Part shown: positions 1 through 64,000 of the stretch, one piece after another
How positions within the stretch are numbered: the first letter of the stretch is position 1
Layout of the letters: each line of letters begins with the position of its first letter
The notes under the pieces: generated by a model
What the model was told of the DNA's origin: nothing
Databases searched by the model: none
The model's input: only the letters and a program-made list of their open reading frames with translations
Origin: Pedobacter puniceum
GTDB lineage: Bacteria > Bacteroidota > Bacteroidia > Sphingobacteriales > Sphingobacteriaceae
DNA length: 64,000 nucleotides
Direction: 5' to 3'
Assembly: GCF_009674685.1 (NCBI RefSeq)
Contig: NZ_WKJI01000003.1
Span: 1 to 64,000, forward strand
Program-made: the position numbers and the translations under genes

Positions 1-3845
<3,845 letters not shown>

Positions 3846-3865
3846 TCTATCAATAGGCTATTGAT

Positions 3866-3899
3866 AAAAAGCGCTTACTACTTAGTAAGCGCTTTTTTT
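3866..3899 (+). terminator. Intrinsic terminator of the collagen-like gene
   Basis: A near-perfect 11- to 14-bp stem (AGCGCTTACTA pairing with TAGTAAGCGCT) with a 2-nt loop is followed by a run of seven T. It starts 20 bases after the stop codon. Confidence 0.9.
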
Positions 3900-3900
3900 G

Positions 3901-4315
3901 TGTAAAAAATTACCTATATTCTACATATTGTAGAATAATTTATGCAAAATATTATGTTGGCATTGTTTTTATTATAGGTGTAAGCTTATTTCGTGAAGTG
4001 ATGTGTTTGATGATGGTTTTAGAGTTAGGCAGTCTTGATTCTTTGACTTTGCATATTGGGGAATTATATCTATGATTTATTTAATATGTAGAATTAATTA
4101 CCGTTTTTGTTTTGATTTTTAAATGATAAATCTGGATACTAATTTTTTTTGGCATAAAAAGTAATAGGTCTTTGAGAAACCGAAATATGCATTTAAATCA
4201 ATTGGAAGCACTTTTTTGATGTTTTAGGATCAACATGAGGAAGCAATAAGGTGTTTAAACCTTTAATTTCATAAAGATTTTATACTGGTGGCTTTTAAGT
4301 TGCATTAGTGCCAGT
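3901..4315. other. Intergenic spacer, no gene seen
   Basis: This 415-bp AT-rich spacer lies between the collagen-like gene and the small T9SS cargo. A 7-bp inverted repeat (ATTCTAC, loop of 5, GTAGAAT) is at 3918-3936. No convincing ORF or RNA gene is visible. The promoter of the next gene should be here, but no clean TAnnTTTG box was found near the start. Confidence 0.6.
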
Positions 4316-4861
4316 ATGAAAAGATTAATATTCGCTTTAGTAATTACTTTAAGCTTTATAGCAAAAGCTAAAGCTCAACAAATAGATAGATTTGTTTTTT
4401 CTTCAGGAAATGGTTCTGCAACTAATGCATACGGGGAATCAGTTCAATTTACAGTTGGACAAGCTTTCTTTACTGAAACACTTTCTAATAATAAATCAGA
4501 AATTATAACTCAAGGTTTTGAGCAACCAATGGCATTTGATAATTTACTTATAGCATCGGCATCTTTTAAAGACTTAAGCTTATTAAAGCTTGATGTTTAC
4601 CCTAACCCAGCTGTAGATTACACAGAATTAGAATTAAATTTAATTGACCATGATGGTGCTAAAGTAATGTTGATTGATACTTGGGGCCAGGTTGTAAAAA
4701 CAGAGGATTTTAAAGTTCCAGCTGGTAACCAAAAATTGTACTTTAACTTAGGAACTTTAGCTGATGGGGTTTATACCATTAGCGTTAAAGCAAATAAAAG
4801 AAGCTATGCTAAGAAACTAATCGTAAGCAATACAAGATCAAGAAGTGTAGGTAATTTCTAA
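4316..4861 (+). CDS. Small T9SS type A sorting-domain protein
   Basis: The 181-residue product has a Sec signal peptide ending near AKAKAQ (about residues 1-20), a short body of about 70 residues, and a C-terminal T9SS type A domain of about 80 residues. That domain shows the usual landmarks: a start at LDVYPNPAVDY, a central GQVV turn, LADGVYTISV, and a basic end (KKLIVS). It should be exported by Sec, moved across the outer membrane by T9SS and anchored or released. The body contains TVGQAFF and ITQGFEQP, a motif pair often seen in short Bacteroidota surface proteins of unknown role. It lies between the collagen-like protein and outer-membrane genes. Function of the body is unknown; the sorting domain call is firm. 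Confidence 0.85.
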   Translation: MKRLIFALVITLSFIAKAKAQQIDRFVFSSGNGSATNAYGESVQFTVGQAFFTETLSNNKSEIITQGFEQPMAFDNLLIASASFKDLSLLKLDVYPNPAVDYTELELNLIDHDGAKVMLIDTWGQVVKTEDFKVPAGNQKLYFNLGTLADGVYTISVKANKRSYAKKLIVSNTRSRSVGNF

Positions 4862-4895
4862 TCAGATGTTATCTTGATTTAGGTTAATTCAAATC

Positions 4896-4927
4896 ATCCT
4901 CATGCTTTTAGCTGAGGATTTTTTTTT
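4896..4927 (+). terminator. Intrinsic terminator after the T9SS type A gene
   Basis: A 7-bp stem (ATCCTCA with TGAGGAT, 10-nt loop) is followed by a run of nine T, 35 bases after the stop codon. Confidence 0.75.
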
Positions 4928-4943
4928 GTTTTAATACTTGAAA

Positions 4944-4980
4944 ATATAAAAAAAGCCCGTAGTCATGACTACGAGCTTTT
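4944..4980. terminator. Bidirectional terminator between convergent genes
   Basis: AAAAGC, one mismatch, then CGTAGT pair with ACTACG and GCTTTT across a CATG loop. The left side is A-rich, so the minus-strand transcript ends in a long U run. It serves the minus-strand gene stopping at 5003 and may back up the plus-strand gene. Confidence 0.8.
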
Positions 4981-5002
4981 AAGTACCTTATTAATATTAA
5001 TC

Positions 5003-5899
5003 TTAATATTCTCTGTATTTGAAATTGTAAACAAATCCAAAGCTAAAGAAATTGGCTTTACCTAGGTTTCTTCCTCCAATAGTTGTTCCGCCTCCGGCAT
5101 TAATACCAAAATTACCATCAAGAGGGGCGTAAACATTAGCACCTATTCTAGTAAAGTTTACTTGCGTTGCAGGAAAAAATCCTGTGAAACCTGGTCTTAA
5201 AATATCAACGCCACCGGTAGATGTTTGGTTAGCTAGATAAGCATCTGCATAAAAACGCTTTTTAGCCCAGCCTAATTTTAATTGACTTAAAACAGCATCA
5301 GGTACTTCTGTACTTCTTAAGCTATACCCCGCTTGTCCGGTTACGAAAAAGCCATTTGCAAGTTTGTAATGAGCTAATGCAATAGCATTAAATGTAGTGG
5401 CTCTGTTACCAATGGCAATGATAGATTGTAAACCTTCATCAACTTTATAATCGCCAAGTGGTGTACTGATACCAAATGAACCTTGTAAAGATAAATTGCC
5501 TTTTTTAGCAAACTCATATTTTAAAAATGCAGAGATATCCTGAGCACCTTCTCTTGAGTTTTGAAAACCTAAATCGTTTAAAACATCTTGATTTGCAGAA
5601 CCTGCAGTTCTAATAAAAGGTAAGTTTACAATAACATCTAATTTATCGCTAAAACCATAAGAAGCATAAATGTTAAAGCTATTTACAGTTACACTATTAA
5701 AGATTGGAACACCATCTATTTTCTCCGGAACAAGATAAACTTCTCCATAATTTTCATGATTGGCAGAGAAAGCTACATTCCCGCCGTTTTTACCTTGCAT
5801 AAAGCCACTTAACGGAGTTTGTGCATAAGCTCCACTGCTTAGACTTATTGCAGTTACAAAAGCTAATATTTTTGATTTGTTGAATATTTTCATTTTCAA
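5003..5899 (-). CDS. Outer-membrane beta-barrel protein, function unknown
   Basis: The 298-residue product has a Sec signal peptide (cleavage near GAYAQ, about residue 27). Alternating amphipathic strands follow throughout, with glycine-rich turns and an aromatic C-terminus (FGFVYNFKYREY) typical of outer-membrane barrels. It resembles the broad transporter-like barrel families (MetA-pathway/DUF-type barrels), but I see no diagnostic motif for one of them. It is divergent from the fasciclin lipoprotein gene and shares with it a duplicated 13-bp element in the 225-bp intergenic region, so the two may be co-regulated. The start is supported by the signal peptide; a second Met two codons in is equally possible. 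Confidence 0.75.
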   Translation of the reverse strand: MKMKIFNKSKILAFVTAISLSSGAYAQTPLSGFMQGKNGGNVAFSANHENYGEVYLVPEKIDGVPIFNSVTVNSFNIYASYGFSDKLDVIVNLPFIRTAGSANQDVLNDLGFQNSREGAQDISAFLKYEFAKKGNLSLQGSFGISTPLGDYKVDEGLQSIIAIGNRATTFNAIALAHYKLANGFFVTGQAGYSLRSTEVPDAVLSQLKLGWAKKRFYADAYLANQTSTGGVDILRPGFTGFFPATQVNFTRIGANVYAPLDGNFGINAGGGTTIGGRNLGKANFFSFGFVYNFKYREY

Positions 5900-5926
5900 G
5901 TCTTTTAATTGTTAATAATGATTTAA

Positions 5927-6087
5927 ATTGCTTATCGGATGTTTAAAATGATGAATTTATTTACACATTTGCATGAAATACGAAAGTTTATATAGATCTG
6001 GATTTTTAATTTTTTAAATTACTTTTTCAAACTGTAAATCTATTAAAAACTTTTGCTCGTATATACATGAAATGATTGCTTATCGGA
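5927..6087. promoter_or_regulatory. Duplicated 13-bp element ATTGCTTATCGGA between divergent genes
   Basis: Exact copies are at 5927-5939 and 6075-6087, both in plus orientation. They lie 28 bp from the start of the barrel gene and 37 bp from the start of the fasciclin gene. Their orientation relative to the two genes is opposite, so a DNA-level operator is more likely than an RNA leader element. The regulator is unknown. Confidence 0.5.
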
Positions 6088-6124
6088 AATAATTCAATCG
6101 TTAATTAAATTAAAAATCAAAGAA

Positions 6125-7129
6125 ATGAAAATAAATAGATTTATAAATTCAAAGTTAGTTTTTGGGTTGGTAGCTTTAGCAGTAGCAACTGTTTTTTCAT
6201 CTTGTAATAAAGAAGAAGATGCCAAACCTACAGTAGCGCAAGTAGCTGTATCTATGTCTGGTTTTAGCCAATTAGAAGCTGCTGCCATAAGAGGCAATGT
6301 TGCAATTGCTTTATCAAATAAAAACCCAGACGATCCATCAGGAAATTATACCGTTTTTGCGCCAACTAATGATGCTTTTGCTAGATTAGGTTTAGTAAAT
6401 CCACAAGATTTAAACGTATTGCAAAAGCCTTTTTTAAATCAAGTTCTTAGATACCATGTAAGTAGTGGTGCTTTAAATCAAACACAAGTAATGTCTGCTG
6501 GTAACATACCATCCTTAATAAATGGTGTTACCAAAAAAGTAATCGTTAGAAATAATGAATATTTTATAAATGGCTCTAAAATTTTAGCTACTGATGTACA
6601 GGCTGATAATGGCGTTGTACATGTAATAGATAAAGTTTTATTAGCAACCGGTGTAGATATTGTTCAATCTGCATTAACTTTAAGAAATGCTCAAGGTTTT
6701 ACCACTCCAGAATTAAGCTTTCTTGTAGAAGCAGTTTTATATGCAGACCTAGCTGGAGCATTAACTAAAGGTACTAATACACCAAGTTTTACGGTTTTTG
6801 CACCAACAGACCAAGCATTTAAGAATTTAGGTGTGATTTTAGGAGTTCCACTTAATGTGCCTGCTGATATTAGAAAACTTCCAAAAGATGTAGTAACCAA
6901 TGTATTGTTAAATCATGTTGTTGCTGATGGAGGTAAATTTACTTCAGAACTATTTCAAGGTACCTTAAATCCATTATTAGCTAATTCATCTCTTACTTTA
7001 GGAGCATACAGCAATGGTGTTTTACCAGTTTCTGGAAGAGGAAATGCGCAAGCTGCTAATATGGTAATTCCTGATATACAAACTACCAACGGAGTTGTAC
7101 ATATTATAGATAGAGTGCTTCTTCCATAA
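6125..7129 (+). CDS. Fasciclin (FAS1) domain lipoprotein, two domains
   Basis: This 334-residue lipoprotein has a hydrophobic signal ending in the lipobox FSSC at Cys27, followed by NKEED. Two FAS1 domains follow, at roughly residues 38-175 and 178-334. Each carries the family H1 and H2 motifs: YTVFAPTNDAF and GVVHVIDKVLL in the first, FTVFAPTDQAF and GVVHIIDRVLL in the second. FAS1 proteins mediate cell adhesion or polymer binding. In Bacteroidota such lipoproteins are usually envelope-anchored, which side being uncertain. The gene ends with a clear terminator and is divergent from the outer-membrane barrel gene. Confidence 0.92.
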   Translation: MKINRFINSKLVFGLVALAVATVFSSCNKEEDAKPTVAQVAVSMSGFSQLEAAAIRGNVAIALSNKNPDDPSGNYTVFAPTNDAFARLGLVNPQDLNVLQKPFLNQVLRYHVSSGALNQTQVMSAGNIPSLINGVTKKVIVRNNEYFINGSKILATDVQADNGVVHVIDKVLLATGVDIVQSALTLRNAQGFTTPELSFLVEAVLYADLAGALTKGTNTPSFTVFAPTDQAFKNLGVILGVPLNVPADIRKLPKDVVTNVLLNHVVADGGKFTSELFQGTLNPLLANSSLTLGAYSNGVLPVSGRGNAQAANMVIPDIQTTNGVVHIIDRVLLP

Positions 7130-7150
7130 TGTTTTTTAGTGTTAATTAAG

Positions 7151-7183
7151 AAGGGCCTGGTAATTTATCAGGCTCTTTTTTTT
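7151..7183 (+). terminator. Intrinsic terminator of the fasciclin gene
   Basis: GGGCCTGGTAA pairs with TTATCAGGCTC (two G-T pairs) and is followed by a run of eight T, 22 bases after the stop. Confidence 0.85.
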
Positions 7184-7320
7184 GAATTAATTTTTTTTAG
7201 ACTTAATCTTCCTTATGTCGATATTCTAGATTTTCAGTAACTAAAACGCTTCTTTTTCGTAAGACACCAGCAGCAGCTTCATACTAAAAGCTACTATCTA
7301 TTATTATTTGGAGTCGTACT

Positions 7321-10300
7321 ATGTTACCAGAGGTAACCGCATTAAGAAAGTCAGTGTTAAAGAAGAGAAATGGAAAAAGTTTCAATCTAGTTCGTCCAAA
7401 TCAAGAATTAAAGGATACTTTTTTTAAATGTATCTCTGTTTTTTTCTTGTTATGGATAGGTGTGTCTCAATTTTCTTTTGCAGAAGGAAGTAAAGATTTA
7501 ATCACAACAGGAGGTGGTGTAGGACATAGAGCTTTTTTGTTAAGTACAACTATTACTTCTACTAATAGTCCATTTCCAACTTTAGGTACAGTAAAGGTAT
7601 ATGTTAGGGCCGGAGAATCTATCTATCTAGGTTCAAGTGCCCAACAAATTGGTAATGGCAGAATGAATGTAAGAGCGCCTGGAGGGGCAACTTATACTTC
7701 AGCAGCTTTAGCCGCAGGGATAGGCTTAATCACTAATAAAAATCAAGAAGATGCGGGTCCATTACCTAATGCCGGAGGATATACCCCATGGATTTTACCT
7801 GTAGGCGTAGCGCAAGAAGGGGTTTGGGAAATTGATTTTATTTCGCCTGATGTTGGTGCTGGACAAAATGCTAATGCTCTAAGAACTAATGCCAATGCAG
7901 CTTGGGTACAGGCTAATTCTACTCCATTAATTGCTGCTTTTGATGTTTCTGTGAGGAATAGTGCAAATACTGCATTTATCAATGGCAGAGCTTTCATGAA
8001 TATTTTTGTTGGTTCTTTAGGAGATTTTGATGCAAATTTTACTGGTAAATTTAAAATCCTTACCAAAGATGGTTATCAATACGATGTAGATAATAACGGG
8101 CAATCGGGCTTCGTATTTAGTTTTTTCGCAAATAACAAAGGATTTAAAGACAATGCTGGTAATCCTATTTATAGAAGTATAAATACTTTATCTGGCACTG
8201 TACCCGTACAAGACCCAAGAGCTATAGACACTGGTACTGATATCACACACAAAATATTTTTTAACACACCAGATGCCAGTATGCCCACAACCGCGGCAAC
8301 ACCCTCAGGTAGTACTTGGTTGTATACCACACCTACTAGCCCACAAGCAGCCAATTTTTTATTTGAAGGTAAAGAAGGTACGCAGAACCAAGCAGGTACT
8401 GCACCCTTAGGTGCAAATTTAACTTTTGAAACCAACCAAACGGGTAGCTATATCATTGATATGGATATCAACCAAAATGGTGTATTTAATGATGCTATCG
8501 ATAGAAGATTAACAGGTGTTGCAACATCTGGAACCAATACCATTTACTGGGATGGCTTAAATGGTTTAGGTGCTAAAGTACAAGGCAATTTTACCTTTAG
8601 TCCTAGCAATTTAAATTTAAGTTTAGTAGGTGGTGAAGTCCATTTTCCGTTTTTAGATGTAGAAAATAACATCAATGGAATTATCATTAGGCGTTTAAAT
8701 GGTGTAAATGCACCTAATGATATTGTTTATTGGAATGATACAGATATTAGCTCAACTACTAATCCATCTAACCCTAGAAATACTTCGGTTAGTGGTATAA
8801 GCAGTACAACAAATGGCCATAAATGGGGCAGTAATGCCTACAGTGGTACCGCTTTTGGTAATGAAGTTGGCTTAGATACTTGGACATACGTAATCAGCAA
8901 TACGGTACTTCCATTCATGAATATAACACTTAAAGAAGCCGATTTAGAAGTGGTTAGTATCACACCAACTAAAACTTCTTACTGTGTTGGAGAAAATATT
9001 AGCTATGTAGTTAGGGTTAGGAATAATGGTCCGGATGCCGTTTCTGGTGCAAAATTCGCTTTTAACTATCCAACGCAATTTACGGTTAGCGGTACTTCAT
9101 CTGCAGTTACTACAGGTACAGCAACCATATCTAGTAGTGCAACCATAGCTGGCCAGTATACAGCAACCTTAGATATGTCTAATAACGCTGTTATTTCATT
9201 CACGATAAATGGTACTTTAAATAACTACCCAGGCGGGACTTTAAATACCAGCGCATCTATCCTAAGACCTGTTGATGTTACAGACCCTGATGCTACTAAC
9301 GAAGATGCTTTACCGCCAACAGACCCTTTAATAGAATGTAATGCAGGTACTGTGGGATGTAACAATATAAAAGAAGATACATCGGTAACGATTAATGTTA
9401 GAACCATAAGCGTAGCTAGTGCAATTGTTGCAGAAGGAACAGGTGGAACTAGAAATCTTAGCTTCCCGGTTAGTTTATCTGCGGTTTCTGCATGTGATAT
9501 TTCGGTAGATTATTCTATCACCCACAATACCACCCAAGCTTCTGATTTTGCAGGTGTAACTAATGGTACTATAACTATCCCAGCAGGAAGTACAAGCGCA
9601 AATATTCTTATACCAATTGCAACGGATAACATCATTGAAGCTAATGAAACTTTTACCTTAACCTTGGCTAATCCTACAGGGGGGAATACCATTTTTATGG
9701 GTACAGCCACCGGGACCATCAATAATGATGATAATGCCCAAATTACCATCACCAAAATAGATGGAAATGAGGAAAATGCTATCCCGGCAAGGTTTATTTT
9801 TAGTTTCCCTCCGGGAGTTTTTGCTGACGCTAATACCGAAGTGCAGTATGAACTTAGTGGGACAGCAATAGGTAATGGCCCAGATTATCCAGAAGCTTTA
9901 ACAGGTTCTGTCATTATCCCGGCAGGGCAACAAAGTGCAACTTTAAACTTAAATACTGTAAATGATGATATTGTTGAAGGTACAGAAACAGTAATTATAG
10001 ATATTTTAAGGATTAATAGTCCGTATAGTTTGCCATTAGGTACTAACATCACCTTAAATCCAATAGTGCCTACCTTAAATATTTTTGATAATGATGTTGC
10101 TACATTAACCATTAGTAATCCCATAACTTTAGTAGAAGGTAATAGCGGCACAACCGCTTTTAACTATACGGTTACTTTAAATAAAGCTACTAGCAGTAGC
10201 TTTACGGTAAACTATAACACTTCAAATAATACAGCTACCATAGCAGATAATGATTATGTAACTAGCAGCGGAACTTTAACTTTTAACGGTAATTTAAATG

Positions 10301-13300
10301 AAGTACAAAATATCACAGTTTTAGTAAACGGAGATCAAAAGCTAGAAGCTAATGAAACTTTCAATGTATTACTGGCTAGTTTAAATAATAATTTTGGTGG
10401 TCGTTTAACAATCCCGAGTCCTAATACTAGTGGAACTATATTAAATGATGATGCAGCAAATATCACCATCACAAAAGTTGATGGCGTAGAAGGAGGCCAA
10501 AATGTAAGGTTTGTATTTACTTTGGATAACGGAAAAACAGCTGATCAAAATTTATCAATTCCTTATTCTCTTTTAGGCTCTGCACTTGCAAATGGTACAG
10601 ATTATCTGGGGGCAGCAGTTGGTAATGTGATATTACCTGCAGGACAAAATTCTACATTTTTAGAATTGTTTATTGTTGATGATCAAATTGTTGAGGGTAA
10701 TGAGGATTTAACCCTAAGCACCGGAGCCATTGCTAACCCTTATGGTATCACGGTTACCAACTCGCCGCAAACAGTTACTATAACAGATAACGATAATGCT
10801 AATATTTCTATATCTAACGTAACAGAAACAGAGGGAAATAACGGGAACAAGATTTTTAGCTTTAATGTAACGCTTAACAATGCAGTTAAAGAATCTTTCT
10901 CTGTAAATTATTTTACTACCAACGGTACAGCTTTAGCAGGTGAAGACTATCAGGCCGTAGCCAGCGGAAATTTAGGTTTTTCTGGAAATGCAGGTGAGGT
11001 AAGAACGATTAGTATTACAGTAAATGGTGATGAAAAGATAGAAGCAAATGAATTTTTTAATGTTACGCTTCAAAACTTATCTAAAAATTTTAATAACCAT
11101 TTAACCATTGGTAATGCTAGCGCAACAGGCAGTATCATGAATGATGATACTTCAACCATTCAAATAAGCTCTTCAAATGGTAACGAAACGGGGCAGCTTG
11201 CCGGAACTTTTACTTTTAGTTTTACAACAGGTTTTACGGTTGATAGGCCTACAGAAATTAGCTATACTTTGGCAGGCTCTGCCACTACTTCGGCTGATTA
11301 TATCGGAGTAACGTCTGGTACTATCACCATCCCAGCAGGGCAAAATAGTGCAACGCTTACTTTGCCTGTTTTAGATGATAATACTGTAGAAGGCACAGAA
11401 ACTATCATTTTAAGCAGTAGTTTAGTTAATAGTCCTTATGCTATCAGCGTAAGCAACTCGCCACAAAGCTTAAATATTTTAGATAACGATACTGGTACTT
11501 TAACCTTGATTGGTCCACCTGATGTGACTGAAGGGGCAGACGCAACTAGCAAATTAGTACAATTTCAAGTTCAGTTAAATAAAGCAACCGAACGTCCTTT
11601 TGCGGTAGATTATGATACCAATAATTTATCAGCTACTTCTGGTGAAGATTACATTACAGAAAATGGTAGCCTTAGTTTCTCTGGAATTTTAAATGAAATC
11701 AGAACAATAAGCGTAACCATTAATGGCGATGCTAAAATAGAAGCGGATGAGTTGTTTAATCTCGCTTTAAGCAATTTAAGCGAAAATTTTGGAGGTCTTT
11801 TAACACTTGCAAATGCATCGGCAACAGCCAAAATATTAAATGATGATGCTGCTAATATCAGTATCACAGCAATAAACGGAGCTGAAGGCGGTGCAAATGG
11901 GGCATTTAGATTTAGTTTTCCGGCCAATGTAACATCAGACCAAAATACTATCATAAACTATATTTTATCTGGCGTAGCAACTAGTGCAGATTATGTTGCC
12001 AATCCTTCTCCAGTTAATATCACCATACCAGCAGGGCAAAATAGTGTTCAACTGAATATTGATGTTATTGACGATATTTTGGTTGAAGGAAATGAGCAAC
12101 TTCAGTTAAGCGCTGTAGGTGTAAGTAGCGCTTATCCGATAAGCTTAATGAACAATACAGCTTCTTTAAGCATATCTGATAATGATAGTGCACAAATACT
12201 AGTTACAGCACCACCTGCATCTTTAGAGGGTAATTTTGGTTCTAATACACAAATTTTTACTTTGAGGTTAACAGCTGCTACAGCACAGCCATTTTCTATA
12301 CCTTATCAAACTGTAAATATTAGCGCTAATGCCGGAGAGGATTATGTTTTAAATGCAGGAACCATAAATTTTAATGGCTTATTAAACGAAGAACAAACAG
12401 TAGAAATTGTAATCAATGGCGATACTAAAGTAGAGCCAGATGAACAGTATAATTTAGTTTTGGGCAATGTTTCTAACCATTTCCAAAATAGACTGAGCAT
12501 ACCGGTTAACAGCAGCACAGCAAGCATCTTAAATGATGATGGAGGCGTGATTAGAATGCGGGTAGCAAATGGTTCTGAGGATGGAGTTGACGGGAAAATA
12601 AGGTTTGAGTTCCTAAATGGTGCTACTGCAGCACAGCCTATTGTTCTTAATTACAATTTGGGTGGTACAGCATTAGCAACTGGCGTAAATGCTGATTATT
12701 CTGCTAATTTCCCATCAACTATCACTATTCCAGCGGGAGCTTCTTTTGCAGAAGTCACTTTAAATATCGTGAATGATGCACAGGTAGAAAATACAGAAAC
12801 TGTAGAGGTTTTGGGTTTAGTTTTAGGTTCGGTATATCCTGGAATAAGTATAGATGCAGCCAGACCTATATTAAATATCGCAGATAATGACCAAGCAGAG
12901 CTAGTTTTAAGTGGTCCACCAAGTGTTTTAGAAGGAGATACGGGTTTTACTACCTTAACTTATACAGTAAAGCTTACCAAAGCAACTGCTACGGGTTTTA
13001 ACATCAATTATGGCACTCAAGATAATGGTGCAACAACGGCCAATGCAGACTATATAGCTTCATCCGGAACTTTAAATTTTACTGGTTTGGCTGATGAAAC
13101 TAAAACATTTGATGTTATCATAAATGGTGATAATGATATTGAATTGAATGAATTATTCAATATCCGTCTTTTTGGTTTAGATAATAATTTCAATAACCTA
13201 TTGGTTGTACAAGGCTCTCCGTTTGCTGTTAATATTTTAAATGATGATAATGATAACATCAACATCACTAAATTAAATGCCGAAGAAGGTGTTAACAACG

Positions 13301-16300
13301 GAAGTTTTATTTTTAGTCTTCCGGTTGGGGTAGTAGCCAGCGAAAATTTAACCATAGATTATGTGATAGACGGTACTGCTTTAGCCGGTACAGACCATCA
13401 AACACTTTCGGGTTTTATTATACTACCTGCTGGCAGTAATGCTGTAAGTTTACCTATTGCAGTTAATGATGATTTGATTGTTGAAGGTACAGAGACTGTT
13501 AGGATAACTGCTACCGTAAGACCTAATACTTTAAGTATCACTATTAATAATCCACAAGAAAGTATCAACATCAGAGATAATGATGAAGCTATTTTAACTA
13601 TCAATGAGTTAAGCCAACCCGAGCTTAATTCTGGTACTTCTAACATGCTATTTACGGTTAAATTAGATAAGCAAACTGCTTTACCTTTTACTTTAGCTTA
13701 CGCTTCCGCTGATGTTACTGCAAGCGCCGGAGAAGATTACCAAGCAATACCAGCAGGTGCTTTGTTAAGTTTTAATGGCACAGCTAATGAAGAAGCAACC
13801 ATAAGCATTCCTATCAATGGAGACAATAAGATTGAAGCCGATGAGGTTTTTAATATCATTCTTGGCGCTTTATCTAATCAGTTTGAAGGTCGCTTAACTA
13901 TTCCTGCACATATTGTAAATGCTACCATAGAAAATGATGATGCAGCTACCATCAGTATCACTAAACAAGATGGTAAAGAAGGTGTAAATAATGCCCAGTT
14001 TATCTTTAGTTTTCCTAGCGGATTTTCCTCCGATAAAGAAACCATTATTAATTTTAGTTTGGGTGGTACAGCAAATGGTGCAGGTTTAGATTATATTGCA
14101 AATCCATCAGCCACAGCTATTACCATACCTGCAAACACCACATCGGCAACTTTAACGCTAAATGTTAATGATGATGAAATTATTGAATTTACAGAAAATG
14201 TAAGTTTATCATCAGTAACTATAAATAGTACTTATAACGGTATTACTTTAAATCCGCTTTTACCAACACTTCAAATTGAGGATAATGATATTGCACAATT
14301 AGCGCTTACAGGTAGCACATCTGTAAACGAGGGCAATAATGGTACTACCGCAGTTACTTATACGCTTACTTTAAATAAAGCTACCACCAGTCCGTTCAGG
14401 GTTGATTACCAAACTACAGGCAATAGCGCAACTTTAGCAGATCAAGATTATCTTGATTTAAGTGGCTTTGTTGATTTCTTTGGCTTGGCCGGAGAGACTA
14501 AAACCTTTACTTTATTTGTACGTGGCGATAGGAAAATTGAAGCTGATGAAAGTTTATTCATCCAAGTTAATGCACCTAATATCAATTTCGATAATCGTTT
14601 AAGTATACAAGGTTCGCCCTTGGCATTACAAATTCTTAATGATGATTTGGGTAATATCACCATCACTAAAGAAGATGGTGAAGAAGGTGTAAAGGATGCA
14701 GTATTTAGATTTAGCCTACCTCCAGATATTACAGCAGACCAACCTATAACCATTAATTATATCCTTTCTGGTACGGCAACTCAGGTTTTAGATTTTGATG
14801 CCTTATCAAGTAGTATAACTTTAAATGCAGGGGCTAATAGCGTTGTTTTACCTGTTCAAATTATTGATGATGCTATTGTAGAAGATATAGAAACACTTGT
14901 ATTAAGTGCTGCTTTACCTGTAAATGTATATGGTGTTACTTTAACAAATGCTTCACAAAATGTTCAAATTCTTGATAATGATATCGCTAGGTTAAGCTTA
15001 ATAGGGCCAGTTCCAACAAACGAAGGAAATTCAGTCTTAAGTCCGCTAGTTTTTAGTGTTAGTATAGATAAACAAGTTGCTAAGCCTTTTACCATAAATT
15101 ACCAAACAATAAACGGTACAGCAAGCGTTACAGACCAAGATTATAACCCAACAACTGGTATTCTAAGCTTTAATGGTAATGCCGGTGAAACCATCAATTT
15201 TACAGTTGATGTTAGGGGAGATCGTAAAATAGAAGCTGATGAAACTTTTAGCATATTGTTAGATTCCTTATCAGAGAATTTCAATAATCGTTTAACTATT
15301 ACAAATCCTTCTGTTACCGCTACCATTAATAATGATGATTCTGGTGACATCACCCTATCATCTTTAAATGGTAAAGAAGCCGGAGCACAAAAAGGGCAAT
15401 TTATTTTTAGCTTACCAACAGGTATCACAGTAGATAAACCTATACAAATAAATTATATACTTACAGGAGCTGCTTTGGCAGGCTCAGACTATAATAATGC
15501 TGCTTCTGGTATGGTAACCATACCTGCCCATACAAATAGTGCAGTTTTAGATATTCAAGTGATAGATGATACACTGCTTGAAGAAAATGAAACGGTAATT
15601 TTAAGTGTGACAAGTGTTGTTAACGATTATAATCTTCAAATGCGAAGCAGCATAGATACTTTAAGTATAGAAGATAATGATATTTCCACTTTAACCTTAA
15701 ACGGACCTTTAAGTATAACAGAAGGTAACTCGGGCACTAAAACCTTAACTTTTGAGGTGAAATTAGATAAAGCAGTAGCTTCAAATTTTACAGTTTATTA
15801 CCGCACTCAAGATGCTACGGCTAGTTCTACCACTAATGATTACCAGAGCACCAACGGAACTTTATCTTTTGCTGGTTTAGCCAATGAAACTAAATCTGTT
15901 TCGGTTACCATTAATGGAGACACACGGGTAGAAGGTACCGAATTTTTTGAGCTTTGGCTTGAAAATTTAAGCCTTTCTTTTGATGGTCGATTAAGAATTG
16001 CTGCTTCACCCAGCAGAGGAATTATTTTAGATGATGATAATAATACCTTGAATAAAACGCTAAGCATCACTAAAATTGATGGTGAAGAGGGTACAAACAA
16101 TGCTTCTTTCAACATAGCCTTCCCAAGCGGGGTAACTTTAGATACCGATACCGAAATATTCTACACTTTGGGCGGTACGGCAATCATTAATCAAGATTTT
16201 CAAACCGCTACTACAGGTAGTTTAATCATCCCGGCAGGGCAAAATAGTGTTACTTTAAACCTTAATGTTACGGATGACGCCATAGTAGAAGACACAGAAA

Positions 16301-19300
16301 CCGTTTCCCTGATAACAGCTAATATCAACAATAGCAATTATCAGGATATTGTGGTTGCAAATTCTCCAATAACACTTCAAATTAAAGATAATGATGAAGC
16401 TACTTTAACCCTACAAGCAGCCCAAATTGCAGAAGGTGATAATGGCGTAACGCAAATCAATTTCGATGTTGTTTTAAATAAACAAACTTCACGTGGTTTT
16501 GATGTAAGTTACCGTACTACAGATGCCACAGCAACAGTTGCAGACCAAGATTATATCGCAAAAGCAGAAACTATCGCTTTTGCTGGTACTGCCAACGAGC
16601 GTAAAACCATCACCATCAACATAAACGGAGATATTAATATAGAGCGAGATGAGCAATTTAACCTTATCCTTGAGCCCCTGATTGATAATTTCAATAACCG
16701 TTTAAGCATCCCTATCAATACAGTTACAGGCACTATTCTTAATGATGATGATGCTCAAGTAAGCATCACTAAAACAGATGGTGCCGAAGGTGGCGCTCAA
16801 GTAAGTTTTATTTTTAGTTTGCCACCAAATGTAGTTACTGATGAGCCTATCCAGATAGACTATCAGCTTATGGGCACTGCTTTAGCTGCCGGTGTAGATT
16901 ATACTGGCGCAAACTTGGGAAGTATTACCATACTGCCTTATCAAAATAGTGCTACCCTTAATCTTCCGGTTGTTGATGATAGCTTAATAGAGGCGGATGA
17001 AACTCTTAGTATCAGCGTAAGCGCATTAAACACAGTTTATAGTAGCGCAATTACTTTAAATCCGCTTATTCCAACGGCTATCATTAGAGATAACGATGAA
17101 GCTACCTTAAGTATCAGTGGTCCTATCAGCGTAAGCGAAGGAAATACAGGTACAACCGCTTTAACATTTACAGTTGGTTTAGATAAAAATACAGGAAGAA
17201 ACTTTAGCATTAATTTTACCACTGCCGATGGTAGTGCTACTGTTGCAGCTAACGATTATATCCCGCGTAACGGCACACTTAATTTTGCTGGTAATGCATC
17301 AGAAAGTTACCCTATTACCATATTGGTTAATGGCGATAGAAATATAGAACAAACAGAAGATTTCTTTTTGAATTTGATTGGCTTAAGCGATAATTTTAAT
17401 AATCGTTTAAAGTTAGCAGGCTTGCCAGCTAGAGGAGTTATTTTAGATGATGATAATATCCCGGCTAATAGAAATATCATGATTACGGCTTTAAACGGCT
17501 CAGAAAGTGGTACTGATATAAGGTTTAGATTTAGTTTTCCGCCACAGGTAGTAAGTGATGTTGCAACAACCATACCTTACGCTTTAACAGGTACTGCTAT
17601 AGCGGCCGATTTTACAGGGGCTTTAGCTGGTACAGTTACTATACCTGCCGGGCAAAATAGTGTGTTATTAAGCTTACCTGTTGTAAACGATGAAATTATT
17701 GAAGGAAAAGAAACTTTGATTTTAACTTCCGGAGCTGTTATCAATAATAGTTTTAATGGTATAACGGTAGTCAATTCGCCAGCACAAGCAGAAATTGAAG
17801 ATAATGATACCGGCGTATTAAGCATCCAAAACATAGAATTAGATGAAGGTAATTTAGGAACAAGCGAAGCAGTTTTTACGGTTAGCTTAAATAAACAAAC
17901 TAGCTTACCTTTTACCTTAAGTTATAGTAGTGCAGATGTTACGGCTACCACTGCCAATGCAGATTATGTACCTATCAACGCACAATTGAGTTTTACAGGT
18001 AATGCCAATGAAGCAAGAAACATACGTATTCTTGTTAATGGCGATAGAAAGCTTGAAGCTGATGAAATATTGAGAGTAGCTTTAGGAGCTATTTCTAATA
18101 CTTTTGAAGGCAGATTAACATTGCAAAACTCATCAGCAACAGCTACAATTAAGAATGATGACTCTGCACAAATTACTGTTACCGGAGTAAATGGCGCAGA
18201 AGCAGGTCAACAAGCAGCCAGGTTTATTTTTAGTTTCCCTGCCGGAGTTACGGCTGATATTCCAACCGTTATCAACTACACCCTAGCTGGTACGGCTACT
18301 GCCGGAGATACCGATTATAAAGGCTCTATAAATGGTGTTATAGCTATCCCTGCTGGGGCAGAAAGGGTAATTTTAGATTTACCTGTTTTAGATGATGATA
18401 TTATCGAAGAGGATGAAACCATTACAATAGCTATCAATTCTATTAATAGTAATTACAGTAGTAGTATAAGTTTTAATCCGGTTTTACCAACCCTTAGAAT
18501 TATTGATAATGATGTTGCTACCTTAAGAATAAGCGATGCTATCAGGATAAATGAAGGCAATAATGGCACTACGCAATTCAATTTTACCGTTACGCTTGAT
18601 AAAGCAACTGGTAATAATTTTACTTTAAACTACGCAACACAAGACGGCTCTGCAACCACAACCGATAATGATTATAATACAGCTAACGGTGTGTTAAGCT
18701 TTGCAGGAACTACCGGAGAAACACGTACAGTAACCGTTTTTGTAAATGCTGATTTAAAATTAGAAGGTAACGAAAACTTTAATTTTATAATTTCTGGTTT
18801 AAGCAACAACTTTAATAATCGTTTAAGTATTCCGGTAAATAGCAGCATGGGTACCATTTTAAATGATGATGATGGTATCATCACCATTTCTAAAATAGAC
18901 GGTACAGAAGGTTTACAAGATGCTAGATTTATATTTAGTTTGCCACCTGGAGTAAACTCAGACCAACCTATTAATATTACTTACCGTTTGGCGGGTACAG
19001 CCGGAAGTAGTGATTATACAGCTAACCCTGCAAGCGGTAGTATGGTAATCCCGGCTGGGCAAAATAGCGTAGCGCTTCAGTTAGCCGTAGCTGATGATTT
19101 GGTTTTAGAAGAAACAGAAACAGTAACGCTAAATAATATACAAATAGCAAACGCTTATAATAATGTGAGTTTAGCACAGCCGGTACCAATTATTAATATT
19201 TTTGATAATGATGTTGCCAATCTTACTATCACCTCACCAGCGCCAACTTTAGAAGGGAATTTGGGTCAAAAGAGCTTTAACTTTAATATCACTTTAGATA

Positions 19301-20814
19301 AAGCAACCGACCGTTCTTTTACCCTAGACTATAATACTTACGATATTTCTGCCACCACCGCTAATAGAGATTATGAAAGTCGTACAGGCAGAGTTTCATT
19401 TGCAGGTTTTGCTGGCGAAACTAAAACCATTGCAGTACCTGTAATTGGTGATATAGAATTAGAAAATAATGAAACTTTTGGATTCAGAATTTTTGGCTTA
19501 TCAACCGATTTTGCTGGTAAAATGATTTTAGGTAATGATGCAAATGCGATTATCCAGAATGATGATATTGGCCCGGTGGCTAATGATGATAGGGTAAGTA
19601 CTTTAGAAGATACACCTATAACATTTTCTGTTACAGATAATGATTTCCATGCCGATGGTATCAATATCGGAAGTGTAAATATGGTTTCTAATCCGCAAAA
19701 GGGCAAAGTGCAAATGATGCAAAATGGTAAGGCTATTTATACTCCGTCATTAAATGAATTTGGTTTTGATAGCTTTACTTATACAGTAAGAGATGCTTTA
19801 GGCAGGTTGTCTAATATCGCTACGGTAAGCATCACCATAGTAGCTGTAAATGATGCTCCTATAGCTTTAAACGATGAGTTTTATGTAAAAAAAGATAGCA
19901 CTATAAGAGCTAGTGTTTCACTTAATGATAGTGACCCAGACCAAGACCCACTACGTTTTAGAGTGTTACAAAGTACTTCCAAAGGTAGTTTAGCCCAGTT
20001 TGATGAATCTGACGGTTCTTTTATTTATATTCCTAACCGCAATTTTAAAGGTACAGATAGATTTACTTATATACTTACAGACCCATCAGGCTTAAGAGAT
20101 ACTGCAACAGCAACATTATTTGTACAGCCAGTGGTTACTGTTAGTCTTACGCCAAGTGTATCATTGTTAAATGAAGGAGATACCTTAATAGTTACAGCTA
20201 AACTTACCGAGTCTTTATTCCAAGATGTAAATTTTGTACTGAACTTTGCTGGAACTGCTACACAAGATAAAGACTATGCTTTAAGCGGTAATTTTGATAC
20301 GATGATGATTCCGGCAGGAGACACTATTACCACCCAAAAGTTTAGTTTAATAGCTTTAAAAGATTTCTTAAAAGAAGGCCAAGAAAGCGTTGAAATTTCT
20401 ATTGTAGCACCAGACCCAGCTGCTTTTGTGAGAATTGGTACCGGTACAGATGTCATCATTACAGATTTTTATCCGGAAGATAAACCTACAGGGCCAGAAG
20501 AAAACGGAGAAATAAACCCAGATCCTTATATGTCTCCTAACGGTGATGGGTTAGGGAACGAGAAGTTTATCATTTACAACATAGAGCGTTTCCCGGATAA
20601 CGAGGTAATTATTTATAACCGTTGGGGAAATGAGGTGTACAAAACAAAAGGTTATAATAATAAGGATAATGCATTTGCAGGGTTTTCAAATATTGGTATA
20701 TTAGCTAATAGCCAAAGCCCTGTAATTGATGGTGTTTACTTCTTCATGATTTATACCAAATCATCAGATGGAAAGCAAAAAGCTAATAAAGGTTATGTAA
20801 TTATAAGAAGATAA
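7321..20814 (+). CDS. Giant Calx-beta repeat adhesin with T9SS type B C-terminus
   Basis: The 4497-residue product has a long signal region (hydrophobic core at about residues 37-53, ending SQFSFAEG) and an N-terminal unique region of about 600 residues with a conserved-repeat (DUF11-like) segment near 540-690. It then has about 29 tandem Calx-beta domains, each ending in a variant of NDD or DNDxA. After the first, they alternate strictly between two subtypes: A (start like ITKxDGxEG, later FSFPxGV) and B (start like LTLxGPxxxxEGN, later FxGxxxE and INGDxKIE). Fourteen A-B pairs were counted by eye. Two cadherin-like tandem domains follow (ANDDRVSTLEDTP, ALNDEFYVKKDS), then one more Calx-beta-like domain and a gliding-motility-type (type B) sorting domain (MSPNGDG, IIYNRWGNEVYK). 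It is probably a calcium-stiffened surface adhesin secreted by T9SS. The PorP/SprF gene immediately downstream fits type B secretion. Confidence 0.9.
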   Translation: MLPEVTALRKSVLKKRNGKSFNLVRPNQELKDTFFKCISVFFLLWIGVSQFSFAEGSKDLITTGGGVGHRAFLLSTTITSTNSPFPTLGTVKVYVRAGESIYLGSSAQQIGNGRMNVRAPGGATYTSAALAAGIGLITNKNQEDAGPLPNAGGYTPWILPVGVAQEGVWEIDFISPDVGAGQNANALRTNANAAWVQANSTPLIAAFDVSVRNSANTAFINGRAFMNIFVGSLGDFDANFTGKFKILTKDGYQYDVDNNGQSGFVFSFFANNKGFKDNAGNPIYRSINTLSGTVPVQDPRAIDTGTDITHKIFFNTPDASMPTTAATPSGSTWLYTTPTSPQAANFLFEGKEGTQNQAGTAPLGANLTFETNQTGSYIIDMDINQNGVFNDAIDRRLTGVATSGTNTIYWDGLNGLGAKVQGNFTFSPSNLNLSLVGGEVHFPFLDVENNINGIIIRRLNGVNAPNDIVYWNDTDISSTTNPSNPRNTSVSGISSTTNGHKWGSNAYSGTAFGNEVGLDTWTYVISNTVLPFMNITLKEADLEVVSITPTKTSYCVGENISYVVRVRNNGPDAVSGAKFAFNYPTQFTVSGTSSAVTTGTATISSSATIAGQYTATLDMSNNAVISFTINGTLNNYPGGTLNTSASILRPVDVTDPDATNEDALPPTDPLIECNAGTVGCNNIKEDTSVTINVRTISVASAIVAEGTGGTRNLSFPVSLSAVSACDISVDYSITHNTTQASDFAGVTNGTITIPAGSTSANILIPIATDNIIEANETFTLTLANPTGGNTIFMGTATGTINNDDNAQITITKIDGNEENAIPARFIFSFPPGVFADANTEVQYELSGTAIGNGPDYPEALTGSVIIPAGQQSATLNLNTVNDDIVEGTETVIIDILRINSPYSLPLGTNITLNPIVPTLNIFDNDVATLTISNPITLVEGNSGTTAFNYTVTLNKATSSSFTVNYNTSNNTATIADNDYVTSSGTLTFNGNLNEVQNITVLVNGDQKLEANETFNVLLASLNNNFGGRLTIPSPNTSGTILNDDAANITITKVDGVEGGQNVRFVFTLDNGKTADQNLSIPYSLLGSALANGTDYLGAAVGNVILPAGQNSTFLELFIVDDQIVEGNEDLTLSTGAIANPYGITVTNSPQTVTITDNDNANISISNVTETEGNNGNKIFSFNVTLNNAVKESFSVNYFTTNGTALAGEDYQAVASGNLGFSGNAGEVRTISITVNGDEKIEANEFFNVTLQNLSKNFNNHLTIGNASATGSIMNDDTSTIQISSSNGNETGQLAGTFTFSFTTGFTVDRPTEISYTLAGSATTSADYIGVTSGTITIPAGQNSATLTLPVLDDNTVEGTETIILSSSLVNSPYAISVSNSPQSLNILDNDTGTLTLIGPPDVTEGADATSKLVQFQVQLNKATERPFAVDYDTNNLSATSGEDYITENGSLSFSGILNEIRTISVTINGDAKIEADELFNLALSNLSENFGGLLTLANASATAKILNDDAANISITAINGAEGGANGAFRFSFPANVTSDQNTIINYILSGVATSADYVANPSPVNITIPAGQNSVQLNIDVIDDILVEGNEQLQLSAVGVSSAYPISLMNNTASLSISDNDSAQILVTAPPASLEGNFGSNTQIFTLRLTAATAQPFSIPYQTVNISANAGEDYVLNAGTINFNGLLNEEQTVEIVINGDTKVEPDEQYNLVLGNVSNHFQNRLSIPVNSSTASILNDDGGVIRMRVANGSEDGVDGKIRFEFLNGATAAQPIVLNYNLGGTALATGVNADYSANFPSTITIPAGASFAEVTLNIVNDAQVENTETVEVLGLVLGSVYPGISIDAARPILNIADNDQAELVLSGPPSVLEGDTGFTTLTYTVKLTKATATGFNINYGTQDNGATTANADYIASSGTLNFTGLADETKTFDVIINGDNDIELNELFNIRLFGLDNNFNNLLVVQGSPFAVNILNDDNDNINITKLNAEEGVNNGSFIFSLPVGVVASENLTIDYVIDGTALAGTDHQTLSGFIILPAGSNAVSLPIAVNDDLIVEGTETVRITATVRPNTLSITINNPQESINIRDNDEAILTINELSQPELNSGTSNMLFTVKLDKQTALPFTLAYASADVTASAGEDYQAIPAGALLSFNGTANEEATISIPINGDNKIEADEVFNIILGALSNQFEGRLTIPAHIVNATIENDDAATISITKQDGKEGVNNAQFIFSFPSGFSSDKETIINFSLGGTANGAGLDYIANPSATAITIPANTTSATLTLNVNDDEIIEFTENVSLSSVTINSTYNGITLNPLLPTLQIEDNDIAQLALTGSTSVNEGNNGTTAVTYTLTLNKATTSPFRVDYQTTGNSATLADQDYLDLSGFVDFFGLAGETKTFTLFVRGDRKIEADESLFIQVNAPNINFDNRLSIQGSPLALQILNDDLGNITITKEDGEEGVKDAVFRFSLPPDITADQPITINYILSGTATQVLDFDALSSSITLNAGANSVVLPVQIIDDAIVEDIETLVLSAALPVNVYGVTLTNASQNVQILDNDIARLSLIGPVPTNEGNSVLSPLVFSVSIDKQVAKPFTINYQTINGTASVTDQDYNPTTGILSFNGNAGETINFTVDVRGDRKIEADETFSILLDSLSENFNNRLTITNPSVTATINNDDSGDITLSSLNGKEAGAQKGQFIFSLPTGITVDKPIQINYILTGAALAGSDYNNAASGMVTIPAHTNSAVLDIQVIDDTLLEENETVILSVTSVVNDYNLQMRSSIDTLSIEDNDISTLTLNGPLSITEGNSGTKTLTFEVKLDKAVASNFTVYYRTQDATASSTTNDYQSTNGTLSFAGLANETKSVSVTINGDTRVEGTEFFELWLENLSLSFDGRLRIAASPSRGIILDDDNNTLNKTLSITKIDGEEGTNNASFNIAFPSGVTLDTDTEIFYTLGGTAIINQDFQTATTGSLIIPAGQNSVTLNLNVTDDAIVEDTETVSLITANINNSNYQDIVVANSPITLQIKDNDEATLTLQAAQIAEGDNGVTQINFDVVLNKQTSRGFDVSYRTTDATATVADQDYIAKAETIAFAGTANERKTITININGDINIERDEQFNLILEPLIDNFNNRLSIPINTVTGTILNDDDAQVSITKTDGAEGGAQVSFIFSLPPNVVTDEPIQIDYQLMGTALAAGVDYTGANLGSITILPYQNSATLNLPVVDDSLIEADETLSISVSALNTVYSSAITLNPLIPTAIIRDNDEATLSISGPISVSEGNTGTTALTFTVGLDKNTGRNFSINFTTADGSATVAANDYIPRNGTLNFAGNASESYPITILVNGDRNIEQTEDFFLNLIGLSDNFNNRLKLAGLPARGVILDDDNIPANRNIMITALNGSESGTDIRFRFSFPPQVVSDVATTIPYALTGTAIAADFTGALAGTVTIPAGQNSVLLSLPVVNDEIIEGKETLILTSGAVINNSFNGITVVNSPAQAEIEDNDTGVLSIQNIELDEGNLGTSEAVFTVSLNKQTSLPFTLSYSSADVTATTANADYVPINAQLSFTGNANEARNIRILVNGDRKLEADEILRVALGAISNTFEGRLTLQNSSATATIKNDDSAQITVTGVNGAEAGQQAARFIFSFPAGVTADIPTVINYTLAGTATAGDTDYKGSINGVIAIPAGAERVILDLPVLDDDIIEEDETITIAINSINSNYSSSISFNPVLPTLRIIDNDVATLRISDAIRINEGNNGTTQFNFTVTLDKATGNNFTLNYATQDGSATTTDNDYNTANGVLSFAGTTGETRTVTVFVNADLKLEGNENFNFIISGLSNNFNNRLSIPVNSSMGTILNDDDGIITISKIDGTEGLQDARFIFSLPPGVNSDQPINITYRLAGTAGSSDYTANPASGSMVIPAGQNSVALQLAVADDLVLEETETVTLNNIQIANAYNNVSLAQPVPIINIFDNDVANLTITSPAPTLEGNLGQKSFNFNITLDKATDRSFTLDYNTYDISATTANRDYESRTGRVSFAGFAGETKTIAVPVIGDIELENNETFGFRIFGLSTDFAGKMILGNDANAIIQNDDIGPVANDDRVSTLEDTPITFSVTDNDFHADGINIGSVNMVSNPQKGKVQMMQNGKAIYTPSLNEFGFDSFTYTVRDALGRLSNIATVSITIVAVNDAPIALNDEFYVKKDSTIRASVSLNDSDPDQDPLRFRVLQSTSKGSLAQFDESDGSFIYIPNRNFKGTDRFTYILTDPSGLRDTATATLFVQPVVTVSLTPSVSLLNEGDTLIVTAKLTESLFQDVNFVLNFAGTATQDKDYALSGNFDTMMIPAGDTITTQKFSLIALKDFLKEGQESVEISIVAPDPAAFVRIGTGTDVIITDFYPEDKPTGPEENGEINPDPYMSPNGDGLGNEKFIIYNIERFPDNEVIIYNRWGNEVYKTKGYNNKDNAFAGFSNIGILANSQSPVIDGVYFFMIYTKSSDGKQKANKGYVIIRR

Positions 20815-20929
20815 TCATCTCTTATTTAAAGAAATTCATATTAGCGGTAACAATACAGGGCATTTTTCGTAAAATGTTAACAAAAGAGTTATTGCAAGTT
20901 TTGTATAATCTGCTCTTTATCGCATAGGT

Positions 20930-21850
20930 ATGAGGTTATTACTGCTCGTTTTATTACAGGTATTATTGGTATTGGGTGTACAGGCACAACAGGAGGCTAT
21001 GTATACGCAATACATGTTTAATACTTTGGCTATTAATCCGGCCTATCCTACCTTAGATGAATCTCTATCTGTAACCGCTCTATCTCGTCACCAATGGGTA
21101 GGTTTCAAAGGAGCACCCAATACGCAAACCATATCTATCCACTCTCCTTTGGGTACTAGTGAGACTTTTATTGGAGGTTTATTAATTAATGACCAAATAG
21201 GAGAGGTGATTAAAGAAACTGGTGGTTATATAACATTAGCACAAAGGGTACAAGTAGGTTACGAATCTTATTTAGCCGTAGGTATTAACGGTGGTTTAAG
21301 TAGTTTTAGAGCTAATTTTTCTGAAAATTATCCTTACAGTCCAGAGTCTTTTAACGACCCTGCCTTCCAGAATGTAAGTAATTTGAGAGGTAATTTTGGA
21401 GTAGGGGTGATGCTTTTCTCAAGTAAATATTACGTAGGCTTATCTTCTCCACATTTTTATAATAGAGAGCTTTCAGATTTTGGACAACCAAGTATTGCTG
21501 GGCGTTATAAACCACACTTTTTATTACAAGCAGGTTACCTTATTAACCTTAGTGATATCTTAAAATTAAAGCCTAATATTTTAGCTAAATATGTAAATGG
21601 TTCGCCTTTACAGTTTGATATTAATGCCAATATGCTGGTGAGTGATCGTTTATGGTTGGGCGTTTCTTACCGTACTTTAGACTCTTTTGATGCTATGGCA
21701 TCTTTCTTTGTTAACCCAGATTTTCAGGTAGGTTATGCTTATGATTTTACCAATACGCGTTTAGCAACTGTACAAAAAGGTACTCATGAAATTATGGTAA
21801 AGTTTAGGATGCCTGTTTTTGGTAGAGATCATACGGCTTGTTATTTCTAA
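20930..21850 (+). CDS. PorP/SprF family T9SS-associated outer-membrane protein
   Basis: The 306-residue product has a signal peptide ending VQAQQEAMY (about residue 20). The family N-terminal signature follows (YTQYMFNTLAINPAYP, then SRHQWVGFKGAPNTQ), then beta-strand segments including a GVGVMLFSSKYYVGLSSPH stretch and a final YDFTNTRLA region. PorP/SprF proteins form outer-membrane complexes that support secretion of T9SS cargo. Family members encoded directly after large type B cargo genes are thought to be cargo-specific partners. The gap to the giant adhesin gene is 115 bp with no clear terminator, so co-expression is likely. Confidence 0.92.
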   Translation: MRLLLLVLLQVLLVLGVQAQQEAMYTQYMFNTLAINPAYPTLDESLSVTALSRHQWVGFKGAPNTQTISIHSPLGTSETFIGGLLINDQIGEVIKETGGYITLAQRVQVGYESYLAVGINGGLSSFRANFSENYPYSPESFNDPAFQNVSNLRGNFGVGVMLFSSKYYVGLSSPHFYNRELSDFGQPSIAGRYKPHFLLQAGYLINLSDILKLKPNILAKYVNGSPLQFDINANMLVSDRLWLGVSYRTLDSFDAMASFFVNPDFQVGYAYDFTNTRLATVQKGTHEIMVKFRMPVFGRDHTACYF

Positions 21851-21871
21851 GAATGAGCTCAAATTTTCAAA

Positions 21872-21902
21872 TAAAAAAAAGCCACATGAAAATGCGGCTT
21901 TA
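21872..21902. terminator. Bidirectional terminator between convergent genes
   Basis: AAAGCC and CAT pair with ATG and GGCTTT across one A-C mismatch. The flanking A8 tract gives a U run to the minus-strand metF transcript. It also lies 21 bases after the PorP/SprF stop. Confidence 0.75.
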
Positions 21903-21922
21903 ATTGATCTTAATAGTTTTTA

Positions 21923-22879
21923 TTAGAAAATTGCTTCTGCAATTTGTCTGGTTTGTTCTGGTCTGCCCATGGTATAGAAATGTAAAACCGGAGCGCCAAA
22001 ATCCATCAATTCTTTACATTGTTTAATCATAAACTCGGTACCAACCTGCTTTACATCTTTAGGATTTTTACAGCTTTGTACAGCGTCGCACAAATCTTCT
22101 GGTAAATCTATATGGAAAATTTTTGGCAAGTTAACCAACTGACTTAAGGCACTTATAGGTTTTAAACCCGGTATAATAGGTACGTTAATATCGTTTTCGC
22201 GGCATTTCTTTACAAAATCAAAATACTTCTGATTATCAAAAAACATTTGGGTAACTATAAAATCGGCACCCATTTCTACCTTCTTTTTCAGATATTTAAA
22301 ATCTGTAGCTAGGTTTGGCGCTTCAAAATGTTTCTCGGGATAGCCTGCTACACCTATACAAAAATCACTTTTATACTCGCTCTCTACATCCTCATGCAAA
22401 AACTTACCAGCGTTATGGTTTTTAACTTGCTCAAGTAAATCTGTAGCATAGGCATGTCCTCCTGGGGTAGGTATAAAAGAAGAATCTGCTTTACGGGCAT
22501 CGCCTCTTAAAACTAAAACATTATCAATACCTAAAAATTGTAAATCTAATAAGGCATTTTCTGTCTCTTCTTTGGTAAATCCTCCGCATATTAAGTGAGG
22601 TACGGCATCAACCTTATATTTATTTAAGATAGCCGCACAAATAGCAATGGTACCTGGTCTTCTTCTGTAAGATAATTTCTCTAGCAGACCATTTTCTTTT
22701 TGTTTGTAGATATAATCTTCACGTAAAGAAGTTACATCAATAAATGGAGGCTTAAACTCTAGAAGAGGTTCAATAGCATCGTAAATCCACTGAATACTTT
22801 GCCCTTTAACAGGAGGTAAAAGCTCAAAAGAGAAAAGCGTTTTACCTTTTGCGTTTTTTATATGATCTGTAATTTTCAT
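21923..22879 (-). CDS. metF: Methylenetetrahydrofolate reductase
   Basis: The 318-residue enzyme reduces 5,10-methylene-THF to 5-methyl-THF in the cytosol using FAD, supplying the methyl donor for MetH. It has the MetF TIM-barrel landmarks: FSFELLPPVKG at the N-terminus, DVTSLRED, VPHLICGG, NVLVLRGDA, the FAD-contact region FCIGVAGYPEKH, and ADFIVTQMFFD, then IPGLKPI. Length is normal for the bacterial enzyme. It is the last gene of a minus-strand series metH, S23-type gene, EamA transporter, metF. Because the S-box riboswitch lies upstream of metH, metF may be under the same control if the transcript reads through the repeat-bounded element between them; that read-through is inference. Confidence 0.96.
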   Translation of the reverse strand: MKITDHIKNAKGKTLFSFELLPPVKGQSIQWIYDAIEPLLEFKPPFIDVTSLREDYIYKQKENGLLEKLSYRRRPGTIAICAAILNKYKVDAVPHLICGGFTKEETENALLDLQFLGIDNVLVLRGDARKADSSFIPTPGGHAYATDLLEQVKNHNAGKFLHEDVESEYKSDFCIGVAGYPEKHFEAPNLATDFKYLKKKVEMGADFIVTQMFFDNQKYFDFVKKCRENDINVPIIPGLKPISALSQLVNLPKIFHIDLPEDLCDAVQSCKNPKDVKQVGTEFMIKQCKELMDFGAPVLHFYTMGRPEQTRQIAEAIF

Positions 22880-22894
22880 TTTTGCTGTTCAAAA

Positions 22895-23836
22895 TTATCT
22901 ATTTGTTTCAGGATTTACCTGCTCAATTTCTTTTTTCTGCTGGCTGGTTAAAAATACACCAACAATTACCAATATAGAACCTGAAAATTCTTGCAAAGTA
23001 AAGGCTTCATTTAATATTAACCAACCTAAAAATATGGTTGATACTGGTCCTACTGTTGCTACAATAGCACCTTTATTGGCGCCAAGCAGCCTAATACCTT
23101 CCATCACTAAAAATGTAGGTATTACGGTACTGATGATGGCTAAAGCAAATCCGTAAGCATAAATAGTCCAAGAATAGGTTAATAGCGAACCATTTCCTAA
23201 GATTAAATAATGTGCTATAACGTATAAGCAAGAAATCATCATGGCTAAGCTATTAAAATTTACCGAACCATATTTTTGGATATACTTACTGCCAAACACC
23301 AAATATAACGCATAAGTTATAGCACTGATAAAAATATAAATAGCGCCTTTTATGCTATTTGCTGTGCTGAAAATATTGTTATTATAAACAATAACCAATA
23401 AGCCTATGTAGGTTATAACAAGCGCTTTTATGATTTGTAAAGTAATTTTTTTCTTGAAAAACAGATAAGAAAAAATAACCACGAAAGTGGGGTAGCTGAA
23501 AAGTATAATACGTTCTAAACCAGCAGTTACATAGGCTAAGCCCATAAAATCAAACAAACTAGCTATATAATAACCTAAAAGTGCTAGGCCACAAATAATA
23601 GCAATATCTTTCGCAGATATTTGTTTAATGCTATTATTTGGATTTTTACGATGATTTAAAAAAGCAATCAGTATGAAAAAAGGCAAAGAAATAGCAAAAC
23701 GTAGTGTTAACAAAGTTAATGCATCAACCGGAGCCTCTTGATAAGCCAGCTTAATCATAATCGCTTTCGCCGAAAAGCATACAGCCCCCGTAGCAATCAG
23801 GAGAATACCTTTTGTAGAACTAATTTGATTTGGCAT
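22895..23836 (-). CDS. EamA/DMT family transporter
   Basis: The 313-residue integral membrane protein has ten predicted hydrophobic segments in two EamA repeats (about residues 8-145 and 160-300). The first begins with GILLIATGAVCFSAKAIMIK and carries the family pattern of early helices with ALTLLTLRFAISLPFF. The second ends with a GSILVIVGVFL helix and a charged tail. Drug/metabolite transporters of this type export amino acids or other small metabolites. The substrate cannot be read from sequence. The position between metH and metF invites a guess at methionine-related export, but this is only context. The gap to metF is 15 bp, so the two are probably cotranscribed. Confidence 0.88.
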   Translation of the reverse strand: MPNQISSTKGILLIATGAVCFSAKAIMIKLAYQEAPVDALTLLTLRFAISLPFFILIAFLNHRKNPNNSIKQISAKDIAIICGLALLGYYIASLFDFMGLAYVTAGLERIILFSYPTFVVIFSYLFFKKKITLQIIKALVITYIGLLVIVYNNNIFSTANSIKGAIYIFISAITYALYLVFGSKYIQKYGSVNFNSLAMMISCLYVIAHYLILGNGSLLTYSWTIYAYGFALAIISTVIPTFLVMEGIRLLGANKGAIVATVGPVSTIFLGWLILNEAFTLQEFSGSILVIVGVFLTSQQKKEIEQVNPETNR

Positions 23837-23847
23837 TTGGGTTTGTT

Positions 23848-24312
23848 AAGTAGAAAGTACAAAGTATCAAGTAGAAAGACTTTTTAAAAAGCCGGTTAAC
23901 ATTCTTTGGATTTCCTTGATTTGTGTTTCTAAAATTTCATATTGTTCTTCATTTATTAAGTCAACCTCTTTGGCTATAACTATTTGCGTTTCCAATTCAA
24001 AAGCGGATCCTATACTGATGCTTATAAATTGTTTTAATTCGTTATCTGATTTTCGTCCACAACCTTCAGCTATATTTGATGGAATAGAGACCGCAGATCG
24101 AAACATTTGATTAGCAATTCCAAATTTATGTTCAGTTGGAAAAGCCTTAATAGTTGTAAAAATAAGTTTAGAGAACTGAATACTTATTTTCCAAACCTTC
24201 AATTCTCTAAAATTATGCATAACGAGTTTTAATATGTTTCACTAAGTGCTTTTTTACCTCTATTTTTCTCTAGTATAGGTCTTTCTACTTTCTACTCACT
24301 ACTTTTTACTTC
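23848..24312 (-). mobile_element. Repeat-bounded element carrying an S23/IVS-type gene
   Basis: The S23-type gene is bracketed by inverted arrays of one short word. On the minus strand the upstream side (24312-24279) is built of AAGTAAAAAGTAGTGAGTAG-like units ending GTAGAAAGACC. The downstream side (23880-23849) begins GTCTTTCTACTT and continues with GATACTTTGTACTTTCTACT. AGTAGAAAGAC and GTCTTTCTACT are exact 11-bp complements, and the remainder is a degenerate inverted match. The stop codon of the gene lies inside the downstream array. The unit is about 465 bp, sits between metH and EamA, and resembles a rRNA intervening-sequence cassette displaced into an intergenic site. Mobility is inferred, not shown. 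Confidence 0.5.
23867..24220 (-). CDS. Four-helix-bundle protein (23S rRNA intervening-sequence type)
   Basis: The 117-residue, all-helical protein is of the S23/IVS family. The signature order is FRELKVWKISIQFS in helix 1, then FGIANQMFRSAVSIPSNIAEG, the most conserved block, and later FISISIGSAFELETQI, with a final helix ending MLTGFLKSL. Members were first found inside intervening sequences of 23S rRNA genes. They also occur free in Bacteroidota and have the same fold as the Avd protein of diversity-generating retroelements. The molecular role is unknown. No variable repeat or DGR reverse transcriptase is nearby, so an Avd role is unlikely. The last codons lie in the terminal repeat, which suggests gene and repeat move together. 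Confidence 0.9.
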   Translation of the reverse strand: MHNFRELKVWKISIQFSKLIFTTIKAFPTEHKFGIANQMFRSAVSIPSNIAEGCGRKSDNELKQFISISIGSAFELETQIVIAKEVDLINEEQYEILETQIKEIQRMLTGFLKSLST

Positions 24313-24313
24313 A

Positions 24314-27300
24314 TTAATACCCCAAATTCGGGCTCAGCCACTTTTCAGCAGTTTCTAAGTCTAAAGCTTTTCTTTTAGCATAGTCCTCTACTTGGTCTTT
24401 ACCTATCTTGCCTAAACCAAAGTATTTGGATTGAGGGTGTGCAAAGTAAAATCCGCTTACCGCTGCGGTAGGGTACATAGCTAAACTTTCTGTTAGCTTA
24501 ATGCCGGTTGTTTGTGTAGCATCCAAAAGATTAAATAAAGTGGCTTTCTCTGTATGATCTGGACAGGCAGGGTAACCCGGTGCTGGCCTAATACCCTGAT
24601 ATTTTTCTTTTATCAGTTCTTCATTGTCCAATTTTTCTGTTTTAGCATAAGCCCAATAGTCTTTACGAACCATTTCATGTAGCTTTTCCGCAAAAGCTTC
24701 TGCCAATCTATCGGCCAAAGCCTTGGTCATGATGCTGTTATAGTCATCAAAATCGGCTTCAAATTTTGCTACCAGTTCATCGCAACCTAAACCTGTAGTA
24801 ACTGCAAAACCTCCAAAATAATCTTGCAAACCTGTTTCTTTAGGTGCTATAAAATCTGCCAAAGCATAATAAGGTTCGCCTTTTGGTTTCTCTGCTTGCT
24901 GACGTAAAGTGTGTATTTTAATGGTTTTCTGAGCTGTTTGATTTTGCTCTTTCAATACACATCCTTCTTCCGTAAGTTGATATTGTAAATTTTGTAGTTG
25001 CTGATGCTCTATCGTTAATTCAATATCATCATCGCCAACAGTAGCTGCAGGCCAGAAGCCAAATACAGCTTTTGCTTTTAGTAATTTCTCATCTACTATA
25101 CGTTTTAAAAGAACTTGGGCATCATCAAATAACTTTTTAGCCTCTACACCTACATATTTATCATCAAAAATTTTAGGATAAGAACCTCTTAGCTCCCAGG
25201 TATGGAAAAAAGGAGACCAATCTATATAAGGAACAAGCTCTTCTAGCGGGTAATCCTCTATTACTTTAGTTCCTGTAAAAGTAGGTGCACTGGCAATAGG
25301 CTGCGACCAATCTATCTTAAATTTCTCTTTACGAGCTTGTTCAATAGAAACTAAACTTTTATCAACCTTCTTTTTGTTGTAATTATCGCGGGTTGTTTGG
25401 TAGTCTTCTTTAAGTTTTTGTTTGTACGATGCCTTTGTTTCAGGGTTTAATAAATCGCTACAAACGGTTACACTTCTAGAAGCATCTAAAACATGTACAG
25501 TAGCACCTTTATAATGTGGATCTACTTTTACAGCAGTATGTATTCTTGATGTAGTTGCACCACCAATTAATAAAGGAATATCAAAACCTTCGCGTTCCAT
25601 TTCTTTAGCAAAATGAACCATTTCATCTAAAGAAGGAGTGATGAGGCCGCTTAAGCCAATAATATCTACTTGATGTTTTTTAGCTTCTTCGATGATTTTA
25701 GCGGCAGGAACCATCACCCCTAAATCAATAATTTCGAAGTTGTTACAAGCCAATACAACACCTACTATATTTTTTCCAATATCATGAACATCGCCTTTTA
25801 CAGTTGCTAACAATACTTTTCCGGCCGAGCTACTTTCACCTTCAACTTTTTCTGCTTCTATGTATGGCATGAGTATGGCAACGGCTTTTTTCATTACTCT
25901 GGCAGATTTTACTACCTGCGGTAAGAACATTTTTCCTTCGCCAAATAAATCACCTACAATGCCCATTCCGTCCATTAAAGGGCCTTCAATAACATCTAAA
26001 GGTTTAGCATATTTTAATCGGGCTTCTTCAACATCAATCTCTAAATAATCTATAATACCTTTTATCAAAGAATGAGATAGCCTTTCTTCTACAGTACCTT
26101 TGCGCCATTCTTCATCTTTAACCAGTACTTTACCTTTGTTTTTAACTGTTTCTGCGTATTCTACAAGAATTTCGGTAGCATCTGGTCGGCGGTTTAAGAG
26201 AACATCCTCAACTTTTATTAAAAGTTCTGGTTCAATTTCTTCATATACTTCCAGCATCCCAGCGTTAACAATACCCATATCTAAACCCGCTTTAATAGCA
26301 TGGTATAAAAATGCCGAGTGCATAGCCTCACGTACCGGGTTATTTCCGCGGAAAGAGAAAGATATGTTTGATACACCACCGCTTACTTTAGCGTGAGGTA
26401 AGTTTTGTTTTATCCAACGAGTAGCCTCAATAAAATCTACCGCATAGTTATTATGCTCTTCTAAACCTGTAGCTACGGTTAAAATATTAGGGTCGAATAT
26501 GATGTCTTGCGGAGGAAAATGAACCTCGTTAACTAAAATATCATAAGAACGTTTGCAAATCTCTTTTCTACGTTCCAGATTATCAGCTTGGCCATTTTCA
26601 TCAAAAGCCATGACTACGGCCGCTGCACCATATTGCTTGATTTTATGGGCGTATTCTTTAAACTTTTCTTCACCTTCTTTAAGAGAGATAGAGTTTACGA
26701 TACCTTTTCCTTGTAAACATTTTAAGCCGGCTTCTATAACCGTCCATTTAGAAGAGTCTACCATGATGGGTAGCTTACTGATATCAGGTTCGGCACCAAT
26801 AAGGTTTAAAAATTTGGTCATGGCAGCTTCAGAATCAAGCATGCCTTCATCCATGTTTACATCTATGATTTGTGCACCGCCCTCTACCTGCTGACGAGCA
26901 ACGGATAATGCGCCTTCAAAATCTCCGCTTAGAATAAGCTTAGCAAATTTTGGCGAACCTGTTACGTTGGTACGCTCTCCAACATTTACAAAGTTGGTTT
27001 GCGTGGTGATGTTAAAAGCTTCTAAGCCAGATAATCTTAAATAAGGAGCTTGTTGCTGAGGTATTCTTGCTGGATGTTGTGCAGCAAAATTTGCCATTTT
27101 CTGAATATGGTCTGGCGTGGTACCACAACAGCCACCTATAATATTGATAAAGCCCGATGCTAGGAAATCATTCACCAATGCAGCAGTTTCATCTGGTGTT
27201 TCATCATAAGCACCAAACTCGTTAGGTAAGCCAGCGTTTGGATAAGCAGAAACAAAAACATCAGAAATTTCTGAAAGCTCTTGTATGTAAGGACGCATTT

Positions 27301-28084
27301 CTTTAGCGCCCAATGCACAGTTTAAGCCTATAGATAATATATCAGCGTGGCGAACAGAGTTCCAAAATGCTTCTACCGTTTGGCCAGATAATGTTCTTCC
27401 GGAAGCATCTGTAATGGTCCCAGAAATCATGATTTCGAGCTTTATTTGTGGAGCATCAGCACTAGGGTTTTCTGCTTTTATTTTTTCGTTTAATTCTTTC
27501 TCATATCGTTTGATAGCGAAAATTGCAGCTTTAGCATTTAAAGTATCAAAAATAGTTTCTATCAATAATACATCTGCGCCACCATCAACTAAACCTCTTA
27601 CCTGCTCGTAATAGCATTCTTCTAGATAATCAAAAGTGATGGCTCTAAAGCCAGGGTCGTTAACATCCGGAGAGATAGATAAAGTACGGTTGGTAGGGCC
27701 AATAGCACCGGCAACAAAACGTGGTTTATCAGGGTTTTGAGCTGTAAATTCTAAGGCAACTTCTTTAGCTATTCTAGCGCCTTCATAACTTAGCTCATAA
27801 GAAAGATCTTCCATCTGATAATCAGCCATAGAAATACGCTGAGTGCTAAAAGTATTGGTTTCAATAATATCAGCTCCAGCTTCTAAATAAGCCGCATGAA
27901 TAGCTTTGATAACATCAGGACGGGTAATATTAAGTAAATCATTATTTCCCTTAACATCACAAGGATGGTTTTTAAATCTTTCGCTTCTAAAATCTTCCTC
28001 TGTTAGGTTATAACGCTGAATCATGGTACCCATAGCACCATCTATCACTAAAATTCTCTTTTTTAATTCTTCTCTGATATTCAT
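24314..28084 (-). CDS. metH: Cobalamin-dependent methionine synthase
   Basis: This is a full-length enzyme of 1256 residues from the chosen start (ATG at 28084, [20 protein letters not shown]). A GTG 14 codons upstream is open but lies in repeat sequence and is rejected. Domains in order: homocysteine-binding barrel (about 1-330) with the zinc cysteines in GLNCALG and GGCCGTTP; pterin-binding domain (about 350-620, [12 protein letters not shown]); cobalamin cap and B12-binding Rossmann domain (about 640-890) with [11 protein letters not shown] carrying the cobalt-ligand His; AdoMet activation domain (about 910-1256, [15 protein letters not shown]). It transfers methyl from methyl-THF through cob(I)alamin to homocysteine. 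A SAM-I riboswitch sits 134 bases upstream. The active-site set is complete. Confidence 0.97.
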
Positions 28085-28089
28085 TTTAT

Positions 28090-28171
28090 CGTATTGCGTA
28101 GAGCGTATTGTGAAGGGCGAATACACGTAATTGAATGGTACTCAATACGCAATACTCACATCTCAATACTT
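28090..28171. repeat. Inverted GTATTG-word repeat in the metH leader
   Basis: GTATTGCGTA at 28091-28100 and TACGCAATAC at 28145-28154 are exact complements. Both arms consist of further degenerate copies of GTATTGnG, including GCGTATTGTG on the left and CTCACATCTCAATAC on the right. The interior of about 30 bp carries no gene. The layout matches the inverted word arrays around the S23-type gene but with a different word. It lies between the riboswitch and the metH start, so it adds a long AT-rich hairpin to the leader RNA. Confidence 0.6.
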
Positions 28172-28186
28172 ATTAGCTTATTTAGA

Positions 28187-28216
28187 AAAGTCAGGATTTT
28201 TGGCGTTTAGACTTTT
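28187..28216 (-). promoter_or_regulatory. Candidate expression-platform hairpin of the metH riboswitch
   Basis: On the minus strand AAAAGTC pairs with GACTTTT (16-nt loop) directly after the aptamer, and the 3' arm ends in four T. It could act as a weak terminator when SAM is bound. The U tract is short (TTTTC), so translational control or a different platform is possible. Confidence 0.4.
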
Positions 28217-28217
28217 A

Positions 28218-28319
28218 CTTATCTTTCCTAGAGCTTGTACTCTAAGTAGAATTTAGCACCTTGTAAGCACAGGTTGCTAAGACTTCGCAGGGTCTAATCC
28301 CTCCGTCTTTCTCTATAAG
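28218..28319 (-). promoter_or_regulatory. SAM-I (S-box) riboswitch aptamer upstream of metH
   Basis: Read on the minus strand, the conserved S-box elements appear in order. P1 is CTTAT (28319-28315), closed by ATAAG (28222-28218). AGAG follows, then GGAGGGA, the GACCC...GTC segment of P2 with GCGAAG, the invariant AGCAACC, GGTGCTAAATTC at P3, and a P4 hairpin (AGAGTACAAGCTCT). High S-adenosylmethionine should reduce metH expression. The presence upstream of metH is itself strong support. Confidence 0.93.
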
Positions 28320-28459
28320 CGCTGCAAAAATGATGATATTTTTGCTCAAAAGCAAATATTATCCTTAAGGTAAATGCTTAAAAGACATTAGAAAGATAAT
28401 TGCATTTATAATGATAAAAAGGAGTTATCTCTTTGAGGGCAAGTACATAAGTTAAGCTA

Positions 28460-29026
28460 TCAATACAGCCTTTTTGTCAATTGTTCTTCAACGCGTTTAA
28501 AAAATTGTAAAGGTTTTAATTGTCGCCAGCTTAAATCATCTAACTCGCCACCAAAATTGATGTAATAATCAATGTTATTGGTTTTAAATTCATCAATCAC
28601 ATGGGGTCTAAAATTAATACCTGCAATCCATCCGTCTTCTACATCCTGAAACCATTCTTCATAATAACAATCATCAGAAGAATGGAAATTTAAAACGTTT
28701 TCTCCTACCAGAATAAACTTGTTAATGCCTTCATCCATAATGCTTTCTAGAATTTCTCTCTTTAAAAGCATGATGTCATTATTGATGGCATCGTTCCATT
28801 CGCCAATAAATTCTATAATGGCGTATTGGCGGTCATAATCAACAAATAAAACTTTTAGATACAGGGTGTTAGACCCAAAAGTATCCCACTGCGGGTGAAG
28901 TAAATAATTATAGATTTGTTTATCGTAATAAAACTCGTTGTATTGGGTTTCATAAAAGGGAGACCTTTCATCCTCTGCTGCTATATAATCATCCCTCCAC
29001 TTAAAATAAGGCTCTATTTCATGCAT
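28460..29026 (-). CDS. Conserved hypothetical protein
   Basis: The 188-residue soluble protein is acidic and aromatic-rich, with no signal peptide or membrane segment. It begins MHEIEPYFKWRDDYIAAEDE. A central part reads like an alpha/beta fold (YAIIEFIGEWNDAINNDI, INKFILVGENVLNF), and a C-terminal part resembles an evenly spaced strand-turn pattern (NNIDYYINFGGELDDLSW). I do not recognise the family. The start is 2 bases after the murQ stop, so the two genes are almost certainly cotranscribed and may be translationally coupled. The C-terminus LTKRLY lies near the riboswitch side. A link with cell-wall recycling is suggested only by this pairing. Confidence 0.75.
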   Translation of the reverse strand: MHEIEPYFKWRDDYIAAEDERSPFYETQYNEFYYDKQIYNYLLHPQWDTFGSNTLYLKVLFVDYDRQYAIIEFIGEWNDAINNDIMLLKREILESIMDEGINKFILVGENVLNFHSSDDCYYEEWFQDVEDGWIAGINFRPHVIDEFKTNNIDYYINFGGELDDLSWRQLKPLQFFKRVEEQLTKRLY

Positions 29027-29028
29027 AA

Positions 29029-29844
29029 CTATTGTAAAGATGTTAAAAAAGCTTCGACAGCTTTTCTAACGTTTCCATATTTTTTTAATAAGTAAGCTGC
29101 TTCCTGTTCGTTTAAACTAGTTTCTTCCATCACCATGCGTGTACCTCTATCAACAAGTTTATTATTGGTTAACTGCATATCAACCATTTTGTTGCCTTTT
29201 ACTTTACCTAATTTTATCATCAATGAAGTACTCAGCATATTTAAAACCAGTTTTTGTGCAGTACCTGCTTTCATACGGGTAGAGCCTGTTAAAAACTCTG
29301 GTCCAACAATTACTTCAATAGGGTATTGGGCTTCTTTAGCAATACTGCTGTTGTTGTTGCAAACAATACAACCAGTTAAAATGCCATGTTGGTTTGCTGC
29401 TTTTAATCCACCTAGTACATAGGGGGTTTCTCCAGAAGCGGCAATTCCTACCAAGGTATCTAATGCGTTAATTTTATAGTCTTTTAAGTCTTCCCAAGCT
29501 TGCTCGGTATGGTCTTCGGCAAATTCAACAGCTTTTCTGATAGCGCTATCGCCACCTGCAATAATACCGATAACGGTTTCGAAATCTACCCCAAAGGTTG
29601 GCGGGCATTCAGAAGCATCAACAACACCTAATCTGCCACTGGTGCCGGCTCCAATGTAAAATAAGCGACCACCTTTTTTCATCTTATCTAACGCAGCGTT
29701 AACCAAATTTTCTATTTGGGGTAATGCTTCTTTAACAGCAAAAGGAACTGTTTGGTCTTCTTTATTGATGTTCTGCAAGATTTCTGCAACAGACATCTGA
29801 TCTAAATCATGATATAAAGAGGTTGATTCGGTGGTTTTACTCAT
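29029..29844 (-). CDS. murQ: N-acetylmuramic acid 6-phosphate etherase
   Basis: The 271-residue cytosolic enzyme cleaves the lactyl ether of MurNAc-6-phosphate to give GlcNAc-6-phosphate and D-lactate in peptidoglycan recycling. The SIS fold is clear, with YIGAGTSGRLGVVDASECPP (phosphosugar-binding loop and the start of the catalytic segment), then IIAGGDSAIRKAVEFAEDH, GIAASGETPYVLGG, and the MurQ signature GPEFLTGSTRMKAGTAQKL. Length is slightly short of the 300-residue norm because the N-terminus is compact. It is the first gene of a two-gene unit with the hypothetical protein downstream. Confidence 0.95.
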   Translation of the reverse strand: MSKTTESTSLYHDLDQMSVAEILQNINKEDQTVPFAVKEALPQIENLVNAALDKMKKGGRLFYIGAGTSGRLGVVDASECPPTFGVDFETVIGIIAGGDSAIRKAVEFAEDHTEQAWEDLKDYKINALDTLVGIAASGETPYVLGGLKAANQHGILTGCIVCNNNSSIAKEAQYPIEVIVGPEFLTGSTRMKAGTAQKLVLNMLSTSLMIKLGKVKGNKMVDMQLTNNKLVDRGTRMVMEETSLNEQEAAYLLKKYGNVRKAVEAFLTSLQ

Positions 29845-30235
29845 AACGCATTAAGGTGGGCGTAAATGTCGGTAAATAATCAGTTTTATCGAAAAAAATG
29901 TGCGCTTTTATAGATAAATGGTTAACAGGAGGTTGTGGTAGTTGAGGATAGCCTGTTGAAGTGTTAAAATTAAGATGCTATTGAATTAATTATCCGAGTT
30001 TATAAATCGAAGAGTGAATTTTTGGATGGTCTGTAAAATGGGGGAACTTAGAAAATTGGGAACAGTATTTTTTCTATTATAGGATATTGTTCAAATCTTG
30101 TATTTTTTACTAGCAAACAATTAAAAATTAGCATTGCTCATATCAGCTTTAAATGACTCAATTTATCTGAGAAAAACTTGCTGGAAGGGTATTTAGAGGC
30201 TAGTGCATCAGTTACGCGTGTTATGTGTCGCTAGG
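29845..30235. other. Intergenic spacer, nothing clear
   Basis: This 391-bp AT-rich spacer lies between the murQ start and the toxin gene end. The murQ promoter must lie at its left end. No ORF, RNA gene or terminator is convincing. Confidence 0.5.
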
Positions 30236-30535
30236 TCAATCATTTAATCTGCTTTCAATGTCCATTTGCTGATGCAGAATTCTGATTATTTCTATTTCGT
30301 TTTCTTTCAAATTTATTCGATAGAAAATAAAATGTGATTTTACTTTTGTGCGGTAATACCCTTTTCTGATATGATTAAAATCTTTCCCACTAGTTGGATG
30401 TTGAGTTAAATACTCGATTTCATTAAGGATTAAGTTGAAATATCTGTCTGCTTGTTCAAGAGACCAAGTTTCGAAAGTGTAAAGCCAAATGTTTTCAATG
30501 TCGATTTGAGCTTCATTACTGATTTTATAAGTCAT
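30236..30535 (-). CDS. ParE/RelE superfamily toxin
   Basis: The 99-residue basic protein has the ParE-type layout: N-terminal YKISNEAQIDIENIW, two helices (EQADRYFNLILNEIEYLTQHP), GKDFNHIRKGYYRTKV, then strand HFIFYRI and C-terminal EIEIIRILHQQMD. ParE members poison DNA gyrase, while RelE members cut mRNA on ribosomes. The HxMD-like end with R-x-L-H-x-x-x-D fits ParE. It overlaps its antitoxin stop by one base (TAATG), typical of coupled translation. The pair is on the minus strand in a spacer-rich region, as expected for a horizontally moving toxin-antitoxin module. Confidence 0.88.
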   Translation of the reverse strand: MTYKISNEAQIDIENIWLYTFETWSLEQADRYFNLILNEIEYLTQHPTSGKDFNHIRKGYYRTKVKSHFIFYRINLKENEIEIIRILHQQMDIESRLND

Positions 30536-30783
30536 TATTTTGATACATGTTTTTGATGAAGATTATCTAAAAATGTATCTCTGCTAAAGTTTTTTACAAA
30601 TCCAGATTTTTCACCTTTTACAAGTTCTTTAATAAGCGCAGTTTTTTTTGTTTCCTCATGTTCAAACATTCTTAAAGCTGCTCTTACAACCTCACTTGCA
30701 GAAGAAAATTTTCCAGTCTGAACTTGTTCGTTAATGAACTTTTCGAAATAGTCGCCGAGTAGTATTGATGTGTTCTTTGCCAT
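30535..30783 (-). CDS. ParD-type antitoxin
   Basis: The 82-residue product starts at ATG 30783 (MAKNTSILLGDYFEKFINEQ). An upstream in-frame start 31 codons earlier would run through the promoter palindrome and is rejected. The N-terminal half is a ribbon-helix-helix DNA-binding fold (NTSILLGDYFEKF, then GKFSSASEVVRAALRMFEHEE, the classic ParD block). The C-terminal half (KGEKSGFVKNFSRDTFLD) binds toxin. It should repress its own promoter through the palindrome at 30807-30821 and neutralise the downstream toxin. Confidence 0.9.
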   Translation of the reverse strand: MAKNTSILLGDYFEKFINEQVQTGKFSSASEVVRAALRMFEHEETKKTALIKELVKGEKSGFVKNFSRDTFLDNLHQKHVSK

Positions 30784-30806
30784 AATTTTAAACTTTACTA
30801 TAAAGG

Positions 30807-30821
30807 TACCAATAATTGGTA
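30807..30821 (-). promoter_or_regulatory. Operator palindrome of the toxin-antitoxin operon
   Basis: TACCAAT and ATTGGTA are perfect 7-bp arms around one central base, 24 bp upstream of the antitoxin start. On the minus strand it overlaps a -7-like box (TACCTTTA) placed about 20 bp after a TTG. This is the expected place for autorepression. Confidence 0.6.
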
Positions 30822-31093
30822 TAAGGAACAATTTTTCTAATCTTAATATTATGGAATGTTGTTGGGGTTCGGTCACTCAACGGCAGTTCTTTTAAAAACC
30901 TAAAATAGGTTTAATTGGAGCTTATCAGAAGTTAAATATAAGCGATTATGGCGCATTAATCATTAGATTTCGCTTTTGATGCTACAAGAAAAAAAATAAT
31001 AGCTGATATATATACATCTTGGTATCCTTTTACATTATCATATACTAACTCGTAAATCACAGGTCATTTATAGGGTTAATGATATAGTTTGTT

Positions 31094-31137
31094 CCCTGTT
31101 ATGACCCTGTTATAACCCTGTTAGTACCCTGTTAGTG
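31094..31137. repeat. Four tandem 11-bp repeats CCCTGTTAnnn
   Basis: Four consecutive 11-mers, CCCTGTTATGA, CCCTGTTATAA, CCCTGTTAGTA and CCCTGTTAGTG, share an invariant first eight bases. Eleven bp is about one helical turn, so identical faces are presented on one side of the DNA. Confidence 0.85.
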
Positions 31138-31364
31138 TTGACTTAAACATGATTTTGTTACCGCCAGAAATTCTGATACACTTGATGTCAATTTATCATC
31201 AAGAAAAAATTAAAGCTTTAAAATTAAGGATATAGAACAGTAATAGATGCTTGAAGGTGGTGCTTTAATGTGATGAGCTATTGTTTAATTAAATTCTACA
31301 AAAAAAATGAATGTTTTTTGCAGATAAATAGATAAAATTTTCTGTTTTCTAATGGTTTAGTCAT

Positions 31365-31372
31365 TACATTTG
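31365..31372 (+). promoter_or_regulatory. Bacteroidota-type -7 box upstream of the protease gene
   Basis: TACATTTG matches the TAnnTTTG consensus exactly and lies 13 bp before the start codon. The -33 region about 19 bp upstream is a poor match (TTCTG), and the implied leader is only a few bases, so the call is tentative. Confidence 0.4.
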
Positions 31373-31385
31373 TTTCAATAATTCC

Positions 31386-32999
31386 ATGAAATCTTTAACG
31401 AAAAGCTTTTTATTCTTTTTTTCTGTTCTGCTGATTTTATTTCTTGGTTTTTTCCTAGGGACACAGTTCTCTATTGACAAAAATGGTAATGGTGTAATTG
31501 CTTTTGATTTTAGTAAAAGCAATAAAGTAAATCGCATTCTTAACCTTATCAGGAAAAACTATGTTGATTCTGTTAACATAGATTCTATGGAGAATTTAGC
31601 CATTCATGAAATTCTTAAAAATTTAGACCCACACTCTTTATATCTGCCACCTGTACAAGCAAAAGCACAAACAGAAAATTTAGAAGGTAATTTTGAAGGG
31701 ATTGGTATTGAATATTATTTACTGTCTGATACTTTGTTTGTAACACAAGTGAGGCCACAGGGGCCTGCCGAAAAAGCAGGCTTGCAAAAAGGCGATAAAA
31801 TTATTGCCGTTAATGGCGAGTATGTTACCGGAAAAGGCTTATTGGCAGAAAATGTTATCAGTAAACTAAGGGGGAAAAAGGGCAGCAGGGTAAAAGTAAC
31901 GGTTATAAGAAACGGTAAGGGCAATATCCAAGAGTTAGAAATTGTAAGAGACCGTATTATTGTAAGTAGTATTGATGTTGCTTATTTGATGAATAACCAA
32001 ACTGGTTTTATCAAAATCAGTAAGTTTGGTGCTAATACCGATGAAGATTTTATTGCCGAGTTAGAAAAACTCACCAAAAAAGGAATGAAAAACCTGATTT
32101 TGGATTTAAGAGGAAATGGAGGTGGCTATTTATCATCGGCTACAGCCTTAGCCGACCAATTTTTGCCAGAAGGAAAATTAATTGTTTATACCAAAGGCTT
32201 ACACGAGCCCCGTACAGATTATATTGCCACTACAGAAGGTTTGTTTGAAAAAGGTCAATTGGTAGTTTTAATTGATGAGGGAACGGCATCTGCTAGCGAA
32301 GTGGTGGCTGGGGCAATACAAGATTTAGATAGAGGTTACATTATAGGAAGAAGGTCTTTTGGTAAAGGCTTGGTACAAGAGCAATTTTCTTTTGAAGATG
32401 GTTCTGCCATGAATTTAACCGTAGCCCGATACTTTACACCATCAGGAAGATCTATCCAAAAATCTTATGATAAAGGTGTAGCGGACTATAAGGAAGAGCT
32501 TAAAAAACGTTTTGACCGTGGCGAGTATGTTTCTATTGATAGCGCATTAAAAGATTCGGCTTTTGTGAAATCTAATAAACCTTATAAAACGGAAAAAGGT
32601 AGGTTGGTATATGGTGGCGGCGGTATCATGCCAGATTATTTTGTGCCTTTAGACACTTCTTATTATAACGAGTTTTACAAGCAGGTTTCAGAGGCTTCTG
32701 TACTTCAGGAGTTTGTGTACAGAAATCTTATTCATCAAGATATTTTACCCTATAAAAACGCTTCAGAGTTTACCCAAAATTATAAGCTTAGTGATAACCA
32801 TATCAAAAGCTTGATTAGGTTTATTAAGAATAGGAATATCAAGGCCAAGCAAGAAGAAATAACCAAAGCTATACCCAAGTTTAAGAAAGACATCAAAGCT
32901 ATATTAGCTCGTTATTATTTCCAGGAAGAGGGCTTTTATCAAGTTGTAAATAATCAAGAGCCTTATGTTAGCAAGGCTTTAGAACTGCTTAATAAGTAA
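31386..32999 (+). CDS. C-terminal processing protease, S41 family
   Basis: The 537-residue product has an N-terminal membrane anchor (about residues 8-26, FLFFFSVLLILFLGFFLG). The conserved LDPHSLYLPP lead-in follows, then a PDZ domain (about 85-165, VRPQGPAEKAGLQKGDKIIAVNG) and the S41 protease domain. The catalytic dyad is visible as Ser302 in GTASASEV and Lys327 in FGKGLVQ, with the usual spacing of 25 residues. A C-terminal extension of about 150 residues is helical. It acts in the periplasm on the C-termini of envelope proteins. The gene stands alone and is convergent with the small lipoprotein gene, with only 7 bases between their ends. Confidence 0.94.
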   Translation: MKSLTKSFLFFFSVLLILFLGFFLGTQFSIDKNGNGVIAFDFSKSNKVNRILNLIRKNYVDSVNIDSMENLAIHEILKNLDPHSLYLPPVQAKAQTENLEGNFEGIGIEYYLLSDTLFVTQVRPQGPAEKAGLQKGDKIIAVNGEYVTGKGLLAENVISKLRGKKGSRVKVTVIRNGKGNIQELEIVRDRIIVSSIDVAYLMNNQTGFIKISKFGANTDEDFIAELEKLTKKGMKNLILDLRGNGGGYLSSATALADQFLPEGKLIVYTKGLHEPRTDYIATTEGLFEKGQLVVLIDEGTASASEVVAGAIQDLDRGYIIGRRSFGKGLVQEQFSFEDGSAMNLTVARYFTPSGRSIQKSYDKGVADYKEELKKRFDRGEYVSIDSALKDSAFVKSNKPYKTEKGRLVYGGGGIMPDYFVPLDTSYYNEFYKQVSEASVLQEFVYRNLIHQDILPYKNASEFTQNYKLSDNHIKSLIRFIKNRNIKAKQEEITKAIPKFKKDIKAILARYYFQEEGFYQVVNNQEPYVSKALELLNK

Positions 33000-33006
33000 A
33001 CACCTA

Positions 33007-33210
33007 TTATTTTGCTATGCTATCTGTGGTAGCAACAGAATCTGTGGCAACATTGTCTTGTGGTAAAGAATCTTTTAAAGCATCTTGCAATAAAGAATCG
33101 GCTTTAGCCTGATTTAAAGAGTCTAATTGCTCATCTGTTTTTACCTCTTGGTTACAAGCAGTACCTGCAAAACCAATAACCAAAGTAAGTACCCAAAATA
33201 ACTTTTTCAT
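33007..33210 (-). CDS. Small lipoprotein, function unknown
   Basis: The 67-residue product has a lysine-led signal (MKKLFWVLTLVIGFAGTAC) and lipobox GTAC at Cys19. The mature part is only 48 residues, very acidic and low in complexity, with repeated DSL, DSV and TDS steps and no predicted fold. It is probably a flexible lipid-anchored peptide in the periplasm. It lies 92 bases after the der stop, beyond a strong hairpin, so it may be expressed separately from der. No family was recognised. Confidence 0.7.
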   Translation of the reverse strand: MKKLFWVLTLVIGFAGTACNQEVKTDEQLDSLNQAKADSLLQDALKDSLPQDNVATDSVATTDSIAK

Positions 33211-33253
33211 CTGTTTTATATTTTTAAAGCCTTTTTGGTAGAAAAACTTTTAG

Positions 33254-33284
33254 GTTTAGCATCATGATTATCATGATGCTAAAC
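33254..33284 (-). terminator. Perfect 14-bp hairpin after der (terminator or processing stem)
   Basis: GTTTAGCATCATGA and TCATGATGCTAAAC are exact complements across a 3-nt loop, 19 bases downstream of the der stop. On the minus strand a U-rich stretch (GTTTTT) begins only about 7 bases after the stem, so it is an imperfect intrinsic terminator. An mRNA-stabilising stem is the alternative. Confidence 0.55.
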
Positions 33285-33302
33285 AGGCAGGCTTTATGTT
33301 TA

Positions 33303-34604
33303 TTATTTCTGTCTAAAGAATATTTGAATAGGAACACCAGAAAAATCAAAATGTTCTCTCAATTTATTCTCCAAAAATCTTTTGTAAGGTTCTTTAATGT
33401 ATTGCGGTAAATTACAGAAGAAGGCAAACATTGGTGACGATGCATTAATCTGAGTGATGTATTTAATCTTAATGTGTTTACCTTTTATAGCCGGAGGAGG
33501 TGTATTCTCTATAATAGGCAATAAAATATCATTCAGTTTAGAAGTAGGTATTTTCTTGGTTTTATTTTCAAATACCTTAACTGCAGCTTCTACTGTTTTA
33601 AATATTCTTTGTTTTTCTGTAACAGAAGTAAAGATGATAGGAATATCTGTAAAAGGAGCTATTTTCTCATGAATTTTAGCTTCAAAAGCTTTCGCTGTTT
33701 TATGGTCTTTCTCTATCACATCCCATTTATTAACCACCAATACTAGGCCTTTTTTGTTTTTCTCGGCCAGATGGAAAATATTAATATCTTGAGATTCTAT
33801 ACCTTCAGCGGCATCAATCATTAAAATTACCACATCTGCTTCTTCTAAAGCTTTAATGGTTCTCATTACCGAGTAAAACTCTATATTTTCTCTAACCTTA
33901 GTCTTTTTACGCAATCCGGCAGTATCTATTAACATAAACTCATGTCCAAATTGGTTGTAATGGATATGTATCGAGTCTCTGGTTGTACCCGCAATATTGG
34001 TAACGATGTTTCTGTCTTTGCCAATTAAAGCATTAATCATTGATGATTTACCCACGTTTGGTCTGCCTACTATGGCAAATTTTGGCAAACTATCGCTTTC
34101 TTCAACATCGTCTTCTAAGTGTTTGGCAACTTCGTCTAATAAATCTCCAGTTCCAGAACCAGACATAGAAGAAATACAATAAATCTCCCCTAAACCAAAG
34201 CTGTAAAACTCTGTAGCGTCTGATTGTAGTTGGTAATTATCAACCTTATTTACAGCAACAAAAACAGGTTTATTGCTTTTGCGTAAAACGCTGGCAATTT
34301 CATCATCTAAATCTGTAATGCCAGTGGTAACATCAACCATAAAAATAATAACGGTTGCTTCCTCAATTGCAATTAAAACTTGCTCACGTATGGCAGCTTC
34401 AAATACATCTTCAGAGTTTGCTACATAACCTCCGGTATCTATAACAGTAAAGTTTTTGTTGGTCCACTCGGCAAGGCCGTAATGGCGGTCTCTGGTTACA
34501 CCGCTCATATCATCAACTATGGCTTTGCGAGTTTCTGTTAGCCTATTGTATAAAGTTGATTTTCCCACGTTCGGTCTCCCGACGATCGCTACTATATTAC
34601 TCAT
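33303..34604 (-). CDS. der: Ribosome biogenesis GTPase Der (EngA)
   Basis: The 433-residue protein has the unique double GTPase layout. The first G domain (about 1-165) has [16 protein letters not shown] and NKVD. The second (about 175-345) has [21 protein letters not shown] and NKWD. A C-terminal KH-like domain follows (about 350-433, [16 protein letters not shown]). It acts in 50S subunit maturation in the cytosol. All G motifs are intact and length is normal. It is the first gene of its transcript, with the promoter in the spacer before the divergent subtilase. Confidence 0.97.
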
Positions 34605-34855
34605 ATCTGATTGTTTTTCCCAGCCTTATCTTGCCGGCATAATTTTTTGTAGGGGCAAAGGTAGCTAAAAAATCCCGAACAGTAGGTAGGACTCCTGTTT
34701 ATGAGCTTGGTTTCGAGTATCATTTGAGGTATCATCAACTCATCATAGTAACAATTTTGCTGTATGGTGTAATTTTAAGCGAGATTAACAGTTTAAATAA
34801 AAATTTAAAAACATATTCATTATTTTTCCAGACCCTAAAAATTAATAGACAATAT

Positions 34856-36460
34856 ATGAGAATTATAAAAAGGCAGGTGATGAAGACTATTGGATTACTG
34901 GCGCTGTTAGTAATGCCGGCCTTTCTTCAAGCACAAAAGACAGAAAAAACAGATTGGTATAACAAAGATTTACAAAAAGACGGCTCTTTTGGGATAAGTG
35001 CAGATAAAGCTTATCAGGAAATTTTGAAAGGTAAAAAATCAACTCCAGTAATTGTTGCCGTTTTAGATGGCGGAGTTGATACCACCCACGAAGATTTAAA
35101 GTCTGTTTTATGGCAAAATAAATTAGAGATAGCAGGTAATGGTATAGATGATGATAAAAATGGCTATGCGGATGATTTGCGTGGGTGGAATTTTATGGGT
35201 TCTGCTAAAGGAAATGTAGAGTTTGATAACATAGAATTGGTGAGGGTTTTATTAAGAGATATGGAGAAGTTTGATGGAAAAGACTCTAACTCGGTACGAA
35301 AAGCAGAATTGCCAGCGCTAAGAGCTTACCAAAAAAACCTAAGAATTTACGACCAAAAGAAACGTAAAGCAGAGCAAGAGTATTTCATGCTATACTCGGT
35401 TAAAAAAACGGTTGATTCTTTAATTGCATCAACAGGGAAAGACAAACCAAATTTAGATGAGTTTAAAGCTTCAAGCCCTACTTCTAAGCAGCAAGAGCAA
35501 ATCAAGAAGCTTATTTTGGTTAACATGAAGGCTAATAAAAGCGATGATTTTCAGGATTTTTATGAGCAAGAGCTTGCCAAAGGTGTAAAATATTATTACG
35601 AGCAATTGTATTATCACTTAAATATGGCTTATAATTCTAGACCCCTTGTGGGTGATAATTACCAAAATAGCTACGAAAAAAGCTATGGTAATTTAGATGT
35701 AATGGGCCCCGATGCCGAGCATGGAAGCCATGTAGCGGGTATTATTGCAGCAGATAGAACCAATAACAAAGGTATAAGAGGCGTTGCAGATAACGTAAGT
35801 ATTTTAGCTGTGAGAACAGTGCCTAACGGCGATGAGCGTGATAAAGATGTGGCCAATAGCATTATTTACGCTGTTGATCATGGTGCAAAAGTTATCAATA
35901 TGAGTTTTGGTAAAAGCCATAGCTGGGATAAAGAAGCGGTAGACAAGGCCGTACAATATGCCATGAAAAAAGATGTTTTGCTGGTACATGCAGCAGGTAA
36001 TGATAATAAAAATCTAGACCTAGAGCGTGTTTACCCTAACAGATATTTTAACAATGGCAAAACCGCCCAAGCTTGGATAGAAGTTGGTGCTTCTGATGCT
36101 AAAAACGATAAAACCCTAAAAGCAAGTTTCTCTAATTATGGAAAAACTACGGTTGATGTTTTTGCCCCTGGTGTTGATATCAATTCTACCATACCGGGTT
36201 CTTTATACAAAGCTAATAGTGGTACCAGCATGGCAGCACCCGTAGTAAGTGGCTTAGCAGCTTTAATAAGATCTTATTATCCTGCCTTAAGTGCAGTTCA
36301 AGTGAAAGAAATCATCATGAAATCTGTTGTGAAGGTTAACCAGGATGTAGAATTTATGGTTGATGGTAAAAAAGTAAAAGTTCCTTTTGCTGATTTAAGT
36401 ATTGCTGGTGGTATTGTTAACGCTTATCAAGCTTTAAAATTAGCCGAGACTTATAAATAA
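34856..36460 (+). CDS. S8 family serine peptidase with large insertion
   Basis: The start is at ATG 34856 (MRIIKRQVMKTIGLLALLVM), which gives a proper signal peptide ending LQAQK. A longer open frame from 34724 lacks signal features. The 534-residue product has the subtilase triad Asp71 (VAVLDGGVD), His289 (HGSHVAGIIA) and Ser458 (GTSMAAPVVSG), with oxyanion Asn in HAAGNDN. The Asp-His gap is about 218 residues instead of the usual 40 or so. The extra segment is lysine-rich and helical (about 115-270, RAYQKNLRIYDQKKRKAEQE), perhaps a coiled-coil arm. No T9SS sorting domain is present, so it is probably periplasmic or secreted by another way. A strong terminator follows. Confidence 0.93.
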   Translation: MRIIKRQVMKTIGLLALLVMPAFLQAQKTEKTDWYNKDLQKDGSFGISADKAYQEILKGKKSTPVIVAVLDGGVDTTHEDLKSVLWQNKLEIAGNGIDDDKNGYADDLRGWNFMGSAKGNVEFDNIELVRVLLRDMEKFDGKDSNSVRKAELPALRAYQKNLRIYDQKKRKAEQEYFMLYSVKKTVDSLIASTGKDKPNLDEFKASSPTSKQQEQIKKLILVNMKANKSDDFQDFYEQELAKGVKYYYEQLYYHLNMAYNSRPLVGDNYQNSYEKSYGNLDVMGPDAEHGSHVAGIIAADRTNNKGIRGVADNVSILAVRTVPNGDERDKDVANSIIYAVDHGAKVINMSFGKSHSWDKEAVDKAVQYAMKKDVLLVHAAGNDNKNLDLERVYPNRYFNNGKTAQAWIEVGASDAKNDKTLKASFSNYGKTTVDVFAPGVDINSTIPGSLYKANSGTSMAAPVVSGLAALIRSYYPALSAVQVKEIIMKSVVKVNQDVEFMVDGKKVKVPFADLSIAGGIVNAYQALKLAETYK

Positions 36461-36483
36461 GAATTAAAGGTTTTTAAGTTATT

Positions 36484-36545
36484 ATAAACCCAAGAATAGA
36501 GAGGATTTAACATCATCCTTTTGATTCTTGGGTTTTTATTTTTAT
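36484..36545 (+). terminator. Intrinsic terminator of the subtilase gene
   Basis: AAACCCAAGAAT pairs exactly with ATTCTTGGGTTT. The loop contains a nested GGAT/ATCC pairing, and a T-rich tail (TTTTTATTTTT) follows. Confidence 0.85.
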
Positions 36546-36668
36546 CGATAAGATAAGCCTCTCTTTAAAATTTTATGTTGGTCATTATTAAAAATCTATG
36601 AATTAGCTCTTTACCATATTTTTCTCCTTTGGTATGATATATGGGTGTGAAAGAAAAACATCTATACT

Positions 36669-37823
36669 ATGATAGCAATGAATTATCGTGGTCCACGTCG
36701 CGTACGGATAGACCACAAACCTTATCCTAAAATCTTGCATCCCAATGATGCTATTGTAAAAGTCACCAGATCTTGTATTTGTGGTTCAGATTTACATCTT
36801 TATCACGGTATGGTACCCGATACTCGGGTGGGCTCAACCTTCGGACATGAATTTATAGGTATTGTTGAGGAGATAGGCTCATCGGTAGAAAAATTAAAAG
36901 TTGGCGACCATGTGCTTGTTCCCTTTAATATTGCCTGTGGAAAATGCGCTTTTTGTAAACAAGAGCTATACGGTAATTGCCACGAGTCTAATTCACAAGC
37001 TACTGCCGTAGGTGGTATTTTTGGTTATTCGCACACAGCGGGCGGTTATCAGGGCGGTCAGGCAGAGTATGTTCGAGTCCCTTATGCCGATGTTGGGCCA
37101 ACTATTATTCCTCCTGAAATGGATCCGGATGATGCCGTATTGTTAACCGATGTATTGCCTACTGGATATCAAGCTGCGGAAATGGGTGGTATTCAAAAAG
37201 GAGATACAGTGGTGGTTTTTGGTGCTGGTCCGGTTGGTATCATGGCAGCAAAATGTGCTTGGCTTTTTGGTGCAGCTAGGGTAATTGTGATAGACCATAT
37301 TGATTACCGTTTAGAGTTTGTAAAGAACTACGCCAATTGTGAAGCTTACAATTTCAAAAGCATGGATGATCCTGTAGTTTTTCTTAAAAAGGCAACAGAT
37401 TGGCTAGGTGCCGATGTTTGTATAGATGCCGTAGGGGCAGATGCCGCAGGTAGTGCCCTACAAACCATTACAGGTAAAAAGTTATTATTGCAAGCGGGTG
37501 CCGCTACGGCACTTCATTGGGCAATCAATTCGGTTAAAAAGGGTGGTATAGTTTCTATTGTTGGTGTTTATGGGCCAACTGGTAATCTTATTCCTATTGG
37601 AAATGTAGTAAATAAAGGCATCACCATCAGGGCAAATCAAGCATCAGTTAAAAGATTACTGCCTAAAATGATAGAGCATGTGCAAGCAGGAAGAATAAAT
37701 CCTAAAGCCATCATCACTCATCGGGTGCCTTTAGAAGAAGTTGCCGAGGCTTATCATATCTTCTCCTCAAAATTAGATAACTGTATTAAAACTGTTCTTA
37801 TACCACCATCAGTAAGGTCATAA
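36669..37823 (+). CDS. Zinc-dependent alcohol dehydrogenase (MDR family)
   Basis: The 384-residue cytosolic enzyme has the medium-chain dehydrogenase layout. Catalytic zinc ligands lie in CICGSDLHLYHG and GHEFIGIVEEIG. The structural zinc site has four cysteines (CGKCAFCKQELYGNC), and the Rossmann motif is VVFGAGPVGIMAA. The sequence resembles the glutathione-independent formaldehyde dehydrogenase-like branch, including the long segment after the structural zinc (GGYQGGQAEYVRVPYAD). The aldehyde or alcohol substrate is not certain. The next gene begins 11 bases after the stop, so the two probably form a unit. In related genomes such pairs are stress-induced; regulation is not visible here. 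Confidence 0.93.
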   Translation: MIAMNYRGPRRVRIDHKPYPKILHPNDAIVKVTRSCICGSDLHLYHGMVPDTRVGSTFGHEFIGIVEEIGSSVEKLKVGDHVLVPFNIACGKCAFCKQELYGNCHESNSQATAVGGIFGYSHTAGGYQGGQAEYVRVPYADVGPTIIPPEMDPDDAVLLTDVLPTGYQAAEMGGIQKGDTVVVFGAGPVGIMAAKCAWLFGAARVIVIDHIDYRLEFVKNYANCEAYNFKSMDDPVVFLKKATDWLGADVCIDAVGADAAGSALQTITGKKLLLQAGAATALHWAINSVKKGGIVSIVGVYGPTGNLIPIGNVVNKGITIRANQASVKRLLPKMIEHVQAGRINPKAIITHRVPLEEVAEAYHIFSSKLDNCIKTVLIPPSVRS

Positions 37824-37834
37824 AGCTATTTATC

Positions 37835-38338
37835 ATGAAAAATAAAAAAATAAATCCAACAGAAATTGAAGGGTGGGGTGTTGATGCAGATACGCAAAAC
37901 GACCCTACCTATCCTATAAGAAATAGAAGCCAAGAAGAGCATAAAGGTTATGATTGGGAAAGACCAGAACAGCAAGCTAAAACGGTAGAGGTTTTACAGT
38001 CTGTGGAAAGGCCACATGTAACAGCCGTATTTGGAGCCTCCATACCACCTTATGGATTAAGCGGAATGATACGTAGACAAGCGTTTAAGTATAGCGAGTC
38101 TAGCTTTGCACATTGGTTGCCGCTTATTCTTGCCGATAGGGTAAATGTGGTAGAAGGTATTTTGGATGATCTTAAGCATGGTCATTTTCCTAATCTCTTT
38201 GCTGAAAAAGGCTTAGGTGCCGAGTGGAAATATAATCGTAAAGCATTTACGAAAAAATTAGTTGTTAAAGCATTGGTAGTAACAACAGCTATTGCGCTCA
38301 TATGCCTTGCTAAACGGAAAAATAATAGGTTTAAATAA
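37835..38338 (+). CDS. Hypothetical protein with C-terminal membrane segment
   Basis: The 167-residue product has a hydrophilic N-terminal part rich in acidic and proline residues (GWGVDADTQNDPTYP, DWERPEQQ), a middle segment ASIPPYGLSGMIRRQAFKYS followed by a helical stretch (VNVVEGILDDL), and one hydrophobic helix near residues 138-158 before a basic end (AKRKNNRFK). The same architecture is common in stress-related proteins encoded next to zinc alcohol dehydrogenases in Bacteroidota, but I cannot name a family. It probably sits in the inner membrane with its N-terminus in the cytosol. It is cotranscribed with the dehydrogenase gene 11 bp upstream. Confidence 0.75.
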   Translation: MKNKKINPTEIEGWGVDADTQNDPTYPIRNRSQEEHKGYDWERPEQQAKTVEVLQSVERPHVTAVFGASIPPYGLSGMIRRQAFKYSESSFAHWLPLILADRVNVVEGILDDLKHGHFPNLFAEKGLGAEWKYNRKAFTKKLVVKALVVTTAIALICLAKRKNNRFK

Positions 38339-38480
38339 TTTGAAGCTTTTTTTAATAATGTACAAGATTACAGTAAACTCTTTGGATTTTGCTTTGTGGT
38401 TTACTGTGATTTTTGAACATTATATATTGAGCAATTTTAATATAGCCCTAAAGGTATCTCTTCATTGGGCTAATTTATGA

Positions 38481-38780
38481 TTAAATCCAAAGAAAGATTT
38501 TAACATCATCATCTACCTTAAGATTTTCTTGCTTACGTATAGAGGCCTTAAGAGGTAGTAAATAAGTATTCTGTTTTTTATCAAACCAAATAGCTGTTGT
38601 CCATTGGCTTAATTTTATTTGAGCAAGTGCTTTCATACGACCCCAGCCTTCTTCTTGCCATTTTAAATTTTGTCTTATTTCTAAAGCTATGTCTACAGGT
38701 AGAGATACAAAATGCCAGCCATTGGGTCCGGTATATTGCCAAATTTTTGCTGAGAATTCGTATTTGATTTTTCCTTGCAT
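38481..38780 (-). CDS. DUF1905 domain protein
   Basis: The 99-residue product matches the DUF1905 pattern: N-terminal KYEFSAKIWQYTGPNGWHFV, a central GWGRMKALAQIKLSQWTTAIW, then YLLPLKASIRKQENLKVDDD. The family folds as a small beta barrel of unknown function, often alone or fused to YdeI-like domains. The gene is complete with an ordinary start. It lies 33 bp after the stop of the YCII-type gene on the same strand, so both may share a transcript. Confidence 0.85.
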   Translation of the reverse strand: MQGKIKYEFSAKIWQYTGPNGWHFVSLPVDIALEIRQNLKWQEEGWGRMKALAQIKLSQWTTAIWFDKKQNTYLLPLKASIRKQENLKVDDDVKIFLWI

Positions 38781-38813
38781 TACTTAAATAGAAATTTTAG
38801 AGTGTGGTTTTCA

Positions 38814-39308
38814 TTAACGGTTTGATTTCCAAATTTTATCAGAAAACGGCAAGTATTCTGGAAGTGCCGCCGAACCATACCAAGTAAAGATTTCATAATC
38901 TAATAAACCATTTTTTATAGCAAGGTCTGTTAATAATAATTCTTTTACTTCTTCTATTGATTTAAGGTTATTTAAGATAAAGATGCCTCTGTAATTATTT
39001 TCATTTTTGCCTAAAGGTCCGGCTACAATAAGTTTTCCTTCTTCAACCAAACGGGTAATGTTATCCATATGTCCTCTAAAACTTTTGTTAGTTAGCTCTT
39101 TATCAGCGGTTTTGTTTGCACCCGTTTTTAGTATAACAAAAAAGTATTTTTTCATTCCATAATCATCCCCACCCAATTTATCGGCTAATGCTTTATCATA
39201 GTTGGGGTTTAAGACTAATGTATCTTTAACTCCTGCTTTATTAGCATTGGATTGTCCAAAAGCTAGCTTTACAGCTAAGATTGCGATGATTAGGAAAATA
39301 TATTTCAT
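38814..39308 (-). CDS. Exported YCII-related domain protein
   Basis: The 164-residue product has a Sec signal peptide (about 1-18, ending LAFGQS), which is unusual because YCII-fold proteins are mostly cytosolic. The YCII-like segment begins near residue 50 with MKKYFFVILKTG. It continues through GHMDNITRLVEEGKLIVAGPLG, the family core with the conserved His and Asp, and IFILNNLKSIEEVKELL. It may be a periplasmic small-molecule binding or enzyme-like protein; the activity is unknown. It is the last chromosomal gene before the cassette array and marks the distal edge of that array. Confidence 0.8.
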   Translation of the reverse strand: MKYIFLIIAILAVKLAFGQSNANKAGVKDTLVLNPNYDKALADKLGGDDYGMKKYFFVILKTGANKTADKELTNKSFRGHMDNITRLVEEGKLIVAGPLGKNENNYRGIFILNNLKSIEEVKELLLTDLAIKNGLLDYEIFTWYGSAALPEYLPFSDKIWKSNR

Positions 39309-39524
39309 CGTTAAGAGATTTAAAGGTCTGTTTGGTAAGTGTAATCTTCTCTTAAATATAGAATTTTAAAGAGTTTAAACGAAATAGTGTTTATTAATGG
39401 AGTAATGGTTTGCAGGTTTGAAATTTGCGGTTTTACTTGCAAGAACTTGTCTGCCCGTTCAAACTTAATGAAAAAAGATGAAGGAAGTAAAACCACTTCG
39501 CCCGCAATTTCTTAAACCTGTTGT

Positions 39525-39872
39525 GTGCGCCTTGAATGGTAACACACTTGCGGAACCGATTACGCTATTGCATTTGGATGGACTGGAAGAAACCGGAACG
39601 TAAAAGGAAAAACCTGATACGATTAGGAGTAGATGCCGACCATGCTTATGCATGGAGCAGGACAAGAAAAGGAGGATGGCGAATAGCCCAAAGCCCAATC
39701 CTTAATACGACCATAACTATTAAACGGTTAAAGCAAAAAGGCTACATACCCATGCTAGAGATTTACACAAAGCTCAACCCATCAGTTTACGAACCGCCGT
39801 ATACGAGAACCGTACGTACGGTGGTGTGAGAGGCGCACTCTGTCAGGTTTCTGGCAGAGCCGTCTACTCGAT
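39525..39872 (+). mobile_element. Group II intron copy 1, internally deleted (348 nt)
   Basis: It keeps 18 nt of the 5' end (GTGCGCCTTGAATGGTAA) and the last 320 or so nt, which are almost identical to copy 2. These include the maturase tail, an intact domain V (39793-39823, with the 2-nt CG bulge and AGAA-type loop) and domain VI ending in CGAT. Domains I to IV are missing. Boundaries GTGCG...AT agree with group II rules, and removing it restores GTTATGC in the attC. It cannot self-splice as it stands. Confidence 0.85.
39548..39829 (+). pseudogene. Group II intron maturase tail (deletion remnant)
   Basis: This is the C-terminal 93 codons of the intron-encoded protein: LRNRLRYCIWMDWKKPERKR through RRLGVDADHAYAW-like sequence, ending EPPYTRTVRTVV inside domain V. 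It lacks the whole reverse-transcriptase domain. It retains GAG where copy 2 has an early TAG, so this copy shows the ancestral C-terminus. Confidence 0.85.
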
Positions 39873-39884
39873 TATGCCCAGTTT

Positions 39885-40334
39885 TTATTTTTCTGTCCAA
39901 TACTTTTCTTTTAAATATTCTGTCTTTTTAATGTCGCAACCTAATACAAATACTCTATAAACAGGTCTGTCTATTTCGTAATATGGTATTTTGTCTTCAA
40001 AATATACTGTTTCCATTGTCTCCAATATGTTTTTTAAATCGTTGATTTTATTTATGTCTGTGGAAAAACCAATGCAATGTGTCTTTGCCCATTTGTCAGA
40101 CTTAATTTGATTAAAAGCGTATTCGACAATTTCAATTTCTGACTTGAAGTATTTCAAATTGTCTTTTTGTCCACGTTCTGTATAATACCAAATATAAAGT
40201 CCGCCTGATTTGTCAATTCCAAAACCTTCATAAATACTGCTTCCGTTTATTGAATAGCTATTAAAGTTGAAACAGTTTTCTTTCATCCAATTTTCAAGTT
40301 CGATTTCTGTCTTTGGTATATAAACACTATCCAT
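39885..40334 (-). CDS. Cassette 4, second gene: hypothetical protein
   Basis: The 149-residue soluble protein has no signal peptide. It starts MDSVYIPKTEIELENWMKEN and looks alpha/beta, with a strand-rich middle (GGLYIWYYTERGQKDNLKYF), a helical segment (EIEIVEYAFNQIKSDKW) and an aromatic end (RPVYRVFVLGCD). I do not recognise the family. It overlaps the end of the upstream gene by 8 bases, so the two form one translationally coupled unit within one cassette. The stop is only 8 bases from the attC core, the tight packing expected of a cassette. In cassette arrays such genes are usually unknown. Confidence 0.72.
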   Translation of the reverse strand: MDSVYIPKTEIELENWMKENCFNFNSYSINGSSIYEGFGIDKSGGLYIWYYTERGQKDNLKYFKSEIEIVEYAFNQIKSDKWAKTHCIGFSTDINKINDLKNILETMETVYFEDKIPYYEIDRPVYRVFVLGCDIKKTEYLKEKYWTEK

Positions 40335-40668
40335 TTGTCAGTTTCTTATATGTAAATGTTCTCAACTCAATTTCAGTCTTTAATTTTTCAAATTCGTTGT
40401 CAAAATATAATTTAAAGAAGTGTTTTACGTCTTCCCAATTGTCAAGCTTAGTTTGAATTTGTTCGTCTTGATTTTCTCCATAAACAAAAAATAGGTCAAG
40501 GTTTTTGTGAACTTCAAGGACAAATTCGTTCTCCATATGTCCAACCCAAAAAGCTCCGTGTTCTTCGTCCATTCGGATTGTTTCTTCAATTGCGGATTTT
40601 ATGTCGTCAAAGGTTGCGTTCTCAACTGAGTCGCCCCAACCTTTTTCTATCCAAATGTTTGTTGTCAT
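40327..40668 (-). CDS. Cassette 4, first gene: hypothetical protein
   Basis: The 113-residue product starts at ATG 40668 (MTTNIWIEKGWGDSVENATF). An earlier ATG at 40692 lies inside the attC core GTTATGC and would add eight residues; both are possible. The protein is acidic, with a helix IKSAIEETIRMDEEHGAFW, a strand pair FVLEVHKNLDLFFVYG and a helical C-terminus (DVKHFFKLYFDNEFEKLKTE). The size, charge and pairing with another small soluble protein would suit an immunity-type protein, but nothing in the sequence proves it. Family unknown. Confidence 0.72.
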   Translation of the reverse strand: MTTNIWIEKGWGDSVENATFDDIKSAIEETIRMDEEHGAFWVGHMENEFVLEVHKNLDLFFVYGENQDEQIQTKLDNWEDVKHFFKLYFDNEFEKLKTEIELRTFTYKKLTNG

Positions 40669-41301
40669 ACGTGTCGTTCTAAAATTGGGCATAACGTTTT
40701 GCGTATATGACTTGTGGCGGTTTTCGAAGCACTTTCTTGTCGGCTGGTACTAAATTTACTTAAAAGCACAAAACTTGAATTTACCACTTTCTCCGCCATA
40801 AGTTATATACGCTGTGTGCGCCTTGAATGGTAAATATAGTTCTTTAAATATAAAGATTAAAGAGTTCCAGAGGGTGTAAGTCCCTTATTCGCTGGGGTAA
40901 CGCCTGGAAGAATTAGCAAGTCGCAAGGTGGCTTAGCGTGAGCGATACACTAAAGTAAGCGAGACTGCAAAAGTCTGCACTGACGAACAGAAACTGGATA
41001 AGAGGCATCATTGAGTGGATGAGATGGCACAGCACATCGAAGTCCAAAGAAAACCAAAAGCTCAAAGATGTAGATTCAGCAGGAGTAGATTGAAGGATAT
41101 TTATCTTACCGAGGGAGATCTCTTAGATTACGAGCTAATCATAAAGAGAAGTCAGCAGAGGTCGTAGTACTTGAGGCAACGAGGTATCAACAAACGATAC
41201 AAGGTCTCACAAACAAGGAAGGACCGAACGTAAATTGGTTCTTAATTTACAAAGGACTGGCGTAAGCCATAGCCCTGTAGAAGCGGAACAGGAAGAACAA
41301 A

Positions 41302-42570
41302 ATTAAAACAAAAGTAAAAGAATTGATTGCACAAGTATTACGTCCCCAAAACCTCCAAAAGGCATTACAACAAGTAATGGCTAATAAAGGAAGTGCTGGT
41401 ATTGATGGTTTAAAAACTACCGATTTAAAAGCCTATGTCCAAAAACATAGGGAAGCGCTACTGGAGTGAATAAAAGAGAACAAATACCTGCCACAATCAA
41501 TTTTAGGAGTAGAGATACCCAAAAGCGGAGGAAAACTTCGTTTATTAGGTATCCCTACGGTTGTAGACCGCCTGCTACAACAAGCCGTATCACAAGTTTT
41601 GACACCAAAGTTCGAGCATGAATTTCATGAAAATAGCTACGGCTTTAGACCCTACAAAAATGCTAGAACAGCAGTAGGGAAAGCATGGAGCAATATCCAC
41701 GAAGGTTATAGCCACATCGTAGCTATCGATTTAGAAACATTCTTTGACGAGGTAGACCATTGCCTGCTACTAAACCTGATTTACCAAAAGGTAAAATGCC
41801 CGCTTACGCTAAGACTGATACGGAAATGGCTACGAGCACCGATACAGATTAACGGCAAATTAGTAAAACGAAGCAAAGGAGTGCCGCAAGGCAGTCCATT
41901 AAGCCCACTACTTTCTAATATCCTGCTGGGTGAGTTGGACAAAGAATTGGAAAGGAGAAAGCTAAGGTTTGTACGCTATGCCGATGATTTCAGTATCTAT
42001 TGCAAACTTCCCTCTGATGCAAAACTGGCAAGCAAAGCCATTACCAAATACTTGGTAGACAAGCTAAAGCTGAAAGTGAATAAGTCAAAGAGCGGGATAG
42101 TAAAACCCAGTAATTTTACCATACTAGGATTTACATTTGCACCCACGTATCAAAAAGGAGTAAAAGGGGAATATCAGTTAACAGTAGGAGAAAAAGCATG
42201 GGCAAAGCTGAAAGAGAAGTTAAAGGAAGTTACCCGGAAAACCTCACCCAAAAGTCTATCAGAACGCATTAATAAAATCAACGAGATTACCCGAGGCTGG
42301 CTTACCTACTTTAAAGGAAGTAGCATTGTAGGTAAACTGCGAGATGTGGACGGCTGGTTGCGTAACCGCCTGCGCTATTGCATTTGGACGGACTGGAAGA
42401 AACCCGAACGTAAAAGGAAAAACCTGATACGATTAGGAGTAGATGCCGACCATGCTTATGCATGGAGCAGGACAAGAAAAGGGGGATGGCGAATAGCCCA
42501 AAGCCCAATCCTTAATACGACCATAACTATTAAACGGTTAAAGCAAAAAGGCTACATACCCATGCTATAG
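41302..42570 (+). pseudogene. ltrA: Group II intron reverse transcriptase/maturase, disrupted
   Basis: The frame is readable from ATT AAA ACA AAA (41302, where an ATG is expected), through VKELIAQVLRPQNLQKALQQ and GSAGIDGLK, to an in-frame TGA at 41467-41469 within LLE*IKENKYLPQ, where a Trp codon is likely. After it come YGFRPYKNARTAV, the RT core YADD (VRYADDFSIY), QGSPLSPLLSNILL and domain X (EITRGWLTYFKGS). A second change, TAG at 42568, removes the last 20 or so residues still present in copy 1. The remaining open part (41599-42570) could give a protein lacking RT motifs 0 to 1. All three changes are single-base, which points to recent inactivation. Confidence 0.88.
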
Positions 42571-42625
42571 ATTTACACAAAGCTCAACCCATCAGTTTAC
42601 GAACCGCCGTATACGAGAACCGTAC

Positions 42626-42650
42626 AGCCTGTCCCGATTTTTCATCGGGA
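42626..42650 (+). repeat. 25-nt hairpin insertion in intron domain V
   Basis: Relative to copy 1, one G of the domain V bulge is replaced by 25 nt containing TCCCGAT and ATCGGGA, exact complements across a 5-nt loop. It resembles a small REP-type palindrome and would displace the catalytic bulge. Confidence 0.85.
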
Positions 42651-42729
42651 TACGGTGGTGTGAGAGGCGCACTCTGTCAGGTTTCTGGCAGAGCCGTCTA
42701 CTCGATTAGCAGTAGTTGTTCTTCGACCG

Positions 42730-43317
42730 TCAAGTATGTCTTTTACAGTATTCAATTGTTTTTTTGTCAAGGTCGTTAAGCAAATTTTTATGTTCAACTG
42801 TCTTGTAAATTTCTAAAGTCCCTTTGTAATCTTTCTCTTTGAATTTATGTCTAGCCCGGTCAATTTTCATTAGGTCAAAATGATTGTTGTAGTCAGCCTG
42901 TGCTTTCTCATTTTGTTCCTTAACAAACTTGTCTTGCAGTTTAGCTGCTTCAACTAATTTGTCACACGAACCTTGAAAAAAGTCGTCAACTAAATAGTCA
43001 AGATCATGTAAAATGTGTCTGAATGCAAGTAATTTATCGTCTGATTGAAAGTCTGGGAATTGTCTTTTGTCTGCAAGTCCAAGATGGTCAAGATAAAAAG
43101 TGTGTCCTACTTGATAGTTGTCAAACTGATAACCAAGCTCACCGATTGAAAACCGATAACCAATAATAAAACTTTTGCGTCCGTTTTTAAAAGTCGCCAC
43201 AGTAAAATGTCCGCCTGAACCTTTGCCATTTTCGTAATTGTCCAAAGTAAATCCATGTCGTCCTAAAAACGGCACCAAAATCTCAAGTCCTTTTGTTAAG
43301 TCTTTTAATGGTTCCAT
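42730..43317 (-). CDS. Cassette 3 gene: hypothetical protein
   Basis: The 195-residue soluble product is not recognised. It has an N-terminal alpha/beta part (LEILVPFLGRHGFTLDNYEN, then HFTVATFKNGRKSFIIGYRF) and a C-terminal helical part (CDKLVEAAKLQDKFVKEQNE, later ARHKFKEKDYKGTLEIYKTV) that reads like a short tetratricopeptide-type repeat. The start lies 17 bases after the cassette core GTTAGCA, and the stop lies 19 bases before the attC split by intron copy 2. It is the only gene of a cassette of about 0.6 kb (introns excluded), the usual cassette size. Confidence 0.75.
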   Translation of the reverse strand: MEPLKDLTKGLEILVPFLGRHGFTLDNYENGKGSGGHFTVATFKNGRKSFIIGYRFSIGELGYQFDNYQVGHTFYLDHLGLADKRQFPDFQSDDKLLAFRHILHDLDYLVDDFFQGSCDKLVEAAKLQDKFVKEQNEKAQADYNNHFDLMKIDRARHKFKEKDYKGTLEIYKTVEHKNLLNDLDKKTIEYCKRHT

Positions 43318-43333
43318 GGTCTGTTACAATTAC

Positions 43334-43433
43334 TGCTAACGTTACGGCGGCTTGGCGAAGTTCGCCTTTACCACCGGGCTTTGTTTTACTAACATACGAA
43401 AAGGGGCGAATTTTGCCAAACCGCCTGTTGTGT
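43334..43433 (-). other. attC-like site B
   Basis: This is a 100-bp palindrome. Plus-strand arms GGCGGCTTGGCGAAGTTCGCC and the complement of GGCGAATTTTGCCAAACCGCC pair over about 20 positions with few mismatches. On the minus strand it opens with ACACAAC and closes with GTTAGCA, the core of cassette 3. Confidence 0.8.
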
Positions 43434-43623
43434 GATGTTCAGAACCACTGAACACCCCGAGTTCTGCCTTTTTAGGCATTTCAACTATATTTTTTAAGAT
43501 ATTTCTTTAATCTTCGATTGGGGAAGTATCATTAAAAAAATCTATAAAGTTCTTTTGATGAGGAATTTAGTTAGAAAAAAACTTGACTTTGTCATTTTTT
43601 TCGAATAACTTCAATCAAGCTTT

Positions 43624-43752
43624 TTAAGCGACCCGCTTTGAAAATGTATTTTCAGCGAATCTTTTCGCAAAGCTTGAAGCAGCACTTTTCGTGTTGCTAT
43701 TCCTCATGAAAAGCATACTTTGAATAGTTGTAAAGGCCAGGCAGAATTTCAT
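43624..43752 (-). CDS. Cassette 2: 42-residue ORF, uncertain
   Basis: The ATG overlaps the cassette core (GTTGTATG), just as several cassette ORFs do. The product is basic (MKFCLAFTTIQSMLFMRNSN, ending FSKRVA) with a short hydrophobic start. A further 190 bp before the next attC holds no good ORF, only AT-rich sequence and a small hairpin (TGCCT and AGGCA). The cassette may be a microprotein cassette or essentially non-coding. A longer frame extending back through attC A is rejected because it would code through the palindrome. Confidence 0.35.
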   Translation of the reverse strand: MKFCLAFTTIQSMLFMRNSNTKSAASSFAKRFAENTFSKRVA

Positions 43753-43883
43753 ACAACGGTTTGCGGCTTGGCGTAGTGGCGGATTTTTAGCACAAAAGTT
43801 CAATCGAAGAACTGCACTTGACCCTACCACAAAACTGTCATACGAAGCACTGAACCCGCCATTACGCCAAACCGCTGTTAGGT
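43751..43883 (-). other. attC-like site A
   Basis: The site is 133 bp. Arms GCGGCTTGGCGTAGTGGCGG and CCGCCATTACGCCAAACCGC pair over 20 positions with two G-T-type differences. On the minus strand it opens with ACCTAAC (a perfect RYYYAAC) and closes with GTTGTAT, the core of cassette 2. Confidence 0.85.
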
Positions 43884-43949
43884 GCTGGCCTTCTTGTTTT
43901 TCGTCCGACTAAGATACTTTTTTTATGTTTAAGTCAGTCGTTTTGAAGT

Positions 43950-45338
43950 CTAAAATGCTTGTCCAATGCCAAAGTAAAATAGCCTGTCTTCTTTTGAATG
44001 ACCATAGTCAAATGATAAAATGGTGGATTGATTCCAAGCAATTCTAAGTCCACCGCCATAAGAAGTTTTAATGTTTTTAAAGTTTAAGTCTTGCCAACGG
44101 TCTCTTACTGTACCTGCGTCAAAGAACGGTGCTACGGCAAAGGCAAATCTTTGCTTTCCAATTTGAGTTTCTGCAAGTCTTACTCTCAATTCTACATTGG
44201 TAAACCACATTGAACGAGCTAAAAATCGGTTGGCTCTGTAGCCACGCAATGATTGTCTTCCGCCTAAAGCATTGATACTTCCTTCGGGACTCCATTGGTC
44301 TTGAAATTCAAAAAACGGAGCATTGTTTCCAAAAATGTTTCCTACACCGAATCGTCCTGCTAAAACAGTTCTTTTACCAACAGGTATTTTCTGATAGGCT
44401 CGACCTTGAATAAAAAGTTTGTCAAAATCGAATTGCGAACCTATGTATTTGCTTGAGTATTCATTGGCAATTTCAAAGTAATACCCTTTCGTTGGGTCGG
44501 GTTCAAAATCTCTTGTGTCAAATATCAATGCAGTTTGAATAATGGAAACCCAACCACCGTCAACACCTGAAATTAATCCGTCTTCAAAATCACGTCTTAA
44601 AAGTGAAATTCCGTTTGGTGCGGTTGTGTTTTGTCCTGTAATTGGGTCAATTGCTTCCGCATTCATTCCTTCAAAAGTTGAATAACTCAAATGCTGTATT
44701 TCATATCCGCCCATTATACGCCATTTTCCTTTTCCAAGTGCGTAATCGGCTTTAAGGTTGAGCATATATTCGGTTTCTCTGAATCGGTTTGAGAGTGCAT
44801 CCGTTACAAAATCAGCTTCTCCAACGCCACCTGGTCTTAATGTTTTTCTCGCTCTGTCAAATTCTCGATAAGTTGAAAAATTTGTGTTTTCGTCAGAAGG
44901 TAAGCGAAGTTGACCGAGCGTAGATTCAGTTAGTCCAAAATAAAGGTTGGCTGGATTTTGTTGTGCTTTGAAGTCCACTTTAAATCTCCAACGTGTTCCT
45001 TTGTAGTAGGGGACATCCAATTTTAAAATTAATTCTCTTGCATTTGAGGTGTAATAAGCCGCATTGGCTGTCAGTTTCATTAGGTAGGGCGTGTATGGAA
45101 ACAAAGGGTTTTCACGATTGCCATTCCAATAGGTGTTCGTCCTTACTCCAAATCCGAAACCTGTTACTGGGTCGGAAGAAAAGTCTGGTATTCCTGTAAA
45201 AAACGTTCCTTCTCGCTTTTTAGCAAGGTCATCATCAGACATTCTTTTCGATTTGATGAATGAAAGACTGTCTTTTTCTTGTGCCTTAACGATTGTGATG
45301 GAGAACAGAATAAATAAGGTTGCTATTATACGCTTCAT
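43950..45338 (-). CDS. Omp85/BamA-like outer-membrane protein (cassette 1)
   Basis: The 462-residue product has a signal peptide ending TIVKAQE (about residue 19). It has no obvious POTRA domains, then a barrel that opens with FFTGIPDFSSDPVTGFGFG and ends with DYGHSKEDRLFYFGIGQAF, a classic aromatic C-terminus. The Omp85 hallmark is seen as GGRQSLRGYRANRF (the VRGF/Y-type loop motif), followed by NVELRVRL and FFDAGTVRD. It fits the short surface-antigen (D15-like) group. It lies downstream of a histidine kinase and response regulator in the same cassette, so it may be the controlled output. This is an unusual cargo for a gene cassette. Confidence 0.85.
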   Translation of the reverse strand: MKRIIATLFILFSITIVKAQEKDSLSFIKSKRMSDDDLAKKREGTFFTGIPDFSSDPVTGFGFGVRTNTYWNGNRENPLFPYTPYLMKLTANAAYYTSNARELILKLDVPYYKGTRWRFKVDFKAQQNPANLYFGLTESTLGQLRLPSDENTNFSTYREFDRARKTLRPGGVGEADFVTDALSNRFRETEYMLNLKADYALGKGKWRIMGGYEIQHLSYSTFEGMNAEAIDPITGQNTTAPNGISLLRRDFEDGLISGVDGGWVSIIQTALIFDTRDFEPDPTKGYYFEIANEYSSKYIGSQFDFDKLFIQGRAYQKIPVGKRTVLAGRFGVGNIFGNNAPFFEFQDQWSPEGSINALGGRQSLRGYRANRFLARSMWFTNVELRVRLAETQIGKQRFAFAVAPFFDAGTVRDRWQDLNFKNIKTSYGGGLRIAWNQSTILSFDYGHSKEDRLFYFGIGQAF

Positions 45339-45404
45339 AAATTGGATAATTTTTTAATTACCCTGCAAAGCTCCGAAGCGATTTAGAAGAAATTTTGAAT
45401 TGTC

Positions 45405-46700
45405 CTAGAAGCTGATTTTAAAAGTGTGTGTTTCTTGATGAAATTCATAGGCTATTGTCCATTGATGTCTTTTGCAGATTTGCTCAACTATAGACAATCC
45501 AAGCCCACTTCCTGAACTTTCGTCAGAAGTTTTTTTAAACCTTTTGAAAAGCTGTTCCTTTTCTAACGCAATGCTTCCTGAATTGCTAATATTAAAGCCC
45601 GATTTACTCAACCTAACTTCAACTGTTCCTTTTTGAATGTTATGTCTTATCGAATTGAGCAATAAATTGTTGATGAGAATTTCAATCAGAATTTTATTTC
45701 CTGTAACCACACAATCTTCGTCTATTGATGATTTTAGGTTCAGGTCTTTGTTTGCAAAATGTTCATGCAATTGCTCTATACATTCTGCTGTCAATTCGCT
45801 CAAATTTATTGTTTCGCTATCATCAAACTGATGGTTTTCTATTTTGGCAAGCAACAATAGATTTTTGTTGATGCGTGAAACCCTTGTCAATGCTTTATTT
45901 ATGTCTTCAATAATTTGGTACTGCCTGTCTGTTAAAGCTTCTTTTTGCAGCAGTATGTCCAATTTGTTTTTGATGATTGCCAAAGGAGTTTGCAATTCGT
46001 GAGATGCATTTTCTGTAAATTCTTTTTGCGATTTGTAAACCGAAACCGTGTGTTCGATTAATTTATTCAAAGCCACATTCAATTCTTCAAACTCAAGGAT
46101 AGTTGATTTTTCAAACGAAATATTGCTTTGTGAATTGAGATTAAATGCTTTCAACTTCGCCAAAGTATTTTTAAAAGGTTGCCATAGTTTTACGGATAAT
46201 CGTTTGTTTAGAATCAGAAAGCCGACAACCATAATCAGAAAAAACAAAAAGGTCAGAACAGCTATTGCAACGACCGTTTCTTCGGTTTCTTCAACATTGG
46301 TTTCTACGGTGAGTAAATAATATTCTCCATTTATTTCAATCACTCTCGAAAGCCCCCGAAATCGGTCAATATCTTGGTGAGTTACATAGGGGTTTTTTCT
46401 TGATACTGTGTAGGTGCTGTCTTTTCTGTTTTTTTCTAAAGTGGTCTTTTGGAGGTTGGTTCCGGGTTGAATTTTGTTCCAAAGTAATATGCTTTGATTT
46501 AATTCAATTTCAGACAGTTGTAATTTATTGAGTTCGTTTTCCGTTCTGTCAGCAACAATTTCATTATGCTCGTCCAATTCACGAAGCCAAATGCTATCAA
46601 CCAAATAAAGGTATGCAGGAACACTTGCCGCTAATACAATAAGTGCGTAAATGGTGAATGATTTAAGCGATTTGTTTAGTAATCTATTCATCCTTCCCAT
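45405..46700 (-). CDS. Sensor histidine kinase (cassette 1)
   Basis: The 431-residue membrane kinase has a first transmembrane helix at about residues 14-33, an extracytoplasmic sensor segment of about 110 residues (up to YYLLTVETNVEETEET), a second helix at about 143-163, and a short linker resembling HAMP. The DHp helix carries the phospho-acceptor His in FTENASHELQTPLAIIKN. The ATPase domain has the N box ILINNLLLNSIRHN and G box GSGSGLGLSIVEQICK. It starts inside the end of the response regulator gene (13-base overlap), so the pair is coupled. The sensed signal is unknown. Confidence 0.93.
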   Translation of the reverse strand: MGRMNRLLNKSLKSFTIYALIVLAASVPAYLYLVDSIWLRELDEHNEIVADRTENELNKLQLSEIELNQSILLWNKIQPGTNLQKTTLEKNRKDSTYTVSRKNPYVTHQDIDRFRGLSRVIEINGEYYLLTVETNVEETEETVVAIAVLTFLFFLIMVVGFLILNKRLSVKLWQPFKNTLAKLKAFNLNSQSNISFEKSTILEFEELNVALNKLIEHTVSVYKSQKEFTENASHELQTPLAIIKNKLDILLQKEALTDRQYQIIEDINKALTRVSRINKNLLLLAKIENHQFDDSETINLSELTAECIEQLHEHFANKDLNLKSSIDEDCVVTGNKILIEILINNLLLNSIRHNIQKGTVEVRLSKSGFNISNSGSIALEKEQLFKRFKKTSDESSGSGLGLSIVEQICKRHQWTIAYEFHQETHTFKISF

Positions 46701-47362
46701 TTATAACCTGTTCCGTAAACAGTCTTTAAATAACTTTCGCATCCAGCTTCACTCAATTTCTTTTTTAAGTTTTTGATATGAGCGTAAACAAAATCGTGAT
46801 TGTCTAACATATCTGCAAAATCACCTGAAAGATGTTCAGCTAAGGTGCTTTTTGAAATTACTCTGTTTTTATTTCCGACAAAGTAGAGCAATAAATCAAA
46901 TTCTTTTTTGGTTAGAATAACAGGTTGATTATGAACTGAAATAGTCTTTGCAAGCAAGTCTATTTCTAATTCATTTTGTCGAACGGTATTTGAATTTCCG
47001 AATTGTTTTCTTCGGATAACCGAGTAAATTCTTGCTGCTAATTCAGAAAGATGAAAAGGCTTTGTCAAATAGTCGTCTGCACCAATTTGAAGTCCTTTTA
47101 TTTTGTCGTCTAATGCGTTTTTTGCCGAAATGATAATTACACCGTCTTGCTTGTTTTGCTTTTTTAGTTCTTCTAAAATTTTCATTCCGTTGCCGTCTGG
47201 CAACATAATGTCTAACAAGATGCAGTCGTAATTAAATGATTCAATTTTCTCCAATGCCTGATTAAAAGTTCTTGCAAACTCACACAGATAGTTCTCTTCC
47301 GAAAGATATTCGGAGATGCTATCGGCAAGTTCGTTTTCGTCTTCTATAATCAGTATTTTCAT
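46688..47362 (-). CDS. OmpR-family response regulator (cassette 1)
   Basis: The 224-residue product has a receiver domain (about 1-118) with the acidic pair IEDENE, phospho-acceptor Asp51 in CILLDIMLPDGNG, and conserved Lys in ADDYLTKPFHLSE. A winged-helix DNA-binding domain (about 130-224) has ILTKKEFDLLLYFV, ending VYGTGYKWEG. It should be phosphorylated by the kinase encoded downstream and probably regulates this cassette's Omp85-like gene. The start is 84 bp after the first cassette core, giving room for an own promoter in the leader. Confidence 0.95.
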   Translation of the reverse strand: MKILIIEDENELADSISEYLSEENYLCEFARTFNQALEKIESFNYDCILLDIMLPDGNGMKILEELKKQNKQDGVIIISAKNALDDKIKGLQIGADDYLTKPFHLSELAARIYSVIRRKQFGNSNTVRQNELEIDLLAKTISVHNQPVILTKKEFDLLLYFVGNKNRVISKSTLAEHLSGDFADMLDNHDFVYAHIKNLKKKLSEAGCESYLKTVYGTGYKWEG

Positions 47363-47445
47363 TCGTCAAAGTTACCATTTCAATTTTGTAGAAATTTTGA
47401 ATTTGGTTGTCGGTTTGTCTCGGTGATGTCGTTCTTTAGGCTTGC

Positions 47446-47512
47446 ACCTAACTTATATATATGTGTAGTTTTACTTCCGTAATATACCCTATATTGGGTG
47501 TATTACGGAAGT
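47446..47512 (-). other. Candidate attI: first cassette core plus palindrome
   Basis: On the minus strand GTTAGGT is at 47452-47446. Just upstream (47473-47512) is a palindrome with 17-bp arms, ACTTCCGTAATAtACCC and GGGTgTATTACGGAAGT, with one G-T pair and a 6-nt loop. The position directly after the integrase stop and before the first cassette fits an integration site. The palindrome could instead be the integrase terminator, although no U run follows on that strand. Confidence 0.5.
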
Positions 47513-47543
47513 TTTTATTTCTTTTATTTGTTGAGCACTTCAT

Positions 47544-48581
47544 TTATAAATCATCAAAAGGACTTTTAATATTTTGCAAACTTTTGGTACTCACATGAGT
47601 ATATATTTCAGTTGTTTTACTGCTTTTATGTCCTAAAAGTTCTTGTATATATCTTAAGTCTGTTCCTGCTTCTAATAAATGGGTAGCATAACTATGTCTT
47701 AACCAATGTAAGGTAACAGGTTTATTTATATTCGCTTTAGTTAAAGCCTGTTTCAATACTAAGGCTAAACTTCTTTCATCATATTGTCCTCCTAGCTTTT
47801 GCCCTTCAAATAGCCAATTTTTTGGTCGGTAAATTTTATAATATGCTCTTAACATCTCTAAAATGCTGGCAGATAGAGGGGCTATGCGGTCTTTTTTTCC
47901 TTTTGCCTGCCTTATGATTACTAAATTTCTATCCGAGTCTATATCATTAGGCTTAAGATTTAATAACTCGCTTCTTCTAAGTCCACAGCTATAAATCATG
48001 CTTAACATGGTTTTATGTTTGATATTACTGTGGGCATCTAATATTTTTTTTACCTCGGCTTTACTTAAAACATGCGGTAATACTTTTTCACTCTTAGGAC
48101 GGTAAATCTTATTAATTTGTATAGCTGTATCTTTAATAATAGCAAAATAAAGTTTTATAGCATTTATAATCTGATTTTGATAAGAAGAGGATAGTTTATT
48201 TTTTAAAATAAATTGATGATGATAATTAATAACATCACTGTTGTTAATACTTTCTAAAGGTTTTAAATTATAAAAACTTAAAAATGACTTTAACGCTTCG
48301 GTATAAGTTTTAATAGTACTACTACTGTAACGTTTTGTTCTTAAATAAACGACAAAGTTTTCTAAGGCTGCTATTTTGTCGGTATTAAGAGTTGCTTCTT
48401 GTTCAATCCCAAAGCGTTTTCGGTTTGTACTATTGTCAGGCAAATGCCAAGCACTTAAGGTTTTACTCCATTTTGCATCTTCGAGTTGTTTTAACCGTTC
48501 AATTGCCGAAGAGTTATAATCAAAATATACAACTACTCTTTTTTGCCCTTTATGAGTTTTTATTTCTGCTTTCCAATTCAT
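47544..48581 (-). CDS. Tyrosine recombinase of the cassette array (integrase)
   Basis: The 345-residue product has an extra N-terminal region of about 60 residues (MNWKAEIKTHKGQKRVVVYF), then a SAM-like core-binding domain (LENFVVYLRTKRYSSSTIKT) and a catalytic domain. Catalytic residues are Arg in YSCGLRRSELL, Lys in QAKGKKDRIAPL, His and Arg in LHWLRHSYATHLL, His in ELLGHKSSKTTEIY, and Tyr in IYTHV. The C-terminus NIKSPFDDL recalls the SPLD ending of IntI proteins, but the roughly 20-residue insertion before the HxxR motif typical of IntI is absent. It reads toward the cassettes on the same strand. It is the likely cassette recombinase; a Xer-like role is the alternative. Confidence 0.88.
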   Translation of the reverse strand: MNWKAEIKTHKGQKRVVVYFDYNSSAIERLKQLEDAKWSKTLSAWHLPDNSTNRKRFGIEQEATLNTDKIAALENFVVYLRTKRYSSSTIKTYTEALKSFLSFYNLKPLESINNSDVINYHHQFILKNKLSSSYQNQIINAIKLYFAIIKDTAIQINKIYRPKSEKVLPHVLSKAEVKKILDAHSNIKHKTMLSMIYSCGLRRSELLNLKPNDIDSDRNLVIIRQAKGKKDRIAPLSASILEMLRAYYKIYRPKNWLFEGQKLGGQYDERSLALVLKQALTKANINKPVTLHWLRHSYATHLLEAGTDLRYIQELLGHKSSKTTEIYTHVSTKSLQNIKSPFDDL

Positions 48582-48779
48582 GAGGTAGAAGGAAAATATT
48601 ATTTAACTCTAAATAAGTAAATATTCGTTTAAAATCAAAAAAGAAGTATGCTTTTAAAATACTCAGAAAGATTTTCTTGTTAAATATAAATTTTGTTTGA
48701 AATTTACGCTTCATTGCTTAAGTTTGTTTAACCTCTATTACAACAAACCATATCAATAAGAAAATTCATTAACTTAAGT

Positions 48780-48867
48780 CCACGTATAGCCCACCTATAC
48801 CCCACCTTTTATCCACGTTTTCTCCATACTTCCTTCGAGGCTTCTTCTAAGCTTCTCCCAGACACCT
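48780..48867. repeat. 11-bp periodic repeat block (about eight units)
   Basis: Cutting at 11 bp gives CCACGTATAGC, CCACCTATACC, CCACCTTTTAT, CCACGTTTTCT, CCATACTTCCT, then TCGAGGCTTCT, TCTAAGCTTCT and CCCAGACACCT. The first five share CCA; units 6 and 7 share CTTCT. The period matches the tandem repeat upstream of the Ctp protease gene although the word differs. Confidence 0.6.
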
Positions 48868-49110
48868 TCGGAAAAGTGGGACTATTTCCCGAACAAGTCT
48901 CGAACATGGTAGGGAGAAGGTGTAAAGCTGAAGGCCGAAAGCTTTAAATCATTATATGAATATTATAAGTCTCCGCCCAGCTTTGTGTCCTCTACGAACT
49001 TTGTGGTTAAAATGTGATTGAAAATTCAAAAGGTAAAATTCAAAATTAAAAACAGAAAACTCTACATCTAAAACTAGAAACTGTTAACCAAAAACCGTCA
49101 CTGTTTGATA

Positions 49111-49278
49111 AAAAGATTGCTTCTTCGTTCCTCATCGCAAAGACAAAAAAATCAATCAATAAAACTCACCACCCAGAACTGAAAGCAGGAAACTCATAAC
49201 TGGCAACTGAATGATGAAAAGATTGCTTCTTCGTTCCTCATCGCAAAGACAAAAAAATCAATCAATAAAACTCACCAC
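49111..49278. repeat. Two identical 62-bp direct repeats
   Basis: Copies at 49111-49172 and 49217-49278 begin AAAAGATTGCTTCTTCGTTC and end CTCACCAC. The ATTGCTTCTTCGTTCCTC part resembles a widely spread bacterial intergenic word. Between and around them lies AACTG-rich text. Confidence 0.85.
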
Positions 49279-49363
49279 GTAGAACTGGAAACCGATAACT
49301 GATTCAACTGAATAAAAAGTTTGCTTCCTTTCTGTCTGAAGTGGAATTTTAATATTGAATTGA

Positions 49364-50623
49364 TTAGTTTTTATTTCGTTTATTGTCAAAAAGCAAACTT
49401 CCGTCTCCGTAGCTCAAAAACCTAAAGTCATTCTTTAACGCATAATCATAAATAACTTTCCAATCATCACCCACTACTGCTGCAACAAGTAAAAGTAGCG
49501 TAGAACTTGGCTGATGAAAATTAGTAATAAGAGCGTTTGCAATTTTTAATTTATAAGACGGAACTATAAGTAGCTGTGTTTTGCAAATTATTTTTTCTGT
49601 TTTATTCCTTTTCAACCACGTTAGCAAGCAATTTAGCGCATCAGATGCAGTCAGATTTTGTTGAAGTTCGTATGCATCCCATTGTTTAACTTCTAATTCA
49701 TCAATAGAAGCACTCATATTTTGATTTGCCTTAACACCCATCCAATATAGTGATTCGATAGTTCTTAACGAGGTTGTACCTATAGCAATAATATTTTTGT
49801 TTGTTTGCTCATCAGAAATTTGCGCTACAATACTCAAGATAGTTTCCTGAGCCACTTCTATCCATTCAGAATGCATTTGATGCCCTTCAAGGGTTTCACT
49901 TTTAACGGGTATAAAAGTACCTGCTCCAACATGAAGCGTTACATAATCTACAATTGCATTTTTAGATTTTATTTTTTCAAAAATTTGTTTTGTAAAGTGA
50001 AGTCCTGCTGTTGGCGCTGCAACAGAACCCTGTTGTTCTGCATAAACGGTTTGGTATCTACTTACATCTATTTCTTCACTCTCTCTCTTTAAATATGGCG
50101 GAATTGGCATTGCACCAAAATGTTCTAATATTTCAGCGAATGAAAAACTAGTTGGTTGCCAACTGAATCTAATTGTAAAAACATTTCCATCTCTTTCTAA
50201 TATTTCAGCATCTAAAGAAATGTCTTTGGTGTTAATGCTTATTACTTTTTCTTTCCATCTATCAAGTCGGCCAATCAAACATTTCCATTCAACACAGGCC
50301 TTTTTCATCATAGCCATTGATGGTTCATGATTTTTTTTACTTGGTTCTAAGCAAAAAACTTCAATTTTACCACCTGTAGAATTGTTAAAATAAAGACGTG
50401 ATTGTACAACCTTGGTGTTATTGAAAATAAATATTGATTTTTCGAAAATATATTTGTCAAGGTTTCTATAAATATCTTCCGAAATTTTACCATTATGATA
50501 AACTAACAATTTACTTAAATCTCTTTCAGCTAATGGGTATTTCGCTATTCTGTTTTCAGGCAAATCGTAAGTGAAATTTTTTATTTCAAATTGCTGTGCT
50601 TCTAATTTATTATTCAATTCCAT
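49364..50623 (-). CDS. queA: S-adenosylmethionine:tRNA ribosyltransferase-isomerase, long form
   Basis: The 419-residue enzyme adds the epoxycyclopentanediol ring in queuosine synthesis on tRNA. QueA landmarks are the N-terminal FTYDLPENRIAKYPLAERD, FIFNNTKVVQSRL, GGKIEVFCLEP, then the core PTAGLHFTKQIFE, DYVTLHVGAGTF, IAIGTTSLRTIESL, and the end TNFHQPSSTLLLLVAA. It is about 70 residues longer than the common form because of inserted segments in the middle. It is bounded on both sides by AACTG-word repeats in the same orientation, so the locus may have been duplicated or moved with them. A second, standard queA elsewhere in the genome is possible. Confidence 0.92.
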   Translation of the reverse strand: MELNNKLEAQQFEIKNFTYDLPENRIAKYPLAERDLSKLLVYHNGKISEDIYRNLDKYIFEKSIFIFNNTKVVQSRLYFNNSTGGKIEVFCLEPSKKNHEPSMAMMKKACVEWKCLIGRLDRWKEKVISINTKDISLDAEILERDGNVFTIRFSWQPTSFSFAEILEHFGAMPIPPYLKRESEEIDVSRYQTVYAEQQGSVAAPTAGLHFTKQIFEKIKSKNAIVDYVTLHVGAGTFIPVKSETLEGHQMHSEWIEVAQETILSIVAQISDEQTNKNIIAIGTTSLRTIESLYWMGVKANQNMSASIDELEVKQWDAYELQQNLTASDALNCLLTWLKRNKTEKIICKTQLLIVPSYKLKIANALITNFHQPSSTLLLLVAAVVGDDWKVIYDYALKNDFRFLSYGDGSLLFDNKRNKN

Positions 50624-50689
50624 CTATTAATAATTTGTATGCGAATATCAGTTAGATTAATGTTAGTGATTACTAAAATTGGGAAGCTT

Positions 50690-51190
50690 AATCAATCCTT
50701 TAAAAATTAAAAAGTGAAAATTAAAAATTAAAAAGGAAAAACAGGAAACTCACCACCCAGAACTGGTAACTCACAACTTAATGAAAAATTCAAAAGTAAA
50801 AATTCAAAAAGAAAAACAGGGAAATATAACTGATTCAAACTCAATCATTCTCTCATTCAAAAATCAATCAATGAAACTCACCACCCAGAACTGGCAACTG
50901 ATAAGCAACAACCGGTAACTGAATGAAAAATTCAAAAGGGAAAATTAAAAATTCAAAAACAGGAAACTAAGCATCTAGAACTGGGAACAGGAAACTCACC
51001 ACCCAGAACTGGCAACTGATAACCAACAACCGATAACTGAATGAAAAATTCAAAAGGGAAAATTAAAAATTCAAAAACAGGAAACTAAGCATCTAGAACT
51101 GGGAACTGAAAACGCACAACTGGTAACTGATTCAAAATCAATAAAACTCACCACCCAGAACTGACAACTGGTAACTAAGAACTGATAACT
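50690..51190. repeat. AACTG-word repeat spacer with a 118-bp tandem duplication
   Basis: The 583-bp spacer between queA and era is almost wholly degenerate text of words such as AAAATTCAAAA, GGAAACTCACCACCCAGAAC and TGGCAACTGATAAC. Bases 50873-50990 and 50991-51108 are near-identical tandem 118-bp units. The phrase CTCACCACCCAGAACTG also occurs at about 49165, on the other side of queA. No gene is present. Confidence 0.85.
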
Positions 51191-51206
51191 GATCCAAAAT
51201 GGAAAC

Positions 51207-52085
51207 CTACTCCGCGTAGCCGAAGCTTTTAAGGTAGTTTTCGCGGTTACGCCAATCGGGTATTACTTTAACAAACATTTCTAAGAAAACTTTCTTTTGT
51301 AAAAATTCTTCCATGTCTTGTCTGGCATAGGTACCTACTCTTTTTAGCATAGAGCCTCCAGGGCCAATGATGATATTTTTTTGCGAATCTCTTTCTACCA
51401 CAATTTCTGCACTAATACGGATGAGATCTTTTGATTCTTTAAAGGCTGTTACAATAACTTCTGTACTGTAAGGGATTTCTTTTTTGTACAGTTTAAATAT
51501 TTTTTCACGAATCATTTCTGATACGAAGAAGCGTTCAGAACGGGTAGTTAGCTCATCTTTTTCGTAGTAGGGTGGGTGTACAGGTAGTTTTTCTACAATG
51601 TACTGCATCACCTTATCTACATTGTATTGGTGTAGGGCAGAAATGCCTATAATAGCATCGGGGTTTAACTTTTCTTTCCAGTAGTTGATTTTTTCTTCAA
51701 CCTGTTCTTGGTTAGATTCATCTATTTTGTTAATCAAAATCATGAGATGGGCTTTAGACTTTTTAATCTTGTCTAAAACGTCTTGCTCATCATGCTTTTC
51801 ATTAATATCAGTAACAAAAACTAAAATATCAGAATCTTCAAGGGTATCATCTACTGCATGCATCATGGTTTCTTGCAGTTTATAATTTGGTTTAATGATG
51901 CCCGGTGTATCAGAAAAAACAATTTGATAGTCTTCTTCATTTACAATACCAATGATACGGTGTCTGGTGGTTTGAGCTTTTGGCGTTATGATAGCCATTT
52001 TCTCTCCAACAAGTGCGTTCATCAAGGTAGATTTACCCGCATTTGGTTTCCCAATAATGCTTACAAAGCCTGCTTTATGCGACAT
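51207..52085 (-). CDS. era: GTPase Era
   Basis: The 292-residue protein has an N-terminal Ras-like GTPase domain (about 1-170) with GKPNAGKST, the switch region TPKAQTTRHRIIGI, DTPGIIKP and NKID. A C-terminal KH domain (about 200-292) has IIGPGGSMLKRVGTYARQ. It assists 16S rRNA maturation and 30S assembly and associates with the membrane. All motifs are intact and length is normal. It is divergent from the tRNA unit whose promoter begins 21 bp from the era start. Confidence 0.97.
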   Translation of the reverse strand: MSHKAGFVSIIGKPNAGKSTLMNALVGEKMAIITPKAQTTRHRIIGIVNEEDYQIVFSDTPGIIKPNYKLQETMMHAVDDTLEDSDILVFVTDINEKHDEQDVLDKIKKSKAHLMILINKIDESNQEQVEEKINYWKEKLNPDAIIGISALHQYNVDKVMQYIVEKLPVHPPYYEKDELTTRSERFFVSEMIREKIFKLYKKEIPYSTEVIVTAFKESKDLIRISAEIVVERDSQKNIIIGPGGSMLKRVGTYARQDMEEFLQKKVFLEMFVKVIPDWRNRENYLKSFGYAE

Positions 52086-52105
52086 TTAATTTTTTTTAAA
52101 TTTTA

Positions 52106-52137
52106 TTTGGAGTACAAAGAAACGAATTATATCTTTG
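52106..52137 (+). promoter_or_regulatory. Bacteroidota-type promoter of the tRNA unit
   Basis: TTTG at 52106-52109 and TATCTTTG at 52130-52137 are separated by 20 bp and match the -33 and TAnnTTTG -7 consensus. Transcription would start near 52144, about 84 bp before the first tRNA. Confidence 0.75.
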
Positions 52138-52227
52138 CAGTCCAATTCGGAACAGGATTTAAATTCTAAACCGAACAAAAACACAGCGATTGTGTTATTA
52201 AAATGAAGATTTAACCAAAAAATATAG

Positions 52228-52300
<73 letters not shown>

Positions 52301-52352
52301 CCTAAGAAAGCTAAAGAATTATTGAAAAATAATTTAGGCAAGCTTTCAAAAT

Positions 52353-52424
52353 GGCCCGTTCGTCTAGGGGTTAGGACGCCAGATTTTCATTCTGGAAACA
52401 GGGGTTCGATTCCCCTACGGGCTA
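52353..52424 (+). tRNA. tRNA-Glu (TTC)
   Basis: The acceptor GGCCCGT pairs with ACGGGCT. The anticodon stem is CCAGA/TCTGG around loop TTTTCAT, giving anticodon TTC. The T arm is CAGGGG/CCCCT with TTCGATT. It follows the initiator tRNA by 52 bp in the same transcript. The 3' CCA is not encoded. Confidence 0.97.
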
Positions 52425-52433
52425 CAAAAATTA

Positions 52434-52472
52434 AAAACCCTCTGTAAATTTTACAGAGGGTTTTGTTTTTTT
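52434..52472 (+). terminator. Intrinsic terminator of the tRNA unit
   Basis: AAAACCCTCTGTAA and TTACAGAGGGTTTT are exact complements around a 3-nt loop, followed by GTTTTTTTT. It starts 10 bp after tRNA-Glu. Confidence 0.92.
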
Positions 52473-52484
52473 ATAAGCTTTTTA

Positions 52485-53267
52485 TCAAAAAGATTTAAAG
52501 AAATCTATAATAACTTGGTTGGCTTCTTGAGGGTACTCATGCCCACCGGGATAGTTGTAAATGATACTGTTATTCCCGTTTGATGATGGATAAAGTGTTG
52601 CAAATTCATTAATTTTTTTGCCTACCGCCTCACATTTATTTTTCTTTAATAAAGCCTGATAAGTTAGTTTTTGCCAAGTAGGTTTTACTAAAGGGTCTTT
52701 TTCTCCCACTAAATGGAAAAAAGGTTTTGGCTTCATTAAATGCAGTGTTTTAAATGCGGCAGCACCGGTTGGGGCAAAGGCTTTAAAAATATCTCCTCTA
52801 GTAGCCCAAAGTAAATAGGTGAAAGAGCCTCCGTTAGAATGCCCAGTTGCAAATATTTTATCCTTATCTACTTGATATTCTTTTTTAAGGTGAGCTAATA
52901 AGGTATCAAAGAAAATTAAATCTCTATTTTGCTCATTGGTATCAATAAGCCAGCCGTTTTTTTTGCCTTCTTTATCTGTTATTTGCCCTGGTGTGGGTAA
53001 GCCTTGCGGATAAATATAAATAGCATCAGCCCATAGCTCCTCAAATTTTCTGCCTAAGTAAGCATGTTGCATAGTGCCCCCATGCCCATGAAAAGCAAAT
53101 ATAACTGCTGTAGGCTTGGTTTTAGCATTGGCAGGTACGTAGATAAGAGCTTTACGAGTTTCTTTATTTATATCATATTCTAATGTTTGTAGCTTAAGCT
53201 GTGCTTTTGCATGATAAAAGAAGGTAAGCGCTATAAAGCTTAAAATAATTTTAAGTTTAGTGGCCAT
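52485..53267 (-). CDS. Secreted alpha/beta hydrolase (PHB depolymerase/CE1-like esterase)
   Basis: The 260-residue product has a signal peptide ending HAKAQL (about residue 22). The alpha/beta-hydrolase fold shows the HG dipeptide oxyanion region AFHGHGGTMQ, nucleophile Ser in GHSNGGSFT, a likely Asp in LVGEKDPLVKP, and catalytic His in YPGGHEYPQEA. The layout is that of the LpqC/PHB-depolymerase and feruloyl-esterase type group acting in the periplasm or outside. The substrate is unknown, with polysaccharide ester bonds a common choice in this phylum. It stands alone, with its end 12 bp from the tRNA-unit terminator. Confidence 0.85.
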   Translation of the reverse strand: MATKLKIILSFIALTFFYHAKAQLKLQTLEYDINKETRKALIYVPANAKTKPTAVIFAFHGHGGTMQHAYLGRKFEELWADAIYIYPQGLPTPGQITDKEGKKNGWLIDTNEQNRDLIFFDTLLAHLKKEYQVDKDKIFATGHSNGGSFTYLLWATRGDIFKAFAPTGAAAFKTLHLMKPKPFFHLVGEKDPLVKPTWQKLTYQALLKKNKCEAVGKKINEFATLYPSSNGNNSIIYNYPGGHEYPQEANQVIIDFFKSF

Positions 53268-53320
53268 ATTTTATTTTTTAAAATATTTTTTAAAACCGTA
53301 ATGATGGTAATAGTTTAAGC

Positions 53321-55936
53321 TTACTTATTTGCATTTAAGAGATAAACTTTAAAAGTAGTACCCTTGTTTAATTCACTTTGTACTTCTATTTTACCTCCAA
53401 TAGTTTCTATTTGATTCTTGGTTATAAATAATCCGATACCTCTAGCGTCGGTATTTCCGTGGAAAGTTTGGTACATCCCAAATAATTTAGAACCCTGTGT
53501 TTTTAAATCTATACCTAAGCCGTTATCGGTAATGGTTAAAACCAGATATTGGTTTTCTTTGTAAGTACTTAGCTCCACAAAACTATCTCTTTCTTTTGCT
53601 GAATACTTGATAGCATTAGTTAAAAAATTAAGCAATATACTATCTATATATGCTGATATACCTTTAATCTCATCTTTTGGATGAATATTATTGATGATGT
53701 TAACTTGAGCTTCGCTAGCTAATAAACTTAAATTATTGATAGCTGCTTCTGCAAATTGGTGTAAATTAATTTCAACTAAGTTAGATGATGTTTCTAGATT
53801 CATTTGAACCACCTCATTTAAATGGTCTATAGTATCTTTTAAATTATCTGAAGCAGTTTTTACCAATTGTAAAATGTTGTTTTCCTCCAGTTCTGGATGC
53901 TCTTTAAATAAAAGATATATGAGCATTTCTATATTACTAGAGTGCGATCTTAAGTTATGAGAAACTATATGAGCAAAGTTTTTAAGTCTTTTGTTTTGAT
54001 CTTTGGTAACATCTAATAAAGCATGAATTTCTTTTTCTGCATTTTTTAGCGCCGTAATATCTATAATCTGGCAAATGAAATAAAGAATATTCCCATCGCT
54101 GTCTTTTACAACAGAGGCTGCTAAAATGATATTGATGATACTACCATTTTTATGTATATATCTCTTGCCTAGTTGGTAATGACTTATCTTGCCATGAAGT
54201 AAATCCAAATACAAGCTTACATCTGTATCCAAATCATCTGGATAGGTAATTTCTCTAAAAGTTAAGTTTTGAAGTTCTTCTTCTGTATAGCCAACTATTT
54301 CTTGTAATGTTCTATTAATTTTTAACCATTTACCATCTCTATCTAGTAAGGCCATACCAATAGCAGCATTTTCAAAATTCCCTCTAAAAGCTTGTTCGCT
54401 TATACTGAGTTGTTCTTGCGTTTTCTTGCGTTCAGTAATATCATCAGTATACATCACAATGCCACCAATGGTGTTTTTATCTGCGTACCAAGGTCTTATT
54501 CCCCATTTTATCCATTGTGTGGTGCCATCTTGTCTAATAAACTTATCTTCTTCACATTTCTGGCTTTTATCTTTTAAACACTCTTGGTGTATTCTTTTCC
54601 AATCCTCGCCAATCTCTGGAAAAATTTCATAATGAGATTTTCCTATGATATCTAAACCGTTAAGCTTATAATCCTCTATCCATTTATTAGAAGCTGCTAG
54701 GTAACACAGTTGATTGTCGAACATCGCTATAGCACTAGGTGCTTGTTCTATAAATCGTTGATTGCGCTCAAAAGCTATTTTTTGCTCTGTAATGTCTGTA
54801 TGGGTACCAAACATCATCAGAGGCTTACCATCTGCTGTCCAAGAGGTTATTTTTCCGCGGTCTAAAACCCATACCCAGTGTCCGTCTTTATGACGCATTC
54901 TACATTCGCAATGGTAGTATTCAGACTTTTTCTCACAACAATCATTTATTTTATTGTTAGATATTTTTAAGTCTTCTGGATGAGTGTATTTTACCCAGGT
55001 TTCTATACTGATGGGCTGTAGCTCTTCTAAGGTATAGCCAATGATATTGGCCCAACGCTCATTAAAAATAGTTTCTCCAGTTTGTATATTCCATTCCCAT
55101 GTACCGGCATTGGTGCCAATAAGTATATTGGAAAGCTTTTCTCTTTCAGCAATTAATGCTAATTCTAGGCTTTTACGCTCTTCTATATCTTGGAAAGTAC
55201 CATATAATCTAGTACAAACGCCATCTTTAAATTCTGATAATCCAATAGCTCTTACCCATTTTAAATTTCCTTTAGCCGTAATGATTTGAAGTTCCAAATC
55301 ATAAGGAGTGCCAGTTTCTAAAGCTTTGGTAAAAGCAGTTTCTATAAGGATTTTATCTTCTTCTTTAAAGAAATTGAAGGCAGAGCGTACATCTGGAATA
55401 TAATCTTCTGCTACTTCATGAATAAGTTTGGTAACATGACTCCATTTAGGCTGCATGATTTGTAAATCGATTTCCCAAAAGCCTACAGAGGCTGCTATAT
55501 TACAACGTTCTAAAAGTTCTTCTTTAATTTTTAGTTCTGTAATATCGGTGTGGGCACCTAGCAATCTTTTTGCTTTGCCGTCTTTATCTCTAATAGCCAT
55601 TCCTCGGCATTTTACCCAAACTGTAGAGCCGTTTTTATGGAAATATCTAACAATTACATCAAAGTTAGTTTCGGGGTTTTCGCAATGCTTTTGAATATTT
55701 TCTATGGCGAGTTTTAAATCATCAGGATGTATGATATTTTGCCAAGAAGATGGTGAATGAGGCATTTCTTCTGCCTTGTAGCCTAGAGTTGCCCAAAATT
55801 TCGGGTTCATCCACTCGTTATCTGGGTTTTCTAAATCCCAATACCATAAACCGTCAAGGGCTGCATCTTGAAGAAAATCAAATATAGACGAGTCTTCTTT
55901 TATTAATTGATATAGTTCGTCTTTTAAGTAGCTCAT
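53321..55936 (-). CDS. Soluble multi-PAS hybrid-free sensor histidine kinase
   Basis: The 871-residue product has no membrane helix, so it is a cytosolic sensor. Five PAS/PAC units are seen, beginning near LDGLWYWDLENPDN, ASVGFWEIDLQ, TNAGTWEWNIQTGE, APSAIAMFDNQLCY and AAIGMALLDRDGKW, most with a PAC end such as GAHTDITE. The kinase core follows (about 650-871), with phospho-acceptor His in FAHIVSHNLRSHSS, N box LLNFLTNAIKYS and G box DARGIGLFITKNQIE. No receiver domain is fused and no response regulator is adjacent, so the partner is elsewhere. The ligand or light signal cannot be inferred. Confidence 0.93.
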   Translation of the reverse strand: MSYLKDELYQLIKEDSSIFDFLQDAALDGLWYWDLENPDNEWMNPKFWATLGYKAEEMPHSPSSWQNIIHPDDLKLAIENIQKHCENPETNFDVIVRYFHKNGSTVWVKCRGMAIRDKDGKAKRLLGAHTDITELKIKEELLERCNIAASVGFWEIDLQIMQPKWSHVTKLIHEVAEDYIPDVRSAFNFFKEEDKILIETAFTKALETGTPYDLELQIITAKGNLKWVRAIGLSEFKDGVCTRLYGTFQDIEERKSLELALIAEREKLSNILIGTNAGTWEWNIQTGETIFNERWANIIGYTLEELQPISIETWVKYTHPEDLKISNNKINDCCEKKSEYYHCECRMRHKDGHWVWVLDRGKITSWTADGKPLMMFGTHTDITEQKIAFERNQRFIEQAPSAIAMFDNQLCYLAASNKWIEDYKLNGLDIIGKSHYEIFPEIGEDWKRIHQECLKDKSQKCEEDKFIRQDGTTQWIKWGIRPWYADKNTIGGIVMYTDDITERKKTQEQLSISEQAFRGNFENAAIGMALLDRDGKWLKINRTLQEIVGYTEEELQNLTFREITYPDDLDTDVSLYLDLLHGKISHYQLGKRYIHKNGSIINIILAASVVKDSDGNILYFICQIIDITALKNAEKEIHALLDVTKDQNKRLKNFAHIVSHNLRSHSSNIEMLIYLLFKEHPELEENNILQLVKTASDNLKDTIDHLNEVVQMNLETSSNLVEINLHQFAEAAINNLSLLASEAQVNIINNIHPKDEIKGISAYIDSILLNFLTNAIKYSAKERDSFVELSTYKENQYLVLTITDNGLGIDLKTQGSKLFGMYQTFHGNTDARGIGLFITKNQIETIGGKIEVQSELNKGTTFKVYLLNANK

Positions 55937-56210
55937 ATATAAAAGCCTAAAATGAGTTGTTTTAGTGTTTTTTTAGATGGGAAATATACAATTTAAGCAC
56001 TTATTATTCTTTATCTGAATTAATTTTAGAATGAATCTTAAGGATTATCGCATCGTACTTTAAATTATTAATAAATATAATAAAATGTTTTTAACCCATA
56101 ATAAAAATAAAATACTTGTCTCTATCGTCTTGTCCTCTTTTTATATTAATGAATAATTTACGTGAGAATTTTAATATTTTTGATACTCTTTAACAGCTAA
56201 ACTAAATATT

Positions 56211-57080
56211 TTGGAAAAGCACATTACTTTAGGTGTAGATATTGGTAGGTCTCATATTACTGCTGCACTGGTTGATTTAAGATCGGGTCATATCTTAGAT
56301 GACAGTTATAGAAGAGAGAGAATTAACGCTAAGGATTCTGCTGAAAATATCATCAAAAATTGGGGTATAGTTATAAAGGACATCATTAATTCTAGCTATC
56401 GTCCGGTTAGCGGTATTGGAATGGCATTTCCCGGTCCATTTAATTATGATGATGGTATTTCTTTATTAAAAGATAATGGCAAATACGAAGCCTTGTATGG
56501 TCTAAATATCAAGAGTTTGCTTGCCGAGGAGCTGGGTTATCCTAAAGCTTCTATTAAAATGATGAATGATGCTGCTTGTTTTTTAACTGGCGAATTATTT
56601 AAAAGGGATTTAGAAGGTTGCAATAATACCATTGGTATTACCATTGGAACAGGCCTAGGTACAGCTCACTATAAAGATGGTGTAACAGAAGATTGTAAAC
56701 TTTGGAAAACTCCTTTTCTAAAAGGTAAAGCCGAGGATTATTTATCAACCCGTTGGTTTGTTAAGCGATACAAAGAGCTAACTGGTAATTCTGTTAAAGA
56801 CATTAGAGCTTTATTAGCTACTGATACGCAGGACCCTGCGTTTGAAGCTATTTTTGAAGAGTTTTCTGTTAATTTAGCCGAGTTTCTTTACACATTCGTA
56901 AGGAAAAAAGATGCTTTAAGTATTGTTATAGGCGGTTTAATTATCCCTGCTCAGAAATATTTTTGGAGAAAAACAGCGCAATATCTGTACGAAAAAATGT
57001 TTTACAGTATTCCTATCCATATTGCTGTACATGGCGAAAGAGCACCTTTAATAGGTGCTGCTTCTATTGGGCATCATTAA
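56211..57080 (+). CDS. ROK family protein (sugar kinase-like)
   Basis: The 289-residue product starts at TTG 56211; no ATG or GTG fits better because the hydrophobic strand TLGVDIGRSHITAALVD follows directly. The ATP-binding phosphate-1 motif DIGRSH and phosphate-2 motif ITIGTGLGTAHYKDG are present, as are GIGMAFPGPF and MMNDAACFLTGE (catalytic Asp). The zinc-binding Cys cluster of most ROK kinases and repressors is missing; the corresponding region is CKLWKTPFLKGKAEDYL. There is no helix-turn-helix, so it is not a ROK repressor. A glucokinase-like role is plausible but the substrate is open. A long terminator stem follows. Confidence 0.85.
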   Translation: MEKHITLGVDIGRSHITAALVDLRSGHILDDSYRRERINAKDSAENIIKNWGIVIKDIINSSYRPVSGIGMAFPGPFNYDDGISLLKDNGKYEALYGLNIKSLLAEELGYPKASIKMMNDAACFLTGELFKRDLEGCNNTIGITIGTGLGTAHYKDGVTEDCKLWKTPFLKGKAEDYLSTRWFVKRYKELTGNSVKDIRALLATDTQDPAFEAIFEEFSVNLAEFLYTFVRKKDALSIVIGGLIIPAQKYFWRKTAQYLYEKMFYSIPIHIAVHGERAPLIGAASIGHH

Positions 57081-57087
57081 AATATTA

Positions 57088-57128
57088 GAAAGCATAAATC
57101 AACAACATCATGGTTGATTTATGCTTGA
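57088..57128. terminator. Bidirectional terminator stem between convergent genes
   Basis: AAGCATAAATCAAC and GTTGATTTATGCTT are exact 14-bp complements with a 9-nt loop. Flanking AAAATAT and ATATTTT extend the stem, serving both the ROK gene and the efflux operon end. Confidence 0.85.
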
Positions 57129-57136
57129 TATTTTCC

Positions 57137-58285
57137 TTACTCTTCTTCAGCTTTATTCTTCATTTTCATCAGTAAAGTATAAGCTCCCTTACTTACTATG
57201 GATTTACCGCTTAATGAAGTCGTGTTTTTTATTTCTATAAAGCTATTCTCTTTAACACCCAATTGCACTTCTTGAATGGTAAATTGTTTTTTATCATCTG
57301 TTACGAATACATAATCTTTACCCTCAAAATTTACAATGGCGTCTTCTGGTAAAGTATAAGCCTCATGATTTTTTATTTCAATTTCAGCATTCATGTACAT
57401 ACCAGAAAGTAAACTTTTATCATATTCATCAAAATGGCAATGTACTTCGGCAGTTTTATCAGCATCAAAATCTTTACTGATGAGTATGATATCGCAATGG
57501 TACTTTTTATCAGGGTTGTTATTGGTGTAGGCTATCAATTTTTGTCCTATAGCTAGTTTGTTAATATCCTTTTCAAAAACTTTTAAGTTTAAATGAATAT
57601 CACTAGGGTCTATCAACTCAAATAAAACATCTGTAGGGTTAACATATTTACCAATATTCACATTTACTTTAGAAACATAACCATCAATAGGCGAGTAGAT
57701 GTTTATTTGCCTTGATAAATTACCTTCGCTAAGTTTTGTAGGGTTGATATTGATAAGTCTTAACTTCTCTGCCAAAGCATTTAAACTAATCTTTAAAGTT
57801 TTATATTCTGCCTCTGTTTGCTGTAAAACTTTGTCGCTACTGGCTTTATTTAGATTTAGTTCTTTTTGTCTTTGATATTCTTTTTCGGCATAAGCTAGTT
57901 TAGATTTTGTAATGAGGTAATCTTGCTGTAATTGTATGTACTGCTGATCTTCCATTTTAGCAATAACTTCTCCTTTATTAATGTGCATACCGGGTAATAA
58001 CTTTGTGCTAGCAACGTAGCCACCTAAAAGTGTACTTACCGATACCATGTTTTGCGGAGGTACATCAATAGTTCCAGTAACTTTTACCACCGATGAAATA
58101 TTTCTTAAACTAAGCTTTGTTGTATCTAAAACAACGTTCTTGAGCTGTTCTTTGGTTAAAGTTACTTCTTGCTCATTAGTTTCTTCATTTGTTGCTTGTT
58201 CTTCTTTGGTACTATTACAGCCTGTAAAAAGGACAATGCTAGTAAGCAGAAGAAATACTTTAGCTGAATATATGAATGCTTTCAT
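57137..58285 (-). CDS. RND efflux periplasmic adaptor lipoprotein (CusB/CzcB-like)
   Basis: The 382-residue product has a lipoprotein signal with lipobox FTGC at Cys23 and an acidic linker (TKEEQATNEETNEQE). The membrane-fusion protein order is clear: beta-barrel and lipoyl half (GTIDVPPQNMVSVSTLLGGY), alpha-hairpin coiled coil (AYAEKEYQRQKELNLNKASS), second lipoyl half (IYSPIDGYVSKVNVNIGKYV), and C-terminal barrel (GMYMNAEIEIKNHEAYTLPE). It bridges the inner-membrane pump and outer-membrane channel, both encoded in the gene 2 bp upstream, so the operon order is pump-channel fusion then adaptor. No His- or Met-rich metal tail is present. Confidence 0.93.
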   Translation of the reverse strand: MKAFIYSAKVFLLLTSIVLFTGCNSTKEEQATNEETNEQEVTLTKEQLKNVVLDTTKLSLRNISSVVKVTGTIDVPPQNMVSVSTLLGGYVASTKLLPGMHINKGEVIAKMEDQQYIQLQQDYLITKSKLAYAEKEYQRQKELNLNKASSDKVLQQTEAEYKTLKISLNALAEKLRLININPTKLSEGNLSRQINIYSPIDGYVSKVNVNIGKYVNPTDVLFELIDPSDIHLNLKVFEKDINKLAIGQKLIAYTNNNPDKKYHCDIILISKDFDADKTAEVHCHFDEYDKSLLSGMYMNAEIEIKNHEAYTLPEDAIVNFEGKDYVFVTDDKKQFTIQEVQLGVKENSFIEIKNTTSLSGKSIVSKGAYTLLMKMKNKAEEE

Positions 58286-58287
58286 CT

Positions 58288-61200
58288 TTATTTTGCGTTT
58301 AAATATTGTAACTGAATGCTTTGCTCGTTCAAATTTTTCAAAGCTTGTAGATATTGACTTTTAATAGCAATGCTTTGCTGTATTAGCATTACCCAATCTA
58401 GGTAATTGATATCGCCGTTCTCAAATTGTTTGTTAGCAGTTTTAGAAATCATATCGGCATCGGCTAAGCCTTTATCCTCAAAATACTGAACAATTTCTAA
58501 ACTACTTTGGTATTGTAGCCATATTGCTTGATATTGATTTTCAAGCTGTTGCTTTTGTATCTCGTACTCTTGCGAAACAATTTCCTGGTTAATTTTAGAA
58601 GCAGCAATTCTGCTATTTTGCGAGCTAAAAATAGGTATCCCTAAACCAATTTGTCCGGAATTAAAACGCTTGCTACGGTCGTAAAAAACTTCATCCGGAC
58701 CTACCCCAATAAAGGTGGTATTAAAGTACCCTAAAGTTATTTCTGGTAATAGTTTAGATTTTTCTGTTTTAGTTTGAGCTATACTTACCGCTTTTTGTTG
58801 CGCTAACATTCTAAGTTGCGGATGTTCTTCTACCTTGCTTACTTTGCTAAATCTATCCGCAGGTATAAGATTTTCTTTTGTAAGATTAAAATCTAAAGAG
58901 CTGTTTAGCAAGAGCTTAAATTGTAGTTCGGATAGTTCTAAATCTTGTTTCAATTGCTTTAGCTGCATCAATATCTGGCCTCTTTGGCTTGATGCTGTAG
59001 CTGCTTCTAAAGCATTGGTCTCGCCTTTTGCTAGTCTTAATTGTGCTTTTTTAAGAAACTCGGCATAAATACTATCACTAGTTTTAAGTAAGTTTTCCTG
59101 CTCTTTAAGATTTAGGATTTGATGATAGGTGATAGAAACAGCTCTAGTAAGTTCTGCCTCTTTCACTGCAATATTTAAAGCCGCCGTTTTAGCTTCTTCT
59201 TTCAATTGATTTTTTTGTCTTACATAAACCGTAGGAAACTGAAAAGATTGCGATGCTCCAAATCTTAAATCATTATAAACACTGTTTACCTGTCCAAAAT
59301 CTGTATTAAAATTAGTTGATGGTAAACCAGCACCTGTTTTAACCAATTTTTCTTGATAAGCCGCTTTTAAACGTTCATTTTTTACAGTTTTATTGTTCTT
59401 TATAGCGGTATCTATGGCAGCTTTTAAAGTAATGTTTTGTTGTGCTTTCGCTGATGAAATGCCCAAACTTAATACCAATAATAAAGCACCTAACTTTGGA
59501 TTTACTTTTATTTTACCACCTTTTTCAAAAAGGATGTACAAAATAGGAAGTACAAACAAGGTAAGAAAAGTAGCAATCATTAAACCACCAATAACAACGG
59601 TAGCTAATGGCCTTTGTACCTCTGCACCAGCACCATTACTTAAAGCCATTGGTAAAAAGCCCAACGATGCTACAAAAGCAGTCATTAAAACAGGTCTTAG
59701 TCGTACTTTAGTTCCCATTAAAACAATTCTGTTTAAATCTTTTAACCCCGATACTTTTAAACGGTTAAACTCGGCTATTAAGACAATGCCATTTAACACA
59801 GCAACACCAAATAAAGCTATAAAGCCAACTCCGGCACTGATGCTAAAAGGCATGCCTCTTAAAGCTAAAAATAATATCCCACCAATAGCAGAAAGCGGTA
59901 TTGCAGAATAAATTAACAAGCCATGTTTAACCGAGTTGAAGGCAAAGAATAGCAATACAAATATCAGCGCAAGTGAAACCGGAACAGCTATCATTAAACG
60001 TTGCTTTGCAGCGTTTAAATTCTCGAAAGCACCTCCGTAAGTAACATAATATCCGGCAGGTAAATTAAGCTGACTTTCTACTTTTTGCTGCAGTTCTGCT
60101 ACTATGCTTTGCACATCTCTATCTTTAACATTAAAACCAGCAACAATTCTTCTTTTGGCATCTTCACGTTGTATTTGGTTAGGCCCGTTTTGGATGCTTA
60201 CATCTGCCAATTGCTGTAAAGGAATTTGTGGTCCTTTGGGTGTTGGTATCAATAGGTTTTGGATATCTTCTAGATTCTTCCTTTGCTCGTTATCTAGTCT
60301 TACCACTAAATCAAAGCGTTTTTCGCCATCAAAAACTAAACCTGTACTTTGGCCAGCAAAAGCAGTATTTACAATTCTATTAATATCGGCAATATTTAAT
60401 TGATATTGTGCAATGGCTGGTCTGTTATAATTAATGATTACCTGTGGCATACCTGTAATAGGCTCTACAAATAAATCTTGGGCGCCATCTACCGTATTGA
60501 TGATTTTGCCAAGTTTATGTGCATAATGTGCCAATGTATCTAAATCTTCCCCAAATATTTTACATACCACATCTTGTCTAGCGCCTGTCATCAACTCGTT
60601 AAAACGCATTTGTACCGGAAACTGAAATCCGGTTGTGATACCAGGCACTTCTTCTAGGGCTTTCCCCATCTTATCGGCCAACTCATTAAATGTTTCAGCA
60701 GAGGTCCACTCTTTCTTATTCTTTAATATCACCATCATATCGCTAGCTTCCATAGGCATAGGGTCTGTTGGTACTTCTCCGCTTCCAATTTTGGTTACTA
60801 CTTTTTCTACCTCTGGGAAACGAGATTTTAGGATATGAGCTGCTTTTTGGGTACTTTCTATAGTGGTATTTAAATTACTCCCGGTTAAAACGCGAGTATC
60901 AACAGCAAAATCACCTTCCTCTAAGGCAGGTATAAACTCGCCTCCTAAAGAAAATAATGTAGCCAGCGCAATTACAAATAATGCTGCTACACCGCTTAAA
61001 ACCATTTTAGGGAATTTTAGGACTTTTGCTAATGCTTTTTGGTAAACACGTTCTAGTTTATACATCCATTTATCAGAGAAATTGGGTTCATGCTCTATTT
61101 TTTTATTTAAGAATAAAGCACTCATCATGGGAATATAAGTAAGCGAAAGAATAAAAGCACCTATCAAGGCAAAGGCTACAGTTTGCGCCATAGGTTTAAA

Positions 61201-62625
61201 CATTTTGCCCTCTATACCTTCTAAAGTGAAAATTGGTAGATAAACAATCAGGATGATAATTTGCCCGAAAACTGCACTGTTCATCATCTTACTGGCAGAT
61301 GTTTGCACTTCATTATCCATTTGCTTTTGGTTAAGTTGTACAACTGCTCCAAATTTATTGCTGTGCTTAAGCTGATGCATAACGGCTTCTACAATAATAA
61401 CCGCACCATCTACAATTAAACCGAAATCTAAAGCTCCTAAACTCATTAAATTTCCGCTTACGCCGAAGGTATTCATCATGATAATGGCAAAAAGCATAGC
61501 AAGCGGAATAACAGAAGCCACTACTAAACCAGCTCTAAAATTTCCTAAGAAAAGTACCAGAATAAAAACAACAATTAAAGCACCTTCCATGAGGTTTGTT
61601 TCAACTGTTTTAATAGCATTATTTACCATTTTGGTACGGTCTAGAAAAGGTTCAATTTCTACACCTTCTGGTAAGGTTTTTTGTATTTGAGCTACACGGT
61701 CTTTTACATTTTTAATTACCTCATTACTATTAGCGCCTTTAAGCATCATTACAATAGCTCCGGCAACTTCACCTTCATCATTATAACACAAGGCCCCATA
61801 GCGGGTGGCATGACCAATTTTAACATCGGCAATGTCTTTTATAAATACAGTAGCAGATGATGACGTTTTTACTGCTATGTTTTCAATATCTGTAACGCTT
61901 CCTATTAAACCTTCGCTTCTAATGAATAATACGCTAGCACCTTTTTCTATATAAGCGCCTCCGGTATTTTGGTTATTTTGTTCTAAGGCCGAGAAAACAT
62001 CGTCTATCGTAAGGTTTAAAGATTGTAATTTGTTGGGATTAATAGCAATTTCAAATTGCTTAAGCTTGCCGCCAAAACTACTTACCTCGGCCACACCTTT
62101 AACACCTAAAAGTTGGCGCCTTACTATCCAATCTTGAATAGTTCTAAGCTCTGTTTCGTCGTATTTATCTTCATAGCCTTTTTTAGGTTTTACTACGTAT
62201 TGATAAATCTCGCCTAAGCCAGTAGAAACAGGGCCTAATTCTGGTGTACCTATCCCTTTCGGGATTTCTGTTTGTACTTTTTGCAAGCGTTCTGCTACTT
62301 GCTGTCTGGCCCAATAAATATCTGTTTCATCAGTAAAAACAATGGTAACTAAGGATAATCCAAATCGTGAAAAACTACGAATTTCTTTCATCCCATCTAT
62401 ATTGCTGTTAGCCTGCTCTATAGGGAATGTTACCAGTCTTTCTATATCTGTAGCACCAAATGATGGTGCCACAGTAATCACCTGCACCTGGTTATTGGTA
62501 ATATCTGGTACTGCATCTATGGGTAAACGTGTGGTTTGGTAAATACCATAGCCAATAAGGGCAATGGTAAATAAGCCAATGATGAGTTTATTCCTGATGG
62601 AAAACTCAATAATCTTATTTAACAT
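58288..62625 (-). CDS. CusA/CzcA-type heavy-metal RND pump fused to a TolC-like channel
   Basis: The 1445-residue fusion protein begins with residues 1-1040 or so as a CusA/CzcA-family proton antiporter. It has TM1 at the N-terminus (LIIGLFTIALIGYGIYQT), RLPIDAVPDITNNQVQ, the TM4 motif LMSLGALDFGLIVDGAVIIV with charged residues for proton relay, and the second half starting near FPKMVLSGVAALFVIALATL. After TM12 a cleavable-looking segment LLLVLSLGISSAKAQQNITL leads into residues 1050-1445, an outer-membrane efflux (TolC/CusC) domain with long coiled coils. This fusion is frequent in Bacteroidota. The internal signal-like segment raises the question of cleavage into two proteins. The substrate is probably a divalent or copper-group metal; not certain. 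Confidence 0.94.
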   Translation of the reverse strand: MLNKIIEFSIRNKLIIGLFTIALIGYGIYQTTRLPIDAVPDITNNQVQVITVAPSFGATDIERLVTFPIEQANSNIDGMKEIRSFSRFGLSLVTIVFTDETDIYWARQQVAERLQKVQTEIPKGIGTPELGPVSTGLGEIYQYVVKPKKGYEDKYDETELRTIQDWIVRRQLLGVKGVAEVSSFGGKLKQFEIAINPNKLQSLNLTIDDVFSALEQNNQNTGGAYIEKGASVLFIRSEGLIGSVTDIENIAVKTSSSATVFIKDIADVKIGHATRYGALCYNDEGEVAGAIVMMLKGANSNEVIKNVKDRVAQIQKTLPEGVEIEPFLDRTKMVNNAIKTVETNLMEGALIVVFILVLFLGNFRAGLVVASVIPLAMLFAIIMMNTFGVSGNLMSLGALDFGLIVDGAVIIVEAVMHQLKHSNKFGAVVQLNQKQMDNEVQTSASKMMNSAVFGQIIILIVYLPIFTLEGIEGKMFKPMAQTVAFALIGAFILSLTYIPMMSALFLNKKIEHEPNFSDKWMYKLERVYQKALAKVLKFPKMVLSGVAALFVIALATLFSLGGEFIPALEEGDFAVDTRVLTGSNLNTTIESTQKAAHILKSRFPEVEKVVTKIGSGEVPTDPMPMEASDMMVILKNKKEWTSAETFNELADKMGKALEEVPGITTGFQFPVQMRFNELMTGARQDVVCKIFGEDLDTLAHYAHKLGKIINTVDGAQDLFVEPITGMPQVIINYNRPAIAQYQLNIADINRIVNTAFAGQSTGLVFDGEKRFDLVVRLDNEQRKNLEDIQNLLIPTPKGPQIPLQQLADVSIQNGPNQIQREDAKRRIVAGFNVKDRDVQSIVAELQQKVESQLNLPAGYYVTYGGAFENLNAAKQRLMIAVPVSLALIFVLLFFAFNSVKHGLLIYSAIPLSAIGGILFLALRGMPFSISAGVGFIALFGVAVLNGIVLIAEFNRLKVSGLKDLNRIVLMGTKVRLRPVLMTAFVASLGFLPMALSNGAGAEVQRPLATVVIGGLMIATFLTLFVLPILYILFEKGGKIKVNPKLGALLLVLSLGISSAKAQQNITLKAAIDTAIKNNKTVKNERLKAAYQEKLVKTGAGLPSTNFNTDFGQVNSVYNDLRFGASQSFQFPTVYVRQKNQLKEEAKTAALNIAVKEAELTRAVSITYHQILNLKEQENLLKTSDSIYAEFLKKAQLRLAKGETNALEAATASSQRGQILMQLKQLKQDLELSELQFKLLLNSSLDFNLTKENLIPADRFSKVSKVEEHPQLRMLAQQKAVSIAQTKTEKSKLLPEITLGYFNTTFIGVGPDEVFYDRSKRFNSGQIGLGIPIFSSQNSRIAASKINQEIVSQEYEIQKQQLENQYQAIWLQYQSSLEIVQYFEDKGLADADMISKTANKQFENGDINYLDWVMLIQQSIAIKSQYLQALKNLNEQSIQLQYLNAK

Positions 62626-62685
62626 ATCAGTATTGCTAAATTTTTATGAAAAAAATAGTAATGTATTAGTTTGTAGAGAAAATAA

Positions 62686-63072
62686 TTAGCAAGCTTTTGG
62701 AGGCTGCCAAATAGAAGAAAGATAAACTGAGTTTATAAAGAAACTATTATAAACGGGTGTTTTTTGTTGACGTATAATAGCAGGTAATGTAATGGTGCTT
62801 AAGTTATACTGTGGTAAGTTTACATTACAATCTACCAAATTTAAATGGTTGTGGGTTTTAAAAGGTAGTTGCATATCTCGTTCATAATCAGCATCTCTAA
62901 TATCTTCTAAAGTATAATGCATACTTAGAAATTCAAAGATGGTGATATTGTTATCTTGCAATTTATGCTCTATCAGGTGCTCAACCAAAATAGGCAATTT
63001 TAATAGCTGGTACAGTTCTGTAGTAGCTATTAAATGGATGCTTAATAACGATATGGCAATTATCTTTTTCAA
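62686..63072 (-). CDS. Small exported protein of the metal-efflux operon
   Basis: The 128-residue product has a hydrophobic N-terminus (MKKIIAISLLSIHLIATTEL) and a mature part with LVEHLIEHKLQDNNITIFEF, several histidines (HLIEHK, HYTLED, KTHNHLNLVDC) and a C-terminal PPKAC. Proteins of this length and start are common directly upstream of CusA-TolC fusion genes in this phylum. The His and Cys content suits periplasmic metal binding, but that is inference. The gene ends 60 bp before the pump gene, so it is the probable first gene of the operon. Confidence 0.75.
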   Translation of the reverse strand: MKKIIAISLLSIHLIATTELYQLLKLPILVEHLIEHKLQDNNITIFEFLSMHYTLEDIRDADYERDMQLPFKTHNHLNLVDCNVNLPQYNLSTITLPAIIRQQKTPVYNSFFINSVYLSSIWQPPKAC

Positions 63073-63107
63073 ATCATTACAAATATAAAAAAATATAGAT
63101 TCAAACT

Positions 63108-64000
63108 TTAAACACTAGGTTTAACTGCTTTGTTTCTAATTTTATAGGTTAAAAGGAATATTAACCCCAAAATACCTATCCCTAAAAATGGGTAAACCAC
63201 AATATCTGGATGTTTAACATAAAAAGTAAGTTCAGAATTTAAGTTAATATCTTGCGCTATAGCAGCAGGTTGCCACCATGATGTTTGTTGTACCAAATCT
63301 CCACGTTGGTTAATAAAACCAGATATCCCGGTATTTGCAGAACGGGCCACCCAACGTCTGGTTTCTACAGCTCTTAATCTGGCGTATTGCAGATGTTGGT
63401 CTTTTCCTGAGGTATTGCCCCACCAACCATCGTTGGTGATGATGGCTATAAACTGTGCTTCTTTTTTAACATAACCTGCAACCCAGTTACCCCAGATAGA
63501 TTCGTAACAAATAACAGGAGCAACACCAATACCACTTTGCGAATACAATACAGAAGGCTCATCCTGATAGCCATAACCACCAGTGGTACCGCCAAATTTG
63601 GCAAACACGGGTTTTAAAAATGATAAAGCATTAATAAAAGGCATTTTCTCTACTCCAGGTACCAGTTTAGATTTATGGTAGAATTGTACTTTGGCAGAGT
63701 TTTCAATCGCAACAGCAGTATTAAAACTATCCCAATATTGGTTACTTTGAGCATTAAATTTTGCTGTCTTAGTTTTTGGGCTTTGATAAGTTAAATAGGT
63801 TTCAGCCCCGGTAATTAAAGTGGCATTGGCATAAGGCTGCATAAATTGTTGTAAGCGGTAAAATATGTTCCCTTGCCTAATATAATCTTCATTTACATAT
63901 TCTGGAATGGCTGTTTCTGGCCAAATGATAAACTCGGTACTAACTTTAGTCGCTTTAGTACTTAAAGCAATTAAATGATCTAGTTGCTGGTTGGTAGTAT
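63108..64000 (-). CDS. lnt: Apolipoprotein N-acyltransferase (5' part outside window)
   Basis: The visible part spans the C-terminal nitrilase-like domain. Catalytic Glu is in FIIWPETAIPEY (read from bases beyond 63842, where the frame stays open to the window edge), Lys in KSKLVPGVEKMPF and Cys in PVICYESIWG. A last membrane helix VYPFLGIGILGLIFLLTYKI precedes a basic tail. The enzyme adds the third acyl chain to lipoproteins in the inner membrane. The N-terminal membrane helices lie beyond base 64000. An internal Met at 63842 is not the true start because the essential Glu precedes it. All visible catalytic residues are intact. Confidence 0.93.
   Translation of the reverse strand, partial: TTNQQLDHLIALSTKATKVSTEFIIWPETAIPEYVNEDYIRQGNIFYRLQQFMQPYANATLITGAETYLTYQSPKTKTAKFNAQSNQYWDSFNTAVAIENSAKVQFYHKSKLVPGVEKMPFINALSFLKPVFAKFGGTTGGYGYQDEPSVLYSQSGIGVAPVICYESIWGNWVAGYVKKEAQFIAIITNDGWWGNTSGKDQHLQYARLRAVETRRWVARSANTGISGFINQRGDLVQQTSWWQPAAIAQDINLNSELTFYVKHPDIVVYPFLGIGILGLIFLLTYKIRNKAVKPSV

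Follow-up and report, generated by a model that had tools for sequence, protein, structure and literature searches.

A response regulator, a histidine kinase and an Omp85-family gene carried as one putative mobile cassette of a Bacteroidota integron-type platform

Integron cassettes generally contain one open reading frame (ORF), and cassettes with two or none also occur (PMC8618304). The IntI-specific domain of the integrase is held to be defining and necessary for IntI activity (PMC9668308; PMC8138268; PMC2426708 citing Messier and Roy 2001). Earlier integron surveys demanded this domain (PMC2426708, PMC9668308), so platforms of the kind described here would be missed by design. In IntegronFinder 2.0, the Bacteroidetes proper are represented only by In0 elements, from an earlier study, and by one complete Salinibacter integron (PMC9024848). 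Bacteroidota are counted among the integron hosts (PMC8618304). Hence, what would be new below is a kind of platform, not the occurrence of integrons in the phylum. We found no Bacteroidota integron with such an integrase in the open-access papers that we searched.

We analysed a stretch of 64,000 nucleotides at the start of contig NZ_WKJI01000003.1 of Pedobacter puniceum (the window). It has the features of an integron: an attC array running in one orientation from an integrase, an attI with a GTT crossover, and complementary R' and R'' ends. The integrase scores 205.8 against the IntI model TIGR02249, below the cut-off of 265, and is missing the IntI-specific insert (about 24 residues versus about 66 in VchIntI, 2a3v), which is also absent from an alignment of 14 members of its family; a model of the integrase agrees with this. 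We kept 80 loci of this integrase family, in Flavobacterium, Pedobacter, Lutibacter, Chitinophagales and others. In most of the loci read, a hairpin-containing attI comes next, followed by attC where the contig continues. The hairpin and a ATATACAAGTT-like sequence downstream of the integrase are conserved in most of the ca. 50 Bacteroidota loci that we compared. We searched for attC with an iterated profile, which replaced a finder anchored on the AAC/GTT arms alone that gave too many chance matches. In the platform loci, 141 attC matches are downstream of the integrase and 0 upstream, and 146 out of 150 are on one strand; in the window, the profile recovers the four sites of the array, one of them weakly. 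Judging from these comparisons, the array is one instance of a platform that is widespread in Bacteroidota and has an integrase devoid of the IntI-specific domain. Since this domain is reported as necessary, either the rule does not extend to the platform family or another recombinase acts.

The first cassette of the array is the focus of this work (Table 1). A preliminary description had delimited it at 43882 and 47452, as a unit of about 3.6 kb with a response regulator (RR), an overlapping histidine kinase (HK) and an outer-membrane protein. These boundaries are confirmed, the former position being at the attC core and the latter on the crossover base, and all three genes are intact. The right boundary is the crossover GTT of attI; the left one is the attC, with which the cassette reaches 43757. 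In an integron, the opening bases of a cassette and the last ones ahead of its attC derive from one and the same attC, that of the circular form, and therefore pair with each other. In the first cassette, the start (GTTAGGTGCAAGCC) agrees with the end, taken as reverse complement (GTTAGGTGCTGGCC), at 12 of 14 positions. Of 126 cassette intervals in related arrays, 90 show such a self-match (at least 6 of 8 variable positions between the interval start and the attC core); the rate among crossed pairs is 3.5%. The attC of the first cassette has a folding z of about -2.1 to -2.5, and both intact attC of the window array fold better than their shuffles (z -2.1 to -3.0).

Table 1. Positions of the array, platform and regulatory features in the window. 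Operators and promoter are predictions.
Feature	Position	Strand	Details
Platform integrase, Xer-type tyrosine recombinase, 345 aa	47544..48581	-	NF040815 228.8 bits, cut-off 220
attI region	47441..47544	-	hairpin 47470-47509, then TATATA-AAGTT crossover
First cassette body	43877..47452	-	crossover GTT (47452) to R'' core AAC (43877), 3576 bp
Predicted RR operator upstream of RR	47383..47401	-	TTCAAAATTTCTACAAAAT, 11-bp direct repeat
Promoter element after RR operator	47367-47374	-	TAACTTTG
RR, OmpR/PhoB-type response regulator, 224 aa	46688..47362	-	Response_reg 98 bits, Trans_reg_C 61 bits
HK, sensor histidine kinase, 431 aa	45405..46700	-	PorY-family NF052314 429.9 bits, cut-off 350; HisKA + HATPase_c
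Predicted RR operator upstream of Omp85	45381..45399	-	TTCAAAATTTCTTCTAAAT
Omp85, POTRA-less outer-membrane barrel, 462 aa	43950..45338	-	NF047779 510.6 bits, cut-off 200; DUF5982 + Omp85
attC of first cassette	43755..43880	-	profile E 4e-21; imperfect palindrome, single-strand fold
Second cassette, no clear ORF	43448..43757	-	start GTTGTATGAAATTC, end reverse complement GTTGTGTGATGTTC
Third cassette	42707..43340	-	ORF 42730-43317, no Pfam match
attC of third cassette	40692..42740	-	profile E 1e-16; core split by group II intron
Group II intron in third attC	40816-42706	+	junction inside GTT core; Rfam RF02001/RF01998, RT/maturase ORF
Fourth cassette	39873..40700	-	ORFs 40327-40692 and 39885-40334
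Last attC	39407..39885	-	profile E 3.5e-11; split by intron remnant
Internally deleted intron remnant in last attC	39525-39872	+	RF00029 at 39792-39872

The first two genes of the cassette overlap by 13 bp and form a two-component system, with a HisKA and HATPase kinase beside a receiver and DNA-binding regulator. The third belongs to the Omp85 superfamily by profiles (PF01103, 87.6 bits, and PF19412) and by a fold search that retrieved BamA/TamA-like barrels; the AlphaFold model behind this search, with a moderate confidence (pLDDT 62), served solely for this assignment. The protein has no sequence match in the PDB and no POTRA match, and it scores 39 against TIGR03303 (cut-off 297). The missing POTRA and this low score rule out a BamA/TamA assembly factor. 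The 3.9-Mb genome of the host encodes nothing close to a second copy or paralogue of the HK or the Omp85. Across the three cassette copies (see below), dN/dS ranges from 0.05 to 0.18 for RR, HK and Omp85, which indicates that the cassette proteins are under purifying selection. In relatives, other envelope genes come after the RR-HK pair; they encode PAP2 phosphatases, a membrane enzyme with a sulfatase fold, OMP_b-brl_3 barrels and PepSY-like (PepSY_like) proteins. Some relatives have RR-HK without Omp85, and the link with the latter is therefore not obligatory.

We then searched for signs of regulation within the cassette. A 19-bp element, TTCNRAAT-N3-TTCNRAAT, precedes both RR and Omp85. 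It is a direct repeat with a period of 11 bp, as expected of sites for OmpR/PhoB-family regulators. With at most one mismatch, it is found upstream of 22 out of 26 homologous RR, versus 0.1% in shuffled controls; this null is optimistic, as the motif was first spotted in these very sequences, and the genome-wide count is a fairer control. It is also found upstream of 9 out of 10 Omp85 homologues, including one encoded far from its RR (L215). It mostly ends 19-21 bases ahead of the RR start codon, with a TAnnTTTG-like promoter element 7-8 bases further on. A stricter version of the pattern has two exact matches in the host's own genome, both within the first cassette, and nearly all its matches in the relatives searched are at RR-HK(-Omp85) operons or their targets. 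A wider pattern, operator plus promoter, retrieves the RR site alone in the host genome; it misses the Omp85 site because the promoter there has GAGCTTTG instead of TAnnTT. Since the repeat is shared by both upstream regions, conserved, and exact only twice in the genome, the RR probably activates itself and Omp85. Elsewhere on the chromosome of this host, strong targets of the RR are most likely few or absent. A control of the Omp85-like gene by the RR, raised in the preliminary description, thus gains a plausible link in the predicted common operator. Alternatively, the cassette could be real and mobile and the repeat serve something else, e.g. as a promoter feature for another regulator. 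RR binding is indeed a prediction, and two loci (L218 and L226) deviate from the perfect arrangement. We find this alternative unlikely, though worth keeping in mind: the repeat has the period typical of this family of regulators, sits at a fixed distance before the promoter-like TAnnTTTG, accompanies the RR across families and has no other exact match in the genome. The RR thus remains our preferred candidate for the control of both genes. The earlier proposal that the first cassette would be the newest or most expressed is not supported. As for expression, the cassette has its own predicted promoter and operator, the integrase points in the same direction, and a hairpin stands between the integrase and attI. 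Hence, its expression need not hinge on the first position.

We found the same cassette in other arrays. In a first survey of the class, covering 395 genomes, the closest HK (92%) was that of locus L154, from another family (families of relatives are here the groupings assigned within the genome set searched). The two loci share 93.3% DNA identity along 3607 bp; the match opens on the crossover GTT itself and closes inside the attC. A different attC lies on the far side of this GTT in L154, and the copy is therefore an internal cassette of another array. The housekeeping GTPase EngA has 62% protein identity between the two genomes. The complete genome of a congener (G013) has the same cassette at 87% identity (L214), with the same first base and attC on both sides. 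This copy is 330 kb away from the genome's own integrase, which has a different first cassette. The ends of the cassette are identical in the window, L154 and L214, and we found no homology past them in the latter two genomes, where the neighbours differ. The cassette is thus found in three arrays in two families, and the identical ends support its past movement. A fourth copy has settled outside arrays. In another congener (G009), RR, HK and Omp85 lie between rpmA and a sulfatase-family gene (L217), a site that is empty in the window's genome (G000) and in G013. This copy opens with the cassette's GTTAGGTGCAAG, its homology stops where the attC should begin, and no attC follows the three genes. 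Its Omp85 gene ends early, at 447 of 462 codons. In the RR+HK tree, the four copies form one clade (100/99), with that of G009 nested inside, beside that of G013. The simplest reading of these patterns is that the cassette arose once, spread from array to array and settled once, losing its attC. Outside this clade, several families have chromosomal operons with the three genes in the same order and no attC at their sides (L155, L157, L225 and L226), and such an operon is the likely source of the cassette. The two kinds of context that the preliminary description had suggested looking for, other arrays (L154 and L214) and chromosomal loci (the four operons), were thus both retrieved. It had also warned that relatives lacking the array might have the genes at the same place; where a relative that we examined has the genes, they lie elsewhere. 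The occurrence of the operon on the chromosomes of many Bacteroidota could also mean that it is an old chromosomal operon, flanked by chance by attI/attC-like repeats and spread by homologous recombination or by other elements. We give this very little credit, because the matches in L154 and L214 begin exactly at the crossover GTT, among different neighbours and without homology beyond the ends, and because the tree groups the copy of the different family with that of the window. A mobile cassette fits these observations better. The idea of an exchangeable module that senses and remodels the envelope is supported on its first count, by a single cassette with the same ends in two other genomes; 'remodel' comes from the gene families, and to 'sense and adjust the envelope' describes the putative role fairly.

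The cassette had been singled out as oversized relative to the usual single ORF. At 3576 bp to the R'' core, it is longer than about 95% of a set of 91 self-matched cassettes, whose median is 817 bp; the loci behind these statistics were truncated at 8 kb or by the end of a contig. Its size is unusual yet not unique, and this part of the claim must be tempered. Further long cassettes with self-matching ends occur in the platform: one of 4.3 kb encodes two aldo/keto reductases and an AraC regulator, two of 5.0 kb encode a TOTE-type conflict system and a STAND/TPR protein, respectively, and one of 5.8 kb at L214 has a copper/HMA gene set. At least two ORFs of at least 60 aa are present in 25 of the 91. 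Cassettes with several genes thus recur in the platform, though as a minority, and this one is not a lone oddity. A decayed attC within the cassette, named beforehand as evidence against its unity, was not found by the attC profile: between 43890 and 47440 there is none at E<=50 in the window search, except one chance-level match on the + strand (E 14). Together with the self-matching ends and the folding of the intact attC, this makes a fusion very unlikely, and by these sequence criteria the interval is one single cassette. About a quarter of the intervals in related arrays lack the self-match, the pattern that fusions would give, and also sites that were missed or misplaced. Even so, the possibility that the interval stems from two or three standard cassettes joined through the loss of an internal attC, making the size an artefact of decay, is close to negligible, given the matching ends, the lack of an attC remnant, the RR/HK overlap, the conserved promoter and predicted operator that occupy the 66-bp HK-Omp85 gap, the attC-free operons with the same gene order and the identical unit in two other genomes.

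Taken together, these results make it highly probable that RR-HK-Omp85 is a chromosomal operon turned mobile cassette, self-regulated, and settled once. A chromosomal operon widespread in Bacteroidota would have gained an attC and become an integron-type cassette. The attC would fold as a single strand, and the platform integrase, presumably, would recombine it with attI or with another attC, inserting a cassette that brings its own promoters. The HK would sense an envelope signal, and the RR would bind the 11-bp-period direct repeats upstream of RR and Omp85, driving itself and the POTRA-less barrel. In one lineage, the cassette settled outside arrays and lost its attC.

Cassettes are usually viewed as single-gene, single-trait units. 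When sensor, regulator, operator sites and output gene travel together, an array could gain a working sense-and-respond circuit in one step, whereas a lone imported gene must find its own regulation. The series from chromosomal operon to cassette, to another family and to a settled copy would make the birth and end of a cassette, which are an open question, visible in living genomes. More broadly, we lean towards the view that Bacteroidota have their own widespread class of integrons, with a Xer-type integrase lacking the IntI-specific domain. This class would shuttle whole self-regulated operons, as cassettes, from one family to another, and its cassettes could settle outside arrays in the form of ordinary chromosomal operons.

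The components of the cassette resemble several known systems. The HK passes the PorY model NF052314 (429.9 versus 350), as in the PorXY system of the T9SS regulon. Its partner differs: it is an OmpR/PhoB-type RR with a winged helix (Response_reg and Trans_reg_C), encoded beside the HK. The output domain of PorX is unlike this type. We therefore rejected an identity with PorXY, as the partner is not PorX-type; the genes of PorX and PorY also lie apart (locus numbers in PMC4800418). Another point of comparison is offered by PmrAB-like envelope two-component systems: the best scores of the RR include PmrA and RppA, all below the cut-offs of these models, and the likeness extends to the envelope genes that follow the RR-HK pair in relatives. 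The Omp85 shares a barrel without POTRA with the 'noNterm' proteins, which have no N-terminal extension (PMC4104836), and differs by its short DUF5982 N-terminal segment, the linked two-component system and the location in a cassette. The platform itself is closest to sedentary chromosomal integrons. Both have an integrase beside an attachment site, a one-directional array bounded by attC, a GTT crossover core, attC that are imperfect palindromes, cassette starts complementary to their own attC end, and group II introns lodged in attC. In contrast, the window integrase has no IntI-specific insert, scores below the IntI model and points in the same direction as the cassettes, and the platform differs by its recurring multi-gene cassettes of 3-6 kb, some with their own regulators.

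Synonymous divergence between the first cassette of the window array, which carries response regulator, histidine kinase and Omp85 genes (compared over 43950-47362), and its counterpart inside an array of another family (L154, in genome G248) climbs along the cassette, from 0.07 in the response regulator to 0.22 in the kinase and 0.44 in the Omp85 gene. This gradient suggests recombination within the cassette. In the settled, attC-less copy of congener G009, the Omp85 gene (L217 10301-11686) stops prematurely, after codon 447/462.

The related arrays hold further genes. A dimethylase gene lies between attC sites in G248 and runs counter to the cassette direction. In congener G013, a multi-gene cassette whose start matches the complement of its own attC core (self-matched) adjoins the cassette described above; judged by eye, it encodes HMA-domain-like proteins, an AraC-type regulator and a multicopper-oxidase-like protein.

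Features of the window and of related loci L154 (G248) and L214 (G013)
Feature	Position	Orientation	Remarks
rRNA adenine dimethylase, Erm/KsgA family	L154 6692-7492	-	RrnaAD 284 bits
Self-matched 5.8-kb cassette	L214 2349-8130		about seven genes
Putative surface protein, repetitive	window 7321-20814		4497 aa; repeats look Calx-beta (by eye)
Collagen-like GPQG-repeat protein	window 519-3845		
Group II intron, long copy	window 40816-42706	opposite to cassettes	within attC GTT core
Group II intron, internally deleted copy	window 39525-39872	opposite to cassettes	within attC GTT core

Residues 1-60 of the platform integrase (window 47544-48581) form an additional N-terminal beta-beta-alpha-beta-beta-alpha domain, found in most aligned members of its family.

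Two attC sites of the window array each hold one exactly placed intron copy. An in-frame stop near 41467 appears to break the reverse transcriptase frame of the long copy. Insertion in the attC core, reverse to the cassettes, is the known pattern of attC-targeting group II introns.
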